Below are positions 1 to 64,000 of a DNA stretch of 64,000 bases, one piece after another. The stretch lies in NCBI GenBank assembly GCA_945874765.1, contig CAMCHQ010000012.1:1-64000 (forward strand). Reading direction: 5' to 3'. This stretch comes from an uncultured Clostridia bacterium. Lineage in GTDB: Bacteria > Bacillota > Clostridia > Oscillospirales > Acutalibacteraceae. A model generated the notes under the pieces. It saw only the letters and a program-made list of their open reading frames with translations. It had not been told where the DNA came from and did not search any database. A program made the translations under genes and the position numbers. Each line of letters begins with the position of its first letter. Within the stretch, counting starts at the first letter, position 1.

Positions 1-112
1 TATGTAAAAATCACCTCATCAGTCAGCGAAGCTGACAGCTTCCCCTCAAGGGGAATATATGTAAAAATCACCTCATCAGTCAGCGAAGCTGACAGCTTCC
101 CCTCAAGGGGAA
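1..112. repeat. Two tandem copies of a 55-bp REP-like palindromic repeat
   Basis: Copies lie at 1-55 and 58-112 (57-bp period) and appear identical. Each contains two short hairpins: GTCAGC-gaa-GCTGAC followed by CCCCT-ca-AGGGG. A divergent relative is at about 55797-55850. The element sits just upstream of gatC and probably extends past the window's left edge. Short interspersed elements of this shape are common in gut Clostridia; here this rests on pattern recognition only. Confidence 0.8.
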
Positions 113-139
113 GCCGTATAATAAAGAAAGGTAAAAATT

Positions 140-427
140 ATGATAAGTAAAGAAGAAGTAATCAAGCTGGCAAATCTTGCAAGGCTTGACTTTTCGGATG
201 ATGAGCTTGACAAAATCATAAAGGATATGGACGACATTATCGCATTTGCCGACACGATTAACAATTCCGTAGAGGGTGACGCAGATAAAATCAGGAATAT
301 TTCCACCTCTGCCACTCCTGCCGAGGAATTCAGAGCCGACGAGGTTAAGCCGTCGCTTCCTAACGAAAAAATCCTTTCAAACGTCAATGCGTCAAAGGGC
401 TTTTTCTGTGTAAAGGGAGGTATATAA
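140..427 (+). CDS. gatC: Asp-tRNA(Asn)/Glu-tRNA(Gln) amidotransferase subunit C
   Basis: GatC is the small scaffold that wraps around GatA and GatB in the cytosolic complex that converts mischarged Glu-tRNA(Gln) (and Asp-tRNA(Asn)) to the amide form. The 95-residue length and the start, with helix-rich EEVIKLANLARL followed by FSDDEL, are typical of the family, as is the tail with VNASKGFFCVKGG. The ATG follows a GAAAGG ribosome site. The gene opens a gatC-gatA-gatB operon with no intergenic space before gatA. Identification is secure from sequence and context. Confidence 0.96.
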   Translation: MISKEEVIKLANLARLDFSDDELDKIIKDMDDIIAFADTINNSVEGDADKIRNISTSATPAEEFRADEVKPSLPNEKILSNVNASKGFFCVKGGI

Positions 428-1888
428 ATGAGAGAGATTATTGCACCTTTATCACAAATGCTCAAATCAGGCGAAATATCATCTGTTGAGCTTACAAACA
501 AATATATAAAAGCGATTGAAAACGACAATCCGAAATACAATGCCTACGTTTCAACAACATTTGACAAGGCACTTGAAAATGCAAAGACAGCCGACAAACT
601 TATTGCTGAGGGTAAAGGCAGTACACTTACCGGTATTCCTATGACGCTCAAGGACAACATCTGTTCCGACGGCGACCTTACCACCTGCTGTTCAAAAATC
701 CTTGAGGGTTTCCGTCCTTACTACGATTCAACCGTATGGACTAAACTCAAAGCGCAGGGTGCCGTTATGCTCGGTAAAACGAATATGGACGAATTTGCAA
801 TGGGTTCAACGAGTGAAACAAGTGTTTACGGCGCTCCGTTAAATCCAAGAAACACAAACCACGTTACAGGCGGTTCGTCAGGCGGTGTTGCCGCTGCTGT
901 TTGCGCTAATATTGCGGCTTACGGCTTAGGTTCGGACACCGGCGGTTCTGTTCGTCAGCCTGCTTCATTCTGCGGTATCGTAGGTCTTAAACCGACATAC
1001 GGCGCAGTTTCACGTTACGGTCTTATCGCATACGGTTCATCACTTGACCAAATCGGTGTGCTTGCAAATTCCGTTAAAGATACGGCTACCGTTTTTGACG
1101 CAATAAGAGGCGTTGACGAGCACGACCAAACAAGCGTTGATTTCGATTTCGGCAATATTTCCGACACACTCGGTCAAACAGACGTTAAAGGTCTTAAAAT
1201 CGGTATTGCAAAGGAATATTTTGAGGGAATCAACGAGGAAATCAAGGACGCAATTTTAGGTGCTGTCAAGGAATTTGAGAAAAACGGCGCAGAGATAGTT
1301 GACATCAGCCTCCCTGTTTTACAGCAGGCGCTCCCTGTTTACTATATCATTGCGTGTGCGGAGGCTTCATCAAACCTCGGCAGATATGACGGTATCAGAT
1401 ACGGTTACAGAGCAAAAGATTTCAACGACGTTGAGGAAATGATACTCAAAACGAGAACAGAGGGCTTCGGCGACGAGGTTAAGAGAAGAATTATGCTCGG
1501 CACTTACGTATTGAGCTCGGGTTATTATGACGCATACTACAAAAAGGCTTGTCTGCTTCGTCAAAACCTCATTGCAGACTTTGACGATATCTTTAACACC
1601 TGCGACGTATTAATCGCTCCTACAGCCCCTAACACCGCTTTTGAGCTTGGTTTTGAGGGTGCTTCCCCTGTTGATATGTATTTATCCGATATTGCCACCG
1701 TGCCTATCAATATTACGGGTGTTCCGGCAATCAGCGTACCTGTTAAAAATGACAAAGCAGGGCTTCCTATCGGTATGCAGATTATCGGCAAGAAATTCGA
1801 TGAAAAGAAAATTCTTGACGTTGCTTATTTTTATGAGAAACTCAACAAGAGTGAAGTTGAAGATTTTGAGGGAGGTGTTACATTATGA
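428..1888 (+). CDS. gatA: Asp-tRNA(Asn)/Glu-tRNA(Gln) amidotransferase subunit A (amidase)
   Basis: GatA hydrolyses glutamine and channels the ammonia to GatB for transamidation of mischarged tRNA. The 486-residue protein is full length for the family. The amidase-signature Ser-cisSer-Lys triad is visible as K75 (in TLKDN), S150 (in GGSSGG) and S174 (in DTGGSVRQP), with the spacing known for GatA. The ATG directly abuts the gatC stop, with GGAGGT just upstream inside gatC. The stop overlaps the gatB start as ATGA, indicating translational coupling. Confidence 0.98.
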   Translation: MREIIAPLSQMLKSGEISSVELTNKYIKAIENDNPKYNAYVSTTFDKALENAKTADKLIAEGKGSTLTGIPMTLKDNICSDGDLTTCCSKILEGFRPYYDSTVWTKLKAQGAVMLGKTNMDEFAMGSTSETSVYGAPLNPRNTNHVTGGSSGGVAAAVCANIAAYGLGSDTGGSVRQPASFCGIVGLKPTYGAVSRYGLIAYGSSLDQIGVLANSVKDTATVFDAIRGVDEHDQTSVDFDFGNISDTLGQTDVKGLKIGIAKEYFEGINEEIKDAILGAVKEFEKNGAEIVDISLPVLQQALPVYYIIACAEASSNLGRYDGIRYGYRAKDFNDVEEMILKTRTEGFGDEVKRRIMLGTYVLSSGYYDAYYKKACLLRQNLIADFDDIFNTCDVLIAPTAPNTAFELGFEGASPVDMYLSDIATVPINITGVPAISVPVKNDKAGLPIGMQIIGKKFDEKKILDVAYFYEKLNKSEVEDFEGGVTL

Positions 1889-3300
1889 GCTACAAATTAG
1901 TTTGCGGAATAGAAACGCATATTGAGCTTGCTACAAAGACTAAGATTTTCTGCTCGTGTACCACTCAGTTCGGCGGTGAGCCTAACACTCATTGCTGTCC
2001 CGTTTGCACCGGTCAGCCGGGCGCTTTACCTGTTTTAAACCGTGAAGTTATCAACTACGCAGTAAGAGCAGGTCTTGCCGTTCATTGCAAAATCAACAAC
2101 AACTCTCATATGGACAGAAAGAACTACGTTTATCCCGACCTTCCGAAAGCATACCAGATTTCGCAGTTTGACGAGCCGGTTTGCGTTGACGGATACGTTG
2201 AGCTTGATTCAGGCAAAAAAATCAGAATTGAGCGTATTCACATTGAAGAGGACGCAGGTAAACTTGTTCACGAGGACGGCTACACTTATGTAGACTACAA
2301 CCGTGGCGGTGTTCCTCTTATCGAGATTGTATCAATGGCAGATATCGAAACTCCGGAAGAAGCACGAGAATATGCTGAAAAACTCCAGCTTATTATGAGA
2401 AATGTCGGCGTATCCGACTGTAAGATGCAGGAGGGTTCAATGAGATGCGACGTAAACGTATCTATTCACGAGCCGGGTGAGCCTTGGGGTACAAGAACCG
2501 AGATTAAGAATATCAACTCCCTTTCAAACATTGTAAGAGCAATGGAGCTTGAAATGGAAAGGCAGGAGGATATTATCGAATCGGGTGAGAAAGTAATTCA
2601 GTCAACTATGCGTTACGACGCCGACAGCGACACTGTTTACGTTCTTCGTTCAAAGGAAAATGCGGACGATTACCGTTACTTCCCCGAGCCTGATATTCTT
2701 CGTTTCTATATTTCGCCCGAAAGTGTTGAAGAAATCAGAAAGTCGCTTCCGGAACTTCCCGACGCTAAGCTTAAAAGATACGTTGAGGATTTGAAACTTC
2801 CTGAAAATAACGCAAGGCTTATTTATAAATACAGAAACGTTACCGAGTTTTTCGACAGTGCGGTAAACGAGGGTGCAAGCGCATCAAACGTTTTGAACCT
2901 TATTATCGGCACAATTTATGCCACTCTTCAAACAGAAGAGGACAAGGAAAACTTTGAAATTAAGACCACGGCAAAACAGCTTGCCGACCTTGTTAAACTT
3001 ATTGATGAAAAGAAAATCAGGGCAAACAAGGCAAAAGAGGTTCTCTCACAAATGCTTGAAAGCGGTAAAGACGTCAGCGAATACATCAATGCCGATGACC
3101 TTAAAGGTATGAGTGACGACGAACTTAAAGCGCTTTGTCAGGGTGCTGTTGAGGCTAACCCAAAGGCAGTTGAGGATATCAAAAACGGCAAGGACAAGGC
3201 AATTAACGTTATGTTCGGCTACGTTATGAAAAACTCAAAAGGCAAGGCAGACGTAGGCAAAGCCGCACAGATTATCAAAGAGATTATTGCAAATATGTAA
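1885..3300 (+). CDS. gatB: Asp-tRNA(Asn)/Glu-tRNA(Gln) amidotransferase subunit B
   Basis: GatB binds the mischarged tRNA, activates the carboxylate with ATP and performs the transamidation. The 471 residues show the family N-terminus (GIETHIEL), the zinc-site cysteine cluster around residues 24-42 (CSC...CCPVC), the conserved QEGSMRCDVN segment, and the C-terminal helical YqeY-like tail domain from about residue 330. The start overlaps the gatA stop (ATGA). With GatC and GatA complete, glutaminylation and/or asparaginylation by the indirect route is expected. It ends 6 bp before a convergent gene. Confidence 0.98.
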   Translation: MSYKLVCGIETHIELATKTKIFCSCTTQFGGEPNTHCCPVCTGQPGALPVLNREVINYAVRAGLAVHCKINNNSHMDRKNYVYPDLPKAYQISQFDEPVCVDGYVELDSGKKIRIERIHIEEDAGKLVHEDGYTYVDYNRGGVPLIEIVSMADIETPEEAREYAEKLQLIMRNVGVSDCKMQEGSMRCDVNVSIHEPGEPWGTRTEIKNINSLSNIVRAMELEMERQEDIIESGEKVIQSTMRYDADSDTVYVLRSKENADDYRYFPEPDILRFYISPESVEEIRKSLPELPDAKLKRYVEDLKLPENNARLIYKYRNVTEFFDSAVNEGASASNVLNLIIGTIYATLQTEEDKENFEIKTTAKQLADLVKLIDEKKIRANKAKEVLSQMLESGKDVSEYINADDLKGMSDDELKALCQGAVEANPKAVEDIKNGKDKAINVMFGYVMKNSKGKADVGKAAQIIKEIIANM

Positions 3301-3306
3301 TAAATC

Positions 3307-4014
3307 TCATATTTCAAAATTATTATATGCATACTCCTTGAATTTTTCGAGGTCATATGTAGGTTTAGAGGAAAGTCTTTTAATCGGGCTTTCCTCTTTT
3401 TTCATATTCTTTTCATCCCTCTTTGCCCACATATCAATCGTTAAATAGTGGTTAGTGTATTTTTTACCTGTCGCCTCGATATATTCTGAAAAATAGTTGA
3501 TTTTTTCCATATAGTCATTCGGATAAGAAGTTTTCAGTTTTTCAAACTGCTCATCACTCAAATATACATTGTTATATATTCCCAAGGGCGTTATCCCTTT
3601 ATTATTATCTTTAATATATTCTTTATTATTATCTTTATTATTATATGACATTTTGTCAGTACCCCCTATGACATTTTGACACCACCCCTGTGACATTTTG
3701 TCAGTGGGGTTATGACATTTTGTCACTGCCTGTGTCATTATTTCATAGGTACAACACTTAACGCAATTAGTGTAAATTTCATTTTTCTTAATTAATTTCT
3801 TTTTAACAAGTTCGTCAAGTATTCGTATCGCCGTGCGACTGCTTATCCCTGTTCTTTTTGCAAGATAGGATATACTGCCGTCATATACTCCCCTGCCGTT
3901 TTGGCAAAAGCCGAAAACAAGCGCATAAACCAAAAGCTGCGCCCCTTTTAGTTTCAATTTTTCCGTCATAAAATCGTATATAATAAAGTATTTTTCACAT
4001 TCATTTTCAGCCAT
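3307..4014 (-). CDS. Winged-helix replication-initiator-like protein with internal iterons
   Basis: I place the start at MAENEC (4014), behind a GAAGGGGG ribosome site; an upstream extension of the frame to 4095 is unlikely. The 235-residue product has an N-terminal winged helix (about residues 25-75; ISYLAKRTGISSRTAIR, then KKKLIKK). The C-terminal segment YTNHYLTIDMWAKRD resembles the end of plasmid and phage replication initiators. The middle (residues about 97-140) is low complexity because the DNA there carries four 13-bp palindromic iterons and then an AT-rich stretch encoding Asn/Lys runs (listed separately). It has no mobile-element neighbours in the window, so it may be a relic or an orphan. 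Function is inferred; DNA-binding is well supported. Confidence 0.75.
   Translation of the reverse strand: MAENECEKYFIIYDFMTEKLKLKGAQLLVYALVFGFCQNGRGVYDGSISYLAKRTGISSRTAIRILDELVKKKLIKKNEIYTNCVKCCTYEIMTQAVTKCHNPTDKMSQGWCQNVIGGTDKMSYNNKDNNKEYIKDNNKGITPLGIYNNVYLSDEQFEKLKTSYPNDYMEKINYFSEYIEATGKKYTNHYLTIDMWAKRDEKNMKKEESPIKRLSSKPTYDLEKFKEYAYNNFEI
3646..3725. repeat. Iteron array inside the initiator-like gene
   Basis: Four copies of TGACATTTTGTCA start at 3646, 3669 (one mismatch), 3691 and 3713, a period of 22-23 bp, i.e. about two helical turns. Each is itself a TGACA/TGTCA palindrome. A weak fifth copy may lie at 3733. Because the period is not a multiple of three, the copies are read in all three frames (KCH, DKMS, CQNV), so selection appears to act on DNA. 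The adjacent 3595-3645 stretch is nearly pure A/T with TTATTATTATC repeats and could be the unwinding element of an origin. Confidence 0.75.
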
Positions 4015-4051
4015 AAATAAAGCCCCCTTCACTAACAGCGTGAAATGGGAA

Positions 4052-4077
4052 AAATATAGCCTATATACGCTATATTT
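4052..4077. promoter_or_regulatory. Inverted repeat upstream of the initiator-like gene
   Basis: AAATATAGC and GCTATATTT form a perfect 9-bp inverted repeat with an 8-bp spacer, 38 bp upstream of the chosen start. It is a plausible operator for a winged-helix autorepressor or part of the promoter. Symmetry is seen; the role is inferred. Confidence 0.5.
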
Positions 4078-4117
4078 CATCAAAAAAAGTGGCAAAAAAA
4101 TTTATTTTCGCCGAAAT

Positions 4118-4143
4118 ATTCACGATATACGTATATTGTGAAT
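4118..4143. promoter_or_regulatory. 26-bp near-perfect palindrome centred on TACGTA
   Basis: The half-sites ATTCACGATATAC and GTATATTGTGAAT match with a single mismatched pair. It lies about 100 bp upstream of the initiator-like gene and shares the TATAC core with the 4052-4077 inverted repeat, which suggests two related operator sites. No experimental support. Confidence 0.5.
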
Positions 4144-4149
4144 AAAGAA

Positions 4150-4182
4150 AAAGATGCACCCTTTTATCAAGAGTACATCTTT
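4150..4182 (-). terminator. Intrinsic terminator of the nan operon
   Basis: Read on the minus strand, AAAGATG pairs with CATCTTT through a long imperfect stem, followed by a T-rich run (TTTTTCTTTATT). It begins 5 bp after the HAD phosphatase stop codon. Confidence 0.75.
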
Positions 4183-4186
4183 CGAT

Positions 4187-4792
4187 TTATAACTTTTTAA
4201 GTTCGTTTAAAAGAAATTCTTTATCCGTCACAAGAGTTGAGGACATACCGAATTTTCTTGCGCCGAGAACATTTTCCTCTCTATCGTCAAAGAAAAGGCA
4301 TTTTGATTTATCAAGCGAATACTTATCACAAAGCGCCTGATAAATTCTTTCGTCGGGCTTGGTAATATTAATCATATACGACACCATAAGTCCGTCGATA
4401 TCGTTCATAAAATCGGCATACTCGGTATGCTTTTTGAAAAGACTTTCGGGATAATTTGACAAAAGGTAAATATGATATCCCGCCTCTTTGAGCCTGTGCA
4501 CCTCTTTCCAAATTTCATATCTCGGCACGTGCATAAACTCGCCGTGGTGCATAAAAAACGTTATAATTTCTGCGTCGTCGGGGTGCTTTTTGCAATAAGC
4601 GTTTAATATTTCCTCATCACTCATAACCGCAAGGTCGAAGATATGCCATAAGTCATCAGGGTCATCAAAAAGCTCACGCCCTACCCTTACCGCTTCCTCT
4701 TCATTCAAACCGCAATCCATAAGCATTTGCTTCCAGCGGTATTCAAGCAAAACGTCGCCGACGTCAAATATAATATTATCGTACTTTTTCAT
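4187..4792 (-). CDS. HAD-superfamily hydrolase (YihX-like)
   Basis: A cytosolic phosphatase-like protein of 201 residues. HAD motif I is FDVGDVL with nucleophile D10; the usual second Asp at +2 is Gly, as in YihX-type sugar-phosphate phosphatases and dehalogenases. Motif II is S112 (LLSNYPE), motif III K145 and motif IV FFDDREENV (D169/D170). It is the last gene of an operon with nanE and nanA, 3 bp after nanA. This suggests a phosphosugar substrate related to N-acetylmannosamine or N-acetylglucosamine, but that is inference. No NanK-type ROK kinase is present in the window. Confidence 0.85.
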   Translation of the reverse strand: MKKYDNIIFDVGDVLLEYRWKQMLMDCGLNEEEAVRVGRELFDDPDDLWHIFDLAVMSDEEILNAYCKKHPDDAEIITFFMHHGEFMHVPRYEIWKEVHRLKEAGYHIYLLSNYPESLFKKHTEYADFMNDIDGLMVSYMINITKPDERIYQALCDKYSLDKSKCLFFDDREENVLGARKFGMSSTLVTDKEFLLNELKKL

Positions 4793-4795
4793 AAA

Positions 4796-5698
4796 TCATT
4801 TAATCTCGCTGACATATTTATTGATTTTATCCGCAATCGGCTGTGCCTCTTCACGTTTTACAGGCAAAAACGGACTTCTCGGATTACCGCACTCGATACC
4901 GAAGCGAATTGACATAACCTGCTTTGCCGCACCGTAAAGCGATTTGCAGGAGAGAAGGTCAAAAATACACTCGTTAATCTTAAACTGAAGTGATTTTGCT
5001 TTTTCAATCTCGTTATTGTTAATAAGTCTGTCAAGCTCGACAAAAAGTTCCGGCATACAACCGTAAGTACCGCCGATACCCGCATTTGCGCCCATAAGTC
5101 TGCCGCCTAAAAACTGTTCGTCCGAGCCGTTGAAAATAATGAAATCGTCATTACCGACAGCGCTTCTGTACCTCTCCATAAGATATACGGGTTCTGCCGA
5201 ATTTTTAACACCGACAACTTTAGGATTTTTCGCCATTTCGCTAAGAAGTTCGGGTGAAAGATTAAATGATGTAAGCTGAGGGATATTGTAAATAATAAAC
5301 GGCAAAGAGGTTGCGTCGATAATCGAGTTCCAATGAAGTTTAACGCTTTCCTCACTGAGATGATAATACACGCAAGGAACGGCAGACACAGCGTCTACGC
5401 CCACTTTTTCGCAATCCTTTGCAAGTTCGATACTCTCCTTAGTCGAAGCACAGCCGACGTGAACAATAACCGTAAAATCATCGCCTGCCACCTCTTTAAC
5501 AGCTCTTGCAACCTGCTTGCGTTCCTCACTTGAAAGCAAGAAGCCCTCGCCTGTTGAACCGCACGCATAAACACCCTTAACGCCGAGTGACTTATACACT
5601 TTTACAAGCGCTTTCATTTTTTCCAAATCAACATTATCGTTTTCATCGTAAATTGCATTGAGTGCACAAAATACACCTTTAAATTTATCCAAGCTCAT
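4796..5698 (-). CDS. nanA: N-acetylneuraminate lyase
   Basis: Class I aldolase of the DHDPS/NAL family cleaving N-acetylneuraminate to N-acetylmannosamine and pyruvate. The 300-residue length is exactly that of the family. Visible are the GSTGEGF carboxylate-binding loop (residues 47-53), Y137 in FIIYNIP, and the Schiff-base lysine K165 in VVGVKNS, which match the positions known for the Escherichia coli enzyme. It follows nanE by 9 bp, which argues for sialic acid rather than lysine biosynthesis. No transporter or kinase gene accompanies it here. Confidence 0.92.
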   Translation of the reverse strand: MSLDKFKGVFCALNAIYDENDNVDLEKMKALVKVYKSLGVKGVYACGSTGEGFLLSSEERKQVARAVKEVAGDDFTVIVHVGCASTKESIELAKDCEKVGVDAVSAVPCVYYHLSEESVKLHWNSIIDATSLPFIIYNIPQLTSFNLSPELLSEMAKNPKVVGVKNSAEPVYLMERYRSAVGNDDFIIFNGSDEQFLGGRLMGANAGIGGTYGCMPELFVELDRLINNNEIEKAKSLQFKINECIFDLLSCKSLYGAAKQVMSIRFGIECGNPRSPFLPVKREEAQPIADKINKYVSEIK

Positions 5699-5707
5699 AA
5701 TTTTCTC

Positions 5708-6403
5708 CTATTTATTATCACTGATAGCGTCGACAAAATGCCTTGTTATATCTCTCGGTCTTGTAATTGCAGTGCCGACAACTGCGGCGTGAACACCGAT
5801 ATCAAGTGCCCTTTTAAGCTGTTCGGGTACCCAAATTCCACCCTCGGCAATGACGGGAGTGTGAAGTTCTTTGACATATCTTTCCATTAAAGCAAAATCA
5901 GGCAGAGAAGTGCCCTTTGTGTACGGAGTGTAGCCTGCCATAGTAGTGCCGATTAAATCAAAACCGAGTTCCTCCGCTTTTTTACCCTCGTCAAATGCGC
6001 TTGTATCCGCCATAAAAAGCTGATGTGGGTATTTCTTTCTAACCTCTTTAAAGAAGTCCTCAAAAGTGACGCCGTTAGGTCTTAACCTGTTTGTAGCGTC
6101 AATTGCGATAATTTCACAGCCGACCTCAACAAGTGCGTCAACCTCTGCCATAGTCGGAGTTATATAAACGTCGCTGTCGTCATAGTCTTGCTTGATAATT
6201 CCGATAAGAGGCAAATCAACCTTTTCCTTAATCGCTTTTATATCTTTAACGGTATTGGCTCTGATACCTACAGCACCGCCGAGCTTAGCCGCCCAAGCCA
6301 TTTTCGACATAATATAGCTGTCATAAAGAGGCTCGCTTGCAAGCGCCTGACACGAAACAATAAGCCCGCCTTTAATTTTTTCCAATATTTCTTCGTTAGT
6401 CAT
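5708..6403 (-). CDS. nanE: N-acetylmannosamine-6-phosphate 2-epimerase
   Basis: TIM-barrel epimerase converting ManNAc-6-phosphate to GlcNAc-6-phosphate in sialic acid catabolism. At 231 residues it matches the family. Family features include GLIVSCQALASEPL near the N-terminus, the barrel segments with ADTS and GTTMAGYTPYT, and the C-terminal phosphate-binding PVIAEGGIW and AAVVGTAITRP. It is the first gene of the nanE-nanA-HAD operon, with its own promoter. ManNAc would need a kinase encoded elsewhere. Confidence 0.93.
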   Translation of the reverse strand: MTNEEILEKIKGGLIVSCQALASEPLYDSYIMSKMAWAAKLGGAVGIRANTVKDIKAIKEKVDLPLIGIIKQDYDDSDVYITPTMAEVDALVEVGCEIIAIDATNRLRPNGVTFEDFFKEVRKKYPHQLFMADTSAFDEGKKAEELGFDLIGTTMAGYTPYTKGTSLPDFALMERYVKELHTPVIAEGGIWVPEQLKRALDIGVHAAVVGTAITRPRDITRHFVDAISDNK

Positions 6404-6432
6404 ATTCTCACTCTTTTCTCTTTAGTAGTTAA

Positions 6433-6461
6433 ATTATATCACTATCAAAAAGGATAATCAA
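6433..6461 (-). promoter_or_regulatory. Promoter of the nanE-nanA-HAD operon
   Basis: On the minus strand TTGATT, 17 bp, TATAAT; the -10 hexamer lies 30 bp upstream of the nanE ATG. A perfect -10 with consensus spacing. Confidence 0.65.
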
Positions 6462-6468
6462 TAAAAAA

Positions 6469-6492
6469 GAGGCGAACACAGTTCGCCCCTAC
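6469..6492. repeat. REP-like palindrome, GGCGAAC family
   Basis: A single unit with palindrome GGCGAACACAGTTCGCC followed by CCTAC. It lies between the lipoprotein 3' end and the nan promoter. The same unit recurs at about 20814-20838 and 21279-21302, and in variant form at 8272-8350 and 20766-20789. Confidence 0.8.
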
Positions 6493-6528
6493 GATATTTT
6501 TTGAATTTCAGACAGTCAAAAATTGAAA

Positions 6529-7548
6529 TTATTTACTCCATTTCAGTGCTTTGATTGAGAAGCCGAGGGTTGAGTCGAGTTTATTCTTTTGAACTACAGC
6601 CTGAACTTCTTTAATACCGTCTGCGTGAGAAACCTTACCGGTTACTTTATAGAAATTATTATCCCCAAGGTCCTCAATTTTAGTAATCTCGACAGTCTGC
6701 TTCTTTTCAGGATATTTGCTGACTGAAAAAGTATCGTTTTTACTGTTATACTTAATCGGTGCGCCTTGCTTATTAACCTGAGTTTTGAAGTTTACAACTG
6801 TCTGACCGTAGAATTTAAAAAGATTTAAAACAACGGGACTTGACGGATAAGTGCTTGCCGTCCCGCCGTCGTGCTGAGCCATCCAAATAGCCGTATATGC
6901 CGCAATTTTAATCGGAACACCGCTTGAATTTTCGTAACTTTCAAGGTAGAGATAAGGCACTTCGAGCATATTTGCTATAATCTGCTGGTCCTCTTTGGAG
7001 AAGTTGACCTCTTTACCGGTTGCCGAAGTCTTAGGCACTTTCTCCATTCCCTCAAAAGCGGTTGTATCTGATGATTTTGTAGTACCTGCACCCTTTTTGG
7101 TAGTGCCTGTAGGCTTAGGGCTTGAAGTTTCTTTTGCCGTGGTTTTCGCACTGCCTGTAGTATCTGCATTTGCCCTTGTGGTTTTACCGCTTTTCTTAGT
7201 GGTTTCGGTTTTAACAGTTACGGGATTACCCTTTTTATCTGTAACCTCTTTGCCGCTGTTATCAAGCTTTTGAGCGTATGTATTGCCCTTTTTATCCTTT
7301 TTATAGACAACTGCGACATCTGTTGTTACAGCCTTACCCTTTGAATCGGTAACAGCCTTGCCGTCTTTATTTGTAACGGTTTCTTCTTCAAGACCGAACT
7401 CGTTATCGCTTGAATCAAGGTCGCTTGCCGCAGCCGTTGTACTTTCCTTTGCAGTAGTTGTTTTGTCATCACTGTTTTTGGAACAAGCGGCAAAAGTAAA
7501 CGCCGCAATTAAAATCACGCAAAGTGATAAAACAAGTATTTTTTTCAA
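6529..7548 (-). CDS. Thr/Lys-rich lipoprotein of unknown function
   Basis: I choose a TTG start at 7548 (LKKILVL...) because AAGGGG lies 10 bp upstream; a longer frame would put an unlikely stretch before the signal peptide. The 339-residue product starts with a lipoprotein signal peptide ending in a lipobox (FTFAAC), so it should be anchored outside the membrane. Residues about 25-180 are low complexity, rich in Thr, Lys and Asp, with imperfect repeats of the type DKKGNPVT and DSKGKAVT. The C-terminal 160 residues look folded but I do not recognise the domain. An 11-bp inverted repeat lies upstream. Function unknown. Confidence 0.75.
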   Translation of the reverse strand: MKKILVLSLCVILIAAFTFAACSKNSDDKTTTAKESTTAAASDLDSSDNEFGLEEETVTNKDGKAVTDSKGKAVTTDVAVVYKKDKKGNTYAQKLDNSGKEVTDKKGNPVTVKTETTKKSGKTTRANADTTGSAKTTAKETSSPKPTGTTKKGAGTTKSSDTTAFEGMEKVPKTSATGKEVNFSKEDQQIIANMLEVPYLYLESYENSSGVPIKIAAYTAIWMAQHDGGTASTYPSSPVVLNLFKFYGQTVVNFKTQVNKQGAPIKYNSKNDTFSVSKYPEKKQTVEITKIEDLGDNNFYKVTGKVSHADGIKEVQAVVQKNKLDSTLGFSIKALKWSK

Positions 7549-7570
7549 AATATAACATCCCCTTAAAGCC

Positions 7571-7622
7571 ATTGCTATTTATATTTATTATATATTTACA
7601 CATTATATTTGTAAATAGCAAT
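7571..7622. promoter_or_regulatory. 11-bp inverted repeat upstream of the lipoprotein gene
   Basis: ATTGCTATTTA at 7571-7581 and TAAATAGCAAT at 7612-7622 are perfect complements separated by 30 A/T-rich bases. They lie immediately upstream of the TTG start and could be paired operator half-sites or a 5'-UTR stem. Confidence 0.45.
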
Positions 7623-7683
7623 TAATAAAAATGAACAGATTTTTAACTCATTATTCACACTATTTACATAAATTTAATTTAGT

Positions 7684-7701
7684 GATATTATGTTTAATAT
7701 C
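7684..7701. promoter_or_regulatory. 18-bp palindrome upstream of the membrane-protein gene
   Basis: GATATTA-TGTT-TAATATC is a perfect 7-bp inverted repeat 18 bp before the start of the small membrane protein. Possible operator; no cognate regulator identified. Confidence 0.4.
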
Positions 7702-7719
7702 GAATAAGATAATAGATTT

Positions 7720-8262
7720 GTGGTGTTTAATTTGAAAAATTCAACAAAGCTTGCCGTCTGCTCGCTTTCGACCGCTTTGGGAGTGTTAATGCTTTTCTTA
7801 GGCGGAATAACTATGGTTTTGGCTTACGCCGCACCTATGTTTTTGGGGCTTTTGATGATTATGTTAAATCGCACATTCGGCACAAAAAGCGCATGGATAA
7901 CATATATTGCAACAAGCCTTTTATCGTTCATTCTTGTGACCGACAAGGAATGTATGATGATGTATGTAATTTTCTTCGGCTACTACCCCATTGTGCGTGA
8001 TTATTTCGGCAAAATAAAAGTAAAAGGGCTTAGAATTTTTACTAAACTTGTTTTCTTTAACATTATGATGTTTTTATGCCAGATAATTCTTATCAAAGTG
8101 TTCGGCATTCCGTTTTTGGAAGAAGGTCAGGGCAAGTGGTTTATTGCCGTATTTGCACTTTTGATGAACGTTATGTTTCTTGTCTATGAAGTGCTTATCG
8201 ATAAGGTGACGCTTCTTTATGTTTATAAACTTGAAAAGAGAATAAAAAAACTGTTTAAATAA
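7720..8262 (+). CDS. Small integral membrane protein of unknown function
   Basis: A 180-residue protein with four to five predicted transmembrane helices (for example the stretches beginning LAVCSLSTALG, AYAAPMFLGLLM, AWITYIATSLL, LVFFNIMMFLC and WFIAVFALLM). It ends in a basic tail KLEKRIKKLFK. The compact helical layout recalls small Firmicutes membrane proteins of the ECF-transporter S-component type, but I cannot assign a family. The start is uncertain: GTG at 7720 or 7723, or TTG at 7732 (MKNSTKLAV) behind a weak GGTG. Divergent from the lipoprotein gene. Confidence 0.6.
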   Translation: MVFNLKNSTKLAVCSLSTALGVLMLFLGGITMVLAYAAPMFLGLLMIMLNRTFGTKSAWITYIATSLLSFILVTDKECMMMYVIFFGYYPIVRDYFGKIKVKGLRIFTKLVFFNIMMFLCQIILIKVFGIPFLEEGQGKWFIAVFALLMNVMFLVYEVLIDKVTLLYVYKLEKRIKKLFK

Positions 8263-8271
8263 AGTGAAAAA

Positions 8272-8350
8272 AGGCGACCGCAGGTCGCCCCTACGACGTT
8301 TGTGTGTCGAATTTTGAGAAAATCGTAGGGAGCGATATGTGTTCGCCTTT
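8272..8350. repeat. Paired REP-like palindromes in inverted orientation
   Basis: Unit one (8272-8296, GGCGACC-gca-GGTCGCC then CCTACGA) faces a second, degenerate unit (8323-8350, TCGTAGGGAGC...GTTCGCC). Together they form a composite hairpin between two convergent genes, so it may act as a bidirectional terminator. Same family as the pair at 20766-20838. Confidence 0.7.
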
Positions 8351-8407
8351 ATTATTAACAATACGAAGTCAACATTTGGGGAGAGGAGGAGCTACGCAGT
8401 GAACGAT

Positions 8408-8444
8408 AAATAAATTTCATAATAAGCATTAAAGAAATTTATTT
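8408..8444. repeat. A/T-only 11-bp inverted repeat
   Basis: AAATAAATTTC (8408-8418) and GAAATTTATTT (8434-8444) form a perfect stem with a 15-base loop, just beyond the 3' end of the carboxypeptidase gene. Possibly a transcript-end hairpin or a short mobile palindrome. Only the symmetry is seen. Confidence 0.5.
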
Positions 8445-8457
8445 TGAGGGAACGAAG

Positions 8458-9828
8458 TCAGCGACGACGAGGCGGCTCTAAATCATCAGGACCTGAATGT
8501 GCGTCACGTCTTGCCTGACGTCTTTTTTCAACCTTTTTCTTTTTATTAAGGCTTCTGAAGAAAACGTAAGCGTACAAAATAAGCGCAAGAAGTGCAACTA
8601 CAAGGATAACTTTAACGACAGTCAGGGAGAAGAACGATTTAATCGCATTGATAAGTTTTAAAAATGTTGAAAGTTCAACCGTTTTGGCGGCAACAAGAGG
8701 AACGCTTGCGATAACTTCGTCGCCGTAAATAATATTTGCACTGCACACCTTTTGCCCTTTTGCGACAGGTGCTTTAAGAGATGACGGTTTTTCCGTAATT
8801 TCAATAATGACAGCCGATTTATCAAGCCCGACGGGAACGATAACATTAGTATCTTTTGCCGCAACGAGAGCAACTGTATCGGCGTCCTTACCGTTTTCAA
8901 CAGGGACTTCGCCTATTACTTCATCTTTAGCGACAATCGTTGTATATTTCAAGCTGTCAAATGCCCATTCAAAAAGCGACTTTGCGTCAACAAACGAGCA
9001 CTTGGTCAAATAGCTTTGATTTTTAATTTTCTGCTGCGGCGACTTCATAACGATAGCGAGATAATTATATCCGTCTTTTGAAGCCTTAACGATAACGTTA
9101 TACTCCGCCTGCTCGGTTGAGCCTGTTTTGATACCCTGAGCGTACTCGTAATAATAAGTGACGTAGCCCGGGTGAAGCATTAAATTGGTGTGAGGCAAAG
9201 TGTAGCCTTTATATTTATACTCGGTTGTGGTTGAATATTTGACGAAAGCGGAATTTTTAAGCGCTTCAAGTGTGATTTTGGACATATCACGTGCGGTGGT
9301 ATAGTGATTATCGTCGTGAAGACCCGACGGATTAGTGAAATGCGTACCGTTACAACCGACCTTTTTAACCCAATCGTTCATCATTTTAACGAAATTTTCC
9401 TTAGTTCCGCCGACAAATTCAGCCAGAACCTCACAAGCGTCGCACGCAGAGTAAACCATAGTAAGATACAAAAGAGTATCAACGCTCAATTCCTCACCGA
9501 CAGTTATACCTGCCACCTGAGCACCCGTGCCGACAGATGCGTCATAAGCCGCCTGACTCATTTTAGTTTTAACGCTGACGTCCTTAACATTTTCAAGCGT
9601 AACCATAGCCGTTACAATTTTCGTAAGAGAAGCGGGATAAAGGCGCTCGTCAATATTCTTCTGCGCCACAACGGGATAGGAATCGTCATCAAGATTTATG
9701 AGCATATACGCCTCGGCATAAATCTTCCTATCGGGCTTATACGTTGCCGCCTGACTTGAAAAAGGAAGCGCAAAAAATGAGGTTATTAACATTATAAACG
9801 ATAAAAATATACAAAGTGTTTTTTTCAT
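8458..9828 (-). CDS. D-alanyl-D-alanine carboxypeptidase (PBP5/DacF family)
   Basis: A membrane-attached serine peptidase that trims the terminal D-Ala from peptidoglycan stem peptides. The 456 residues comprise a signal peptide (1-27), a penicillin-binding domain with S67-L-T-K70 and K234-T-G, a beta-rich C-terminal domain, and a C-terminal transmembrane helix (about 405-427) followed by a basic tail. The second active-site motif, normally SxN, reads S127-A-C129, so the conserved Asn is a Cys. AAAGGTG precedes the ATG. Activity should be considered likely but altered. Confidence 0.9.
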   Translation of the reverse strand: MKKTLCIFLSFIMLITSFFALPFSSQAATYKPDRKIYAEAYMLINLDDDSYPVVAQKNIDERLYPASLTKIVTAMVTLENVKDVSVKTKMSQAAYDASVGTGAQVAGITVGEELSVDTLLYLTMVYSACDACEVLAEFVGGTKENFVKMMNDWVKKVGCNGTHFTNPSGLHDDNHYTTARDMSKITLEALKNSAFVKYSTTTEYKYKGYTLPHTNLMLHPGYVTYYYEYAQGIKTGSTEQAEYNVIVKASKDGYNYLAIVMKSPQQKIKNQSYLTKCSFVDAKSLFEWAFDSLKYTTIVAKDEVIGEVPVENGKDADTVALVAAKDTNVIVPVGLDKSAVIIEITEKPSSLKAPVAKGQKVCSANIIYGDEVIASVPLVAAKTVELSTFLKLINAIKSFFSLTVVKVILVVALLALILYAYVFFRSLNKKKKVEKRRQARRDAHSGPDDLEPPRRR

Positions 9829-9832
9829 AGAC

Positions 9833-9861
9833 TTGACACCTTTTGAAATTAATTATATTAT
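9833..9861 (+). promoter_or_regulatory. Promoter of the small metallophosphoesterase gene
   Basis: TTGACA, 17 bp, TATTAT on the plus strand, about 68 bp upstream of the ATG. It lies in the divergent gap between the carboxypeptidase and phosphoesterase genes. Confidence 0.6.
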
Positions 9862-9929
9862 ATATTACATAGTTTAACATTTTTTTGACTGTTTTTAAAG
9901 TCTATTTTTCATATTTTTTGGAGAAAGTT

Positions 9930-10607
9930 ATGGTATATATTACAGGGGACACGCACGGGGACATTTCGTGCTTTAAAAATCCAAAACTAAACAAGCTCGG
10001 CGAAAAGGATATTCTTATTGTTTGCGGTGATTTCGGCTTTATTTGGAATCCGCACGACAAAACGGAGAGGAAAAATCTCGAATATTTAAAGAAAAGAAAA
10101 TACACCATCTGCTTTTTAGACGGTGCACACGAAAATTTTGACATATTAAATTCCTACAAGCCGTACAGGTGGAAAGGCGGAAACACTCACAAGATTGCCG
10201 ACAATATTTACCATCTTATGCGTGGCGAAATTTTCACCTTTGAGGGCAAGAGTTTCTTTGTTATGGGCGGTGGAGAAAGCGACGACGCTTATATGAGAGA
10301 GGAAAACGTAAGCTGGTGGGAAAGCGAACTTCCGAGTGCCGACGATATGAGAAACGGAGTAAGAAACATTCGTGACACGGACAAGAATATTAACTACGTT
10401 CTCACCTACGAGCCGCCGACGGTTGCAAAAGATATTTTAAAGCAGAGGTCTAACCAAAACATTATTATTTCTCCGCTTAATACATACCTCCAGCAGCTTA
10501 TGGAAAACGTGCAATATATGCATTGGTATTTCGGCTCTCTCCATCTCGATTTGAACATAAGCAAAAAAATGACAGCAGTATTCAACGAAATAATCCCAAT
10601 CGGATAA
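9930..10607 (+). CDS. Metallophosphoesterase-family protein lacking the second metal site
   Basis: Start chosen at MVYITGDTHGD behind GGAGAAAG; the longer frame from 9885 is not needed. This 225-residue protein has the calcineurin-like fold signature. D7-x-H9, G33-D34 and the last His of the GHxH motif (H205) are kept, so one metal site looks complete. The second site is not: GNHE reads GAHE (A66), the middle TH reads TY (Y160), and GHxH reads GSLH (S203). All three ligands specific to that site are gone. It may be a one-metal enzyme or a binding protein. Monocistronic, with its own promoter and terminator. Confidence 0.82.
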   Translation: MVYITGDTHGDISCFKNPKLNKLGEKDILIVCGDFGFIWNPHDKTERKNLEYLKKRKYTICFLDGAHENFDILNSYKPYRWKGGNTHKIADNIYHLMRGEIFTFEGKSFFVMGGGESDDAYMREENVSWWESELPSADDMRNGVRNIRDTDKNINYVLTYEPPTVAKDILKQRSNQNIIISPLNTYLQQLMENVQYMHWYFGSLHLDLNISKKMTAVFNEIIPIG

Positions 10608-10627
10608 GTTAATAAATTCAACATTTT

Positions 10628-10650
10628 AAGGCGACCTTTGGTCGCCTTTT
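10628..10650 (+). terminator. Intrinsic terminator after the metallophosphoesterase gene
   Basis: GGCGACC-ttt-GGTCGCC stem followed by TTTT; A-run on the other flank makes it bidirectional. The stem core equals that of the REP-like GGCGACC units. Confidence 0.8.
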
Positions 10651-10669
10651 ATTTACCCATAAATAGAGA

Positions 10670-10695
10670 AAGCAGGCACCTTTCGATGCCTGCTT
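10670..10695 (-). terminator. Terminator-like hairpin after the EF-G-like gene
   Basis: AAGCAGGCA pairs with TGCCTGCTT over an 8-base loop. On the minus strand the stem is followed by the pyrimidine-rich TTTCTCTATTT, about 56 bp past the EF-G-like stop. Confidence 0.6.
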
Positions 10696-10750
10696 CCCCT
10701 AGTATAATTGGGAAAAAATGAAGAAGACGAAAAGTCTTCGACATAACAAA

Positions 10751-12802
10751 TTAGTTAGCTGCCGATTCGGCTATTACATTTTGAGCAATATGCTCGGGTA
10801 CACGTTCATACCTTGCAAATTCGGTAGTAAACGAGCCTCTGCCCTGCGTGATTTGACGCATTGAGGTGGAGAACGTGCTCATTTCAGCCTCAGGAACTTC
10901 CGCAATAATCTCTTGATTGCCGTCGCCTGTCGGGTTCATACCCAAAACTCTGCCACGTCTGCGGTTAATATCGCCTATGATATCGCCCATAGCTTCATCA
11001 TTAACGGTGGCACGAAGCGTTACAATCGGTTCAAGAAGAACGGGAGCAGCATTTGCAATGCCCTCTTTAAATGCAAGAGCGGCAGCCATTTTAAAGCTCA
11101 TCTCGCTTGAATCTACAGGGTGGTAAGAACCGTCATAAAGCGTAGCCTTAACACCGACCATAGGATATCCTGCAAGAATACCTTTCTCCATACATTCATT
11201 AAGTCCTTTTTCGACAGCCGGGAAGAAGTTCTTAGGAACTGCTCCGCCGACAATTCTCTCGGCAAACAATAACTTCTCGGTATCATACGGCTCAAACTCG
11301 ATAAATACATCACCGAACTGACCGTGACCGCCGCTTTGCTTTTTATGCCTGCCTTGAGCGGAAACCTTTTTGGTAATTGTTTCTCTGTATGCAACCTTTG
11401 GCGCTTCAAGCTTAGCCTCTACGCCAAATTTATCTTTAAGTCTTGAAACGGCAACGTCAATCTGCTGCTCGCCCAGACCTGAAAGAATTTGCTGATGTGT
11501 TTCAATATTATTTGTATATGTAAGCGACGGGTCTTCCTCGCAAAGCCTTGCGATACCTGCGGCAATTTTCTCTTCCTCACCCTTCTTAACTGCGGATACC
11601 GCAACTTTATAAGAAGCAGTCGGAATATTAACGCCGTCAAGTTTAACCACGTTAGATGACGAGCAAAGCGTATCACCTGTCGAAAAGCCCGAAAGCTTAG
11701 TAACAGCGCCGATATCACCTGCCGTAAGCTCGCTTACATCAATCTGCTTAGCACCGAAGAGCTTGACAATCTTGCCCATTCTCTCCTCTTTGCCCGTGTT
11801 AGCATTAAACGCAGGAGTTGAGGAATTGAATTTACCGCTGACAACCTTGAAATATGAAAGTTTGCCGATAAACGGGTCGGCAACAGTCTTAAAGCAAACT
11901 GCGGCAAGAGGTCCGTTTTCATCTGCGGTAAGCTCAACCGGCTCGCCGTTTGAATCAATAGCATATTCACTCTTAGGGCTTGGGCAAACGTCTGCGATAA
12001 AGTCAAGAAGCATATCGCACGCAATACCGGTAATGCCCGAAAGAGCAAAAACAGGGATAATAGAGCCGTCGGCAACACCGAGCTTTAAGCCTTTGATTTT
12101 CTCTTCAGCCGTAAGCTCCTCACCCTCAAAATATTTATCCATAAGCTCCTCGTCGGTTGAAGCAACTGCCTCGGCAAATACTGCCTTGATAGCCTCAAAA
12201 CGAGCCTCATCATCGTGAGTAAGAGCAGACTCTTTACGCTTAGTGCCGTCATACTCATAAGCCTTGGAATCAATCATATTATAATAAGCAACAACCTTAC
12301 CGTCTGAAATAACGGGAACAACTACGGGGCAAACCTGAGTGCCGAACTTAGCGACAATGCCGTTAAAGCTCTTATAAAAGTCTGCTCTTTCGTCCTCCAT
12401 CTTAGTTGTTACGAAAATACGGGAAAGACCGTGAGAACCTGCGCTTTTAAATGCCTTTTCGGCACCGACAGCAAGACCCGAACGTGCAGAAACAACAATA
12501 ACCGCCGTGTCCGCCGCTCTCATACCCTCGTTCGTTCCCATAGCGAAATCAAAAAGACCGGGCGTATCAATCAAATTAATATTTTTGCCCTTATATTCAA
12601 ATGAAGCAACCGCACTGTTTACGCTGATTTTTCTCTTTTTCTCTTCACTGTCGAAATCAAGAACGGTATTTGCGTCAGCCGTTTTGCCCATTCTCTCGGT
12701 AGTACCTGCAACATTAAGCAAAGCCTCGCAAAGAGTGGTTTTACCCTTAGATGCGTGACCGGCAAAGACAATATTTCTTATATTTTTTGCTTGAATGCTC
12801 AT
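10751..12802 (-). CDS. EF-G-like translation-factor GTPase (FusA paralogue)
   Basis: At 683 residues it has the full five-domain EF-G layout: GTPase domain, beta-barrel, and C-terminal domains III-V ending in the GRGSFTTEFARY-type tail. The G1 motif is GHASKGKT (15-22) rather than the canonical AHVDAGKTT, G3 is DTPG (79-82), and the G4 motif NKxD is replaced by TTKMEDE. This marks a member of the EF-G-like paralogue group common in Firmicutes, not the housekeeping EF-G encoded with the ribosomal genes. Role in translation is inferred from the fold. Starts behind GAGGT and has its own promoter. Confidence 0.85.
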   Translation of the reverse strand: MSIQAKNIRNIVFAGHASKGKTTLCEALLNVAGTTERMGKTADANTVLDFDSEEKKRKISVNSAVASFEYKGKNINLIDTPGLFDFAMGTNEGMRAADTAVIVVSARSGLAVGAEKAFKSAGSHGLSRIFVTTKMEDERADFYKSFNGIVAKFGTQVCPVVVPVISDGKVVAYYNMIDSKAYEYDGTKRKESALTHDDEARFEAIKAVFAEAVASTDEELMDKYFEGEELTAEEKIKGLKLGVADGSIIPVFALSGITGIACDMLLDFIADVCPSPKSEYAIDSNGEPVELTADENGPLAAVCFKTVADPFIGKLSYFKVVSGKFNSSTPAFNANTGKEERMGKIVKLFGAKQIDVSELTAGDIGAVTKLSGFSTGDTLCSSSNVVKLDGVNIPTASYKVAVSAVKKGEEEKIAAGIARLCEEDPSLTYTNNIETHQQILSGLGEQQIDVAVSRLKDKFGVEAKLEAPKVAYRETITKKVSAQGRHKKQSGGHGQFGDVFIEFEPYDTEKLLFAERIVGGAVPKNFFPAVEKGLNECMEKGILAGYPMVGVKATLYDGSYHPVDSSEMSFKMAAALAFKEGIANAAPVLLEPIVTLRATVNDEAMGDIIGDINRRRGRVLGMNPTGDGNQEIIAEVPEAEMSTFSTSMRQITQGRGSFTTEFARYERVPEHIAQNVIAESAAN

Positions 12803-12834
12803 AAATGTTACCTCTTATTTTTGTCTTTGTGCAC

Positions 12835-12863
12835 ATTGTATAATAGTTTTCAACAATAGTCAA
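12835..12863 (-). promoter_or_regulatory. Promoter of the EF-G-like gene
   Basis: TTGACT, 17 bp, TACAAT on the minus strand, leaving a leader of about 25 bases to the ATG. Confidence 0.65.
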
Positions 12864-12998
12864 TAGCTTACGGATAATTTCAACAATTTGTATAGAAAAC
12901 AGAAGCGTTTTTTGTATAAATTGCCATAAATGTCGTATCACTTTTAACTAAAAGATAAAAAAGCTGTATATACTTTTGTCAAAGTCGGCATTTTTGAG

Positions 12999-13030
12999 CA
13001 AAAGAAAAAAGCGCTTCATAACGGAGCGCC
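12999..13030 (-). terminator. Intrinsic terminator of the YczE-like gene
   Basis: GCGCTCC and GAAGCGC pair with one wobble over a 5-base loop. On the minus strand the stem runs into TTTTTTCTTTT. It lies 75 bp downstream of the stop codon. Confidence 0.75.
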
Positions 13031-13104
13031 TTTCTCTTTTTAAGGGGTAAAATTTATGTGAAAACGTAATTGGTATATATAAAAAGGTTGAGAAAAATTA
13101 ATTC

Positions 13105-13953
13105 CTACAACCTTGTTGACTTGGAAAACACTTCAGCCGTAGTTGAATTGTTATTAAACCTTGTCCTTTGAGTATGAGCCGGAACCGAATTTTTAACCAT
13201 TGCACCTTTGAGCATAAAGAATGCAACGTCTTTGCTGATTTTCTCATAATCAACATTAAAAATTTTCGCCGAAACATACTTGTTGAAGAAATTGATGAGC
13301 GGTCCCATACAAAAGGCTGTTATTATCGTGCCGATTCCGATATTCTTAACCTTTGAAATGTCACCTGCAAGAAGTGCCTTAGCGCCGCCGCTTACTATCA
13401 AGCCGACAAGCACAACCGTCACATCCGTTGCAACTCTCATCCATTTATATTCAAACTTCGTCGACCTTGCAAGCATAAAACTTAATGCGTCATAAGGACC
13501 GACTCCGACGTTTGCCGTGAAGAATAATGAACAAGCAAAGCAAAGAGTAATTATGCCTACAATGAGAAGGGGTACTCGTAAGGCGTAGGTATAATGCTCA
13601 TTGACTGCCGGAGCAAAGAGGTTTTGGAAAAACTCACACGTGTAACCGCAACCTACCATATTGAACACCGTTCCGACACCAACCAATCCACGGTGCGCCA
13701 CAATGATGACAAACACCAAAATCACAAGATTGATTATCAGCTGATATGTGCCGAAGCCCATACCGATTGTGCTCGCTACATTCATATTCATAGACGTGAA
13801 AGGATCAACACCGAAACCCGATAGGGAGAACATTGAAATTCCGAAGCCCATTACAATGATACTGATAAGGGAGAGAACCACTCGCTTGACCATATGGTGC
13901 TGAGCGAACATATCTTTTATGTATCCGTATGCCTCGTCTTGAAATTTCTTCAT
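13105..13953 (-). CDS. YczE/YyaS/YitT-family membrane protein
   Basis: A 282-residue protein with about five to six transmembrane helices starting after a soluble N-terminal 20 residues. The motif pattern GFGISMFSLSGFGVDPFTS and later ANVGVGPYDALS, two related half-motifs about 120 residues apart, is typical of YczE-type proteins. The function of the family is not firmly known; Bacillus YczE has been linked to lipopeptide production. The hydrophilic C-terminal tail (about 60 residues) is rich in Ser/Thr/Asn. Own promoter and terminator, so monocistronic. Confidence 0.8.
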   Translation of the reverse strand: MKKFQDEAYGYIKDMFAQHHMVKRVVLSLISIIVMGFGISMFSLSGFGVDPFTSMNMNVASTIGMGFGTYQLIINLVILVFVIIVAHRGLVGVGTVFNMVGCGYTCEFFQNLFAPAVNEHYTYALRVPLLIVGIITLCFACSLFFTANVGVGPYDALSFMLARSTKFEYKWMRVATDVTVVLVGLIVSGGAKALLAGDISKVKNIGIGTIITAFCMGPLINFFNKYVSAKIFNVDYEKISKDVAFFMLKGAMVKNSVPAHTQRTRFNNNSTTAEVFSKSTRL

Positions 13954-14003
13954 CTGCCTATTTGCACCTCGTGCGTTCCTTCGTTTTTCCTCTCATTGCC
14001 TAC

Positions 14004-14031
14004 ATTATAGCCCCTCAAAATCAAAAATCAA
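14004..14031 (-). promoter_or_regulatory. Promoter of the YczE-like gene
   Basis: TTGATT, 16 bp, TATAAT on the minus strand, 51 bp upstream of the ATG. Confidence 0.6.
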
Positions 14032-14109
14032 GACCTTTTTTCGACTTTCTACCTATGTAACACATTGAACAAAAACAAGCACTGTTTTTTGTGCAATGTG
14101 CACAAACGA

Positions 14110-14646
14110 TTATTCCATCTGTTTGCCTAAAAACGCCGCCGCAACCTGAACAAGCTTGATGTCCGTTTCGCTTGGAAGCGTATGGTTTTCGTCCTCGAGC
14201 ATACATACCGCACCCGAAACGTCACCGCCGTAAATTATCGGATAAACAACGTTTGCCTTTCTGTCATACCCCTCAACAGCGCTTATTGACGGAATTTTGT
14301 CGTTTGTAATATGAATAGCTCTGTTTTCCATAAGCTCTTCAAGATTTTTCGTCACCCTGCGTTCAAGAATTTCCCTCTTGCTGATACCCGAAGCCGCAAC
14401 AACGTGGTCGTTGTCCATAATCGCAATCGGAAGCCCTCCGCTTTTGTGGAGCACCTCGGCATATTGACTTGCGAAGTTGGAAAGCTCCCCTATCGGAGAG
14501 TATTTTTTAAAAATAACCTCCCCTTCCGCATCGGTAAAAATCTCTAACGGGTCACCCTCTTTAATACGAAACGAACGGCGGATTTCCTTTGGGATAACAA
14601 TTCTGCCGAGATCATCTATTCTTCTGACAATTCCTGTTGCTTTCAT
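14110..14646 (-). CDS. spoVT: Stage V sporulation protein T, AbrB-family regulator
   Basis: The start at MKATGIVRRIDDLG (14646) follows AGGAG by 7 bp and gives 178 residues, the length of Bacillus SpoVT. The N-terminal AbrB/SpoVT swapped-hairpin DNA-binding domain (residues 1-50, with IVIPKEIRRSFRIKEGD) is followed by a GAF-like domain (about 60-178). SpoVT modulates forespore sigma-G genes and spore-coat maturation. Its presence indicates an endospore-forming lineage. A sigma-G-like promoter lies upstream. Confidence 0.95.
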   Translation of the reverse strand: MKATGIVRRIDDLGRIVIPKEIRRSFRIKEGDPLEIFTDAEGEVIFKKYSPIGELSNFASQYAEVLHKSGGLPIAIMDNDHVVAASGISKREILERRVTKNLEELMENRAIHITNDKIPSISAVEGYDRKANVVYPIIYGGDVSGAVCMLEDENHTLPSETDIKLVQVAAAFLGKQME

Positions 14647-14684
14647 ATCCATTCTCCTAATAAATATTGTAATTATTTCTGTAA

Positions 14685-14714
14685 TATTTTGCACATTTTT
14701 AGAAAGTATATTCA
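14685..14714 (-). promoter_or_regulatory. Sigma-G-like promoter of spoVT
   Basis: Minus strand TGAATA, 17 bp, CAAAATA. The -35 equals the Bacillus sigma-G consensus TGAATA, and the -10 matches five of seven positions of CATACTA. The -10 lies 38 bp from the ATG. Sigma-G control of spoVT is known in Bacillus; here it is inferred. Confidence 0.5.
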
Positions 14715-14740
14715 ATTAAGAGAAATGGAATTTATTAGTA

Positions 14741-14773
14741 AAAAAACCGCCGGGGGGGGGTTCCGACGGTTTT
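14741..14773 (-). terminator. Terminator with a nine-G tract in its loop
   Basis: AAAACCG/CGGTTTT plus CGG/CCG pair across a loop that contains a homopolymeric run of nine G (14752-14760). On the minus strand the stem ends in six T. It follows the acetyltransferase stop by 3 bp. Confidence 0.8.
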
Positions 14774-14776
14774 GTG

Positions 14777-15382
14777 TTATTCTATATCGATTTTTCTGTT
14801 TTTATAATAATATTCTTTATCGTGCTCGTTGATTTCACGCAAGACACGGCAAGGGTTGCCGACTGCGACAACGTTTGGCGGGATATCCTTTGTAACCACT
14901 GCGCCTGCGCCGACAACTGAGTTATCGCCGATTGTGACACCGGGCAAAATGACTGCTCCTGCGCCTATCCAAACGTTTTTGCCGATATGGACATCAATAT
15001 TAAACTGATACGCTTTTTCCCTAAGCGACGGCAAAATCGGGTGTCCTGCGGTTGCGATAGTGACGTTGGGACCTATCATAGTGAAATCGCCTATATAAAT
15101 ATGCCCGTCATCAACAACAGTCAAATTAAAATTAGCGTAAACATTATTGCCCAAATGGAGATGAGCACCGCCCCAATTTGCATAAAAAGGAGGCTGGAGG
15201 TAGCAGTTTTCACCGCATTCGGCAAGCATAAGAGGGAGAAGTTCTTCAATTCTCTTTTCATCCCCCAAACCGAGTGTGTTATATTCTTTCATATACTGCG
15301 ACACACCCGACTGCTCGTTCATTATTTCATCAACCATTGGGTCATAAATCAAGCCCTGTTCCATTCTTTGTTTTTGCGTCAT
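14777..15382 (-). CDS. Maltose/galactoside O-acetyltransferase-like protein
   Basis: Left-handed beta-helix (hexapeptide-repeat) acetyltransferase of the Maa/LacA type, using acetyl-CoA to acetylate sugars in the cytosol. The chosen start MTQKQRM (15382) follows GGTGAAAG; a GTG 9 bp upstream is possible. The 201-residue length fits the family. The N-terminal Maa cap (residues 1-60) precedes the hexapeptide repeats. The catalytic His is in TAGHP, and the C-terminal coil contains GNPCRVLREI. The exact sugar cannot be read from sequence. Confidence 0.9.
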   Translation of the reverse strand: MTQKQRMEQGLIYDPMVDEIMNEQSGVSQYMKEYNTLGLGDEKRIEELLPLMLAECGENCYLQPPFYANWGGAHLHLGNNVYANFNLTVVDDGHIYIGDFTMIGPNVTIATAGHPILPSLREKAYQFNIDVHIGKNVWIGAGAVILPGVTIGDNSVVGAGAVVTKDIPPNVVAVGNPCRVLREINEHDKEYYYKNRKIDIE

Positions 15383-15445
15383 AACTTTCACCGTATATTA
15401 TAATATTTTTAACCATTATATCATAAAAGAATGAAACAGGCAACG

Positions 15446-18400
15446 TTACTTTGTTTTAACGCTCTTTGTTTTTGACCAGTCGGAATAATATTTTTTGCCT
15501 TTAACAGTCTTATATGTGCGAACACGAACGTAATATTTTTTCTTACTTTTAAGCTTTTTAAACGTCACATTCGTTTTCTTTGAGGTAACGGTTTTTCTGC
15601 CTTTTTTAAATTTCTTATCCGTTGCCGTTTGCACCTGATATCCGCTTACACCGCTTACCTTTTTGAGTGTAAAAGAAAGTGACTTTTTGCCCTTTTTAGT
15701 CTTTTTAATTGACGTCTTTTTAGGCTTTGCCGCTTTAACTGCCACCCTCGGCTTTTGAGTCGGTGCGCTTGGCTGAGTATTATTATCGGGCTTTGAAGGG
15801 ATAACGGCGGCAACGATATTAAATTTCACTACCGAGGCAAAGATACTGTAATCACCCAAACCGGACACTGCCACCTTAGCCGTGCCTATATTAATATTAT
15901 CCTTATATGTTGCCGAATAATCCGAATTAAGCGTAAGTTTTTTACCGCTTTGAGTAACGTTTAAGCTCGGTGTAATCGCCTTGCCTGTATAAATTTGGTC
16001 GGCAATAGGAGCAATCGTAAACGTTTCATAAGGAATTTTATTTTTTATCGCATACGCCTCGACCGTCGAGGATTTTTGGCACACGATAGTAAGATTATTA
16101 CAGTTTTCAAATGCAGTGTCTGAAATATTCTTTACCTCGCTTGCAATAATCGCAGTTTCAAGGTTTTGGCAATCGGCAAAAGCTCTGTCCTCTATATCGT
16201 TTACAAGTGAGCCGATTACAACGGTTCGAAGATTATCGTTATCGGCATAACAGTTTTCACCGATAACAGTCTCTTTTCTTGTGAAATATATCTTTTTAAG
16301 ATTGTCACAACCCGCAAAAACGAAGTAATCTTCAAGTTTTTCGTCATTATCGAGATAGTACACTCCGCAAAGGTCGACGCTTGTAAGCGACTGGCAATCT
16401 TTAAACGAAGCCTCGCCGAGATATTGAACGTTTGCAAAATCGATATTTTTCAGCCTGTAGCAATCAGCAAACGCAAAAGATTCAATAATTCTTGTCGATT
16501 TCGGAAAGGCAATTTCTTTAAGAGGCGTCGATTCAAAAGCGTGTGACGAAATCACCTCTGTGCCGTCGGGAATCGTTATGCTTTCAAGAGGGTTATTTTG
16601 AAAACCGCCGAGTTTTTCAGTCTTAACACTGCTTAAATCAATATTTTTTATTGCACAATTCGGAAAAGCGGACAATTGAGTTATTTCGCAGTTTTTGCCG
16701 AAAGTGACATTTGAAAGTTTACCGCAATCGGCAAACGCAGAGCTGAGTTTATCAAGCTTCATATTATCGTCAAATGCAACCTTTTCAAGCGATTGGCAAT
16801 TTGAAAAAGCACCGCTTCCGATTTCCTTAACATTTGACGGGATAAATATGCTTTCAAGCGATTCACATTTATAAAACGCCGAAGAGCCGACAGTATCGAC
16901 ACTTTGCAAAATATCAAATGCAGTAATGTTTTTTGAAAAAGAAAAAGCGCTGTTGCCGATTTTCTTTAAACCTTGCGGGAGTGTAAAATCGTCACCCCTG
17001 CCGCACGGAAAACGGAGAAGTTCGGTCATATCCTTATTATAAAGCACACCGTCAAGGCAAGCGTAGTCCTTATTATCGGCTGAAACCTCATAATATTTCG
17101 GATAAGGCTTATCGTCATTCGGTTTGTCACCCTCGTAGTATTGGAAGCTGACATAAATAAACCTGCTGAGATTTTCAAGATTGTCGGAAAAGTAAATTTT
17201 TTCAAGTTCCTTACAGTTTAAGGAATAATTTTCCGCCTTGATAACGGAATCAGGCATTTCAATTTCGCTGAGCTTTGAATATCTGAAAGCGCCCGAAGCG
17301 ATGTAGACAAGGCTTTGCGAAAAATCAATCGAGGTCAAGCCCGACTTATAAAACACATTGCTTTCCGCCGTCACAATATTATCCGGCATTGAAAAAGAAG
17401 TGTTAAGTTTTCCGTGTTCCTTTTCACATTTTTCATCCCCCTGAAATCCCATAAACGCACCCTTGCCAATATATGTAACCGTATCGGGAAGCGAAATACC
17501 GCCGTCAATAACCGCATTTTTGAATGCTCCGTCCGACACAAGTTTCAAATCCTTAGGCAAGGTAATACTTTTTGCCTCAACATTATAAAATGCGTCTTTT
17601 AAAATCGCCGTAACCTTTTTGCCGTTTATTTCATCGGGAATAACGATATTATCGGCTGTTGCATTAACACTGTATTTATAAATTGCGACGCAGTTTTCAC
17701 TCTCGTAATATAAAAAGTCACCGTACTTTTTAGGCTTGCTGTAATTTTTATATTCGTCGGGGATTAAATCGCAATTCAAAAATGTATTTTGATAAGAAGC
17801 AAAGTTTTTGATATTATCGAAAAGTTTAAGCGAAAAACAGTTTGAAAAAGCCGAGTCCTGTGCAGAGATAACATTATCGAAATTATCAATTTCTTTAAGG
17901 GATTCGCATCGGGAAAAAGCGCTGTTACCTATTTCGACAGTTTCAAGAGATAAGGTAACCTTGGTAAGTTTTTCATAGCCGTTAAAAAAGAAATCGGGTA
18001 TTCTTCTTATTTTCGTATTGCTCAAATCAACGCTTTCAAGAGTATTTGCACTCGGAAGCGACGAGATGTAAACAAGATTTTTACAGCCGGATAAATCAAG
18101 ATTTTTGATTTTAGTTTTTTCAAAAGCATTACTTTCAATAATAGCAAGGCTGTTGTCTTTGCCGAAATCGATACTTTCAAGATTTTTACAGTCGCCGAAA
18201 GTGTCATTGCTCAAAACTTTGACCTTGGAGCCGTTTTCAAAAATAACATTATTAACCGCCGATTTTGAAAAAGCCGCAGTATTGATTTTTTCAACGCTGT
18301 TCGGAATAACGATACTTTTAATGTTCGAGCCGAGAAAAGCGTAATCGTCAAAAGTTTTGCACTTGGAATCGGGCGCAAAAGATATTGAATCGACAGTTGC

Positions 18401-19420
18401 GTTTTCAAAAGCGTAGGCGTCAACCGTCTCGACAGATGACGGAATAACAAGTTTTGAAACAGTCGCACCGGTAAAAGTATATACGTCGATAAGTTTAATA
18501 TTACATTCATCTTCAAAATTGATTGTATTAAGCGTTGCGTTTTCAAAAGTTCTGCCGCCAATACTTTTAACACTCGGCAAAACGGTTACGGTATCGAGAT
18601 TAACACCTTCAAAAGCGCTTGACGCAACAGTATCGACGCTTTTGGGGACAGTGAAATTTTTACAATTTTTAGCTGACGGGAATTTATAAAGCCTTGTCAT
18701 ATCTTTTGAATAGAGAACACCGTTCACGCTTTTATAATACTTATTATTTGCGTCAACCGTTATCGATTCAAGGTTCTTGTATTTACCGAGTGCCGGATTA
18801 TCATAATATTTCACATTATCATCACCGACTATATCGACGCCCCAGCGCATATTATTAATATCCTGAACGCTTGTTTTTTCGCCGATATTAAGAGAAGTGA
18901 TATTAGTGTCGTCAAAAGCAAACGAGCCGAGATATTTAAGAGAATCGGGCAAAACGATATCCGTATTTTCAAAATTCGCATACATAAAAGCACCGAAACC
19001 TATAGCCTCAAGATTAGTCGGGAAATTAATGTTTTTAATATTTGTCTCATAAAAAGCATAAGTTGAAATAAAGCGCAGACTTTGAGGCAGAGTAACGCTT
19101 AAATTGTCAAAATTTTTCAAGCCGTCGACATAATCGTAACCCTCGGGTATAACTATATTTGTAAGCGAAACGTCACTTTTAAAATCACTGCCGATACCGA
19201 CAACCTTTTTATTTCTGATTTCAGTCGGAAAAGTAATTGATTTTTTCCTTCCCTTATATGCCGTAAGTTCAACATAAGTTTTACCGTTTTTTGATATAAG
19301 CGTTCTGTATTCGTAGTCGCACGAGTCAAAAACCCCTGCAAATGCACTGAGCGGACAAGATGTAATAATCATCAATACCGCCAAAACGCACGTTAAAATC
19401 TTTTTTGATACATTTTTCAT
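15446..19420 (-). CDS. Large secreted leucine-rich-repeat (BspA-like) surface protein
   Basis: The start ATG at 19420 follows AGGGGTGAG and lies one base after the anti-sigma stop. The 1324-residue product has a signal peptide (about 1-30, ending SAFAG) and a very long array of BspA-type LRR_5 repeats (about 50-1130; recurring units of the form LxxIxFpxxxxxIxxxAFxxC). An Ig-like strand-rich segment follows (about 1135-1200), then a Pro/Lys linker and a Lys-rich fibronectin-III-like domain to the end (about 1240-1324). No LPXTG, SLH or dockerin motif is seen, so anchoring may be ionic through the basic C-terminus. BspA-like proteins mediate adhesion and protein binding. Confidence 0.88.
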   Translation of the reverse strand: MKNVSKKILTCVLAVLMIITSCPLSAFAGVFDSCDYEYRTLISKNGKTYVELTAYKGRKKSITFPTEIRNKKVVGIGSDFKSDVSLTNIVIPEGYDYVDGLKNFDNLSVTLPQSLRFISTYAFYETNIKNINFPTNLEAIGFGAFMYANFENTDIVLPDSLKYLGSFAFDDTNITSLNIGEKTSVQDINNMRWGVDIVGDDNVKYYDNPALGKYKNLESITVDANNKYYKSVNGVLYSKDMTRLYKFPSAKNCKNFTVPKSVDTVASSAFEGVNLDTVTVLPSVKSIGGRTFENATLNTINFEDECNIKLIDVYTFTGATVSKLVIPSSVETVDAYAFENATVDSISFAPDSKCKTFDDYAFLGSNIKSIVIPNSVEKINTAAFSKSAVNNVIFENGSKVKVLSNDTFGDCKNLESIDFGKDNSLAIIESNAFEKTKIKNLDLSGCKNLVYISSLPSANTLESVDLSNTKIRRIPDFFFNGYEKLTKVTLSLETVEIGNSAFSRCESLKEIDNFDNVISAQDSAFSNCFSLKLFDNIKNFASYQNTFLNCDLIPDEYKNYSKPKKYGDFLYYESENCVAIYKYSVNATADNIVIPDEINGKKVTAILKDAFYNVEAKSITLPKDLKLVSDGAFKNAVIDGGISLPDTVTYIGKGAFMGFQGDEKCEKEHGKLNTSFSMPDNIVTAESNVFYKSGLTSIDFSQSLVYIASGAFRYSKLSEIEMPDSVIKAENYSLNCKELEKIYFSDNLENLSRFIYVSFQYYEGDKPNDDKPYPKYYEVSADNKDYACLDGVLYNKDMTELLRFPCGRGDDFTLPQGLKKIGNSAFSFSKNITAFDILQSVDTVGSSAFYKCESLESIFIPSNVKEIGSGAFSNCQSLEKVAFDDNMKLDKLSSAFADCGKLSNVTFGKNCEITQLSAFPNCAIKNIDLSSVKTEKLGGFQNNPLESITIPDGTEVISSHAFESTPLKEIAFPKSTRIIESFAFADCYRLKNIDFANVQYLGEASFKDCQSLTSVDLCGVYYLDNDEKLEDYFVFAGCDNLKKIYFTRKETVIGENCYADNDNLRTVVIGSLVNDIEDRAFADCQNLETAIIASEVKNISDTAFENCNNLTIVCQKSSTVEAYAIKNKIPYETFTIAPIADQIYTGKAITPSLNVTQSGKKLTLNSDYSATYKDNINIGTAKVAVSGLGDYSIFASVVKFNIVAAVIPSKPDNNTQPSAPTQKPRVAVKAAKPKKTSIKKTKKGKKSLSFTLKKVSGVSGYQVQTATDKKFKKGRKTVTSKKTNVTFKKLKSKKKYYVRVRTYKTVKGKKYYSDWSKTKSVKTK

Positions 19421-19421
19421 T

Positions 19422-20081
19422 TTACTCACCCCTTATTTCAAAAGCCATAGTGCAAGCCGAACCTTTATACGATATCGACACGAAAACATAGTCGTCGTTT
19501 TTTGTATGTTCAAGCGATTTATCGACTTTGCAGTCTTTAATCGGTATTTTTTTCTCACTGCCGTTTTTGAGTACCGCAGTCACCTCAAATTTATTTTCGT
19601 CAATATCGTTTTCAGACTTAATATTATCCGCATTGGCGCCGTATGACGCATAAATCGAGCTGATATTTATATCGTCTTTTGTACCGTTTGCGCTGTCAAA
19701 AACAGTTGATACAATCGTTTCAAAAAATTCTTTAACATTTTCGGCAAGCGCCGGAGAAGCATTGAGTGCGACTGCACCTGACATAATCATAACAAGGCAA
19801 GCGGCAATTACAGCTTTCAAAGCCGGAGATTTTTTGCTCTTATTTTTGCAATAAGCCATAACACGCTTTTTGCTTGCAACAAGTTTCAAAGCAGGATAAA
19901 TATTCATTTCGCTTTGCATTTCGTCAATTGCATTAATACAATCGTCAATCAAATCGCAATCGGGATTTTCCTTTTCAAGTTCGGTATCGATAATTTCGTT
20001 TAAAAAGTCGATTATTTCTTCAAAAGATTTTTCATCATTGAAAATATCCGTAATAATTCTACTGTTTACTGCCAAATCCAT
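19422..20081 (-). CDS. Membrane-spanning anti-sigma-factor-like protein
   Basis: The start MDLAVNS (20081) is set by GGAGG 8 bp upstream; the gene overlaps the end of the sigma-factor gene by 23 bp. The 219 residues form an acidic cytosolic N-terminus (about 1-90, DNEKS/EEIIDFLNEII-like helices), one transmembrane helix (about 95-117, ALKAVIAACLVMIMSG) and an extracytoplasmic C-terminal domain (about 120-219). This is the usual plan of an ECF anti-sigma factor. The sigma-facing domain matches no zinc-binding anti-sigma motif that I can see. Regulation of the sigma factor is inferred from layout and overlap. Confidence 0.75.
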   Translation of the reverse strand: MDLAVNSRIITDIFNDEKSFEEIIDFLNEIIDTELEKENPDCDLIDDCINAIDEMQSEMNIYPALKLVASKKRVMAYCKNKSKKSPALKAVIAACLVMIMSGAVALNASPALAENVKEFFETIVSTVFDSANGTKDDINISSIYASYGANADNIKSENDIDENKFEVTAVLKNGSEKKIPIKDCKVDKSLEHTKNDDYVFVSISYKGSACTMAFEIRGE

Positions 20082-20631
20082 ACCGCTTTCCTCCTTTCGC
20101 ATAATCATTTAGTATCGGTTCAATCAGTTTTTTAACCTTGCCCCTAAGCCGTGACGTTCTGTTTGCCACAGCCGAAGCCGGTATTTTCAGTATCTCGCCT
20201 ATTTCTTTGAGTGATTTCTTTTCAACATATTTCAGCCGATAAAGTTCCTTTTCGCTGTCCGTGAGCATTTCAAGGAGAATATCTTTTGCCCTGTCATAAT
20301 CCATATCAAGAAAAACTATTTCGTCAAAATCCATTTCCCTGCCCTGACTTTCGTCCACATCGTCAATATCTTTGTGACGCTTCGCATTTTTATAATATTT
20401 TTCCTTAGCCCTTTTGACCATAATATCCGCCGTTTTATAGAGAAACGCTCTCACATTTTCAAACGTCTGCCCGTCAAGCAGTTTATTATAGTATATTAAA
20501 AATGCTTCCTGCACGCAGTCTTCCGTCATTCCTGCCGCCTCGCCTAAACGAGTGAAACAAAATTTTTCAATGCTTTTTGCATATAAATCGTAAGCTTCTT
20601 CAAGCTTTTTGTTTGCCAAATCCCTGTTCAA
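20059..20631 (-). CDS. ECF-type RNA polymerase sigma factor
   Basis: A 190-residue sigma-70-family factor with region 2 (about 10-90; EDCVQEAFLIYYNKL, NVRAFLYKTADIMV) and region 4 (about 120-175; DSEKELYRLKYVEKKSLKEIGEILKI as two segments, then AVANRTSRLRGKVKKLI). The start is TTG at 20631, 6 bp after GGAGG. The overlap with the anti-sigma gene and tight junction to the LRR gene indicate a dedicated surface-protein expression unit, probably autoregulated. The upstream region contains TGCGAC and GTCGCA elements that might belong to its own promoter. Confidence 0.9.
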   Translation of the reverse strand: MNRDLANKKLEEAYDLYAKSIEKFCFTRLGEAAGMTEDCVQEAFLIYYNKLLDGQTFENVRAFLYKTADIMVKRAKEKYYKNAKRHKDIDDVDESQGREMDFDEIVFLDMDYDRAKDILLEMLTDSEKELYRLKYVEKKSLKEIGEILKIPASAVANRTSRLRGKVKKLIEPILNDYAKGGKRYGFGSKQ

Positions 20632-20765
20632 AGCGTTCCTCCTTTCAAAGTCTTGCGACCTTTCATAAATAAGTCAGCCGAAAATGAAAATATGTCGCAG
20701 AAAATTTTAAAAAAAATACGGTTTTTTTATTTTATCATATTTTATTACATAATACAAAAGAAAAA

Positions 20766-20838
20766 GAGGCGACCATCGGTCGCCCCTACAAAAAATCTGA
20801 TTATTTAGAATACTGTAGGGGCGAACTGTGTTCGCCTC
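20766..20838. repeat. Paired REP-like palindromes in inverted orientation
   Basis: Unit one (20766-20789, GGCGACC-atc-GGTCGCC then CCTAC) and unit two (20814-20838, GTAGG then GGCGAAC-tgt-GTTCGCC) are mirror images around a 24-base spacer. Outer arms pair with each other as well as within themselves, a BIME-like arrangement. It sits at the 3' end of the DUF4186 gene. Confidence 0.8.
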
Positions 20839-20849
20839 AATTTGTAAAA

Positions 20850-21218
20850 TTATTGATTTTTATAACTATTATATTCTCTTTCAATCCAAGCCATTAAGAG
20901 ATTGACTATTTTTTCCTGCTGCACCTTTGTAAGTTCTCTGCCCTTCGGCACTTTGTACCATTTTTCAAGACAGCCCCTGCAACAACAGGCGCAGGCGTGC
21001 TGGGCAATAAAAACAGGGTGGTTTTTCATAGGAGTTTGCTTTCCGTCATTTTCAGGATATGCCGGTGCAAGTTTTTTCTCGATAAAATCCTCTGCGTGAC
21101 TTCTGATTTTTTCCATTCCCTTTTCATCAATATATTTGATATCCTTTGCCTTTAAATGAAAAGACGAACGGAATTTGGATTTTGAAAGTTTGTCAAGTGC
21201 GTTGTCAATGCTTTGCAT
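20850..21218 (-). CDS. DUF4186-family protein
   Basis: A small cytosolic protein of 122 residues. It carries the family pattern KFRSSFHLKAKD near the N-terminus and a His/Cys cluster HACACCCRGCLEKW at residues 74-87 that could bind a metal, then a helical end. DUF4186 proteins are widespread in bacteria, without a known function. It is flanked by REP-like units on both sides, so it seems to be transcribed alone. Confidence 0.8.
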   Translation of the reverse strand: MQSIDNALDKLSKSKFRSSFHLKAKDIKYIDEKGMEKIRSHAEDFIEKKLAPAYPENDGKQTPMKNHPVFIAQHACACCCRGCLEKWYKVPKGRELTKVQQEKIVNLLMAWIEREYNSYKNQ

Positions 21219-21234
21219 ATTGTCCCCTAAAAGA

Positions 21235-21264
21235 TAAGACTGCCTAAATATTCAGACAGTCTTA
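21235..21264. terminator. Hairpin between thrS and the DUF4186 gene
   Basis: AAGACTG and CAGTCTT pair around an A/T-rich imperfect inner stem. It lies between the thrS stop and the start of the DUF4186 gene, next to the REP-like unit at 21279; it may help end thrS transcription, although the T-tract is weak. Confidence 0.45.
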
Positions 21265-21278
21265 ATCATCAACATTTC

Positions 21279-21302
21279 GTAGGGGCGAACTGTGTTCGCC
21301 TT
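21279..21302. repeat. REP-like palindrome, GGCGAAC family
   Basis: GTAGG followed by GGCGAACTGTGTTCGCC, ending 7 bp beyond the thrS stop. Identical core to the units at 6469 and 20814. Confidence 0.8.
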
Positions 21303-21308
21303 TAATTT

Positions 21309-23258
21309 TTACATAGTAAGTTCAAGTGATTTAGCGTCAACCTCTTTAAGAAGCTTATCGATAAATTCATCAAGTGACATTGCACCCTTATCTCCGCCCG
21401 AACGTGTACGAAGAGATACTGTATTATTTTCAATATCCTTATCACCTGCAAGGAGCATATAAGGTACTTTTTCAAGCTGAGCCTGACGAATCTTGAAGCC
21501 GATTTTCTCACTTCTGTCGTCAATTTCGCAACGAATACCCTTTGCTTCAAGCGCCTTTTTAACGTCATAAAGATAATCAAGGTGACGGTCTGCGATAGGA
21601 AGAAGTTTAACCTGAACCGGAGCAAGCCAAGTCGGGAATGCGCCTGCATACTTTTCAATAAGATAAGCAAGAGTACGCTCATAGCAACCGATTGAAGTTC
21701 TGTGGATAATATACGGATTTTTCTTTGTACCGTCTTTATCAACATATTCCATACCGAATTTTTCTGCAAGCATCTGGTCGATTTGGATGGTGATAAGCGT
21801 ATCTTCCTTGCCGTAAACGTTTCTGATTTGGATATCAAGCTTAGGACCGTAGAACGCAGCCTCGCCGATACCGACTTTATAATCAACGCCGAGGTCGTCA
21901 AGAATATTCTTCATCTTAGTCTGAGCCTCGTCCCACTGCTCTTCGGTACCTATATACTTTTCACGGTCGTTAGGGTCCCACTGTGAGAAACGGAATGAAG
22001 CGTCCTCATAAAGACCGAGAGTTTTAAGCATAAATGTTGCAAGTTCAAGACAACTTCTGAACTCATCTTCAAGCTGGTCGGGAGTGCACATCAAATGACC
22101 CTCTGAAATTGTGAACTGACGAACACGGATAAGGCCGTGCATTTCACCCGAAGCCTCGTTACGGAAAAGAGTTGAAGTTTCGTCATATCTAAGCGGTAAA
22201 TCACGGTAAGAACGAGCCTTATTAAGATAAGCCTGATATTGGAACGGACAAGTCATAGGACGAAGCGCAAATACTTCCTTATCCTTTTCCTCGTCGCCTA
22301 AAACGAACATACCCTCTTTATAGTGGTCCCAGTGACCCGAAATCTTATATAAATCACTCTTAGCCATAAGAGGAGTTTTTGTAAGCTGCCAGCCTCTCTT
22401 TGCTTCTTCATCTTCAACCCAGCGCTGTAAAATCTGGATAATCTTAGTACCCTTAGGCAAAAGAATAGGCAAGCCCTGACCGATATAATCAACGGTTGTG
22501 AAAAGTTCCAATTCTCTGCCGAGCTTGTTATGGTCACGCTTTTTAGCCTCTTCAAGCATATTGAGATAATCCTCAAGCATTGAAGCCTTAGGGAATGCGA
22601 TACCGTAAACACGACAAAGCATTTTATTGTTAGCGTCGCCTCTCCAATAAGCGCCTGTGCAGTTAGTAAGTTTAAATGCCTTAATAACTTTCATTTCCAT
22701 AAGGTGAGGGCCTGCGCAAAGCTCCGTAAACTCACCCTGCTTATAAAAGCTGATAGGCTCACCCTTAGCTGCGTGCTCGTTGATAAGTTCAACCTTGTAA
22801 GGCTCACCTTTTTCTTCCATAAGCTTTACAGCCTCGTCAACCGGAAGTTCAAACCTTTCAATAGGATAATTTTCCTTAATAATAGCTTTCATTTCCTTTT
22901 CTATTTTATCAAGGTCATCCTGAGTGAAATGAGTGTCTATATCAAAGTCATAATAAAATCCGTTTTCAATAGCCGGACCGATAGTAAGTTTAGCGTTTGG
23001 ATAAAGTCTTTTAACAGCCTGCGCCATAACGTGAGATGCGGTATGGTTAAATGCCTTTTTACCGTCCTCGTCATCAAAAGTGAGAACTTCAAACTTGCAG
23101 TCGCTGTCAATAACGGTTCTTAAATCCTTAACCTTGCCGTCAACGAGAACACAGCAAGCGTTTCTGTAAAGTCCCATTGAAATATCTTTGGTAATCTCGG
23201 CAGCCGTGGTAGGTGCACTGTACTCCTTAACAGAACCGTCTTTTAATTTGATAATCAT
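21309..23258 (-). CDS. thrS: Threonyl-tRNA synthetase
   Basis: Class II aminoacyl-tRNA synthetase charging tRNA(Thr). The 649-residue protein has, in order, the TGS domain (about 1-62), the editing/SAD domain with HTASHVMAQAVKRLYP (about 70-225), the catalytic core (about 240-530) with motif 2 FRNEASGEMHGLIRVRQF and the zinc-site Cys in RPMTCPFQ, and the anticodon-binding domain (about 540-640). The upstream T-box leader shows control by uncharged tRNA. Starts behind GGAGGG. Confidence 0.98.
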   Translation of the reverse strand: MIIKLKDGSVKEYSAPTTAAEITKDISMGLYRNACCVLVDGKVKDLRTVIDSDCKFEVLTFDDEDGKKAFNHTASHVMAQAVKRLYPNAKLTIGPAIENGFYYDFDIDTHFTQDDLDKIEKEMKAIIKENYPIERFELPVDEAVKLMEEKGEPYKVELINEHAAKGEPISFYKQGEFTELCAGPHLMEMKVIKAFKLTNCTGAYWRGDANNKMLCRVYGIAFPKASMLEDYLNMLEEAKKRDHNKLGRELELFTTVDYIGQGLPILLPKGTKIIQILQRWVEDEEAKRGWQLTKTPLMAKSDLYKISGHWDHYKEGMFVLGDEEKDKEVFALRPMTCPFQYQAYLNKARSYRDLPLRYDETSTLFRNEASGEMHGLIRVRQFTISEGHLMCTPDQLEDEFRSCLELATFMLKTLGLYEDASFRFSQWDPNDREKYIGTEEQWDEAQTKMKNILDDLGVDYKVGIGEAAFYGPKLDIQIRNVYGKEDTLITIQIDQMLAEKFGMEYVDKDGTKKNPYIIHRTSIGCYERTLAYLIEKYAGAFPTWLAPVQVKLLPIADRHLDYLYDVKKALEAKGIRCEIDDRSEKIGFKIRQAQLEKVPYMLLAGDKDIENNTVSLRTRSGGDKGAMSLDEFIDKLLKEVDAKSLELTM

Positions 23259-23282
23259 TGTTAATCCCTCCTAAAAATAAAA

Positions 23283-23520
23283 AAATCACCCTGAAATTAA
23301 TCAGGGTGAATTAATAATCCACTGTTCCACCTGAATTGCGCAACAATAAAAAGCAAAATATCAAAGCTGCGCCGCTCATTAACTCTGTAACGGGAGTGCC
23401 CGACCTGTATTAAAGGTACTCAAAGGCGGTAACTTACTTTGCCTTTACGCACTTGCACCCACCGTGCGCTCTCTGAAAAAGGTTAAAAGCAAATCGTGTC
23501 CTTCTCATCGATTTGACCTC
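23283..23520 (-). promoter_or_regulatory. T-box riboswitch leader of thrS
   Basis: On the minus strand the leader contains GATGAGAAGGACACG in stem I, AGAGAG, and the T-box core AGGTGGAACAGTGG (complement of 23319-23332). It ends in a terminator with stem TCACCCTGA/TCAGGGTGA and a T-run (23281-23309). T-boxes bind uncharged tRNA, which stabilises the antiterminator and lets transcription enter the synthetase gene. The specifier is expected to be a Thr codon (ACN), but I could not assign its exact position by eye. Confidence 0.9.
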
Positions 23521-23549
23521 ATTTTAACACCAAAAAAAAATATTGTCAA
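23521..23549 (-). promoter_or_regulatory. Promoter of the thrS T-box transcript
   Basis: Minus strand TTGACA, 17 bp, TAAAAT, directly upstream of the T-box leader. Confidence 0.75.
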
Positions 23550-23645
23550 CACATATTTTCACCTAATTTCGCTTAAATAAACACTTTCGGGGATTTTTGC
23601 CGATAAATTTGTAAGACTATATATGTTTTTACACGTTTAAAAAAC

Positions 23646-23674
23646 TTGACATATACAAGATATAGGTGTATATT
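23646..23674 (+). promoter_or_regulatory. Promoter of rny
   Basis: Plus strand TTGACA, 17 bp, TATATT. It leaves a leader of about 140 bases before the rny start, in which I see no recognised riboswitch. Confidence 0.7.
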
Positions 23675-23817
23675 ATTAGATAAGTTTTACATATTGTTAT
23701 TAAATTTTGTATGACTTTTAGTAAAATTTGCATTATAAACTGTACCTTTTCTGATGGTAAAATTTCGAGATTAAAAAAATTTAAGAAATTAAAAATTAAC
23801 AAAGAAGGAGGTGCTGT

Positions 23818-25380
23818 TTGATAATGAGTAGTGTTATTGTACCGATTTTTGTCGGTGTGATTTGTGCATTGATTTTTGGTGTTATCGGTTTTGTACTCGG
23901 CGGTGAGCATCGCAGAAAAACGAGTGAAAAGGAAATCGGCTCTGCAACCCAGCAGGCAACCAAAATTATAAATAATGCTTTAAACGAGGCTGAAGCCACA
24001 AAAAAGGCAAGGCTTGTTGAGGCAAAAGATGAAATACACAAGCTTCGTCACGATGCCGATAAGGAAATTCGTGAAAGAAGAACAGAGGTTCAAAAGCAGG
24101 AGAACCGTTTAAATCAGAGAGAAGAATATCTTGACAAAAGAGCAGATTCTCTTGAAAAGAAAAATGAAAATATCAGCGCCAAGCAAAAGAAGCTTGACGA
24201 CAAGCTACTCGAAATCGACGGCATCAAGAAAAGCCAGTTTGATATGCTTGAACGCATTTCAGGTCTTACTCAAGAGCAGGCTAAGGACCAACTCCTTGCC
24301 AACCTCAACGAAGAGCTTGACACTGAAAAGAGCAAGCGTATTCTTGAAAACGAGCAGATGATTAAAGACCAAAGCGAAGTTTTGGCAAAGGAAATCATCT
24401 CAACCGCCATTCAACGTTGTGCGGCTGACCACACGGCTGAAACCACTGTTTCGGTTGTTGCGCTTCCGAATGACGAAATGAAGGGCAGAATTATCGGCAG
24501 AGAGGGTAGAAATATCCGTTCTATCGAAACAATTACGGGTGTTGAATTAATCATTGACGATACGCCCGAAGCTATTACAATCAGTTCGTTTGACCCTGTC
24601 AGACGTGAAATTGCAAGGCTTACACTCGAGCACCTTATTCAAGACGGCAGAATTCATCCGACTAAGATTGAAGAATGTTTTGATAAGGCTACACGTGAAG
24701 TTAATCAGACTATTAAAACCGAGGGTGAAAAAGCAGTTCTTCAAGCTAACTGCGGTCAAATCCACCCTGAGCTTGTTAAACTTTTGGGTAAGCTTAAATA
24801 CCGTACATCATACGGTCAAAGCGTATTGAAACATTCACTTGAAGTTTCTTATATCGCAGGTCTTATGGCAGCCGAGCTCGGTGCAGACGAAAAGCAGGCA
24901 AGAAGAGCCGGTCTTTTGCACGATATCGGTAAAGCACTTGACCACGAAATGGAAGGCTCTCACATCGCATTGGGTGTTGAATGGGCTAAAAAGTATAAGG
25001 AAAGCGACGCTATCGTTCACGCAATTGCGGCTCACCACGGTGAGATTGAATGTAAGACCGTTGTTGCATGTCTTGTTCAGGCTGCCGACGCTGTAAGTGC
25101 GGCAAGACCGGGTGCAAGAAGAGAAAACATTGAAAATTATATCAAGCGCTTGGAGCAGCTTGAAGAGATTTCCACAAGCTTCGACGGCGTTGAAAGAGCA
25201 TATGCAATTCAGGCAGGCCGTGAGGTAAGAGTTATGGTTAAACCTGACGTTATCAACGACGAAAGAATGCCGTATATCGCTCACGAAATCGCTAAGAAAA
25301 TCGAAAGCGAAATGGAATATCCGGGACAGATTAAGGTTAATATTATCAGAGAATCACGTGCTTCGGATATCGCTAAATAA
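23818..25380 (+). CDS. rny: Ribonuclease Y
   Basis: Membrane-anchored endoribonuclease that initiates mRNA decay in Firmicutes. The 520 residues comprise an N-terminal transmembrane helix (about 7-28), a long charged coiled coil (about 35-200), a KH domain with GRIIGREGRNI (about 220-232) and an HD domain with LLHDIGK and AAHHGE. The length equals the family norm. I prefer the TTG at 23818, 6 bp after GGAGG, over the in-frame ATG at 23824. Ends at a clear terminator. Confidence 0.97.
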   Translation: MIMSSVIVPIFVGVICALIFGVIGFVLGGEHRRKTSEKEIGSATQQATKIINNALNEAEATKKARLVEAKDEIHKLRHDADKEIRERRTEVQKQENRLNQREEYLDKRADSLEKKNENISAKQKKLDDKLLEIDGIKKSQFDMLERISGLTQEQAKDQLLANLNEELDTEKSKRILENEQMIKDQSEVLAKEIISTAIQRCAADHTAETTVSVVALPNDEMKGRIIGREGRNIRSIETITGVELIIDDTPEAITISSFDPVRREIARLTLEHLIQDGRIHPTKIEECFDKATREVNQTIKTEGEKAVLQANCGQIHPELVKLLGKLKYRTSYGQSVLKHSLEVSYIAGLMAAELGADEKQARRAGLLHDIGKALDHEMEGSHIALGVEWAKKYKESDAIVHAIAAHHGEIECKTVVACLVQAADAVSAARPGARRENIENYIKRLEQLEEISTSFDGVERAYAIQAGREVRVMVKPDVINDERMPYIAHEIAKKIESEMEYPGQIKVNIIRESRASDIAK

Positions 25381-25389
25381 GTTAATTTT

Positions 25390-25421
25390 GAAGCCGGCTT
25401 TTTCTGTCGGCTTCATTTTTT
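25390..25421 (+). terminator. Intrinsic terminator of rny
   Basis: GAAGCCG and CGGCTTC stem followed by ATTTTTTATTT. Confidence 0.85.
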
Positions 25422-25468
25422 ATTTGTCATTCGACAAAAAAGACTATAATTTTTAAAGGAGAAAAGTT

Positions 25469-25759
25469 ATGATTAAGCATATCGTATGCTTCAAGCTTAA
25501 GGACAACAGCTTGGAGGAATGTGAAAAGGCGGCAAATATTTTGAAATCAATGGAGGGCAACGTTCCTCTTCTTCGTGGAATTGAGGTCGGCGTTGACTTT
25601 CTTCACTCGCAAAGGTCATATGATATCATTTTGCAGGTTAAACTTGACGACGCAAAGGCACTTGATGAATATCAAAACGACGAATATCATTGCTCTGTAG
25701 TTAAAAAGCATATGCACTCGGTTGCCGAGTCAAGCATTTCAATCGACTACGAAATATAA
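25469..25759 (+). CDS. Dabb-family (stress-responsive A/B barrel) protein
   Basis: A 96-residue ferredoxin-like dimeric alpha-beta barrel protein. Family marks are the start MIKHIVCFKLKD, the central GIEVGVDF, the YDIILQVKLDD strand and the late His-containing YHCSVVKKHM. Dabb proteins include enzymes and stress proteins of unclear function. It sits between two terminators with GGAG 10 bp before the ATG, so it is a single-gene unit. Confidence 0.88.
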   Translation: MIKHIVCFKLKDNSLEECEKAANILKSMEGNVPLLRGIEVGVDFLHSQRSYDIILQVKLDDAKALDEYQNDEYHCSVVKKHMHSVAESSISIDYEI

Positions 25760-25775
25760 CAAGTTTCAATTTTTT

Positions 25776-25807
25776 AGACGGCTTTTTGAAAAGTCGTCTT
25801 ATTTTTT
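25776..25807 (+). terminator. Intrinsic terminator of the Dabb gene
   Basis: AGACGGCTTTT pairs with AAAAGTCGTCT (one G-U pair), followed by TATTTTTT. It insulates the polysaccharide operon from the upstream genes. Confidence 0.8.
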
Positions 25808-25864
25808 AACAATTTATTGTGATAATATATAAAAATCGGGCTGTATTTTTGGTTAGTATTTAGT

Positions 25865-25893
25865 TTGACATATATTCCATATACTGTTATAAT
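25865..25893 (+). promoter_or_regulatory. Consensus promoter of the surface-polysaccharide operon
   Basis: Perfect TTGACA, exactly 17 bp, perfect TATAAT. The start codon of the first gene lies about 50 bp downstream behind GGAGG. No palindromic operator overlaps it, suggesting strong constitutive initiation. Confidence 0.85.
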
Positions 25894-25944
25894 ATATTTA
25901 TATATTTTAATTATAATTATAGGACTATTAAATCGGAGGTACCT

Positions 25945-26718
25945 ATGGAAGAAAACAGAGAAATTGAAATTGATTTAAGAAAAGTCTTTATGATGCTTAA
26001 AAAGAAGGCGGCAATTATCCTTGTTATCGCCTTTATCGGCGCTGCGCTTTCGGGCTGCATTACCAATTTGCTTATCAAACCGAAATATACGTCAGGCGTC
26101 AGCTTTTATGTAAATAACAATAACGACAACCTTGTCGGCTCAACCGGAACGATGACATCAAGTGACCTTGACGCTTCGGAAAGACTTGTAAATACATATA
26201 TGTTCGTTGTAAACAGCCGTACATTTTTAAACAAGGTTGCAGACAAGCTTGCAGACGGCACAACGGCAAGTCAGCTTGCAAGTATGGTTTCTACCTCTCA
26301 GGTTGAATCAACGCTTGCCTTTCAGGTAAATGTCACTACTGAAAACAATCAGCTTTCGGCAGATATCGCAAACGTAATTGCCGAGCTTGCGCCTGATGAA
26401 ATCGTAAGAGTTCTTAAAGTCGGCGGTGTTGAGGTTATCGACTACGCTTCCTCACCTTCAAAGCCGTCATCGCCTAATCTCAAGAAAAACATTCTTATCG
26501 GCTTTGCCGTTGCATTCGTTGCGGCATTCGCTGTATTCTTCATCAAGGAATTGTTTGATACAAGAATTTTGAGCGAAAATGATTTGACAAGAGATTTCGA
26601 TATTCCTGTACTCGGTACTGTTCCACGTCTTTTGCCGACAGAGGAAAAGAAAACCACGCAAAGCGGCGCTACTATGGAAGAGGTCGCAAATCAAATTTCA
26701 GGAAAGAAGGGAGAATAA
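25945..26718 (+). CDS. Wzz/CapA-type polysaccharide chain-length and kinase modulator
   Basis: Membrane protein that partners with the BY-kinase encoded next to it and controls polysaccharide chain length and export. The 257 residues have a cytosolic start (EIDLRKVFMMLKKK), a first transmembrane helix (about 24-48), an extracytoplasmic domain (about 50-175) and a second helix (about 183-203, with the Pro-rich SPSKPSSPNLKK before it). The C-terminal cytosolic tail would activate the kinase. First gene of the operon; the kinase gene follows after 3 bp. Confidence 0.9.
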   Translation: MEENREIEIDLRKVFMMLKKKAAIILVIAFIGAALSGCITNLLIKPKYTSGVSFYVNNNNDNLVGSTGTMTSSDLDASERLVNTYMFVVNSRTFLNKVADKLADGTTASQLASMVSTSQVESTLAFQVNVTTENNQLSADIANVIAELAPDEIVRVLKVGGVEVIDYASSPSKPSSPNLKKNILIGFAVAFVAAFAVFFIKELFDTRILSENDLTRDFDIPVLGTVPRLLPTEEKKTTQSGATMEEVANQISGKKGE

Positions 26719-26721
26719 AAA

Positions 26722-27498
26722 ATGGCACTTTCAAGAAAGAAAAAGAACGAAAGCAAGAATATGCATTTTTCAAGAGAGGACCAGAGAAAAATTCTTTCCT
26801 CCTCTTCCCCGTTTATTGTTAAAGAGGCTTACAGTTCCATTCGTACCAACCTCCTTTTCTCGCAAAAAGGTGACGAGTGTCCCGTATTTATCGTAACAAG
26901 TCCTACTGCAAATAACGGTAAATCAATCAACAGTGTTAATATGGCGGTATCGTTTGCGCAAATGGGTAAGAAAACGCTTCTTATCGACGCGGATATGAGA
27001 AACCCCACGGTTCACAGATTATTTTCCATTCCTGTTAAAAACGGACTTTCGGAGATTTTGGCAGGTCTTACCGACAGCATTACCGTATCTAAGACAGATA
27101 TTGAAAATCTTTCCGTTTTAACGGCAGGTAAAATTCCGCCGAACCCGTCGGAGCTTTTGGCAAGCGAGAGAACGGATAAACTTTTGGCATTTGTTAAACA
27201 GCATTACGACTGCGTATTTATCGACACACCGCCTGTAAATCTTGTTACCGACCCGACGGCATTTGCAACAAAGAGCACGGGTTACATTATGATTGTCAAA
27301 GCAGGCATTTCCGATACTCAAAGCACAAGAAAAGCCGTTGACTCGCTGACTTCCCTCGGTGCAAACATTGTAGGTTTTGTATTGAATGACGCTACGGAGT
27401 CAAACGGAATGAAATATTACAGCTACGGCAAATACCGTGGTTACAGATATAAATCAAAATACGGATATAATTACAATTATCATTACAACTACCGTTAA
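26722..27498 (+). CDS. CpsD/CapB-family bacterial tyrosine kinase
   Basis: Cytosolic BY-kinase of 258 residues. Walker A is SPTANNGKSINS, Walker A' LLIDADMRNP and Walker B CVFIDTPP. The C-terminus is an unusually Tyr-rich tail (YYSYGKYRGYRYK, then YGYNYNYHYNY), the expected autophosphorylation cluster. Cycles of phosphorylation with the upstream modulator govern polysaccharide assembly. It follows the modulator gene by 3 bp. Confidence 0.93.
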   Translation: MALSRKKKNESKNMHFSREDQRKILSSSSPFIVKEAYSSIRTNLLFSQKGDECPVFIVTSPTANNGKSINSVNMAVSFAQMGKKTLLIDADMRNPTVHRLFSIPVKNGLSEILAGLTDSITVSKTDIENLSVLTAGKIPPNPSELLASERTDKLLAFVKQHYDCVFIDTPPVNLVTDPTAFATKSTGYIMIVKAGISDTQSTRKAVDSLTSLGANIVGFVLNDATESNGMKYYSYGKYRGYRYKSKYGYNYNYHYNYR

Positions 27499-27524
27499 AT
27501 TTTAAACAAGTCAGGGTGTATTTA

Positions 27525-28985
27525 ATGAATCAGCAAAGGCGTTTTCAAAGCGGCGCAGAGTTCATTATAAATTTAATATCTCTTTCGGCGGCGCACGCTG
27601 CTGCGCTCTTGGTTTTCGGTTTAATTATTCCGAGAATCCAGCATTATGAGCGATACGATAAGTTGGAATATGCAATCGTTTTGTTTCTTTCGGCGCTTAT
27701 CGTTTTCCTCTACTTCTCGGCTGAAATCAATTTATCCGTAAGAAACAGAGAATTTGAGCTTACTTCAACGCTTAAAAACTGTTTTCTGACTTACGGCTTA
27801 TTCGGCGTAATGCTGATTTTGACGAAGAACCCGATTATTGACTCACGTTATCTGTTTTTATCATCGTTCGCTTTTTACATAGCATTCTCGCTTTTGGGCA
27901 GATATGTATTCAAGCACTTTATGATAAAAAGAATTGCGAAAAGCAAGCTTGCGACAAGAGTGGGTGTTATTTCCACCTATGACAGAGCTTGTGAATTTAT
28001 ACCTAAGCTTAAAAAGAATTGGACAAATAATGTTACCGCCCTTGCACTTATTGACGCCGATTTCAACGAAAACGGTTTTGTGCTCAAAAACGGCGAGAGC
28101 ATTTTTGATATCGACGGTGTTCCGGTTGTAGCCAATATTGAAAGCATTATCGGCTGGATAAGAACGGCGTCGCTTGACGAGGTATACATAAACATTAAAT
28201 CAACATCTATGCTTCCGCAGCTAAGCGAGATTATCGAAGAGCTTGAGGATATGGGTATTACGGTAAACGTCAATATCCCCTCCCTTGAAAAAATTGTTAC
28301 GGAAAGTAAGTATAACAATTTAAGCTGCGTTGTAGAAAACGATTACCCCATGGCGCAATTTGCTCCTACTGTTATCAGTCCGGGTAAGCTTGCGCTTAAA
28401 AGGGTTTTCGATATTTTAGGCGGGATAGTCGGTACGGTTATATCACTCCCAATCATTTTAATCGTCGCTATTCCGCTTAAAATAGAATCTCCCGGTCCGC
28501 TTATTTTCAAACAGCAGAGAGTGGGCAAAAACGGAAGATTATTCAATATATATAAGCTTCGTTCAATGTATAAAGACGCTGAAGAGCGCAAAAAAGCACT
28601 GATGGAGCAAAACAAAATGGACGGTCATATGTTTAAAATGGACAATGACCCGAGAATTACAAAAGTCGGCAGATTTATAAGAAAAACAAGTATTGATGAG
28701 TTACCGCAGTTTTGGAATGTTTTAAAGGGCGATATGAGCCTTGTGGGAACAAGACCGCCTACGGTTGACGAGTTTGAGAAATACGAGAGCCACCACAAGC
28801 GCAGACTTTCAATGAAACCGGGTATCACGGGCAAATGGCAGGTATCGGGCAGAAGCGACATTCAGGATTTTGAAGAGGTTGTTAAGCTTGACTGCGAATA
28901 CATTGACGAGTGGTCGCCGTTTCTTGATATTCAGATTTTGTTTAAAACAGTCGGCGTTGTGCTCACCCATAAAGGTGCAGAATAG
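27525..28985 (+). CDS. Initiating undecaprenyl-phosphate sugar phosphotransferase
   Basis: Polyprenyl-phosphate hexose-1-phosphate transferase (WbaP/CpsE type) that attaches the first sugar of the repeat unit to the lipid carrier. The start ATG at 27525 lies 8 bp after AGGG; a GTG 9 bp upstream is less likely. Of 486 residues, about 1-130 hold four membrane helices, 140-250 a Rossmann-like segment, and 285-486 the bacterial sugar transferase domain. That domain begins KRVFDILGGIVG and contains FKQQRVGKNG, IDELPQFWNV and LVGTRPP. Which sugar is used cannot be read. Confidence 0.92.
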   Translation: MNQQRRFQSGAEFIINLISLSAAHAAALLVFGLIIPRIQHYERYDKLEYAIVLFLSALIVFLYFSAEINLSVRNREFELTSTLKNCFLTYGLFGVMLILTKNPIIDSRYLFLSSFAFYIAFSLLGRYVFKHFMIKRIAKSKLATRVGVISTYDRACEFIPKLKKNWTNNVTALALIDADFNENGFVLKNGESIFDIDGVPVVANIESIIGWIRTASLDEVYINIKSTSMLPQLSEIIEELEDMGITVNVNIPSLEKIVTESKYNNLSCVVENDYPMAQFAPTVISPGKLALKRVFDILGGIVGTVISLPIILIVAIPLKIESPGPLIFKQQRVGKNGRLFNIYKLRSMYKDAEERKKALMEQNKMDGHMFKMDNDPRITKVGRFIRKTSIDELPQFWNVLKGDMSLVGTRPPTVDEFEKYESHHKRRLSMKPGITGKWQVSGRSDIQDFEEVVKLDCEYIDEWSPFLDIQILFKTVGVVLTHKGAE

Positions 28986-29015
28986 ATTAGAAATTAATTA
29001 AGTCAGGTTTTAATT

Positions 29016-30134
29016 ATGAAAATTGCTATGTTCGGTCACAAGAGAATACCGTCGAGAGAGGGCGGCGTTGAAATAGTTGTCGAAGAGCTTGCAAAAAGAG
29101 AGGCGGCGCTCGGCAACGACGTTACCGTTTATAACAGAAAAGGTCATCACGTATCGGGCAGTAAGTTTGACAGCGATAATAAAAGCGATGATTTAAATGG
29201 CGTTAAAATTAAAACCGTTTTTACTTTTCAAAACAGCAAATTAAATGCAATAGTATATAGTTTCCTATCGGCGATAAGAGTAAGTTTTTCAAGATGTGAC
29301 GTTGTTCATATCCACGCCGAAGGTCCGGCTTCAATGTCCTTTTTGCCAAAACTTTTCGGCAAGAGGGTTGTTGTTACAATTCACGGTCTTGACTGGCAAA
29401 GGGCTAAATGGGGCGGTTTTGCGACAAGATTTTTAAAATACGGGGAGAGAAATGCGGCAAAGTACGCAGACGAGGTAATCGTTCTCTCAAAAAACGTTCA
29501 AAACTATTTTAAAGAAACGTACGGCAGGGACACTGTTTTTATTCCAAACGGCGTTGAAAGACCTGTAATAAAAAATGATGATGAAATAAATAAAAAATAC
29601 GGCTTAAAAAAGAACGACTACATATTGTTTCTCGGCAGGATAGTGCCCGAAAAGCAGGTTAAACTTCTTGTTGAGGCGTACAAGGCGCTTGATACAGATA
29701 AAAAGCTTGTCATTGCGGGCGGTGCAAGTCACACGGGCGATTATTTCGGCGAGGTTAAAGAATGTGCAAAAGGCTCAGACGATATTATCTTTACCGATTT
29801 TGTGCAGGGTGAAGTGCTTGAAGAGCTTTATTCAAATGCCTATGTTTACGTTTTGCCGAGTGATATTGAGGGTATGCCGTTAAGTCTTTTGGAAGCTATG
29901 AGTTATTCAAATTGTTGCCTTACCTCCGACATTGCGGAGTGCACAGAGGTTTGCGGTGAAAATGCGCTTTACTTCAAAAAAGGCGACAAAAAAGATTTGG
30001 AAAACAAGCTGACCTTTCTTCTTGAAAACGAAAATACTGTTCAAAAATACAAGGAAAAGGCGCAGGACTATATTTGCGGTAAATACAATTGGGACGATAT
30101 AACCGAAAAAACATTATCACTATATAAAAAGTAA
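29016..30134 (+). CDS. GT4-family glycosyltransferase (DUF1972 N-terminus)
   Basis: A cytosolic GT-B glycosyltransferase of 372 residues. The N-terminal half begins MKIAMFGHKRIPSREGGVE, as in the DUF1972 group that includes rhamnosyltransferases acting early in repeat-unit assembly. The C-terminal half has FLGRIVPEKQ and the nucleotide-sugar-binding EGMPLSLLEAM (E-x7-E type motif). It directly follows the initiating transferase gene, consistent with adding the second sugar. Sugar specificity is not deducible. Confidence 0.87.
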   Translation: MKIAMFGHKRIPSREGGVEIVVEELAKREAALGNDVTVYNRKGHHVSGSKFDSDNKSDDLNGVKIKTVFTFQNSKLNAIVYSFLSAIRVSFSRCDVVHIHAEGPASMSFLPKLFGKRVVVTIHGLDWQRAKWGGFATRFLKYGERNAAKYADEVIVLSKNVQNYFKETYGRDTVFIPNGVERPVIKNDDEINKKYGLKKNDYILFLGRIVPEKQVKLLVEAYKALDTDKKLVIAGGASHTGDYFGEVKECAKGSDDIIFTDFVQGEVLEELYSNAYVYVLPSDIEGMPLSLLEAMSYSNCCLTSDIAECTEVCGENALYFKKGDKKDLENKLTFLLENENTVQKYKEKAQDYICGKYNWDDITEKTLSLYKK

Positions 30135-30149
30135 CTCGGAGAGGCAGAT

Positions 30150-31334
30150 ATGAAAATTCTTATGGTAAATAAGTTTCTCTACCCAAACGGCGGTTCTGAA
30201 ACATATATGATCAAACTTGGCGCTTACCTTAAATCAATAGGTCACGAGGTTGAATATTTCGGTATGGAACACGAGGGCAGGATTGTGTCAAACAGCCTTG
30301 ACCTTTATACCGAAACTATGGATTTTCATAACAGTTCTGCATTAAAAAAGCTGAAACTTTCCCTTAAAACCGTTTATTCAAGGGAAGCGAGAAATAAGAT
30401 GAAAAGGCTTCTTGACGAATTTGAGCCTGACGTTGTTCATCTTAACAATTTCAATTTTCAGCTTACTCCGAGTATTATTTATGCCGTAAAAGATTATGAC
30501 AAAAGTCACAGTAAAAAAATAAAACTTATTTATACGGCGCACGATTTTCAGCTCGTCTGCCCTAACCATATGATGATGGACATTCACACAAATACTCCGT
30601 GTGAAAAATGCATAGGCGCAAAATTTAAAAACTGCACCAAAAACAAGTGCATACATAATTCGACATTAAAATCTTTTTTGGGTACGCTTGAAGCGGAAAT
30701 TTACAACAAAAACAAAATTTACTCGAGGATTGACAATATTATTTGTTGCAGTGAGTTTATGAAAAAAATGCTCGACACCAATCCTGCGTTTAAAAATAAA
30801 ACGGTTACATTGCACAATTTTATAGATAAAATCGAGCCAAAGAAAAGCGAAAAAGAGGACTATGTTCTCTATTTCGGCAGATTTGCAGAGGAAAAAGGAA
30901 TCGAAACTCTTATCGGGGCAAAAAATACAAACTTTATCTGCGCCGGTTCGGGTCCTCTTGAGGAAAAGGTAAACAGCGCCTCAAATTTGAAAAATATCGG
31001 ATTTAAGACGGGCAAGGAGCTTGAAGAACTTATTAGAAAAGCAAAATGCACGGTTTATCCAAGCATTTGGTATGAAAACTGTCCGTTTTCCGTTATGGAG
31101 AGCATTATGTATCAAACGCCTGTTATTGCGTCAAATATCGGCGGTATTCCCGAACTTATCGACGACGGCAAAACAGGATATCTTATCCCGCCGAATGACA
31201 GCAAGGCGCTTGAAGAGGCTATAAACAAATTAGACGGTGCCACGCTAAAAAATATGGTTGAAAACTGCTCAAAAAAAGAATTTGACACGGTTGAAACCTA
31301 CACAAAAAAGCTGATTGAAATATATAACGGGTAA
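30150..31334 (+). CDS. GT4-family glycosyltransferase
   Basis: A 394-residue GT-B enzyme. N-terminal donor-lid motif MVNKFLYPNGGSETYM and C-terminal YFGRFAEEKGIETL and ENCPFSVMESIMY fit GT4. In the middle (about 135-175) is a Cys-rich insert with CPNHMM, CEKCIGAKFKNC and KNKCI, common in this subgroup and perhaps metal binding. Separated from the previous gene by 15 bp with GGAGAGG before the ATG. Acceptor unknown. Confidence 0.87.
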   Translation: MKILMVNKFLYPNGGSETYMIKLGAYLKSIGHEVEYFGMEHEGRIVSNSLDLYTETMDFHNSSALKKLKLSLKTVYSREARNKMKRLLDEFEPDVVHLNNFNFQLTPSIIYAVKDYDKSHSKKIKLIYTAHDFQLVCPNHMMMDIHTNTPCEKCIGAKFKNCTKNKCIHNSTLKSFLGTLEAEIYNKNKIYSRIDNIICCSEFMKKMLDTNPAFKNKTVTLHNFIDKIEPKKSEKEDYVLYFGRFAEEKGIETLIGAKNTNFICAGSGPLEEKVNSASNLKNIGFKTGKELEELIRKAKCTVYPSIWYENCPFSVMESIMYQTPVIASNIGGIPELIDDGKTGYLIPPNDSKALEEAINKLDGATLKNMVENCSKKEFDTVETYTKKLIEIYNG

Positions 31335-31344
31335 GGGTGAAAAT

Positions 31345-32511
31345 ATGAAAAAACTTAACGGAACAGTAATAGTTACATACCGCTGCAACGCAAGGTGCAA
31401 TATGTGTAACAGGTATAAAAAGCCGTCAAAACCAGAGGAAGAGTTGACGGTTGAAACAATAAAGAAACTGCCTAAGATGTATTTTACAAATATCACGGGC
31501 GGTGAACCGTTTATCAGAGAAGATTTAGCCGATATCGTGCGTGAACTTTACAAAAAAAGCGACCGTATCGTTATATCTACAAACGGCTTTTTTACAGATA
31601 GGATTATCAAACTTTGCGAGGAATTTCCAAACGTAGGTATTCGTATTTCAATCGAGGGTTTGGAGGAGACGAACAATAAAATCCGTGGGCTTGAGGACGG
31701 TTTTAATAAAGGATATACCACGCTTAAAAAACTTGTTGAAATGAATCACCCTGACGTTGGGTTCGGTATGACGGTTCAGGACGAAAACGCAAAAGACCTT
31801 GTTGAGCTTTATAAACTGAGCGACAAGATGAATATGGAATTTGCGACGGCGTCGCTTCACAACTCATTTTATTTTGTTGAGGCTAAGAATATTATTAAAG
31901 ACAGACCTATGGTTGCAAAGGAATTTGAGAGGCTTATCAACGAGCTTTTGAAATCAAATTCGCCTAAAAAATGGTTTAGAGCATATTTCAACCACGGCTT
32001 AATCAATTACATATACGGTCAAAAAAGACTTTTGCCGTGCGATATGGCGTTTGACACGTTTTTCATTGACCCTTACGGCGACGTTATGCCTTGCAACGGT
32101 ACTAAAGAAAAAGAGGTTATGGGCAATCTCAACGAAACAAATTGGGACACTCTTTGGAACAGCGAGCAGGCGGACAAGGTAAGGGAAAAAATGCGCCACT
32201 GTGACAGGCAGTGCTGGATGATAGGCTCCGTTTCCCCCGCTATGCACAAATATATTTGGGTTCCTGCCACTTGGGTTATCAAGCACAAATTTCTCAGATT
32301 TTTCAAGGAAAGCAAATATTCAATGTATGAAAACAAAATCTGCCGTGATTACCGTGACGGCAAGGTTACGAAAGAGGAACTTGACAAGCTTTCCACCTGC
32401 GATATGAACGCTGAAATTAACGACGGTCTTTCAGAAAAATCGAGAGAACAGCTTAAAAATCGAACAGGCGAAGAAATTGTTGACGCCGATATTTCGGCTC
32501 AGCTCAAATAA
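31345..32511 (+). CDS. Radical SAM/SPASM-domain protein
   Basis: The start at MKKLNGT (31345) follows GGGTGAAA. The 388-residue product has the radical SAM cluster motif C-x3-C-x2-C (YRCNARCNMCNRY, residues about 14-21), the GGEP SAM-binding motif and a C-terminal SPASM-type region with CDMAFDTFF, MPCNGT and CDRQCW. SPASM proteins usually bind extra Fe-S clusters and modify peptides or sugars. Lying between two glycosyltransferase genes, it may dehydrogenate, epimerise or otherwise modify a sugar of the repeat unit, but no substrate can be inferred. The last 90 residues are a helical extension. Confidence 0.85.
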   Translation: MKKLNGTVIVTYRCNARCNMCNRYKKPSKPEEELTVETIKKLPKMYFTNITGGEPFIREDLADIVRELYKKSDRIVISTNGFFTDRIIKLCEEFPNVGIRISIEGLEETNNKIRGLEDGFNKGYTTLKKLVEMNHPDVGFGMTVQDENAKDLVELYKLSDKMNMEFATASLHNSFYFVEAKNIIKDRPMVAKEFERLINELLKSNSPKKWFRAYFNHGLINYIYGQKRLLPCDMAFDTFFIDPYGDVMPCNGTKEKEVMGNLNETNWDTLWNSEQADKVREKMRHCDRQCWMIGSVSPAMHKYIWVPATWVIKHKFLRFFKESKYSMYENKICRDYRDGKVTKEELDKLSTCDMNAEINDGLSEKSREQLKNRTGEEIVDADISAQLK

Positions 32512-32527
32512 ACAATCGGGTGAGAAA

Positions 32528-33742
32528 ATGAACATTCTTTTATCTGCATACAGCATTAACCCTTACAAAGGTTCCGAGGACGCTGTCGGCTGGAATTGGG
32601 TATTAACATTAAGTCAAAAACTACCAAACAGCACCATTTACATCTTGACCCGTACATACAATGAGGATGACACAAGAAAAGGCATTGAAGAATTCGGCTT
32701 AAAAAATGTCAAACTTATAATTGTTGAAGTTCCTAAAGCCCTTGACTGGTTTAGAGAGAAGCACTCGGCTTTTCACCACGCATACTATATTTTATGGCAA
32801 AAAGTTGCATATAATTGGGCAAAAAGCAGCGGCATTAAATTTGATGTAATTCATCATATTTCTATGGGTAATTACAGAATTACAGGACAAATGTATAAAA
32901 TTAAGGACGCTTACACTATTTTCGGTCCTGTAGGCGGAGGTCAAACGACTGCGCCTGCTCTTAGGTCATATTATAACAGCAACAAGCTTTATGAAAATTT
33001 CAGAAACAGCGTTAACAAAGCCTTTTCCAAATTTAACTTTTATAAAAAGCAAATCAATGCTTTTGACAAAGTTTATGCCGTTAATGACGAAACGAAGAAT
33101 GCGATTGAAACAGCGGTGAACATTAATTGCGAAAAGCTTTGTGACATTGCGATAAGCAAGGATATGCAAAACCTTGACATTCACCACGAAAATAATGACG
33201 AAGTTGAAATCATATATCTCGGCAGAATAATTGAACTTAAAGGCATTATGCTTTTAATTGATGTAATCAAAAATATCAAAACAGATAAAAAGTTTCACAT
33301 TTCCCTTTACGGCGAGGGCGAGCTTGAAGAACAGGCTCAGAGAAAGATTGACGAATACGGCATAAACGATTTAGTCACGCTTAAAGGCAAGGTTGATTAT
33401 ACCGAAATTGCAGACATTTACAAAAATGCGGACGCATTTGTTCACCCAACACTTAGGGACAGCAGTGGAGCGGTATTTGTTGAAGCTATGGCAAATAAGC
33501 TGCCTATAGTTGCGCTCAATCAAAGCCTTTCAAGGGATTTAAACGAGCATAAGTGCGGTCTTTTTGTTAACACCGAGCAATCAAAGGAAGAAATAATCAA
33601 CGAATTTGCTGGGAAGCTCAAAGAACTTATTGAAAATTATGATTTAAGAGTTAAGCTCGGTCAAAACGGATATGATTATGCTAACACTTATCTTACAATG
33701 GATTACAAATTTGACACCATTTATGGAAAGTTAATCAAATAA
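32528..33742 (+). CDS. GT4-family glycosyltransferase
   Basis: Start chosen at MNILLSAYSINPYKGSE (32528), following GGGTGAGA; the open frame extends upstream into the radical SAM gene but that part looks like shadow. The 404-residue protein has the GT4 N-terminal Rossmann start and the C-terminal motifs YLGRIIELKG, LYGEGELEE and DSSGAVFVEAMANKLP with the conserved Glu. A GVPVGGGQTT-like loop (FGPVGGGQTT) in the middle is typical of one GT4 subgroup. Sugar unknown. Confidence 0.87.
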   Translation: MNILLSAYSINPYKGSEDAVGWNWVLTLSQKLPNSTIYILTRTYNEDDTRKGIEEFGLKNVKLIIVEVPKALDWFREKHSAFHHAYYILWQKVAYNWAKSSGIKFDVIHHISMGNYRITGQMYKIKDAYTIFGPVGGGQTTAPALRSYYNSNKLYENFRNSVNKAFSKFNFYKKQINAFDKVYAVNDETKNAIETAVNINCEKLCDIAISKDMQNLDIHHENNDEVEIIYLGRIIELKGIMLLIDVIKNIKTDKKFHISLYGEGELEEQAQRKIDEYGINDLVTLKGKVDYTEIADIYKNADAFVHPTLRDSSGAVFVEAMANKLPIVALNQSLSRDLNEHKCGLFVNTEQSKEEIINEFAGKLKELIENYDLRVKLGQNGYDYANTYLTMDYKFDTIYGKLIK

Positions 33743-33750
33743 GAGGAAAT

Positions 33751-34836
33751 ATGGAAGTATTAATTGTAAACCCTATTCTTTATACGAACGAGAACAGGAA
33801 CATTAAAAAAGTTAATACAATTAAAGATACAATGATTTATGATTTGTGCTTGGCTTTTTTGAAAAAGGGGTGCGACGTCACACTTGCCGCTTCCGATTTA
33901 TATAAGCCGAGTGAGAACGAGAGCTATCCTTTTAATATTATTTGGATGAGGACAAGGCTTACAAAACTTTTTCCGCCGCACACTCTCCCCTACTGCCCAG
34001 AGGTTAAGAAAATCGCAAAATCAGGCAATTTTGATTTAATAATCACGAGCGAAGTATTTTCACTCAATTCTCTCAAATTAGCGCTTTGCACTCCGAAAAA
34101 TCTAATTGTTTGGCAAGAACTTGGTAAGCATAATCGTATTTTTCATGGGCTTGCTTCCAAATTTTGGTACGGCATTGTTGCAAAAATAGGATTTAAAAAA
34201 GCGCTTATTGTTGCAAGAAGCGTTCAGGCAAGGGAATTTATTTCAAAATATTGCAAAAATGTATCAGATACGATTATCGACCACGGCGTTAATATTGAAA
34301 AATTCACCCCTTGCAGAGAAAAAGACAATCAATTTGCTATAAGTTCTCAATTAATTTCAAGAAAGCATATTGAAAAATCGATTGAAGCCTTTGCAAAATA
34401 CTTAAATAAATATGACGACAGCGCAAAGCTTTATATAATGGGTGACGGCGATGAAAAGGAAAATTTGCGCAAACTTGCAAAAGACCTCGGCGCTGATAAA
34501 AATATTATTTTCACAGGTAAACTCGGCCACAACGAGCTTATTGAAATACTGAAAAAATCGATTGCTATGCTTGTTTATACTCAAAGTGATTTAAATATGG
34601 TGTCGATTGTGGAATCACTTTCACTTGCAACACCTGTAATAACAACATCCGTTCCCTACTGTTCATCATATATAGAAAGTGAAAGTCTCGGTATAGTCGA
34701 CGATAATTGGAATGAGGACGATTTAAGGCGGATTGCAACAAGTGATGAATATATAAATAACTGTATGAATTACAGAAAATACCTGCCGACAGAATATAAG
34801 GCGGAGCAGTTTTTAAAGGTTAAAGGACTTATTTGA
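33751..34836 (+). CDS. GT4-like glycosyltransferase
   Basis: A 361-residue GT-B protein. The N-terminal half is diverged (VNPILYTNENRNIKK), while the C-terminal half shows the GT4 order: SQLISRKHIEKSIEAF, YIMGDGDEKENL, FTGKLGHNELIEIL and the donor-binding NMVSIVESLSLATPV. Lower GC and more Asn/Lys/Ile than housekeeping genes, like the rest of the operon. The stop overlaps the next start (TGATG), so it is coupled to the DUF115 gene. Confidence 0.82.
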   Translation: MEVLIVNPILYTNENRNIKKVNTIKDTMIYDLCLAFLKKGCDVTLAASDLYKPSENESYPFNIIWMRTRLTKLFPPHTLPYCPEVKKIAKSGNFDLIITSEVFSLNSLKLALCTPKNLIVWQELGKHNRIFHGLASKFWYGIVAKIGFKKALIVARSVQAREFISKYCKNVSDTIIDHGVNIEKFTPCREKDNQFAISSQLISRKHIEKSIEAFAKYLNKYDDSAKLYIMGDGDEKENLRKLAKDLGADKNIIFTGKLGHNELIEILKKSIAMLVYTQSDLNMVSIVESLSLATPVITTSVPYCSSYIESESLGIVDDNWNEDDLRRIATSDEYINNCMNYRKYLPTEYKAEQFLKVKGLI

Positions 34837-35666
34837 TGAACACAAAGGACAAAATCTTAAAAATATTTGAGGGCAATCCTCTTTATGAAAATTTCAGACT
34901 CGGTTATTGGAGAATGAGAACAAGAAAATCGCAAAAAGAACTTGAAGAAAACGCAAAAAAACGAGCAAACGGCTTTGATGACCGGCAATTTTCAAGGCTT
35001 AAGGAATTTGAAAATAAATATAACGGTGAGCGTTGCTTTATAATTGCAACAGGTCCATCACTCACAATTGACGATCTTGAAAAATTAAAAGATGAATATA
35101 CCTTTGGCGTTAATTCAATAATCAAGCTTTTTGACGAAACGGATTTTAGACCTGATTTTTACGGAATACAGGACAAATTTGTCTACGGTGCCATGCAGGA
35201 CGTGATAAAAAGCACAAAATTTAAGACTGCCTTTTGTGCTGACATTATTGCAAAGGAATACGAGGTGCCGAGTGATTTTATACCTTTCCCTTACAACGGT
35301 GAATATCATCTTTATAATGGCAAGCCCGGCGAATACAATGCAAAATTCAGCGATAATGCCTACAATATAGTTTATGACGGTTATTCAATAACTTATTCTC
35401 TTATTGAAATTGCCGTTTATATGGGATTTAAGGAAATTTACCTTTTAGGCTGTGATTGCAGTTACCCCAAAGGCTCAAAAAGTCACGTGGTCGAAAGCGG
35501 ATTTGTTGACAAAAACGCTATGTCAAACCCTATAAGAATGAGGGTTGGATATCAATGTGCAAAAGAATATGCAGACAGTCACGGCATTAAAATCTACAAC
35601 GCTACACGTGGCGGTGAGCTTGAAACATTTGAAAGAGTAGATTTAGACGAGGTTTTAGCCAAATAA
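34836..35666 (+). CDS. DUF115/MptE-like protein, candidate CMP-ulosonate transferase
   Basis: A 276-residue protein (start ATG 34836, overlapping the previous stop; a TTG one codon earlier is possible). It has the DUF115 signature: a nucleotide-binding CFIIATGPSL (about 68-77), FGVNSIIKLF, the conserved GFKEIYLLGCDCSY and the terminal YNATRGGELETFERVDLDEVL-type segment. DUF115 is the domain of Maf flagellin glycosyltransferases, which use CMP-nonulosonic acids. The GPSL and KEIYLxGxD elements also recall GT42 sialyltransferases. Its gene is followed directly by a CMP-sugar synthetase gene, which supports a CMP-sugar-dependent transferase role. This is inference; automated pipelines would call it pterin kinase-like. 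Confidence 0.72.
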   Translation: MNTKDKILKIFEGNPLYENFRLGYWRMRTRKSQKELEENAKKRANGFDDRQFSRLKEFENKYNGERCFIIATGPSLTIDDLEKLKDEYTFGVNSIIKLFDETDFRPDFYGIQDKFVYGAMQDVIKSTKFKTAFCADIIAKEYEVPSDFIPFPYNGEYHLYNGKPGEYNAKFSDNAYNIVYDGYSITYSLIEIAVYMGFKEIYLLGCDCSYPKGSKSHVVESGFVDKNAMSNPIRMRVGYQCAKEYADSHGIKIYNATRGGELETFERVDLDEVLAK

Positions 35667-35685
35667 TAATATTGAGGAAAAAGAT

Positions 35686-36348
35686 ATGAAAAAAATTGTT
35701 GCAATAGTACCTATGAAGCTTAATAATCAAAGATTGCCGCAGAAAAACACAAAACCTTTTACAAACGGCAAACCTCTTTGCTACTATATACTTTCAACGC
35801 TTTTAAAGATTGAAAAAATTGATGAGGTATATGTATATTGCAGCAATGAAGAGATAAAAAAATACATACCAAACGGTGTAAAATATCTTAAAAGAAGCGA
35901 AAGTTTAGACCAAAACACCACCAAAATGAATGAAGTTTTAAAAGCATTTGCAAGCGACGTGCCGGCTGACGTTTATGTTATGACGCACACCACCGCTCCG
36001 TTCATATCAAAAGAGTCGATTGAAAAGGGGCTTGAAGCGGTGCTCGGCGGTGAATATGACTCTTCATTTGCGGCAAAGAAGCTTCAGGACTTTTTATGGA
36101 AAGACGGAAAGCCGTTTAACTACGAGCTTGACAATATTCCGAGAACGCAGGATTTAGAGCCTCTTTATGAGGAAACAAGCGGTTTTTACATTTACAATTC
36201 AAACGTTATAAAAAGCCTTAACAGACGTATCGGTGAAAAGCCGTATATAGTTGAGGTAAACGAAATCGAAGCAGTCGACATTGACGAAAAAGAAGATTTC
36301 CAAATTGCAGATGCGATTTATAACAGTCTTTATAAAATTGAGGGATAA
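35686..36348 (+). CDS. CMP-sugar synthetase (acylneuraminate cytidylyltransferase family)
   Basis: A 220-residue cytidylyltransferase that would couple CTP to a 2-keto sugar acid. The N-terminal nucleotide loop reads QRLPQKNTKPF (the R-x-P-x-K-N variant of the NeuA loop), followed by the THTTAPF strand, the EETSGFYIY segment and the metal-binding Asp pair in AVDIDEKEDF near the end. The family includes NeuA, KdsB-like and pseudaminate/legionaminate synthetases. No NeuB, NeuC or KdsA gene is nearby; instead the next gene is a pyruvate aldolase. AGGAAAAAG precedes the ATG. Confidence 0.87.
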   Translation: MKKIVAIVPMKLNNQRLPQKNTKPFTNGKPLCYYILSTLLKIEKIDEVYVYCSNEEIKKYIPNGVKYLKRSESLDQNTTKMNEVLKAFASDVPADVYVMTHTTAPFISKESIEKGLEAVLGGEYDSSFAAKKLQDFLWKDGKPFNYELDNIPRTQDLEPLYEETSGFYIYNSNVIKSLNRRIGEKPYIVEVNEIEAVDIDEKEDFQIADAIYNSLYKIEG

Positions 36349-36350
36349 TT

Positions 36351-37115
36351 ATGAAAGAAACCTTAAAAATTTTCAGAGATAAGTTAAATAATAACGAATT
36401 TGTGTACGGTCCTTTTATGAAAACAAGCGACCCTATGTTTGTTGAGGCGGTCGGTCTTGCAGGCTTTGACTACGTTATACTTGATATGGAGCACGGTCCC
36501 GTTACAATCGAAAATCAGCAAAATAACATTCGTGCGGCTGAGGCGAGAAATACCGTTCCTATTATAAGGCTTAAAGACAGGGGCGAAAACACAATCGGCA
36601 AGGCGCTTGATATCGGCGCTTACGGCATACAGGTACCGCAGATTAACAATGCCGAGGAAGCGAGAAACGTAGTTAAATTTGCAAAATTCTACCCTTACGG
36701 AATGAGAGGCGTTTGCAGATTTGTAAGAGCTGCCGACTATTCAAATTGCGACAGATACGAATTTTTTGAAAGCTCAAAGGACGTGCTCATTATTCTTCAG
36801 CTTGAAGGAATTAAAGCGATTGAAAATCTTGACGAAATACTTGACGTTGAGGGCGTTGATATCTTATTTATAGGACCTTACGACCTTTCGCAGTCGCTCG
36901 GCATTCCCGGTCAGGTAAATAACCCTGTTGTTGTAAACGCTATGAAAGATATTGTTGAGCGTGCAAAGGCAAAGGGCAAGGTTGTTGGCACATTCGTCGA
37001 TACGCCGCAGGATTTAAAAATGTGGAAAGAAATCGGCGTTCAGTATTTAAGCTACAGCGTTGATGTCGGCATTTTTATCGATGCGTGCAAGCAACTTAGA
37101 AAATCTTTTGAATAA
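36351..37115 (+). CDS. HpcH/HpaI-family class II pyruvate aldolase
   Basis: A 254-residue TIM-barrel aldolase of the 2-dehydro-3-deoxyglucarate/4-hydroxy-2-oxo-acid family, which condenses or cleaves pyruvate and an aldehyde. Visible are the catalytic His in LDMEHGP (H48), the Arg in PYGMRGV, the metal-site Glu in LQLEG and the Asp in FIGPYDLSQSLG. It starts 2 bp after the CMP-synthetase stop, so they are certainly co-expressed. Inside a polysaccharide operon, a degradative role is unlikely. Synthesis of a 3-deoxy-2-ulosonic acid for CMP activation is a coherent hypothesis. Confidence 0.9.
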   Translation: MKETLKIFRDKLNNNEFVYGPFMKTSDPMFVEAVGLAGFDYVILDMEHGPVTIENQQNNIRAAEARNTVPIIRLKDRGENTIGKALDIGAYGIQVPQINNAEEARNVVKFAKFYPYGMRGVCRFVRAADYSNCDRYEFFESSKDVLIILQLEGIKAIENLDEILDVEGVDILFIGPYDLSQSLGIPGQVNNPVVVNAMKDIVERAKAKGKVVGTFVDTPQDLKMWKEIGVQYLSYSVDVGIFIDACKQLRKSFE

Positions 37116-37135
37116 TAGTGGAGAAATAATAACCA

Positions 37136-38404
37136 ATGGCACCAAAATTAACATTTAAACTATCCCTGCGTGAATTGATTTTTGCGTTTTTTATAGTATT
37201 ATTACCTTTCAGCTTATTTGCCGAATATCATACAAGTTGGAACGAAATAGCATACTGTGACGAGATACTATGTATTATCTGCATTATCTATACGCTTTAC
37301 TTTTCTTTTAAAAAAGGAATTAAGGGTAATGATTTAACACTTTTAATCCTTTTAATTGTTTGCTCGCTTATCACTTTCGTAGGTAATTTTGTAAGTAAAC
37401 TTATAACTTCTCCCCTGCCGATAATAGTTGACTTTATCTGCCTTGTTAAAATATTTATCGTATTTATTGTTTACAAGCAGGTTGCCGAGTACGACAAGAA
37501 AAAAAGAATGATACAATATCTTGTTCCGTTATCAAAACTTTTTATTTCAATTTCGACTCTTTGCGGCTTTATTTCCTTGTTTTTTAATATCGGAATGACA
37601 GGTAAAGATGTAAGATACGGTATTAACGAGTACTTTTTTGTATTCAATAATAGCTCACGATACGGCTTAATTGTTGCCTGCTGTTTTCTTATATTGCATT
37701 TTAGCAATTCATCGCCAAAGGAAATGCTGGCATACAAAATTATGACGGTATTTGACATGCTGCTAACAACAAAGGGCGTTGTTTACATAATATTGGTTGT
37801 TTATATTGTATTATCCTTTATTTGGAGAAGAAAAAAGGAAACTAAATTTACAACAGGTAATACATTAATTCTTTCAATATGCATCATGATTGCATCGACA
37901 CTGCAAATTAATACATATTTGCTTGACGAGGAATCGCCGAGAATGGTACTCCTGCGATACGGATTTAAAACAGCAAACAAATATCTGCCGTTTGGCTCCG
38001 GTTTTGCGACATACGGCTCTGATATGGCGGCAAGATATTATTCCGTTTTATATAAGCAATACGGTTTTACTAAAAGATACGGTCTTAATCAAACCTATGG
38101 TGCCTTTCTTAATGACTGCTATCTCGGAATGGTATTTGGTGAATTTGGTTATATTGGTGCGATAATCTTCTTTATTATGGTAGGCTTTGTTTTCGTTCCG
38201 ATTAACAAAATCACAATCAGTAAAGGAATAAAAATTCTTTCACTCAGTATATTTATAGCACTTATAATCAGCGCCATAGGCACAGCAATTATAAAATCAA
38301 GTATAGGCGTATTTGTTATGTGTGTTTTGGGTATGGTGTGCGGTTACGATACGGCATTTAAAAAAGCTGAAAATTCGGCAAAGAAAAGCATTGAAGAGGC
38401 TTGA
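37136..38404 (+). CDS. Wzy-like polysaccharide polymerase
   Basis: An integral membrane protein of 422 residues with about ten to twelve predicted helices and a large loop near residues 255-330 (with RYGFKTANKYLPFGSGFATYG), the layout and motif region of O-antigen ligase/polymerase family members. It would link repeat units on the outer membrane face. Its place just before the flippase gene supports this. Sequence conservation in Wzy is low, so the call rests on topology, loop and context. GTGGAG precedes the ATG. Confidence 0.8.
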   Translation: MAPKLTFKLSLRELIFAFFIVLLPFSLFAEYHTSWNEIAYCDEILCIICIIYTLYFSFKKGIKGNDLTLLILLIVCSLITFVGNFVSKLITSPLPIIVDFICLVKIFIVFIVYKQVAEYDKKKRMIQYLVPLSKLFISISTLCGFISLFFNIGMTGKDVRYGINEYFFVFNNSSRYGLIVACCFLILHFSNSSPKEMLAYKIMTVFDMLLTTKGVVYIILVVYIVLSFIWRRKKETKFTTGNTLILSICIMIASTLQINTYLLDEESPRMVLLRYGFKTANKYLPFGSGFATYGSDMAARYYSVLYKQYGFTKRYGLNQTYGAFLNDCYLGMVFGEFGYIGAIIFFIMVGFVFVPINKITISKGIKILSLSIFIALIISAIGTAIIKSSIGVFVMCVLGMVCGYDTAFKKAENSAKKSIEEA

Positions 38405-38413
38405 TAATAAAAT

Positions 38414-39859
38414 ATGGAAAAGCTGAAGAAATTAAAAACTAAATATTTTTCTCTCAGCGTTGCTGTTCGTGCAGCTGTTTGGTTTACATTTTGCAATTTA
38501 CTTCAAAAGGGCATTACAATGATATCAATGCCTATTTTTACAAGGCTTTTGACAACTGAGCAGTACGGCGAATTTACTGTTTATCAATCATGGTATTCAA
38601 TTATTAATATAATTGTCACTTTCAATTTATCAGGCAATTTAATACTAAACGGTATGTCAAAATACGAGAATCGGCGCAACGAATTTATTTCGTCAATTCA
38701 AACGCTTTCCTCTTGTATTACAATTTGTTTTTTTATTGCATATCTTATATTTCACAACTTTTTCAACCATATTTTTGGCCTTTCGACACTATTTATGGTT
38801 ACAATGTTTGCACAAATGCTTTTTGAACCTGCATATCTTTTTTGGTCGCAAAGGCAAAGATACGAATATAAATATAAAGGACTTGTTATTGTAACACTTA
38901 TAACTTCCTCTCTCGGTCCTATAATCGGTGTAATTGCCGTATTATCAACGCAATACAAAGCTGAGGCAAGGGTTATTTCATTTGCAATAGTTCAAATTTG
39001 TGCAGGTCTTATTTTTTACATAATTCAAAGTATTAGGGGCAAAACCTTTTTTAATAAAGAATTTTGGCGCTTTGCGCTTTCGTTTAGTATTCCGCTAATT
39101 CCACACTATTTATCGCAAATAGTTCTCGGTCAGTCTGACAGAATTATGATTGACAAAATGATAGGTGCAAGTGAGGCAGCGATATACGGCGTATCATATA
39201 ATTTAGCGGCAGTTATAACGCTTTTTGTAAATGCGATTAATAATTCTTTTGTGCCCACACTTTACGAAAGCCTTAAGAGTAAAAAATGTGAGAATATAAA
39301 AAAGGTTGCTGCATTTTTAGCAATATTTATGGCAGGACTTATATGTGTATTTATGCTTTTCGGGCCTGAAATATTGACTGTATTCGTTGCACCCGAATAT
39401 ATTAAAGCTAAGTGGATATTTCCTCCTGTTGCAGCTTCAATATTCTTTACATTCATTTATCTGTTTTACGTAAATGTTGAGTTTTACTTTGAAAAAACAA
39501 ATTATGTTATGTTCGTTTCTGTTTTTGGTGCAGTTGTAAATATTATTTTAAATTTAGTATTCATTAAAAAATACGGTTTTATCGCCGCAGGTTATACTAC
39601 TGTATTTTCATATTTAGTATTTTGCTTTGCGCATTATTTATTATATAAATACATTGCAAAAAAGGAAAAAACAGGAAATGTTTACAACGATGGCATATTT
39701 ATGATTTTAGGTATTGCAGTTTTAGCATTTATGCTTATTTGCATTCTCCTTTATAAATTCAACATAGTTCGATACATATTAATTGCCTTGATTGCGGTAT
39801 TTGCTGTTATATTTAGAAAGAAGCTTCTTTACGCCTTCAAAAAAGCATTAAATAAATAA
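38414..39859 (+). CDS. Wzx-like oligosaccharide flippase
   Basis: A 481-residue polytopic protein of the MOP/polysaccharide-transporter superfamily with about fourteen helices. The family N-terminus is visible: VWFTFCNLLQKGITMISMP, then FTRLLTTEQYGEFTVYQSW (the Y-G-x-Y/F-x-x-Y type motif). It would move lipid-linked repeat units across the membrane for the adjacent polymerase. Ten bases after the previous gene. The length is standard for Wzx. Confidence 0.92.
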   Translation: MEKLKKLKTKYFSLSVAVRAAVWFTFCNLLQKGITMISMPIFTRLLTTEQYGEFTVYQSWYSIINIIVTFNLSGNLILNGMSKYENRRNEFISSIQTLSSCITICFFIAYLIFHNFFNHIFGLSTLFMVTMFAQMLFEPAYLFWSQRQRYEYKYKGLVIVTLITSSLGPIIGVIAVLSTQYKAEARVISFAIVQICAGLIFYIIQSIRGKTFFNKEFWRFALSFSIPLIPHYLSQIVLGQSDRIMIDKMIGASEAAIYGVSYNLAAVITLFVNAINNSFVPTLYESLKSKKCENIKKVAAFLAIFMAGLICVFMLFGPEILTVFVAPEYIKAKWIFPPVAASIFFTFIYLFYVNVEFYFEKTNYVMFVSVFGAVVNIILNLVFIKKYGFIAAGYTTVFSYLVFCFAHYLLYKYIAKKEKTGNVYNDGIFMILGIAVLAFMLICILLYKFNIVRYILIALIAVFAVIFRKKLLYAFKKALNK

Positions 39860-39872
39860 CGAGGTATTAGCT

Positions 39873-40442
39873 ATGCTGATGATGTTTAAAGATATACTTC
39901 GCACGCTGATTTTTACATTGGTACCGGGTCTGATATTTGCTTTTTTAGTTATGTCTGCCTTGCCAACGTTTAAAAAATCAGGCTTTAAAAATACAATTAA
40001 AGGCTTTTTTAAAAGTCTGAAAAACAAAGACCGTCTGTTTTTGTTTTTACTGTTAATCTACTTTTTTATAGTTATATACAGAACTCTTTTTCAAAGGGAT
40101 TTCAGCTATAATCCGCTTTCAGAAGTTTTTGGCGGATGGAAAATTTTTAAAACACAATACACAGGGCTTGACTATCAGGTTATAGGCAATGTTGTGATGT
40201 TTTTACCTTTCGGCTTCTTATGGGCATTGTGCTTTGAAAGAAAACATAAATACGTCAGGGCTTTGCTTAATTCCACGCTTTCATCTTTAGCCTTTTCTGC
40301 TTTTATTGAGATAACACAGCTCATCTTTTCAAAAGGTACTTTTCAGTTTTCCGACATTGTTTACAACATGCTCGGCGGTTTGCTCGGCGCAGTAATTTTT
40401 GTAATAATCAAGTTAATAATATCAAAAAAGAGAAGCAAATAA
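39873..40442 (+). CDS. VanZ-like membrane protein
   Basis: A 189-residue protein with four to five transmembrane helices. VanZ-family marks are FIVIYRTLFQRDFSYNPLSE, the NVVMFLPFGFLWAL helix and the ending FSDIVYNMLGGLLGAVIF. VanZ-like proteins occur next to glycopeptide-resistance and polysaccharide genes; their biochemical role is unsettled. Last gene of the polysaccharide operon; its stop codon lies inside the loop of the terminator. Confidence 0.9.
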   Translation: MLMMFKDILRTLIFTLVPGLIFAFLVMSALPTFKKSGFKNTIKGFFKSLKNKDRLFLFLLLIYFFIVIYRTLFQRDFSYNPLSEVFGGWKIFKTQYTGLDYQVIGNVVMFLPFGFLWALCFERKHKYVRALLNSTLSSLAFSAFIEITQLIFSKGTFQFSDIVYNMLGGLLGAVIFVIIKLIISKKRSK

Positions 40443-40460
40443 CGCTTCTCTTTTCTTTTT
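40426..40460. terminator. Bidirectional terminator overlapping the VanZ-like stop codon
   Basis: AAAAGAGAAGC and GCTTCTCTTTT form a perfect 11-bp stem; the 7-base loop carries the TAA stop. T-rich on both strands, so it serves the polysaccharide operon and the convergent DUF5054 gene. Confidence 0.9.
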
Positions 40461-40464
40461 ATAT

Positions 40465-42390
40465 CTATTCAATTGTAAATCTGAAGTATGCGTTGTCGCC
40501 GTACCAAAGAGGGAAATTCGTGCCCCAAACGTTGTCATAAAGGACAAATGTCAAGCCGTTTGAAAGTTTTGAATATTCATTATCAAAATGCAATATCTTT
40601 CCTTTTCCGACGCTGACAAGCGGAGAATCGTAATTTGTTATTTTGCAATTTTGAAGTTTGACATTTTGAACGGCTGATAAATTCCTGTTGCCGTTTAATA
40701 CGATATCATTAGCTTCAACGTCGCTGTCAAGCTTTGTAAACGTCACTTTATCACCGCAAGGGTAGATATGATACATTATACTGTTTGGCAGTCTGTCGGC
40801 GTCCTTATCAAGCCACAAAAGCTCAACATTAAGCCTGTCGCTTAAAAGAGTATATTTTATTTGAAAAATTCTCGGTGCGCCCAAAGCTTCGGTTATTTCA
40901 CTGTCTATTTCAAGCTCAACCAAAACTTCCGCCTTGTTTTCGTCTGCATTTGACGATACATTTTTAAGCTTATAATCAAATCTTCCGCTCGGATATTTAC
41001 ATCTTTTTATGTTCGGTTTGCCGAAATCGGGAATTGACCAAATTGCTGTTTGCTTCAAATTTCTGCTGTAATGGTTAAACCAATAGTCATAATCGTCTTG
41101 GTTAAACGAATCATATGTTATTGCGCTTTTGTTATTATTTTCGATAACGGTTTTTGAATCAATCACAAGTTTTTCAATATTACCGAACGAATTAAGCTTT
41201 AACACACTTTTTGAAACGCAGTATTCGTCCATAGCGTTGCCGTTAAGTTTTTTAAACGCTTCTTTAGGCATAAGCATTTGAATTTGAGAAAGTGCCTGAA
41301 TTTTATGAAGATCGCTCAAAGCACCGACGGCTTTTTTGATATACTCTCTCTGCTCAGCCCAGCTTGACTCGATTTTTTTATAATTACTTTTGCCCCTCGC
41401 CTTATTAAATTTAGCTTTTGTATAATTTCTGTACTCACCGAGTGCAATTTTAACGTCCATACCGCACGTGTGCTCGGCAAGGCATAAAATATTTTTCTCC
41501 AAAGCGTTATATTCGTCACTGCCCTTTTTCATTGTACCGTCAGAAAGCCACTCGTTTTTAAGCCTGATAAGTGTACGAAGACAGGCAGATTTATACGGGT
41601 CGGACGCAGAGCCGTGAATCCAAGTGTCGCCTATTTCGCTCGTAACAACAGGTAATTTGTCACGAACAGCCCATATCTTTTCGGCATAATCGTCAAGAGT
41701 ACCGGCACAAACTTCATGGTCGGGATATTTCCTGCCGATTTTTTCAATATTTTTAAGTACAGCGCTTTTGCCCTGCGCACCGTGATTGTCAAGCGTATGG
41801 TCAAAGTAGAGAATATCGTCGACATACTCGTTTTTATAAGCACCGCCGTATTCACCCGAATAGATAACAACGACCTCGCTCTCCCCCACTTTCCACAAAA
41901 AGCACTCGGGAACATCGGGCATAGCCGAAGCGCCGTTTACGCCGATATGAAGAAGCCTGATACCTTTTTTATAAAGAATAGGCACAAGAGCCTTTGTATG
42001 ACCCGGAACGTCCGTCATTTTAGCCGCAACCGTTTTCCTGCCCCTGATATCGTCTATTTTGTCAACAAGGTCTAAAGCATACTCCAAACTTTCCTTATCA
42101 AGAAGTTCCGTATGCATAGTAAACGGCAAAGCGTGGGGTGCAATGTCACCCGATTTCAAGGCGGAAATAAGTTTTTGCTTATTTTCCTCACTGCCGTTTT
42201 CAAGCTCCTCGTTTAAAAGGTACGAACCGGTCGTCCATACAAATTTCTTTTTATCCCCGTCATTAACGCTTTTTGCAATATCAATAGCGTTCGGGATAAA
42301 TTCGTCAAGATACTTTTTTCTTATATTTTCTGCCAAATCCGTAAATCCCAAATCGAGATGAGTTTTTGACACAACGATAACTTTTTTCAT
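40465..42390 (-). CDS. GH38-like DUF5054 glycoside hydrolase
   Basis: Start at MKKVIVVSKTHLDLGFTD (42390) behind AGGTG. The 641-residue cytosolic protein begins with the THLDLGF motif that in GH38-type alpha-mannosidases holds metal-binding His and Asp; a later MTDVPGH segment and GDTWIHGSASDP (about 258-269) would complete the active site. The C-terminal half is beta-rich. No signal peptide is seen. It follows a GPH symporter and a phosphoesterase gene, suggesting intracellular cleavage of an imported glycoside. The substrate is unknown. Confidence 0.82.
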   Translation of the reverse strand: MKKVIVVSKTHLDLGFTDLAENIRKKYLDEFIPNAIDIAKSVNDGDKKKFVWTTGSYLLNEELENGSEENKQKLISALKSGDIAPHALPFTMHTELLDKESLEYALDLVDKIDDIRGRKTVAAKMTDVPGHTKALVPILYKKGIRLLHIGVNGASAMPDVPECFLWKVGESEVVVIYSGEYGGAYKNEYVDDILYFDHTLDNHGAQGKSAVLKNIEKIGRKYPDHEVCAGTLDDYAEKIWAVRDKLPVVTSEIGDTWIHGSASDPYKSACLRTLIRLKNEWLSDGTMKKGSDEYNALEKNILCLAEHTCGMDVKIALGEYRNYTKAKFNKARGKSNYKKIESSWAEQREYIKKAVGALSDLHKIQALSQIQMLMPKEAFKKLNGNAMDEYCVSKSVLKLNSFGNIEKLVIDSKTVIENNNKSAITYDSFNQDDYDYWFNHYSRNLKQTAIWSIPDFGKPNIKRCKYPSGRFDYKLKNVSSNADENKAEVLVELEIDSEITEALGAPRIFQIKYTLLSDRLNVELLWLDKDADRLPNSIMYHIYPCGDKVTFTKLDSDVEANDIVLNGNRNLSAVQNVKLQNCKITNYDSPLVSVGKGKILHFDNEYSKLSNGLTFVLYDNVWGTNFPLWYGDNAYFRFTIE

Positions 42391-42405
42391 AAATTCACCT
42401 ATAGG

Positions 42406-42439
42406 AAAATATCTCCCACCCAAAGATGAGAGATATTTT
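42406..42439. terminator. Hairpin between the GPH symporter and DUF5054 genes
   Basis: AAAATATCTC and GAGATATTTT form a perfect 10-bp stem with a 14-base loop, U-rich on both arms. Inside an otherwise co-directional gene set, it could be a partial terminator that lowers expression of the hydrolase. Confidence 0.55.
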
Positions 42440-42458
42440 TTATTAATTATTAAATAAA

Positions 42459-43907
42459 TTATTCGGCATTATCGGCATTGTATTTCTTTCTCTGCTCAAT
42501 AAGTGCCTCGTGGATTTCTTCCTTTCTCTTACCTGTGAGTTTATAGAAGAAGAACGGAACACCGGCTAAGAACATCATAATACCATGGAAGATTGTATAG
42601 AAGAAGAGCATCCAAATCTTAGTTTTAAGCGACTGCATTGTGCCGTCCTCAATACCCTGTACGTAACCGCAGATTGAATGGTCGCCGTAAAGGATAAGCG
42701 GGGATAAAGCACCTGCGATAGTACCGCTGACCATAGTGAAAATACCGATAACAAAAGGAAGCGATGAATCGAGGCGCTTACCCGTTTTAAGCTCGATATC
42801 CTCCAAAACGTCTGCCTGGAACATACTCGGCAAGAGATTGGAAGCACCGAACTGCAAACCGATTAAGAAAAGGAATACGATAAATACTATCTGAAGAGGT
42901 CCGCCGCTCTTTTCCTGCTTGAAGTATGTATAACCGATTAAAAATGCACAAGTGTTTGCAATGATTGAATAAATACCGCTTGCGATATAAAGTGTACGGG
43001 AATCAAACTTTTTAAGAAGGAAGTTGATGATAAGCATACCCACAGCAGTACCGATACCTGTCGGCAAGCCGAAGAGAAGGAACTTACTTGAAGAGCCGAG
43101 AAGAGCTGCTGCAAGGAATACGCCCATATAGTTTGCAATGCTTCTGAAACTCTTTAAAAATTCCGATATGATAATAGTCCAAGCGTACTTATTTTTAAGA
43201 ATATCGCCGAAGCCTACGAGAGGATTTTTCTTTTCATTATCATATTCGATACGCTCTCTTGTCATCTTCATACCTAAAAGCATAGTGATAATGCCGAGAA
43301 CACCGCTCAAAGCCGCACAAACAATAAACTGAAGTGCCTGATTATCTTTCCAAATAAGGTTCAAAACAACTACGATTACAAGAGAAGCGGAGTTGCCGAC
43401 AGCAGACACAATACCTCTAAACGAAATAACCGTATCACGTTCTTTAAGGTTAGGCGTCATAACAACGGCAACGTTATTGATTGTACCGCCAAAGGTGTTC
43501 ATAACGCCCCACAAAACAGCAACGGTGATAATATAAATCATCAAAAGCGAGCCTGTAATTCCCTTAGGTACCCAGAAACTCAAGAACAAAAGAATACCCA
43601 TAGGAACAGCCGCAAGCATTACAAGAGGTCTGAACTTACCGCTTTTGCCAATGCTTCTGCCGTCGATATACATAACGATAAAGAAGTTAAGTATAAACGG
43701 TACAATACTTGTAACTACGCTGAAAAGTGACGATTGCTTGTTTGAAATCTGAACAACGTCAACAAGAAAAGCGTTACGGTACTGACCTACAAATCCGGTC
43801 ATATTTGTGTAAAAGAATACGGCAATAAGATACCATATAAATTCACTCGTTTTCACATTCTTTTTGTCGGCACTTACATTTAAAGCACCGCTTGGTGTGT
43901 TAGACAT
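42459..43907 (-). CDS. GPH-family sugar:cation symporter
   Basis: A 482-residue major-facilitator protein with about twelve helices. The length, the N-terminal YNFGxx-like region (FFYTNMTGFVGQYRNAFLV), the SIGKSGKFRPLVM loop between helices 2 and 3 (the GPH-type GxxRPW loop) and the long cytosolic C-terminus (KRKEEIHEALIEQR) fit the glycoside-pentoside-hexuronide group. Its gene starts 12 bp after the metallophosphoesterase gene. Substrate unknown; inositol derivatives or glycosides are possible given the neighbours. Confidence 0.87.
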   Translation of the reverse strand: MSNTPSGALNVSADKKNVKTSEFIWYLIAVFFYTNMTGFVGQYRNAFLVDVVQISNKQSSLFSVVTSIVPFILNFFIVMYIDGRSIGKSGKFRPLVMLAAVPMGILLFLSFWVPKGITGSLLMIYIITVAVLWGVMNTFGGTINNVAVVMTPNLKERDTVISFRGIVSAVGNSASLVIVVVLNLIWKDNQALQFIVCAALSGVLGIITMLLGMKMTRERIEYDNEKKNPLVGFGDILKNKYAWTIIISEFLKSFRSIANYMGVFLAAALLGSSSKFLLFGLPTGIGTAVGMLIINFLLKKFDSRTLYIASGIYSIIANTCAFLIGYTYFKQEKSGGPLQIVFIVFLFLIGLQFGASNLLPSMFQADVLEDIELKTGKRLDSSLPFVIGIFTMVSGTIAGALSPLILYGDHSICGYVQGIEDGTMQSLKTKIWMLFFYTIFHGIMMFLAGVPFFFYKLTGKRKEEIHEALIEQRKKYNADNAE

Positions 43908-43919
43908 AAATATTACCCC

Positions 43920-45239
43920 TTAATTAATGTCAAAGTTTTCTTTATTGATATCAAGCGTTAAATCCCAGTCCCTTTGCTTTTCGTCGCCTATCATATCGAG
44001 AATAAAGGAATCCAAATCGCTCAATATTTCATTTTTCTTACCCATTTTCTTTTCAATAATATGGGTAATAGGATGAAGCCGTTTAAGCAGTTTTTCAAAA
44101 GCGTCATAAACAGGCGTACCCTTAACATACGGCTCATTGCCGACAAAAATATTTCTTACAAGTTCTATTCCCAAATCCTTTGCAAGAATATTTTGAATAC
44201 TTTTATCGGGATTAAACCATAAGAGATTGCAAACCTTTTTAACAGTCAGCTTGTTTAAAATATTCATCACGGGCTTTGGCAGAATTTCGTGCATTTTGTA
44301 ATCAATCATTCTGTCAAATCGCCACTGAAAATACTCCTTCGCCGTCTTGCCCTTTTTATCGTAATCAAAATCGTCAATCGTGTACGACTTGATATCTAAG
44401 GTGTTTTTATCCTTAAACGTAACTTTACGGTAAGCACAAGGGCAACCGACAAAGCAAGCGGTTTGCACATCTGTTATTTTATTACCTTTTTCGGTTACAT
44501 AATCAGTGACAGCCTGCGCATGCATATGACCTGTAAAAATAAGGTCAAGACCTGCGTCAGCCAAAGTGTTTGCCGTCTTTTCCCAGTCGGTTAAATGAGC
44601 GTCGCCTATCAAATTCATAATCGGCGAAAACGGCAAAAGAGGATAATGCGTCATTGCAAATATGTAATTTCCGCTTTCGTGAGCCTTTTTGATTTCTTCA
44701 AGCGCCCACTCCATTTGGTCGTCCCAAATGCCCTTGAAGTCCTTGCAGTCTCCGTCACAGTTGAGCGCCAAAAGCCTTACTCCGTCGGCAATCTGCGCAA
44801 CGTAAGACATACTCTTTTTATGCTCACTGATCGCACCGTCAAAGCCGAAATCTTTATAAAAATCTCTCAGCTCATCTCTCGGCATACCTTTGACGTCCAC
44901 TACTTTGTCGCCGATAAATTCGACCGACTCACCCTCATAATCGTGACGTGCCGTGATAAGATAAATCTTCTTACCCTCATCTTGAAGCTTATAAAGCTTC
45001 TCTCTCAAATCGACGTGACTTTGATATTCACCACGGTAAACCAAATCGCCGGGGATAAGAATAATATTTGTGTCCTTGTCCTTTGCAATTTGCTCAAAGC
45101 CTGCGTCAACAATTGCGGGAGTTTCGGCAACGCACTTTTGGTCCGTAACGCTTCTTTTTTCGTAAGCCTCACCCTCTCTGCTGTAAAAAGGTGAGAAAAA
45201 ATGCGTATCTGTCACAAGATAAAAGCTTAAGTTTTCCAT
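43920..45239 (-). CDS. Calcineurin-like metallophosphoesterase
   Basis: A 439-residue protein without a signal peptide. Motifs in order: D11-T-H13, PGDLVYRGE, TARHDYE in the place of GNHE/D, MTHYP and TGHMHAQ. Thus the Asn ligand of the second metal site is Arg here while all His ligands remain. The C-terminal 150 residues are helical and not recognised. It begins an operon with a GPH symporter and the DUF5054 hydrolase, downstream of the AraC regulator. A phosphodiester or phosphomonoester of a sugar or polyol is a possible substrate. Confidence 0.85.
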   Translation of the reverse strand: MENLSFYLVTDTHFFSPFYSREGEAYEKRSVTDQKCVAETPAIVDAGFEQIAKDKDTNIILIPGDLVYRGEYQSHVDLREKLYKLQDEGKKIYLITARHDYEGESVEFIGDKVVDVKGMPRDELRDFYKDFGFDGAISEHKKSMSYVAQIADGVRLLALNCDGDCKDFKGIWDDQMEWALEEIKKAHESGNYIFAMTHYPLLPFSPIMNLIGDAHLTDWEKTANTLADAGLDLIFTGHMHAQAVTDYVTEKGNKITDVQTACFVGCPCAYRKVTFKDKNTLDIKSYTIDDFDYDKKGKTAKEYFQWRFDRMIDYKMHEILPKPVMNILNKLTVKKVCNLLWFNPDKSIQNILAKDLGIELVRNIFVGNEPYVKGTPVYDAFEKLLKRLHPITHIIEKKMGKKNEILSDLDSFILDMIGDEKQRDWDLTLDINKENFDIN

Positions 45240-45329
45240 AACCTACCCTTTTCCTTTCCTGTCATTATATAAAATATCACATATAAGAGTTGATTTCATT
45301 AGAATATATCAAAGATAATTTACGATTTA

Positions 45330-46130
45330 TCACACTTTCATAAGTTCTCTGTATTGCTTAGGCGAATATCCCGTCTCTTTCTTAAAAGAATAGGAAAAAT
45401 ATTGCTGGTCGGTAAACGAAAGCGCATTGGAAATCTCCCCCACATTCATTTTTGTATTGACAAGATATTCCTTTGCAAGGTCGATTTTGCACTTTTTATA
45501 ATACTGATAAGGCGTCACATTATATTTTTGCGAAAAGATATTGATTATATGGTTTTTTGAATAATTCATATCCTCGCAAAGTCCCTCAAGGCTGAATTCA
45601 TCCGTAATATGATTTTCGATATATCTTTTAACCTTATCCGCAAAGTCCTCGTTTTCGATAATTGTGCTGTCAAAAATATAGTTAAAAAGTTTAAATATCT
45701 CAACGGACAAAAGCGACTGAATTTTAGACGGCTCGTAACTTGAAAAAGCAATATCGAATATATGGGTAAAACTTTTTTCACACATTGTATTTTTAAACAA
45801 ATACGTATCCTTATCAATATAATTTTCAATAAGCATATCGGACACCGGACCGTAAAAGCTGATAAAATACTTATGCCACGGATTTTCTTTTTTGGGGTAA
45901 TATTTATGTCTGCTCCCTTTGGTCAAAAGAAAAATATCGCCTTTTTGCGGGTGCAGAATTTGACCGTTAATTTCAAGCGTGCCCTCACCGTCAACAATAT
46001 ATTCAAGAGAGGCAAGAGAGCTGAAATCTCTTTCAATCATATATTTTTCGTCACAAAGCGTCTCGCCGACAAAACTTATTCCAAGCGGTTTGTTTTCCTC
46101 ATATATAAACTTTTTAATATTTTCATACAT
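45330..46130 (-). CDS. AraC-family transcriptional regulator
   Basis: A 266-residue regulator with an N-terminal cupin-like sensor domain (about 20-110; HPQKGDIFLLTKGSRHKYYP) and two C-terminal helix-turn-helix motifs (about 165-266; FSLEGLCEDMNYSKNHIINIF and the family signature ISNALSFTDQQYFSYSFKKETGYSPKQYR, given here as its two ends). The gene lies between the iolGDE genes and the phosphoesterase-symporter-hydrolase operon, and may control either or both. The sensor ligand is probably a sugar or polyol. Confidence 0.92.
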   Translation of the reverse strand: MYENIKKFIYEENKPLGISFVGETLCDEKYMIERDFSSLASLEYIVDGEGTLEINGQILHPQKGDIFLLTKGSRHKYYPKKENPWHKYFISFYGPVSDMLIENYIDKDTYLFKNTMCEKSFTHIFDIAFSSYEPSKIQSLLSVEIFKLFNYIFDSTIIENEDFADKVKRYIENHITDEFSLEGLCEDMNYSKNHIINIFSQKYNVTPYQYYKKCKIDLAKEYLVNTKMNVGEISNALSFTDQQYFSYSFKKETGYSPKQYRELMKV

Positions 46131-46237
46131 TGTGATAATTCACACCTTTACACTTTAATAAATGCCAAATATCATAAAATTATGTGACAATTTAAAAATA
46201 CCATATATTCAAAGAAATTTCAAGCCATACATAAAAA

Positions 46238-46264
46238 ATACCGCAGACATTACATCTGCGGTAT
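46238..46264 (-). terminator. Intrinsic terminator of the iolGDE operon
   Basis: ATACCGCAGA and TCTGCGGTAT form a perfect 10-bp stem; the minus strand continues with TTTTTT. Ends 14 bp after the iolE stop. Confidence 0.88.
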
Positions 46265-46277
46265 AGTTTAAATATTA

Positions 46278-47177
46278 TTAAAGACCTGTATTCTCTGCGA
46301 TATATTTTCTTGCCTTAAGTGCATATTCAAACGGATTAGCTTTTGCAGGGTCCTGCTCAGCCTCAACAACGACCCAGCCCTCATAGTCATTATCGGCAAG
46401 GATATCAAAAATCGGCTTGAAATCAACATCGCCGTCGCCCGGAACAGTGAACACGCCTGCTCTTACAGCGTCAAGAAATGACATATGATTAGGAACAACT
46501 TGATTGTTATAAACGTCCATTCTTACATCTTTAAGGTGAACGTGCTTAACACGGTTGATATACTTTTTCAAAACGGGAACAGGGTCGATACCGGCAAAGG
46601 TAAGGTGACCCGAATCGAAGAGAAGATAAACCAAATCAGGGTCGGTCATATCCATTAATTTATCAATTTCCTCAACTGTCTGAACGCCTGTACCCATATG
46701 GTGATGAACGGTAAAGTACATACCCTTCGACTTTGCATAAGCGCCCATTTCGTTAAAGCCCTTAGTAACAATTTCCCACTGCTCGTCGGTATAATATGGC
46801 TTTTCGTCAAGGATTGACTTATCAAGACAGCCTTGAATCGAATTGCCCTGCTCGGAAGCACCGATTACCTTAGCGCCGAGCTTATGAAGCATATCGCAAT
46901 GAGCCTTGAAAGCCTCGATTGTTTCCTCATAAGGCTTAGAGGTGAGATATGATGAAAACCAAGCGTTGCAAATCTGCAAGCCACGGATATCAAGATATTT
47001 TTTCAAAACGTCGGGGTCTTTAGGATATTTGTTACCCATTTCCGAACCCTTGAAGCCTGCAAGTGCCATTTCGCTTATGCACTGCTCAAATGTGTTTTCA
47101 CTGCCTAAATCGGGCATATCGTCATTAGTCCAGCCGATTGGTGCGATAGCAAGCTTTACTTTATCAGGATTAAGCAT
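46278..47177 (-). CDS. iolE: Myo-inosose-2 dehydratase
   Basis: TIM-barrel (xylose-isomerase-like) lyase that dehydrates scyllo-inosose (2-keto-myo-inositol) in the inositol pathway. The start [10 protein letters not shown] (47177) follows AAAGGT. The 299 residues include the family start [16 protein letters not shown], the [12 protein letters not shown] segment with metal-site His, [12 protein letters not shown] and VKHVHLKD. Third gene after iolG and iolD, in pathway-linked order. Kinase and isomerase steps are not encoded nearby. Confidence 0.93.
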
Positions 47178-47197
47178 ATTTATATTACCTTTCAAAA

Positions 47198-49051
47198 TTA
47201 ATAGTCAAATGTTTCTTTAATGTGCTTTTGCATATCGTCGTATGCCTTTGCAACTCTTTCACTCTTTGAAACTTCAGCAACGCCTACTCTCCACCAGGAC
47301 TCGAAGCCCGGCGTCATAGTCTTAGGCAAAACCTTGATATCAAAAAGACAGCTCTTAGTCTGCTTTTTAGCGTCTTTTAATGCCTCACGCAATTCGTTTG
47401 ACGTGCGAACAGTATAAGCCTTAGCGCCGTAACCCTCTGCAATCTTGGCAAAATCAACATCAATTTCATCACCGTCGAGCATACCCGTTACAGGATTTCT
47501 TGCTCTGAAAACAGTGCCGAATGTGTCTGTACCCTGATTGTTTTGGAGATTTTCGATACAGCCCCAACCCATATTATCAAAAAGACAAACGTTTATTTTA
47601 AGTCCTTCCTGCAAAGCGGTGTAAAGTTCACTGTGACCCATAAGAAACGAGCCGTCACCGCAGAAAGTGTAAACTTCGCTTTCAGGCTTAGCAAGTTTAG
47701 CGCCGAGAGCACCGTTTACCTCATAACCCATATTTGAGAAGCCGTATTCCATATGATATGTACCACGGTCTTTAGGTCTGAAAAGACGTTGCATATCGCC
47801 CGGAAGCGAACCTGCCGAGCCGAGTGCAATTGCGTCATCGTCCATAAATTCGTTAATTATACCGAGTGCAAGAGTTTGGTTAAGTCCGCCTTCAAGTTCT
47901 GTAGAATAATATTCGTCAACAATCTTATCCCACTCGGCTTTTGCATTTTTAATTTCGTCTTTATATTCACTCTTATAACCCTCGCAGGAAGAAATAAGAG
48001 CGGTGATTGCCTCTTTAGCGTCGGCAACAATAGCCTCGGCGTCCATTTTATAAGCGTCAAACGGGCAAACGTTGATACCCAAAACTTTTCTGTCCTCATT
48101 AAAGAGCCACTTTGAAGAAGTTGTAAAATCGGTAAAACGTGTGCCGACGCCGATAATAAGGTCAGCGTCTCTGCCGATAACGTTTGCAGCCTTACCGCCT
48201 GTAACACCGATACCGCCGACATTAAGCGGATTATCCCACTTAATGAGTCCCTTACCTGCCTGAGTTTCGGCAATAGGGATATTATATTTTGTTGCAAATT
48301 CAAGAAGCTCATTTTCAGCACCGCTGTATCTTACACCGCCGCCGCAAACGATGATAGGCTTTTTAGCTTCTTTAATAAGTTTGGTTGCACGTTCAAGCTG
48401 AGGTGCTGATATAGGACGTCTGTCAAGATGCCATACCCTCTTTTGAAGGAAATGTTCGGGATAATCATAAGCCTCACCCTCAACATCCTGAGGCATAGCA
48501 AGGCAGACAGCACCTGTATCGGCAGGGTCTGTAAGCACACGCATAGCGTTAATGCACGCAGTCATAAGCTGTTCGGGACGGAGTATTCTGTCAAAATAAT
48601 GGCAAACACCCTTGAATGCGTCCGTTACGGTTCTGCCGTAGTTATCAAAAAATTCAGCCTGCTGCAAAACAGGGTCCGGCTGACGGCAGGCAAAAGTATC
48701 GCCCGGCAAAACGAGAAGCGGAATTCTGTTAGCAGTTGCACAGCCGCAAGCGGTTACCATATTGGTAGCGCCCGGACCGATAGAAGATACACAGGGAATA
48801 ATAGCCTTTCTGTCCATCTGCTTTGCATAAGCGACAGCGGCAAGAGCCATATTCTGCTCATTTTTACCCTGATAAAATTTAAGATTATGACCGCCCTGCT
48901 CCAAAGCCTGACCGACGCCGACAACACAGCCGTGGCCGAAAATGCCGAACATACCGCTGACAAATTTTGTTTCAACACCGTCACATTCGATATACTGATT
49001 GTCGAGGAACTTAACAAGCGCCTGCGACATAGTAAGTCTTACTCTTTTCAT
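47198..49051 (-). CDS. iolD: 3D-(3,5/4)-trihydroxycyclohexane-1,2-dione hydrolase
   Basis: Thiamine-diphosphate enzyme that opens the ring of the diketo intermediate in inositol catabolism. At 617 residues it is close to family length. It has the N-terminal Pyr domain with GMFGIFGHG and the catalytic Glu in [10 protein letters not shown], a central domain, and the C-terminal PP domain with the ThDP motif [17 protein letters not shown] continuing to NVCLFDN. Between iolG (3 bp) and iolE (20 bp) in one operon. Confidence 0.95.
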
Positions 49052-49054
49052 AAA

Positions 49055-50068
49055 TTATGCCTCAATTTCAGAAAGTTTAACAGGTCTGTGCTCTGCAACG
49101 GAAAGTTTAGCAGCAAGACCTAAACGAAGCGCCTCAAGACCGTCATAAACAGTAGTCTTAGTCGGCTTATCGTTAATTACGCAGTCAATAAACTCTGTCA
49201 TCTCGTCAGTAAACGACTGCATATATCTTTCAAGGAAGAAGTAAAGCGGTTTATCGGTCATCTTACCTGTTTCGTCAATAAATGAAACGTTGGTAGGAGT
49301 GTCATTTGCGGCACTTGCCTGACCTTTACTGCCGAATACTTCAAGTCTTTGGTCATAACCGTAAGCAGCCTTACGGCAGTTATCGATTACACCGATTGCA
49401 CCGCTCTTGAATTTAAGAGCAACAAGTGCGGTATCAACGTCGCCTGCTTCACCGATTGCAGGGTCAACGGTAACTGCGGCATTGGCGTAAACCTCTTCAA
49501 CCTCACCGCCGATAAAACGAGCCATATCGAAATCGTGAACAGTCATATCAAGGAAGATACCGCCCGATACCTTAACGTAAGAGATTGGAGGCGGTTCAGG
49601 GTCACGTGAAGTTATTTTGATAGTCTGAAGCTCGCCGATTTTTCCTTTATTTTCAAGGTCTTTAATCTGGGCAAAGTTGTGGTCATAACGGCGGTTGAAA
49701 CCGATTTGAAGCTTAACACCTGCTTCGTCAACAGCCTTAATAACGTTCTTAATTTTAGCAACAGTCAAATCAACCGGCTTTTCGCAGAAAATATTTTTGC
49801 CTGCCTTAGCCGCTTCAACTGCTATATCTGCGTGCGTATCCGTTGATGAACAAATAAGCACTGCCTTAATTTCGGGATTGTTTAAAATCTCGTGATAATC
49901 TTCATAATAATTAGGAATACCAAGTTCCTCGGCTGCCTTCTTTGCACCCTCAACATAAATGTCGGAAATGGCAACAATTTCAGCCTGCGGAATATGGTAA
50001 GTAATTGATTTTGCGTGTACCTGACCGATACGGCCCGCACCGATGATACCAACCTTAAGTTTTTCCAT
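49055..50068 (-). CDS. iolG: Inositol 2-dehydrogenase
   Basis: NAD-dependent Gfo/Idh/MocA oxidoreductase of 337 residues converting myo-inositol to scyllo-inosose. The Rossmann motif GIIGAGRIGQVHAKSI (8-23), the EKPVDLT catalytic-lysine loop (about 95-101, with Lys in CEKP) and the DMTVHDFDMARF segment with the catalytic His are present. First gene of iolG-iolD-iolE. GAGGT stands before the ATG. Confidence 0.93.
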   Translation of the reverse strand: MEKLKVGIIGAGRIGQVHAKSITYHIPQAEIVAISDIYVEGAKKAAEELGIPNYYEDYHEILNNPEIKAVLICSSTDTHADIAVEAAKAGKNIFCEKPVDLTVAKIKNVIKAVDEAGVKLQIGFNRRYDHNFAQIKDLENKGKIGELQTIKITSRDPEPPPISYVKVSGGIFLDMTVHDFDMARFIGGEVEEVYANAAVTVDPAIGEAGDVDTALVALKFKSGAIGVIDNCRKAAYGYDQRLEVFGSKGQASAANDTPTNVSFIDETGKMTDKPLYFFLERYMQSFTDEMTEFIDCVINDKPTKTTVYDGLEALRLGLAAKLSVAEHRPVKLSEIEA

Positions 50069-50121
50069 AAATTTACCTCATTAAACTAAAATTTTTAAGA
50101 GCTTTCGCTCTGCCAACCATA

Positions 50122-50150
50122 AATATAGCATATATTTTTGTTTATTTCAA
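50122..50150 (-). promoter_or_regulatory. Promoter of the iolGDE operon
   Basis: Minus strand TTGAAA, 17 bp, TATATT, with a leader of about 47 bases that holds a small hairpin AGAGC-TTTC-GCTCT. Confidence 0.65.
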
Positions 50151-50227
50151 CACTTATTATCAAACACAAGCGTGTTTTTTTATTAAATATGTTTAAATTT
50201 CACAAATGTTAAAAATTTGCTAAACAG

Positions 50228-50256
50228 TTGCAATGAACGGCAGAAATATGTATAAT
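50228..50256 (+). promoter_or_regulatory. Promoter of the TSCPD-GH36-lepB gene group
   Basis: Plus strand TTGCAA, 17 bp, TATAAT, with a leader of about 32 bases to the TSCPD start. Confidence 0.65.
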
Positions 50257-50294
50257 AGTTTTATATTTAATATTATAAAGGAGTAATATGACTA

Positions 50295-50552
50295 ATGACG
50301 TTTACATACACACCTCACGGCGTTTGCTCAAGGCAAATCGTTATTGACATTGACGAAAATACAGACACTATTAATTCAGTCAGCTTTACGGGCGGCTGCA
50401 ACGGCAATCTTCAGGGTATCGCCGCTCTTGTTAAAGGCAAAAAGCCCGAGGAGGTTATCTCTGTTTTAAAGGGAATCGATTGCAATTTCAAAGGCACATC
50501 CTGCCCCGACCAGCTTGCAAGAGCGCTTGAAGAGGTTGAGGAGCAATTATAA
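50295..50552 (+). CDS. TSCPD-domain protein
   Basis: An 85-residue stand-alone TSCPD domain, related to the C-terminus of NrdJ-type ribonucleotide reductases. Typical are the start TPHGVCSRQI, the GGCNGNLQGI turn and the end GTSCPDQLARAL, which gives the domain its name. It is presumably metal or nucleic-acid binding; a precise role is not known. An ATG at 50288 lies closer to the GGAG but is out of frame and soon stops, so 50295 is used. The GH36 gene follows after 15 bp. Confidence 0.9.
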   Translation: MTFTYTPHGVCSRQIVIDIDENTDTINSVSFTGGCNGNLQGIAALVKGKKPEEVISVLKGIDCNFKGTSCPDQLARALEEVEEQL

Positions 50553-50567
50553 TTAGGAGAAAAATTT

Positions 50568-52916
50568 ATGTTTAGACTTGAAAGTAAAATTTTACAACGT
50601 GAATTTGTTGTTCACGAGGGCACGCTTTATGCCTCTCAAATAAGAAATGTTTTGTCAAATCAGGACTTCGTTCCCGACGGAAACAGCGTTGAATTTTTAT
50701 TTCATTTTACGGACGGAAGCGAGTTTACGTCAAAAGGGCTTAAAGTTACGGACAGCAAGCAGGAAAACGGCAGGCTTTCGTTCAAATTTGAGGAAACACA
50801 GGGTATCACCGTCACTATGACTTTTTGGGCAGGCGATGACGGCAACACTCTCAAAAAGCAAATAAGTTTCGTTCAAACGGGTGACAAAACAATTGACTAC
50901 ATTTTGCTTGAACACGTGGGAATTACAAATTCAAAGGCACATTTCAGCGTTCCGACAGATATTAAAGGACCCGAACTCAACGGATATCTCTCAGCTCTCG
51001 GTCAACCGTTTTATATCGACACTCTTTTCTTCGGCTGTGAATTTCCCGGCACACAGAACATTATCCTTTACGGCATAGGTCAGGTTAAATATTACCTCGG
51101 CAAGAAGATTAACGGCGAGTACAAGTGCCCTGTTACGGTAGTCGGCGGTGCAAAAAGCGACTTGCTCGTTGACGTTCAAAAATCGTTTTACGAATATATC
51201 GAAAGCATTGCGACGCCTACAACATTAAGGCTTCAATATAACAGCTGGTATGACTTTATGAAGGACATCACGGCGGACAATATCGAAAAGTCATTTTATG
51301 AGATTGAAAAAGGTCTTTCCTCAAACGGCGTTGCTCCGCTTGACGCATACGTTGTTGACGACGGCTGGGTAGATTACAAATCGGGCTTTTGGAGTTTCAA
51401 TAAGAAGTTTCCGAATCAGCTTTACGATATCACTCAACTCACCTCAAACCTCGGCACAAAATTCGGCTTATGGCTCGGTCCACGTGGCGGTTACGGCAGA
51501 CCGGATTTATTTGCAAAGAAAATGGAAAAAAGAGGTCTCGGCGCATATAACGCAGAGGCAAAGGATATTTGCGTAGCGGATAAGACATATATTAAAAACG
51601 TAACCGATTTCATTTTAAAATCAACTCAGGAATTTGATATCGATTATTGGAAATTCGACGGTTTCTGCCTTGCACCTTGCAAAAATCCTAACCACAGCCA
51701 CCCTGTCGGCGGTGAATACGATATGTATTTCATCACGGAAATGTGGCACTGCTGGATTGAAGTTTTCAAAAAGATAAGAGAGCTTAGGAAAAAGCACGGC
51801 AAGGGTCTTTGGATTAATATGACCTGTTATGTAAACCCGTCGCCTTGGTGGCTTCAATATGTAAACAGTATTTGGCTTCAAAACAGCAATGATATCGGCT
51901 TTGCAAATAATGTTGACGAACAGGCACAGGTTGATAAAGAAATTACATTCCGTGACGCAAGATACTTTAATCTTCTTAACACTCGTGCAGTTCAAATGCC
52001 TTTAAAGCATATCTACAACCACGAGCCTATCTACGGTTCATATGCAAAAGTAAATTATACAGACGAGGAATTTGAGAAGTATATTTATTTTGACGTTGCA
52101 AGAGGTCAGGCGCTCAACGAGCTTCATTTAAGCTACAGTATGATGAACAAATCGAAGTGGCGCACGCTTGCAAAGGCAATTGAATGGCAGAAAAACAACT
52201 ATGACATTTTGCAAAACGCAATGTTTATCGGCGGAAATCCCGAAGAAAACAATGTTTACGGTTACTTCAGCTGGAATGAAAACGGCAACGGAATTATCGC
52301 TTTGAGAAATCCGACAGACGAGAAAGCACCGCTTACACTTACTCTCAACAAGCTTATGGGTTGCCCCGAAAGTTTGAAAGACGTTAAGCGCTACAACGTT
52401 TACAATCAGTCAAACAAGGAAAGTTTTGACAGTTTCTCCTACGGCGACAAGATTGATTTAACTCTTCAGCCGTTTGAGGTTAAGATTTTCCAATTCGGCA
52501 AAGAGGACAGACGTTATCCCGACGCCGAGGCTATTACGGACTTTACAATTTCGTTTAACTACAAGGGCGAGGAAAATATCGAGATTGCGCACAATGACGA
52601 TATTGATATTTCAATCGTTAAAGGCTATGTAAACGTTAAATGCGGCAGATGTCACCTTCGTTCAAATTCAATAGTAAGCGGCGGCGCACACAAGATTACC
52701 GTTGTAAGAGAAAAGAGCAAGGCGCTCAAACTTTATATCGACAAACAGCTTGACGCTTCGGGTTACGATTCAAGAGCAAAGGCTAAAATTAACACGGTAA
52801 TTGACAGCGACGCAGAAGATTTCAGCGTGATTGAAAAAGCCACACCTTATGACGAGATTATCACTCTCAAAAATATTCTTGCAGGCGTCGGCAAAAGGAA
52901 GTTATTTAGGAAATGA
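50568..52916 (+). CDS. GH36-like alpha-galactosidase/alpha-N-acetylgalactosaminidase
   Basis: A 782-residue cytosolic glycoside hydrolase of clan GH-D. A beta-sandwich N-terminal domain (about 1-215) leads to a TIM barrel with QYNSWYDF (224-231), VVDDGW (262-267), LWLGPRGG and the nucleophile in DYWKFDGF (D364). A C-terminal beta domain follows (about 600-782). The GH36-type W-K-x-D motif makes retaining alpha-galactoside cleavage likely; substrate choice (Gal or GalNAc) is open. A GPH symporter gene lies two genes downstream. The stop overlaps the lepB start (ATGA). Confidence 0.85.
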   Translation: MFRLESKILQREFVVHEGTLYASQIRNVLSNQDFVPDGNSVEFLFHFTDGSEFTSKGLKVTDSKQENGRLSFKFEETQGITVTMTFWAGDDGNTLKKQISFVQTGDKTIDYILLEHVGITNSKAHFSVPTDIKGPELNGYLSALGQPFYIDTLFFGCEFPGTQNIILYGIGQVKYYLGKKINGEYKCPVTVVGGAKSDLLVDVQKSFYEYIESIATPTTLRLQYNSWYDFMKDITADNIEKSFYEIEKGLSSNGVAPLDAYVVDDGWVDYKSGFWSFNKKFPNQLYDITQLTSNLGTKFGLWLGPRGGYGRPDLFAKKMEKRGLGAYNAEAKDICVADKTYIKNVTDFILKSTQEFDIDYWKFDGFCLAPCKNPNHSHPVGGEYDMYFITEMWHCWIEVFKKIRELRKKHGKGLWINMTCYVNPSPWWLQYVNSIWLQNSNDIGFANNVDEQAQVDKEITFRDARYFNLLNTRAVQMPLKHIYNHEPIYGSYAKVNYTDEEFEKYIYFDVARGQALNELHLSYSMMNKSKWRTLAKAIEWQKNNYDILQNAMFIGGNPEENNVYGYFSWNENGNGIIALRNPTDEKAPLTLTLNKLMGCPESLKDVKRYNVYNQSNKESFDSFSYGDKIDLTLQPFEVKIFQFGKEDRRYPDAEAITDFTISFNYKGEENIEIAHNDDIDISIVKGYVNVKCGRCHLRSNSIVSGGAHKITVVREKSKALKLYIDKQLDASGYDSRAKAKINTVIDSDAEDFSVIEKATPYDEIITLKNILAGVGKRKLFRK

Positions 52917-53815
52917 TTACAAAGTGCAAAAAATGCGGCTGTGATGCGCTCATTAAAAACGGCGAATGGTATGAATGTCCCAAATGCGGTGCAATGATGT
53001 TTGACGTCGGCGATTTCATAGGCGAACAAAGCCCTACAAAAATGCTTGAAATGCTTGACGAGGGCAAGAAACCTTATGAAAAATCGGGTAAGCTTCCGAA
53101 TGCCATAGATATCAATTATAAAGAAAACGAAATTTCTTATGATGACGGTATCGAAAGCGATTTTGAAGAGGAAAAAAAGCCGAAAAAGCCTAAAAAAGCA
53201 AAGAAAAAAAGAGCGAAGAAAAAGGCTGAAAAATCAGACGAGATAAGCGATACGGATTCAAAAGAGGAAAAAGACGGGAAAGAACCGTCTAAACTCAGGC
53301 AGGCAATATCTTTTATGACGCCTATCGTTGTTGCGCTTATCATTGCAATAATTTTAAAAACCTGTATCTTCGCAAATGTGGTTATTCCGACCGGCTCAAT
53401 GCTCAACACCATTCAAGAGGGAGATAGAATAATCGCAAGCCGTTTGGCGTATATCAACGAGGACCCGCAAAGGTATGACATTATAATTTTCAAATATCCC
53501 GATGATGAAACGCAGCTTTTTGCAAAAAGAATAATCGGTATGCCGGGGGAGACAATCGAGATTAAAGACGGCGTTGTTTACATCACCGACAGAAACGGCA
53601 AAACAACCAAAGCAAGAACCGATTTCATTACAAACTGCGTTCCTACGGGCGATTTCGGACCGTACACCGTACCGCTCGGCAGTTATTTTGTTATGGGAGA
53701 TAACAGAAACGACAGCTGGGATTCGAGATATTGGGACAACAAAACAGTCAAAAGAGATAAAATTATAGGAAAAGTCAAATTCAGATATTTTCCGCATCCG
53801 GGCAAAATTGAATAA
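52913..53815 (+). CDS. lepB: Signal peptidase I with an N-terminal zinc ribbon
   Basis: Membrane serine protease removing signal peptides. The 300-residue protein is a fusion: a zinc-ribbon (C5-x2-C8 and C22-x2-C25), a Lys/Glu-rich linker (about 45-128), a single membrane helix (about 132-155) and the extracytoplasmic S26 catalytic domain with S162 (PTGSM), K205 (FAKRIIGMPGE) and GDNRNDSWDSR. Ordinary type I signal peptidases lack the ribbon. Its ATG overlaps the GH36 stop, so it is translationally coupled to a sugar hydrolase, an odd context for a secretion enzyme. It may not be the only LepB of the cell. Confidence 0.9.
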   Translation: MITKCKKCGCDALIKNGEWYECPKCGAMMFDVGDFIGEQSPTKMLEMLDEGKKPYEKSGKLPNAIDINYKENEISYDDGIESDFEEEKKPKKPKKAKKKRAKKKAEKSDEISDTDSKEEKDGKEPSKLRQAISFMTPIVVALIIAIILKTCIFANVVIPTGSMLNTIQEGDRIIASRLAYINEDPQRYDIIIFKYPDDETQLFAKRIIGMPGETIEIKDGVVYITDRNGKTTKARTDFITNCVPTGDFGPYTVPLGSYFVMGDNRNDSWDSRYWDNKTVKRDKIIGKVKFRYFPHPGKIE

Positions 53816-53865
53816 TAAACAAGCACATCAACTACTGCCACGTAAATTTAAAAAGGGGTAAATTT

Positions 53866-55344
53866 ATGGACAAGAATTATTATGTACCGAAAAAGGAATG
53901 GATGACCTACTGCATAGGTGCGCTCGGTCAGGGTATGATTTATGCCATTATGAGCTCATACATTTCCGACTTTTATTTAAACGTACTTAAAGTAACGCCG
54001 ATTTTCGTATTGCTTCTTATGCTTTTGGCGAGAATTTGGGACGCAATCAATGACCCGATTATGGGCTACATAATGGACAGAGCAAATCCGAAAAAGGGCA
54101 AGATGAAGCCGTATATTCTTTATACGCCTATTCCCGTTGCAATATTGACGCTTTTGCTTTTCTATGCGCCGAATTTAAGCGACAGCAAGAAAATGATTTA
54201 TGCCGCAATTACATATATCGCCTGGGGTATGATTTACACAGCCTCCGACGTTCCGTTTTGGAGTTTGCCGAATGCATTGACGCCTAATGCGGACGAACGT
54301 GGTTCAATCATCTCAAAAGCGAGAACGGCTAACGGTGTAGGTTCGGCTGTTCCTATGGCTATATTTATGATTTTGGGCTTTGTGTTACCTAACTTCAATT
54401 TATCGGGAACAGAACTTGAAAAGACAAAATACACGGTTATGGCGCTTGTAAGCTCAATCATAGGCAATCTTCTTTTCGTATCTGTTTATTTCAAAACAAA
54501 AGAAAGAGTTATTATTCCCAATCCGCCGAAAAGAGACAAGAGCGAACCGTCGGCACTCAAACTTATACTCACCTGCAAACCGCTTATGCTCACCGCACTT
54601 ATGGGTATTTTGGCAGCGGCAAGGTATATGTATCAGGCAGGCGCAGTGCACGTTGCAAGATATTCTTTTTATATCGGCAAGGACTTAACGGGTTTGAGCA
54701 CGGCAGAGGTTGAAAGTGCGCTTCAATCAAATATTTCAACAGTTTCAACGGTATTCAGTGTCGCTTCGGCAGTCGGAATGATGGGCACAATGCTTGCCGT
54801 CACTCCGCTTCTTAAAAAGTTTAACTACAAGCAGATAATTATCGTCTCATCGCTTATCGGTGCTGCGGGTAGTTTTGCAATGTGGTTTATAGGATATGAG
54901 CATTTCTGGGCTTGCGTGCCTTGCTTAATTCTTTCTACCATTCCTTGCGGTGCCATCAACGTTTGCGTTTCCGCTATGATTGGCGACTGTCTTGACTATA
55001 TGGAATGGAAAACAGGCAGAAGGCTTACGGGTATGGGTTCGGCAGTTTCGAGTTTTGTAAACAAATTCGGCAATGCGATAAGCACATCGTTTATTATATT
55101 AATGTATATAATAGTTGACTTCGACATTTCCGCTATCAATGCAAAAGTAACCGCTAATCCGCTTGAAATGACACATTCGGTTAGGCAGGGAATGTTCAGC
55201 ATAGTATCGCTTATTCCGGCTATTTCTCTTCTCGTTTGCATTATTCCTATGTTCTTCTACAACCTTACAGGTGATTTCAAAGACAGAATGGAAAAAGAAC
55301 TTGCACAGCAGAGAGAAGCAAAAGGAATCACAATTTCAAAGTAA
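53866..55344 (+). CDS. GPH-family sugar:cation symporter
   Basis: A 492-residue twelve-helix transporter. MelB-type marks include the N-terminal YYVPKKEWMTYCIGALGQG, helix 2-3 loop with RIWDAINDPIMGYIMDR (the family D-x-x-x-D-P motif with cation-site Asp residues) and GDCLDYMEWKTGRR in the second half. Follows GH36 and lepB in the same direction; uptake of an alpha-galactoside for the GH36 enzyme is the simplest reading. AAAAGGGG lies 8 bp before the ATG. Confidence 0.9.
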   Translation: MDKNYYVPKKEWMTYCIGALGQGMIYAIMSSYISDFYLNVLKVTPIFVLLLMLLARIWDAINDPIMGYIMDRANPKKGKMKPYILYTPIPVAILTLLLFYAPNLSDSKKMIYAAITYIAWGMIYTASDVPFWSLPNALTPNADERGSIISKARTANGVGSAVPMAIFMILGFVLPNFNLSGTELEKTKYTVMALVSSIIGNLLFVSVYFKTKERVIIPNPPKRDKSEPSALKLILTCKPLMLTALMGILAAARYMYQAGAVHVARYSFYIGKDLTGLSTAEVESALQSNISTVSTVFSVASAVGMMGTMLAVTPLLKKFNYKQIIIVSSLIGAAGSFAMWFIGYEHFWACVPCLILSTIPCGAINVCVSAMIGDCLDYMEWKTGRRLTGMGSAVSSFVNKFGNAISTSFIILMYIIVDFDISAINAKVTANPLEMTHSVRQGMFSIVSLIPAISLLVCIIPMFFYNLTGDFKDRMEKELAQQREAKGITISK

Positions 55345-55400
55345 GAAGTAAGAGTGAATAGTGAATAAGTAAAGTAATAAGTAAGAGTGAATAAGTTATT
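55345..55400. repeat. Short A/G-rich direct repeats
   Basis: AAGTAAGAGTGAATA occurs twice (about 55348 and 55380), mixed with further AGTGAATAAG and AAGTAA units. Probably a slippage-derived spacer between the symporter and tautomerase genes. Confidence 0.6.
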
Positions 55401-55430
55401 ATTAACCTATAAAAAATAAGGAGAAAAGAT

Positions 55431-55766
55431 ATGCCTTTCATTAATGTAATGACAAGCAGTGAGATAAAAGACAAAAATGCGCTTAAAAGTGAGCTTGGAA
55501 ATGCTATCACGGCTATCCCCGGCAAGAGTGAGGCTTGGCTTATGGTTAAGCTTGAGGACAAAGCCGATATGTATTTCAAGGGCAGTGACGAGCCTTGCGC
55601 TATGTTTGAAATTGCGATTTTCGGCACGGCAGACAAGTCAGCTTACGAGAATTTGACAAAGCGTATTTGTAAAATAAGCGAAGAATATCTGTCGGTTAAA
55701 AGCGACAGAACTTATGTCAAATATAATGAAATAGATAAATGGGGATACGATAATTTTAATTTTTAG
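55431..55766 (+). CDS. MIF-like tautomerase family protein
   Basis: A 111-residue protein of the macrophage-migration-inhibitory-factor/phenylpyruvate tautomerase fold. Met is followed by the catalytic Pro (PFINVMTS); further family features are the AWLMVKLED strand, the FEIAIFGTAD strand and the terminal WGYDNFNF, which caps the active site in MIF. Likely forms a trimer and tautomerises small keto-enol substrates. Bacterial roles are unclear. GGAGAAAAG precedes the ATG. Confidence 0.9.
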   Translation: MPFINVMTSSEIKDKNALKSELGNAITAIPGKSEAWLMVKLEDKADMYFKGSDEPCAMFEIAIFGTADKSAYENLTKRICKISEEYLSVKSDRTYVKYNEIDKWGYDNFNF

Positions 55767-55796
55767 TTTTCGCAAAAATGCCGTTTTGACATTTCG

Positions 55797-55850
55797 CCCC
55801 TCATCCGAGTGCAACAAGTTGCACCCACCTTACCCCGCAGGGGAAGGCTT
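55797..55850. repeat. REP-like palindromic repeat, variant of the 1-112 family
   Basis: It shares the frame CCTCATC...CACCTT...CCCC...GGGGAAGGC with the left-end repeat. The first hairpin is GTGCAA-caa-GTTGCAC here versus GTCAGC-gaa-GCTGAC there, so the stem is kept by paired changes. The second hairpin is CCCC-gca-GGGG. Confidence 0.7.
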
Positions 55851-55865
55851 AATGTAAATTTCATA

Positions 55866-55904
55866 CAAAACAAAAAGGACTGCCGTAGCTACTCGGCAGT
55901 CCTT
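55866..55904 (-). terminator. Intrinsic terminator of the ABC/GntR operon
   Basis: AAGGACTGCCG and CGGCAGTCCTT form a perfect 11-bp stem, followed on the minus strand by TTTTTGTTTTG. It lies about 120 bp after the ABC permease stop. It may also slow plus-strand reads from the tautomerase gene. Confidence 0.8.
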
Positions 55905-55916
55905 ATTATGTTCACC

Positions 55917-56006
55917 GTCTGTTTGAATTATAAAAGGAGTTTAAGATAAGCATATTGCTCAAGGGTTTTGGGTTTTATATTTTGGGTAAAGCATAATTAA
56001 ACAGAC
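55917..56006. other. Long-range inverted repeat in the 3' region of the ABC operon
   Basis: GTCTGTTTGAATTA (55917-55930) and TAATTAAACAGAC (55994-56006) are complementary except for one unpaired base, enclosing about 63 bases rich in G/T. On the minus strand this would fold as a 3'-UTR structure before the terminator. Significance unknown. Confidence 0.4.
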
Positions 56007-56023
56007 AGGTAAAACCTATTAAA

Positions 56024-58450
56024 TTATTTCAAAAGTTTTTGTGCATTTTCTTTTGAAAGATACTTAGTTAAATAAGTATTGTTTTTAAACTTCACAAGGA
56101 CGATACAGCCGTCTTTCCTGCAAAGTGAATAAATTGACGAAGCGTTAAAGATATCCTGCGCTTTCTTGCCGTCGGTAATTTTCTTTCCGCTGTAAGTTTC
56201 AAGGACATCTTTTTCTTCAAGCTTACTGCCCTGATATTCAAAAAAGTTTTTAGGCGTTGCGCTGTCGCTTTCAAAGACCGAAAGAGCCGTAAGCGCTGAA
56301 TCTTCTGCAATTTTTCCGTCAAGAGGGGTAACTGTTACATACTCTATCTTGCCTGTATTTGAATGATTGCTAAATGCTGACAGTTTACCGATAGATTTTA
56401 AGTAATCAACCGTATTGACCATATCGCTCCAAATATAAAACGTTGCGTCGTTCATATAATCGGTTTCGTTATAATTTGTTACGCTGTCATCATATTTGAA
56501 AGAGATTGCACCCAAGACAGGTTTGCCCGAGGTCAGAAGTTTTTTATAGCCGACCTTTTCAATATCCTTTAATATTGCGTCACGAAGAGCCGGTGTGTTT
56601 TCAATCTCGGTTCTGGTTACTGCGTCATTTGAAACGACATATGCCTTTCCAAAACGAATAGCGTTTTTAACGTTATTTTCATCAGCAAAAGACGAGAAGA
56701 AATATTGAAATTCATCACTTTTAAAATTACCGCTTGATTTTTCGTCACTTCTCTTTGAACTCATCAAATATTCAAGCTCGTTTTGATATTCCCTGCTTTG
56801 AGTTAAATCAATAATTTGAAGCGAAACATCACTGTTTGTGGTTGCGTATTCACGGTTTACGATTTTTCCGTTTTTAAGAAAATATTTAATCTCAACGGTA
56901 ACATACGGGTCATTCCTTTTGGAAATTTTATTTTTAAAGGAATAATTTTGTATCTTCTCAATTTTTTCTATTGAGTCTTTTGTATTGAACTTTCCGAGAT
57001 AAGCGCCGGAAACTTCGGCATTGCCGTAATAAAGCAGTTGCGTGCCTACAGTAAGCGAACCGCCTACAAACTGATTCGTTGACATAACACCCGAAGCGTC
57101 AACGTATTCGTTGTTTATTACCGCATAATCAATATCATTGATATCGGGGCAATATGTAGAATAGCCGAAACCGCCCGAAATGCAAACAATGCTGATTGCC
57201 AAAATGCCGACAGAAGATACCACTACAGGCAAATCAAGTTTTGCGTCGCACTTAATTTTTCTGCGTGAAATCGACATAAATATGAAATACGCAACAGCAC
57301 CGACAGCCAAGCCGACAATAATATTAAGCGCATCTGACTTAATCACATCAAAGTCGGACAAAAGAGGCATAAAGAATGTTGCGACAAATACAGAAACCTC
57401 AAGGCTTACAAATACTGTTGCAAAGAGATTTGAAGAATGAAGCGCCGTATTTTCAAGCTTACGTTTATCAAGAAGTTTTTTAGCGACAAAAATAAACAAT
57501 ACAGACAGCAAAAGCCAAATAACAATAGGCAAAATCAAACCCGTTCCCGCTTTTTCAAAGCCGACATTGCCGTATGCCGAATCATATTCAAGGTAGTCAA
57601 CTGTTCCTAAAGCTTTTTTAGTGCTTCTCAGGCAGTTGAAATACATATTTTGGCAAACATTGCCCGAGCCGAGCGTTGTGCCGAAAATCATCGGATTAAT
57701 TACGGAAAGTTTAGACCAAAGGGTTCCCGTTGACGTTATAAATGTAGGTGCAGACGAGTTGAGATAATTTGTATTTTGAGTATATCCTCTAAGGAAGTTT
57801 TCAAAAATATATCCCAAAGAGAGAACATAAAGTGTAGGCGCCCAAATGAGACCTGCGCCGAAAAACAGGCTTTCGGTCACGGTATAGCAAGCCGTCATCG
57901 CAACACTCATAAGCGAGAAACCGACAAGCATATATGTCAAATGCTCCAAAAACATAAAGAAGCCTTGATAAATAATAAAGTCTGCGTGACCTAAATATCT
58001 TATATTAAATGCAATATCGACTATAATAGGAATTGCCGTTGTTAAAATCATTAAAATAACTGACGAAAGCGTTCTGTTTTTAAAATACGTCTTTCTGTCA
58101 ATTCCGCAAGAGAAAAAGAAATTTACACTGCTTTTCCTCATAATCGGCAAAAATGCGCAAAAAGCAAAGAGAACACCGACTATCAGCGCAAATATACCGA
58201 AATAAACGTAATTTACCCATGTTGCACCGAAAAGAGCACAGGCAAGTTGCTTTCTTATCGAAACTATATTAGCCGCTCTCAAACTGAGTGAATAAGTGCC
58301 GGCAGATGAAATTGTTGACAACGGCAGAGCAATAAAATAGAAAAGCGAAAATGCAAGTGAAAGAACACTCGGTAAAATCAAGCGGACAAACGAACGCTTA
58401 AAATCATACCTTGCTGCGTGCTTATCAGCCGAAGATTTTGGAGATATCAT
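56024..58450 (-). CDS. ABC transporter permease
   Basis: Start at MISPKSSADKH (58450), 9 bp after GGAGG inside the end of the ATPase gene. The 808-residue protein has about six membrane helices in the first 320 residues, further helices around 345-440, and a large soluble segment (about 455-808), probably outside the cell. This resembles the large permeases of YtrA/YtrB-type envelope-stress exporters, though size and sequence differ. Works with the ATPase encoded upstream. Substrate unknown; such operons often respond to cell-wall antibiotics. Confidence 0.8.
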   Translation of the reverse strand: MISPKSSADKHAARYDFKRSFVRLILPSVLSLAFSLFYFIALPLSTISSAGTYSLSLRAANIVSIRKQLACALFGATWVNYVYFGIFALIVGVLFAFCAFLPIMRKSSVNFFFSCGIDRKTYFKNRTLSSVILMILTTAIPIIVDIAFNIRYLGHADFIIYQGFFMFLEHLTYMLVGFSLMSVAMTACYTVTESLFFGAGLIWAPTLYVLSLGYIFENFLRGYTQNTNYLNSSAPTFITSTGTLWSKLSVINPMIFGTTLGSGNVCQNMYFNCLRSTKKALGTVDYLEYDSAYGNVGFEKAGTGLILPIVIWLLLSVLFIFVAKKLLDKRKLENTALHSSNLFATVFVSLEVSVFVATFFMPLLSDFDVIKSDALNIIVGLAVGAVAYFIFMSISRRKIKCDAKLDLPVVVSSVGILAISIVCISGGFGYSTYCPDINDIDYAVINNEYVDASGVMSTNQFVGGSLTVGTQLLYYGNAEVSGAYLGKFNTKDSIEKIEKIQNYSFKNKISKRNDPYVTVEIKYFLKNGKIVNREYATTNSDVSLQIIDLTQSREYQNELEYLMSSKRSDEKSSGNFKSDEFQYFFSSFADENNVKNAIRFGKAYVVSNDAVTRTEIENTPALRDAILKDIEKVGYKKLLTSGKPVLGAISFKYDDSVTNYNETDYMNDATFYIWSDMVNTVDYLKSIGKLSAFSNHSNTGKIEYVTVTPLDGKIAEDSALTALSVFESDSATPKNFFEYQGSKLEEKDVLETYSGKKITDGKKAQDIFNASSIYSLCRKDGCIVLVKFKNNTYLTKYLSKENAQKLLK

Positions 58451-59318
58451 AATTTCTGTCCTCCATTTCATTCAAAAATACCTCTTCAAGCGAAAGAGTA
58501 ACGCTGTCCATATGAACAGGGCGAAGGCACGCAAGAGCACCGCTGTCAAAACTCGACGGCACAATAATTGTTGCAAGTTTATTATCAATTGTAATGCCTT
58601 TGTTTTCAATCCCGTCAAAAACAGATTTATCAATATCTCTGTCAAAAATAAGACGGTATTTCACGTAAGCCGAACTTGCGTCGTCGACAGAAACATTCAT
58701 TGCAAGTTTTTTACCGTTGATAAGCGCAACGTGGTCGCACAAATCGGCAATTTCCTGCAAATTGTGACTGCTCATAATCATTGAACAACCGGTTTCAGCC
58801 ATATATTCAATAAAAATTTTCTTGCAAAGATTTCTTTTCTGCGGGTCGATTCCGTCAAAAACCTCGTCAAGAAGCATATATTTAGGCATTGTAGACATAG
58901 CCAAAACAACTTCAGCCTGCCTTTGCATACCCTTAGAAAATGAGCCTATATTCTTTTTAGAATCAAGTCCCATAGCGTCTGTCATATTTTTAAAAACTTT
59001 ATCGCTGAAATTAGGAAAATAGCCTTTATAGATTTTTCCCATCTTCTCAAGGCTTGCGCCTTTAACGAAATAAACCTCGTCGGGCACATAAAGAAGAGAA
59101 GAACGAACACGTCCGTTATCATAAACGTTTTCGCCGTCAAAAAGCACTTCTCCGTCCTCCGGTTTCAGTATTCCCGCCGCCGTTTTCAAAAGCGTTGTTT
59201 TGCCTGCGCCGTTATATCCGACAAGACCGTAAATCGACGACTCTTCAACTTTAAAACTTATATCCTCAACGGCAACAAAATCGCCGTATTTTTTAGTTAC
59301 ATTTTTAACCTCAATCAT
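58425..59318 (-). CDS. ABC transporter ATP-binding protein
   Basis: Start at MIEVKNVTKKYG (59318) behind AGGAT, overlapping the GntR stop by 8 bp. The 297-residue nucleotide-binding subunit has Walker A GYNGAGKTT, a signature SKGMQRQ in place of the usual LSGGQ, Walker B YMLLDEVFDGID and the switch His in SSHN. The modified signature is typical of YtrB/BcrA-like exporters. It pairs with the large permease encoded next. Confidence 0.92.
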   Translation of the reverse strand: MIEVKNVTKKYGDFVAVEDISFKVEESSIYGLVGYNGAGKTTLLKTAAGILKPEDGEVLFDGENVYDNGRVRSSLLYVPDEVYFVKGASLEKMGKIYKGYFPNFSDKVFKNMTDAMGLDSKKNIGSFSKGMQRQAEVVLAMSTMPKYMLLDEVFDGIDPQKRNLCKKIFIEYMAETGCSMIMSSHNLQEIADLCDHVALINGKKLAMNVSVDDASSAYVKYRLIFDRDIDKSVFDGIENKGITIDNKLATIIVPSSFDSGALACLRPVHMDSVTLSLEEVFLNEMEDRNYDISKIFG

Positions 59319-59688
59319 TGCCGTTATCCTTTGAATATATTTCATCAATTAGAGAGACAACCTCGCCCTTGCTGACGCCTTTAGCCTTGCAGGAGGATAA
59401 AACAGACTTTGCGTCTTCAAGTGCGTGGGCTTTTATTTTAACATTTCCGATAGGGTTCTCGCTTACAAACATTCCCCTGCCCTGAGCCGAATAAGTAATT
59501 CCGTCATGCTCAAGTTCACTAAACGCACGCTTGATTGTATTAACGTTAATATTAAGCTCATTTGATAAATTTCTTATCGACGGCAACTTTTCGCCCGGCT
59601 TATAAACGCCTGTATTGATAAGCATAATTACCTGCTCTTTTATCTGCTCATATATCGGCACACGAGAATGATAGTCTATAAAAAGCAC
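59311..59688 (-). CDS. GntR-family regulator, YtrA subgroup
   Basis: A 125-residue repressor consisting of the GntR winged helix (about 8-75; VPIYEQIKEQVIMLI, KLPSIRNLSNELNINVNTIKR in two parts) and a short C-terminal dimerisation helix pair, the YtrA plan. The start is GTG at 59688, after GGAGGGG. It opens the operon GntR-ATPase-permease with overlapping genes. The palindrome at 59726-59754 just upstream is a convincing autoregulatory operator. Confidence 0.93.
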   Translation of the reverse strand: MLFIDYHSRVPIYEQIKEQVIMLINTGVYKPGEKLPSIRNLSNELNINVNTIKRAFSELEHDGITYSAQGRGMFVSENPIGNVKIKAHALEDAKSVLSSCKAKGVSKGEVVSLIDEIYSKDNGND

Positions 59689-59712
59689 GCTTGCCCCTCC
59701 TTTTTTTCAAAA

Positions 59713-59754
59713 TAGTTGCGTCAGGCAACTGTAATATCTTTGATATCACAGTTG
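59713..59754. promoter_or_regulatory. Operator region of the GntR/ABC operon
   Basis: A 29-bp palindrome (59726-59754) with half-sites CAACTGTAATATC and GATATCACAGTTG around TTT, one mismatched pair. It overlaps a second inverted repeat AGTTGC-gtcag-GCAACT (59713-59730). Both lie 25-66 bp upstream of the GTG start. YtrA-type regulators bind such palindromes near the start of their own operons. Confidence 0.75.
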
Positions 59755-59792
59755 AAATATAGCACAGTTTTCCCCTCTTGTCAATAGAATTT

Positions 59793-59833
59793 CCCAAAAA
59801 ATTAAGCGCATTGAAAAATTCAATGTGCTTAAT
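59793..59833 (-). terminator. Intrinsic terminator after the decayed gene patch
   Basis: ATTAAGCGCATTGAA pairs with TTCAATGTGCTTAAT (one G-U pair) over three bases. The minus strand continues TTTTTTT. A strong terminator now serving mainly broken genes. Confidence 0.85.
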
Positions 59834-59851
59834 AAAAATGAATATTAAATT

Positions 59852-59890
59852 TTAATGATTATTTGCATAATCTTTATTCATTTTGCTCAT
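59852..59890 (-). CDS. Very short ORF with a good ribosome site (doubtful)
   Basis: A 12-codon frame, MSKMNKDYANNH, with GGAGGA 8 bp before its ATG, directly after the broken gene at 59908. It could be a truncated gene start or a leader peptide. Too short to judge. Confidence 0.3.
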   Translation of the reverse strand: MSKMNKDYANNH

Positions 59891-59907
59891 AACTATAGTC
59901 CTCCATT

Positions 59908-60141
59908 TTAATACATCAAATCAGTTATGCTTTCCCAAATGTTTGACAATAACATATCATCAATTTTTGCATTACTCATAAATTCATCAACAGTATTGAA
60001 ATATTTTGGTTCCTTATAATATTCGCAAAATGATATTAAATTTTCATTGGTTTTAGTAATTGAATATGATTTTCACTTATAAGAAAACTCGATATCATAC
60101 CCAATTTCAATTAACTTCTTTAATTCATTATAGTTAGTCAT
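59908..60141 (-). pseudogene. Small gene interrupted by an in-frame TGA
   Basis: The frame starts MTNYNELKKLIEIGYDIEF, meets TGA at codon 23 (60073-60075), then stays open for 54 codons (KSYSITKTNENLISFCEYY..., ending DSITDLMY-like ITDLMY). The two halves form a plausible 77-residue acidic protein, and a single change of GGA to TGA would explain the break. I do not recognise the family with certainty. TGA is used as a normal stop elsewhere here, so recoding is unlikely. Confidence 0.65.
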
Positions 60142-60270
60142 CTGTTTTTAAACGTACTGAAAAGTTGCAGCGCAATAGGCATTTCAACAAACATACTGAA
60201 ATCGGGTGTAAGCACCGCCTTAAATTGCCTTAACGCTTCAATTGTGGTAAACCGTATGATATCCTTACTT
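60138..60270 (-). pseudogene. C-terminally truncated gene fragment (DUF4417-like)
   Basis: A remnant frame lies between the LUD-domain gene and the broken small gene. It reads LSKDIIRFTTIEAL, RQFKAVLTPDFSMFVEMP and IALQLFSTFKNR before a TGA that overlaps the next ATG. The VLTPDFS...MP...Q...YxNR pattern recalls the middle of DUF4417 proteins, of which the start and end are missing. No start codon with a ribosome site is seen. Confidence 0.5.
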
Positions 60271-60274
60271 AATA

Positions 60275-60913
60275 TTAATATCCTAAATTTTCATTAACGA
60301 TAATGACCTTTATTCTGTCCTTATGGCGCTGTTTTGCCGAAATTACATAGTTGCAGCAAATTCTTGTATCGCCGCCGCAGCCGTCGCAAATAAACGGTTT
60401 TTCCTTAGAAAGCGACATACATTTGCCGGTTTTGTTACAAGGGGTTGCAATATTCAATCTTTGTGCATTCATAGGAGCGCAGACGGTTTTAACCCTATAA
60501 ATCGCCTCGTCAATATCCTTAACGATTTTATTCACACCGACAATCATAATAACCTGGCGTGGACCGTACACAATGCAGGCAACACGGTTTGAATTGCCGT
60601 CAACGTTATAAAGTTCGCCGTTTTCGGTTACTGCGTTAGACGATGAGAAAAATGTATCACAGCCGAATGTTCTTATATACGACTGCCTGAGTTGCTCACC
60701 CTGCAATCCGGTACGGTCGATAAAATCATAATCTCCGCTTTTCATAAGTGATTTAACACCTGTTTCGTCAAGAGTTACAGAGCCGCCGCACGAAACGCTT
60801 TCACCCTTATTAATCAAAGTCTTAACAAGAGGGACAACCTCCTCCTTAGTTTCGACGAAATAAGGCTTCATTCCGTTTTTTTCAAGATTTTTCATAGTTT
60901 TTTGAATATCCAT
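60275..60913 (-). CDS. LUD-domain (LutC/YkgG-like) protein
   Basis: A 212-residue protein of the DUF162/LUD family. Family features are the N-terminal KNGMKPYFVETKEE, the CGGSVTLDETG nucleotide-like loop, ITFFSSSNAVTENGEL-type segment (FFSSSNAVTENGEL) and IVGVNKIVKD. It ends in a Cys-rich part (CDGCGGDTRICCNY), which may bind a metal or cluster. LutC partners iron-sulfur proteins in lactate oxidation, but no lutA/lutB is adjacent, and many clostridial LUD proteins are stand-alone with unknown role. Last gene after yifB and the GH3 gene. Confidence 0.87.
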   Translation of the reverse strand: MDIQKTMKNLEKNGMKPYFVETKEEVVPLVKTLINKGESVSCGGSVTLDETGVKSLMKSGDYDFIDRTGLQGEQLRQSYIRTFGCDTFFSSSNAVTENGELYNVDGNSNRVACIVYGPRQVIMIVGVNKIVKDIDEAIYRVKTVCAPMNAQRLNIATPCNKTGKCMSLSKEKPFICDGCGGDTRICCNYVISAKQRHKDRIKVIIVNENLGY

Positions 60914-60919
60914 AGTTTA

Positions 60920-62116
60920 TTACTCCTTTTCGATTAATCCGTAATTTATCTTAGTCATAAGTATTCTTGTGACCGAATCTTCAATTTGATTTAGTTCAAT
61001 TCTGCCGTCATTTACAGCCTTGACTATCGCACGAAGCTGAACGCCCACATCTGTTGCGCAAAGCATATCGTTGCCTGCCATAACCGCCCTGACAGCGACC
61101 TCGCCTTTATCACCGCCGACATAATCACGCACACCGCTCATACCGAGACCGTCGCAAATAATTATGCCGTTATAGCCCATATCGTTTCGGATATAGTTAT
61201 GAATTTTTTTAGAAAGAGAAGCGGGAACACCTTTATCGTAATCGTCAATCACGTTATGACTTACCATTAAAAACGGCACGCCGGCGTCAATTCCTGCCTT
61301 AAAAGGCTTCAAATCTCTTTTTTCAAAACTTTCCCAGCTTCTTTTATCAACACTCATACCCGTATGAGTATTTGTATTATTGCCGTAACCCGGGAAATGC
61401 TTAACACAGCTTAAAAAGTTGTTTTCATTCATAGTACCGACGGTTTTTGAAACATATTCGCTTACACTGTCTGCGTCGGTTGAAAAAGCACGTGAATAAA
61501 TATAGTCGCTCCTCGAATACGGCACATCGGCAACAGGGGCTAAAACAGTATTGATACCGAGGTCGAGCATAAACTCGCTTTTATCCTTAGCGTCATCAAT
61601 AACACCTTGCCAGCCGCCTTTTTGATAATTCGTAATTCCCGAATGAAAAGGTTCGCTTCTGTATTGGCTAAACTGAGAAACACGGTTTACACCGCCGCCT
61701 TCCTCGTCAACCGCCATAAAAGCAGGGATTTTAGCCGCAGACTGATACTCGTTTATTTCACTTTTTGTTTTGGCAGGGGTGGAATTTTCAAAATTACGTG
61801 AGAAAAGGATATATCCGCCGAACTGCCACCTTGCCATCATTTTTACAGGGTCTTCCTTTTTCGGAATATAGTAAAGAAGCATTTGACCGACCTTTTCATA
61901 AAGCGTCATATTTTCAACCATTTGCCTTGCCTGCGCTTCAACGGGGTCTGAATACGTTTTTTTCGCTTCGCTCGTGCTCTCGGTAACATTTTGAGTAGTT
62001 GAAAGCGTACTTTTATTTTCCTTTTTTGAATTATTTACAAGCGTCACGTCAAACACAATTGCACATATCAAAACAATTGACAATATTGAAATGATTATTT
62101 TACCTGATTTTTTCAT
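60920..62116 (-). CDS. GH3 beta-N-acetylhexosaminidase (NagZ-like)
   Basis: A 398-residue protein with an N-terminal signal/anchor helix (about 6-28), a Ser/Thr linker (about 30-55) and a GH3 TIM barrel. Motifs: GGYILFSRN, KHFPGYGNNTNTHTG with the NagZ-type catalytic His loop, and IICDGLGMSGV with the nucleophile Asp. It probably removes GlcNAc from muropeptides or chitooligosaccharides outside the membrane. The gene starts 3 bp after yifB. Confidence 0.9.
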   Translation of the reverse strand: MKKSGKIIISILSIVLICAIVFDVTLVNNSKKENKSTLSTTQNVTESTSEAKKTYSDPVEAQARQMVENMTLYEKVGQMLLYYIPKKEDPVKMMARWQFGGYILFSRNFENSTPAKTKSEINEYQSAAKIPAFMAVDEEGGGVNRVSQFSQYRSEPFHSGITNYQKGGWQGVIDDAKDKSEFMLDLGINTVLAPVADVPYSRSDYIYSRAFSTDADSVSEYVSKTVGTMNENNFLSCVKHFPGYGNNTNTHTGMSVDKRSWESFEKRDLKPFKAGIDAGVPFLMVSHNVIDDYDKGVPASLSKKIHNYIRNDMGYNGIIICDGLGMSGVRDYVGGDKGEVAVRAVMAGNDMLCATDVGVQLRAIVKAVNDGRIELNQIEDSVTRILMTKINYGLIEKE

Positions 62117-62119
62117 TTA

Positions 62120-63646
62120 TCATACTTCCCAATATTTTCGATCAAGTGCACGAAACTGCAAAGCCTCGGCAATATGTTCAATCCTGATTTCCTCACTGTC
62201 TGCCAAATCGGCAATAGTCCTTGCAAGGCGCAGCACCTTATCATATGCACGTGCACTCATTGCGAATTTATCAAAACTCTCGTGTAAAAGTTCGTTTGCG
62301 TCATCACTTAAAATGCAGCATTCCTTAGTCATTTTAGGCGTCATTTTCGCATTGCAGGTAATGCCTGTCCCCTCAAATCTCTTTTGCTGAATGGCTCTTG
62401 CTTTATCGACACGCTTTTTGATATCTGCACTTTTTTCACCCTCGGTATTATCGGACAGTTCATCATATTCGACAGGAGCAACCTCTACGTGAATATCAAT
62501 TCTGTCAAGAAGCGGACCCGAAACCTTATCCTGATATCTCTTTTTAGCGGCAGGAGAACAGGTGCACTGCCTTGTCGGGTGGCCGAAATAACCGCACGGG
62601 CACGGGTTCATTGCCGCAATGAGCATTATGCTTGACGGATATGTAAACGTACCTGCTGCCCTTGCAACAGTAACAACTCCGTCTTCAAGCGGTTGGCGAA
62701 GCGACTCCTTTGCCCTTCTGTCAAACTCGGGAAATTCGTCCATAAACATTACGCCGTTATGTGCAAGGCTTATTTCACCCGGTTTTGGATTTGCACCGCC
62801 GCCGGTGAGCGCCTGAGCAGACACGGTATGATGAGGAGAACGAAACGGTCTTTTTGTAATAAGCGATTTACCCGACGGAATTTTACCTGCGATTGAATAA
62901 ACCTTTGACGTCTCAAGCCTTTCCTCAAACGTCATATCAGGCAAAATAGTAGGAAGCCTTTTCGCAAGCATAGACTTACCCGAACCGGGAGGTCCGATAA
63001 GCAGGCAATTATGTCCGCCTGCCGCCGCAATTTCAAGCGCTCTTTTGGCTTGGTCCTGCCCTTTAACGTCGCTGAAATCTATATTATATTCGTCAATTTC
63101 TTCATCCTTTTCGTCATATTTGACGCTTTCGATAATTTTTTCACCCTTGATATGAGAGAGAACGTCCAAAACATTTTTAGCCGGCAAAACGTCCACTCCG
63201 TCAACAACGCTTCCCTCACACGCATTTTGAAAAGGCACAAATACTTTCTTAATTCCGTATTCCTTAGCCGCCATAATCATAGGCAAAATACCGTTTGCTT
63301 TGCGAATTTCACCGTCAAGCGAAAGCTCACCCAAAAAGGCATAATCGTCAATATCCTCTTTAATCTGCTCGCTTGATTTAAGTATGGCGATAAACATAGG
63401 CAAATCGAAAATAGCACCTTCTTTTTTGATATCGGCAGGTGCAATATTAACGGTTATTCTTGAAACGGGGAAACTCAGATTGCAATTTTTAATTGACGAC
63501 CTTACTCTTTCCCTGCTTTCTTTAACTGCGGTATCGGGCAAGCCGACAACGTCAAATCTCGGAAGTCCGCCGCTGATATCGCATTCAACGGTAACATTGA
63601 ACGCTTCGATACCCGATATGCCTAAGCTTTTAACTTTAGAATACAT
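62120..63646 (-). CDS. YifB/ComM-family Mg-chelatase-like AAA+ ATPase
   Basis: A complete 508-residue protein. The N-terminal Lon-protease-like ribosomal S5 fold (about 1-170) precedes the AAA+ core with Walker A GPPGSGKSMLA, FRSPHHTVSAQAL, Walker B VMFMDEFPEF and the AAMNPCPCGYFGHP zinc-like Cys loop. A C-terminal helical domain ends ALQFRALDRKYW. The ComM branch of this family is a hexameric helicase that promotes branch migration in natural transformation; in Firmicutes the role is less clear. First gene of the yifB-GH3-LUD operon. Confidence 0.95.
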   Translation of the reverse strand: MYSKVKSLGISGIEAFNVTVECDISGGLPRFDVVGLPDTAVKESRERVRSSIKNCNLSFPVSRITVNIAPADIKKEGAIFDLPMFIAILKSSEQIKEDIDDYAFLGELSLDGEIRKANGILPMIMAAKEYGIKKVFVPFQNACEGSVVDGVDVLPAKNVLDVLSHIKGEKIIESVKYDEKDEEIDEYNIDFSDVKGQDQAKRALEIAAAGGHNCLLIGPPGSGKSMLAKRLPTILPDMTFEERLETSKVYSIAGKIPSGKSLITKRPFRSPHHTVSAQALTGGGANPKPGEISLAHNGVMFMDEFPEFDRRAKESLRQPLEDGVVTVARAAGTFTYPSSIMLIAAMNPCPCGYFGHPTRQCTCSPAAKKRYQDKVSGPLLDRIDIHVEVAPVEYDELSDNTEGEKSADIKKRVDKARAIQQKRFEGTGITCNAKMTPKMTKECCILSDDANELLHESFDKFAMSARAYDKVLRLARTIADLADSEEIRIEHIAEALQFRALDRKYWEV

Positions 63647-63664
63647 TTTTCATCACCGTTTATA

Positions 63665-63693
63665 ATTATAACATTTAATAAGAATATTGACAA
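63665..63693 (-). promoter_or_regulatory. Promoter of the yifB operon
   Basis: Minus strand TTGTCA, 17 bp, TATAAT. Its -35 hexamer overlaps that of the divergent phosphohexomutase promoter. Confidence 0.7.
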
Positions 63694-63715
63694 TATATTT
63701 TATAAAGGTTAAAAT
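63687..63715 (+). promoter_or_regulatory. Promoter of the phosphohexomutase gene
   Basis: Plus strand TTGACA, 17 bp, TAAAAT, about 32 bp before the ATG. Confidence 0.7.
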
Positions 63716-63746
63716 ATAAATATAAATTGTATAAGGGTGTGTTTTT

Positions 63747-64000
63747 ATGAACAACATTAATGAGCTTTATGAGCTTTGGCTTGAAAAAGCAACCGCCGAC
63801 CCCGATTTAAAGGAAGAATTGCTTTCAATCAAGGGCAAAGATGATGAAATTTTAGACAGATTTTATCGCAGTCTTGAATTCGGTACTGCCGGTTTAAGAG
63901 GTGTTATCGGCGCAGGCACTAACAGAATGAACTACTACACCGTCGGCAGGGCAACGCAGGGTCTTGCGGATTTTCTCAACAAGCATTTTGAACATCCGTC
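63747..64000 (+). CDS. Phosphoglucomutase/phosphomannomutase, N-terminal part
   Basis: Cut by the window end after 84 complete codons. The start MNNINELYELWLEKA, then FYRSLEFGTAGLRGVIGAGTNRMN with the family's FGTAGLRG element, identify the alpha-D-phosphohexomutase group (PgcA-like, about 570 residues when complete). It interconverts hexose 1- and 6-phosphates and would supply sugar nucleotides for polysaccharides. GGGTG stands about 9 bp before the ATG. Confidence 0.9.
   Translation, partial: MNNINELYELWLEKATADPDLKEELLSIKGKDDEILDRFYRSLEFGTAGLRGVIGAGTNRMNYYTVGRATQGLADFLNKHFEHP

Follow-up and report, generated by a model that had tools for sequence, protein, structure and literature searches.

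How would a CMP-activated ulosonic acid be made from a gene set that offers a pyruvate aldolase for the formation of the carbon–carbon bond? In the textbook routes to such compounds a PEP-dependent synthase makes the sugar acid. The question is raised by a 64,000-nucleotide stretch of DNA from an uncultured Clostridia bacterium (contig CAMCHQ010000012.1; the whole stretch is hereafter called the window), in which genes for a DUF115 protein, a CMP-sugar synthetase and an HpcH/HpaI aldolase follow one another.

The locus is probably best explained, as far as its sequence goes, by a pathway in which the aldolase would join pyruvate, as a metal-bound enolate, to a sugar aldehyde to give a 3-deoxy-2-ulosonic acid, the synthetase would convert this acid with CTP to a CMP-ulosonic acid, and the DUF115 protein, acting as a GT42/Maf-type transferase, would add the ulosonic acid to the repeat unit of the cluster's surface polysaccharide. 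Because the aldol reaction is reversible, its consumption of the product by CTP activation would favour the synthetic direction. The direction of the reaction, the donor and the transfer are what we infer.

Three genes in a polysaccharide cluster

The three genes (Table 1), separated by gaps of 19 bp (DUF115–synthetase) and 2 bp (synthetase–aldolase), are embedded in a polysaccharide cluster, and the adjacency described in the original prediction was confirmed by the open reading frames together with Pfam matches over the cut-offs. The DUF115 reading frame extends from a TTG (34833-35666), with an alternative ATG at 34836 that agrees with the start given in the original prediction and overlaps the stop of the upstream glycosyltransferase gene (TGATG). 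Other loci also have homologues of the genes at 37136 and 38414 close to their cassettes; the candidate-polymerase membrane protein had no match in Pfam or NCBIfam.

Table 1. Features of the window, with the evidence for each assignment
Feature	Position	Strand	Evidence
Polyprenyl glycosylphosphotransferase	27516-28985	+	TIGR03025, 378 bits (cut-off 296)
Glycosyltransferases among the genes of this interval	27516..34836	+	Pfam for 32477 and 33751; 29016 and 30150 by eye
Radical SAM/SPASM protein	31315-32511	+	Pfam family match
DUF115/MptE-like protein, candidate CMP-ulosonic acid transferase (GT42/Maf-like)	34836..35666	+	PF01973 MptE-like, 2.9e-18, over the Pfam cut-off
CMP-sugar (ulosonate) synthetase, NeuA/PseF-like, distinct clade	35686..36348	+	PF02348 CTP_transf_3, 80.6 bits (cut-off 22.6), 1.9e-22
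HpcH/HpaI class II pyruvate aldolase	36351..37115	+	PF03328 HpcH_HpaI, 118.2 bits (cut-off 25), 4.2e-34
Membrane protein (possible polymerase), flippase and VanZ-like protein	37136..40442	+	Downstream context

Five residues of the aldolase (H48, R73, Q150, E152 and D178), which we take to be its catalytic and metal residues, are invariant across eight cassette homologues and align with the same residues of the 2-keto-3-deoxy sugar aldolase YfaU (2vws); judged by alignment, the window enzyme has intact catalytic residues. The synthetase matches NeuA and KdsB structures by profile, and falls under the NCBIfam equivalog cut-off for PseF (71.2 vs 205.7 bits) and under those for KdsB (22.5–39.8 vs 193–281 bits). 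No match to it was found in phage records. One IMG/VR contig bears a cassette of the HMGL type described below.

Both its profile and its fold relate the DUF115 protein to the GT42 sialyltransferases and to Maf: comparison with CstII and Maf gave both a CstII profile match and a relation in fold, which bears out the kinship originally proposed. The candidate counterpart of CstII His188, presumably the general base, is H218 of the window protein, in a low-confidence stretch; the position holds His in 17 of 26 cases and Tyr in 9. One Maf protein from Clostridium works with both CMP-Neu5Ac and CMP-Kdo (PMC11339370).

Recurrence of the synthetase–aldolase pairing

Across the 85 distinct loci examined, in a survey that took in the best 80 of 290 relatives of the synthetase, an enzyme forming a carbon–carbon bond lies near the synthetase in 81. 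It is an HMGL/DmpG-type aldolase in 72 loci (within three genes in 71, four genes away in L095), an HpcH aldolase in eight, the window included, and NeuB in one; one of the four loci with no such enzyme lies at a contig end. The neighbourhood of synthetase and aldolase is not a matter of chance, since it recurs in 80 of the 85 distinct loci of the clade. Seven of the eight HpcH-type loci have the aldolase gene directly 3' of the synthetase gene, and in the eighth (L069) the two are fused in one protein. A DapA-type aldolase had been suspected in L077, and by eye the 295 aa neighbour is unlike DapA.

The window synthetase is 81% identical to one HMGL-linked synthetase, and the HpcH-linked synthetases are placed among HMGL-linked ones in a tree that shows five changes of aldolase label. 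Repeated aldolase swaps are nevertheless not proved, because the strongly supported branches force only one or two changes.

A DUF115 protein, a polysialyltransferase-like protein or the domain that HMGL-type enzymes carry at their C-terminus (CT domain) lies within three genes in 81 of the 85 loci, the CT domain alone in 24 of these 81, and L106 carries a GT99 domain. The CT domain is linked to DUF115 by a single profile comparison (probability 93.8, E 1.7e-7). By sequence it had no significant match to a solved structure, and the fold search with the fused HMGL–CT model covered the aldolase part alone.

The window's own bacterial family holds a series in which the frame of DUF115 protein and KdsB-type synthetase is kept. 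Two loci carry KdsA, in the orders DUF115–KdsB-type–KdsA–KdsD–KdsC (L176) and DUF115–synthetase–KdsA–unassigned–KdsC (L177), KdsC being called in both solely by a purpose-built profile; in a third (L178) an HMGL aldolase is found instead, in the order DUF115–KdsB-type–HMGL aldolase–glycosyltransferase–KdsC.

Other origins and fates of the keto-acid

The original prediction held that no PEP-dependent synthase is present here. This stands for the window, whose cluster contains neither NeuB nor KdsA, and KdsA had no match in the whole genome (99% complete); it fails for the genome as regards NeuB, of which a single copy lies on another contig (C6:49057-49779). The synthetase might then be fed by that distant enzyme or by scavenged sialic acid, with the aldolase incidental or degrading surplus keto-acid, and NanA-family and NanE genes within the same window, as well as a strong NeuB (>100 bits) in 18 of the 59 cassette genomes searched, lend this some weight. 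Such an outside supply is nonetheless unlikely on the whole, the genome searches having addressed the synthase: immediately after the distant NeuB comes a CMP-synthetase/KdsC-like fusion of its own, an aldolase lies near the synthetase in 80 of the 85 loci and is once fused to it, and 38 of the 59 genomes have neither a strong NeuB nor a KdsA over its cut-off. Among these 38 are all 8 same-family genomes examined (93–100% complete) and 6 of 8 HpcH-type genomes. Cultured carriers of the cassette in which neither a strong NeuB nor KdsA turned up include Ruminococcus flavefaciens Y1, Sporolactobacillus spathodeae (L065, HMGL-type) and Anaerostipes butyraticus. In these counts 32 weak NeuB matches (23.7–47.5 bits, above the Pfam cut-off of 22.1) were not scored as NeuB: all of them also match the KdsA profile, at 95–132 bits and so below the KdsA cut-off, a pattern that we would expect of DAHP synthase.

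It is about as improbable that the synthetase activates something other than an ulosonate, for instance a small phosphorylated compound or a hydroxy acid arising from the aldolase and an oxidoreductase. An HpcH–synthetase pair in Acuticoccus is followed by a 2-hydroxyacid dehydrogenase, a Gemmobacter synthetase is followed by an annotated oxidoreductase, and the window synthetase, like the other scanned members of its clade, scores below cut-off in every NCBIfam synthetase model that it matches. However, the same synthetase type adjoins NeuB in Azomonas and in two enterobacterial plasmids, and HMGL aldolases also adjoin KdsB-type synthetases, both of which point to ulosonic acids. (NeuB fusions of the Azomonas type were suspected in three other genomes, but by eye these proteins are another kind of NeuB, extended at the C-terminus; two of them lie near synthetases of more distant kinship, and none adjoins a close relative of the window's. 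The NeuB protein of Azomonas and the enterobacterial plasmids looks DUF115-like in its N-terminal region by eye only; neither Pfam nor profile comparison gave a significant result.) That the aldolase works catabolically on a keto-deoxy acid, and that its place in the cluster is fortuitous, is the least probable reading, and a very improbable one. Aldol reactions are reversible, and L164, an HpcH relative (62%) that is not part of such a cassette, does belong to a 2-keto-3-deoxy-sugar-acid operon; it adjoins a mannonate/galactonate-dehydratase-like gene and an SDR, and genes for a KDG-kinase-like PfkB and for a member of the KDPG-aldolase family follow. Yet the HpcH gene keeps its place directly after the synthetase, or fused to it, throughout the HpcH-type loci, and no sugar-acid dehydratase or kinase was seen by eye beside the window cassette.

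The comparison of loci raises the aldolase pathway to a well-supported hypothesis at the level of gene content. The recurrent pairing, the L069 fusion, NeuB or, with a KdsB-type synthetase, KdsA in the same slot elsewhere, the place of the HpcH-linked synthetases in the tree, the genome counts, the sugar-acid operon of L164 and the homology of the DUF115 protein lend partial support to the proposal as first made; its premise of NeuB absence was too broad. By analogy, the product may have six carbons, as the sugar-acid operon of L164 and KDG-kinase-like neighbours suggest, eight, as suggested by the KdsB-type pairings of the HMGL type, or nine, as suggested by the NeuB pairings.

Relation to known systems

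What would be new is the synthesis of a CMP-ulosonic acid with an aldolase replacing the PEP-dependent synthase, a hypothesis on which searches of an open-access library showed no paper. We lean towards the wider view that this is a widespread third route, in which the PEP-dependent KdsA or NeuB of surface-polysaccharide gene sets would be replaced by pyruvate aldolases of two families: the HMGL/DmpG type, in most cases joined to a DUF115-like domain, and HpcH/HpaI, joined to the synthetase in one case. The carriers are Clostridia, Bacilli, Bacteroidales, Treponema and perhaps one archaeon. Genome prediction of sialic acids, Kdo and their relatives at present relies mostly on NeuB or KdsA, and if aldolase cassettes make CMP-ulosonic acids, such sugars would be present in many gut and rumen bacteria that this practice would list as without them; the cassettes would also be a source of reversible, PEP-free enzymes for rare keto-acid sugars.

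Characterised members of the GarL/YfaU/HpaI class II aldolases perform 2-keto-3-deoxy acid chemistry and share the Pfam family and catalytic residues of the window aldolase, which scores far under their NCBIfam equivalog cut-offs (best 171.9 vs 393 bits) and lies in a biosynthetic cluster. The HMGL-type enzymes differ from DmpG (4-hydroxy-2-oxovalerate aldolases) and from 3dxi in a Tyr that replaces the His after the LRDG motif and in their additional domain at the C-terminus, the one that profile comparison links to DUF115. With Maf and GT42 the window DUF115 protein shares the PF01973 domain, the fold and the CstII profile match; unlike the Maf flagellin glycosyltransferases and GT42, it is a stand-alone protein of 277 aa in a polysaccharide cluster.

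The proposed order of steps (carbon–carbon bond, optional phosphatase, CMP activation, transfer) is that of the Kdo pathway (KdsD–KdsA–KdsC–KdsB), whose genes in L176 and L177 accompany a DUF115 protein that the same profile detects. The window differs in having a pyruvate-type aldolase rather than the PEP-dependent KdsA, no adjoining KdsD or KdsC, and a NeuA-like rather than a KdsB-type synthetase. With the nonulosonic acid pathway (NeuB–NeuA) it shares a synthetase of the same NeuA/PseF superfamily, whereas the place of NeuB in the cluster is taken by the aldolase.

The cassette and its predicted chemistry

The three open reading frames of the cassette lie where the original prediction had placed them, all on the forward strand with gaps of 19 bp between the DUF115 and synthetase genes and 2 bp between the synthetase and aldolase genes, and their Pfam families were matched over cut-off; all three proteins score under the cut-offs of the NCBIfam models matched. 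The ATG of the DUF115 gene overlaps the stop codon of the glycosyltransferase gene just before it, and a TTG 3 bases upstream of that ATG is also a possible start. The cassette is embedded in a surface-polysaccharide cluster that also encodes a polyprenyl glycosylphosphotransferase, several glycosyltransferases, a radical SAM/SPASM protein, a flippase and, as a possible polymerase, a membrane protein; in five loci the radical SAM/SPASM gene lies four genes before the synthetase.

Features of the window
Feature	Coordinates	Strand	Basis or remark
DUF115/MptE-like protein	34836-35666	+	Pfam match over cut-off
CMP-sugar synthetase	35686-36348	+	Pfam match over cut-off
HpcH/HpaI aldolase	36351-37115	+	Pfam match over cut-off
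Radical SAM/SPASM gene	31315-32511		within polysaccharide cluster
DHDPS/NanA-family aldolase and NanE (ManNAc-6-P epimerase family)	4796-6403	-	probable sialic acid catabolism; ~30 kb from cassette
Leucine-rich-repeat-like protein, 1327 aa	15446-19429	-	possible fibronectin-like C-terminal stretch; by eye
Myo-inositol catabolism-like genes (IolE, IolD, IolG types)	46278-50068	-	by eye

In the most likely mechanism for these predicted enzymes, the class II pyruvate aldolase (HpcH) would join pyruvate to a sugar aldehyde to give a 3-deoxy-2-ulosonic acid, the synthetase would convert this acid to its CMP form, and the DUF115 protein would transfer it to the polysaccharide. As rough weights, an acid of six carbons is tentatively placed first, only slightly ahead of eight carbons and then of nine, each of the three being less likely than not, and any other length is improbable. 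Aligned to YfaU, a 2-keto-3-deoxy sugar aldolase, eight cassette HpcH homologues have all catalytic residues in common.

Within the window's genus, HpcH was found at 77–100% identity in 5 of the 37 genomes searched (own included), in each case adjoining the synthetase. Class-wide, 86 of 391 genomes contain some match and eight (own included) a full-length one at ≥62% identity, a broken copy in one further genome being left out; four of these eight genes adjoin the synthetase, and those of loci L136–L139 have none within 1.5 kb. At L138/L164 the aldolase is flanked by a mannonate/galactonate-dehydratase-like gene (under equivalog cut-offs) on one side and an SDR on the other; further out come a KDG-kinase-like PfkB, a KDPG-aldolase family gene and an FGGY kinase. 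The set resembles a pathway for 2-keto-3-deoxy sugar acids, i.e. ulosonic acids; by eye, no obvious sugar-acid context surrounds the other three. On an Acuticoccus plasmid a more distant HpcH and synthetase overlap (30% and 35% identical) and are followed by a 2-hydroxyacid dehydrogenase and then a HAD phosphatase. This alphaproteobacterial arrangement (L187, 5210-8371) is possibly a variant whose product is reduced.

Neighbours of the synthetase across its clade

Nine of 200 genomes of the window's family (own included) encode the synthetase at 46–100% identity, the next best genome reaching 30%. In all eight other loci the next gene encodes, instead of HpcH, an HMGL-like, 4-hydroxy-2-oxovalerate-type aldolase (PF00682 was verified in three loci; the others were called via alignment, translation and our own profile). 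In seven this aldolase has 523–542 aa, including a second, C-terminal domain; in L040 it has 338 aa, and a KdsC-type phosphatase gene comes next.

An alignment of the nine synthetases was scanned against one genome per species and the best 80 of 290 relatives were kept, which record titles place in Clostridia, Bacilli, Bacteroidales, Treponema, Azomonas and a Methanomethylophilus (on a 5 kb contig, possibly contamination). Together with one further relative from viral contigs, the window and the eight family loci, and minus 5 duplicates, these make 85 distinct loci. The synthetase has an HMGL-type aldolase within three genes in 71 loci and at a distance of four in one more (L095), HpcH within three genes in 8, and NeuB in 1; the L038 aldolase was tallied by hand, being overlapped by a reverse-strand ORF in gene calling. 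Neither aldolase nor NeuB was found near the synthetase in four loci (L077, L099, L107 and L082, the last cut by a contig end). In L069 the synthetase and HpcH are a single 508-residue protein. Two or three different synthetases of the CTP_transf_3 type adjoin one another around the aldolase of L179 (5588-7743) and of L069 (5998-8982). The IMG/VR contig L128, which may be host DNA, carries synthetase, HMGL-type aldolase and PfkB kinase.

NeuB and KdsA in cassette genomes

The expectation that neither PEP-dependent synthase is present holds within the window but fails genome-wide: the genome (99% complete) has no KdsA match, but a single NeuB is located on another contig, C6. This NeuB has a synthetase of its own, a CMP-synthetase/KdsC-like phosphatase fusion that directly follows it and shares 31% identity with the synthetase of the window; the genes (L032, 10974-13021) are a second, separate ulosonic acid operon.

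Supply of the synthetase from elsewhere was considered across 59 cassette-carrying genomes, with thresholds of 100 bits for NeuB and the model cut-off for KdsA. NeuB exceeded its threshold in 18 and KdsA in 5, and neither did so in 38, including all eight same-family genomes (93–100% complete), six of the eight HpcH-type genomes (own counted in the eight) and the cultured Lactimicrobium massiliense, Ruminococcus flavefaciens Y1, Sporolactobacillus spathodeae, Anaerostipes butyraticus and Niameybacter massiliensis; for genomes reached via named loci completeness is not given, and single absences may be gaps. At Pfam's own cut-off NeuB is matched in 40 of the 59, and 32 weak matches, each coinciding with a KdsA match under cut-off, are read as probable DAHP synthases.

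Exchange of carbon–carbon-forming enzymes

When the 85 synthetases are placed in one tree, the 8 HpcH-linked members are interspersed among 72 HMGL-linked ones. The HMGL-linked synthetase of L048 is 81% identical to the window's, and therefore two aldolase families serve nearly the same synthetase. The tree needs five label changes, of which strongly supported branches force just one or two; thus at least one swap is shown, and several are not.

Azomonas (L112) and two enterobacterial plasmids (L185, L186) encode a synthetase of the window's type (55–59% identical), and near it lie an inositol-monophosphatase-like gene and a 510–514 aa protein with NeuB as its C-terminal half (both from annotation only in L186). 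On the plasmids (L185 5206-9911; L186 4176-8911), where this protein has 514 aa, IS elements are near. Three loci of the window's family have synthetases outside the window's clade: in L176 DUF115 and a KdsB-type synthetase are accompanied by KdsA, KdsD and KdsC; in L177 DUF115 and a synthetase by KdsA, one unassigned ORF and KdsC; and in L178 DUF115 and a KdsB-type synthetase by the HMGL aldolase, a GT8 glycosyltransferase and KdsC. In L176 and L177 KdsA scores above two model cut-offs, and KdsC is called from our own profile only. Among 21 distant synthetases of the family, flanks of up to 1.5 kb contain an HMGL aldolase in eight and HpcH in none, and a NeuB-profile match flanks three, two of them weak; of two HMGL-flanked synthetases scanned with the KdsB equivalog TIGR00466, L171 is above cut-off and L178 one bit below. 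Aldolases thus sit in the KdsA/NeuB slot. Searches of an open-access library found nothing on an aldolase replacing the PEP-dependent synthase for a CMP-activated sugar; each component of the cassette is from a known family.
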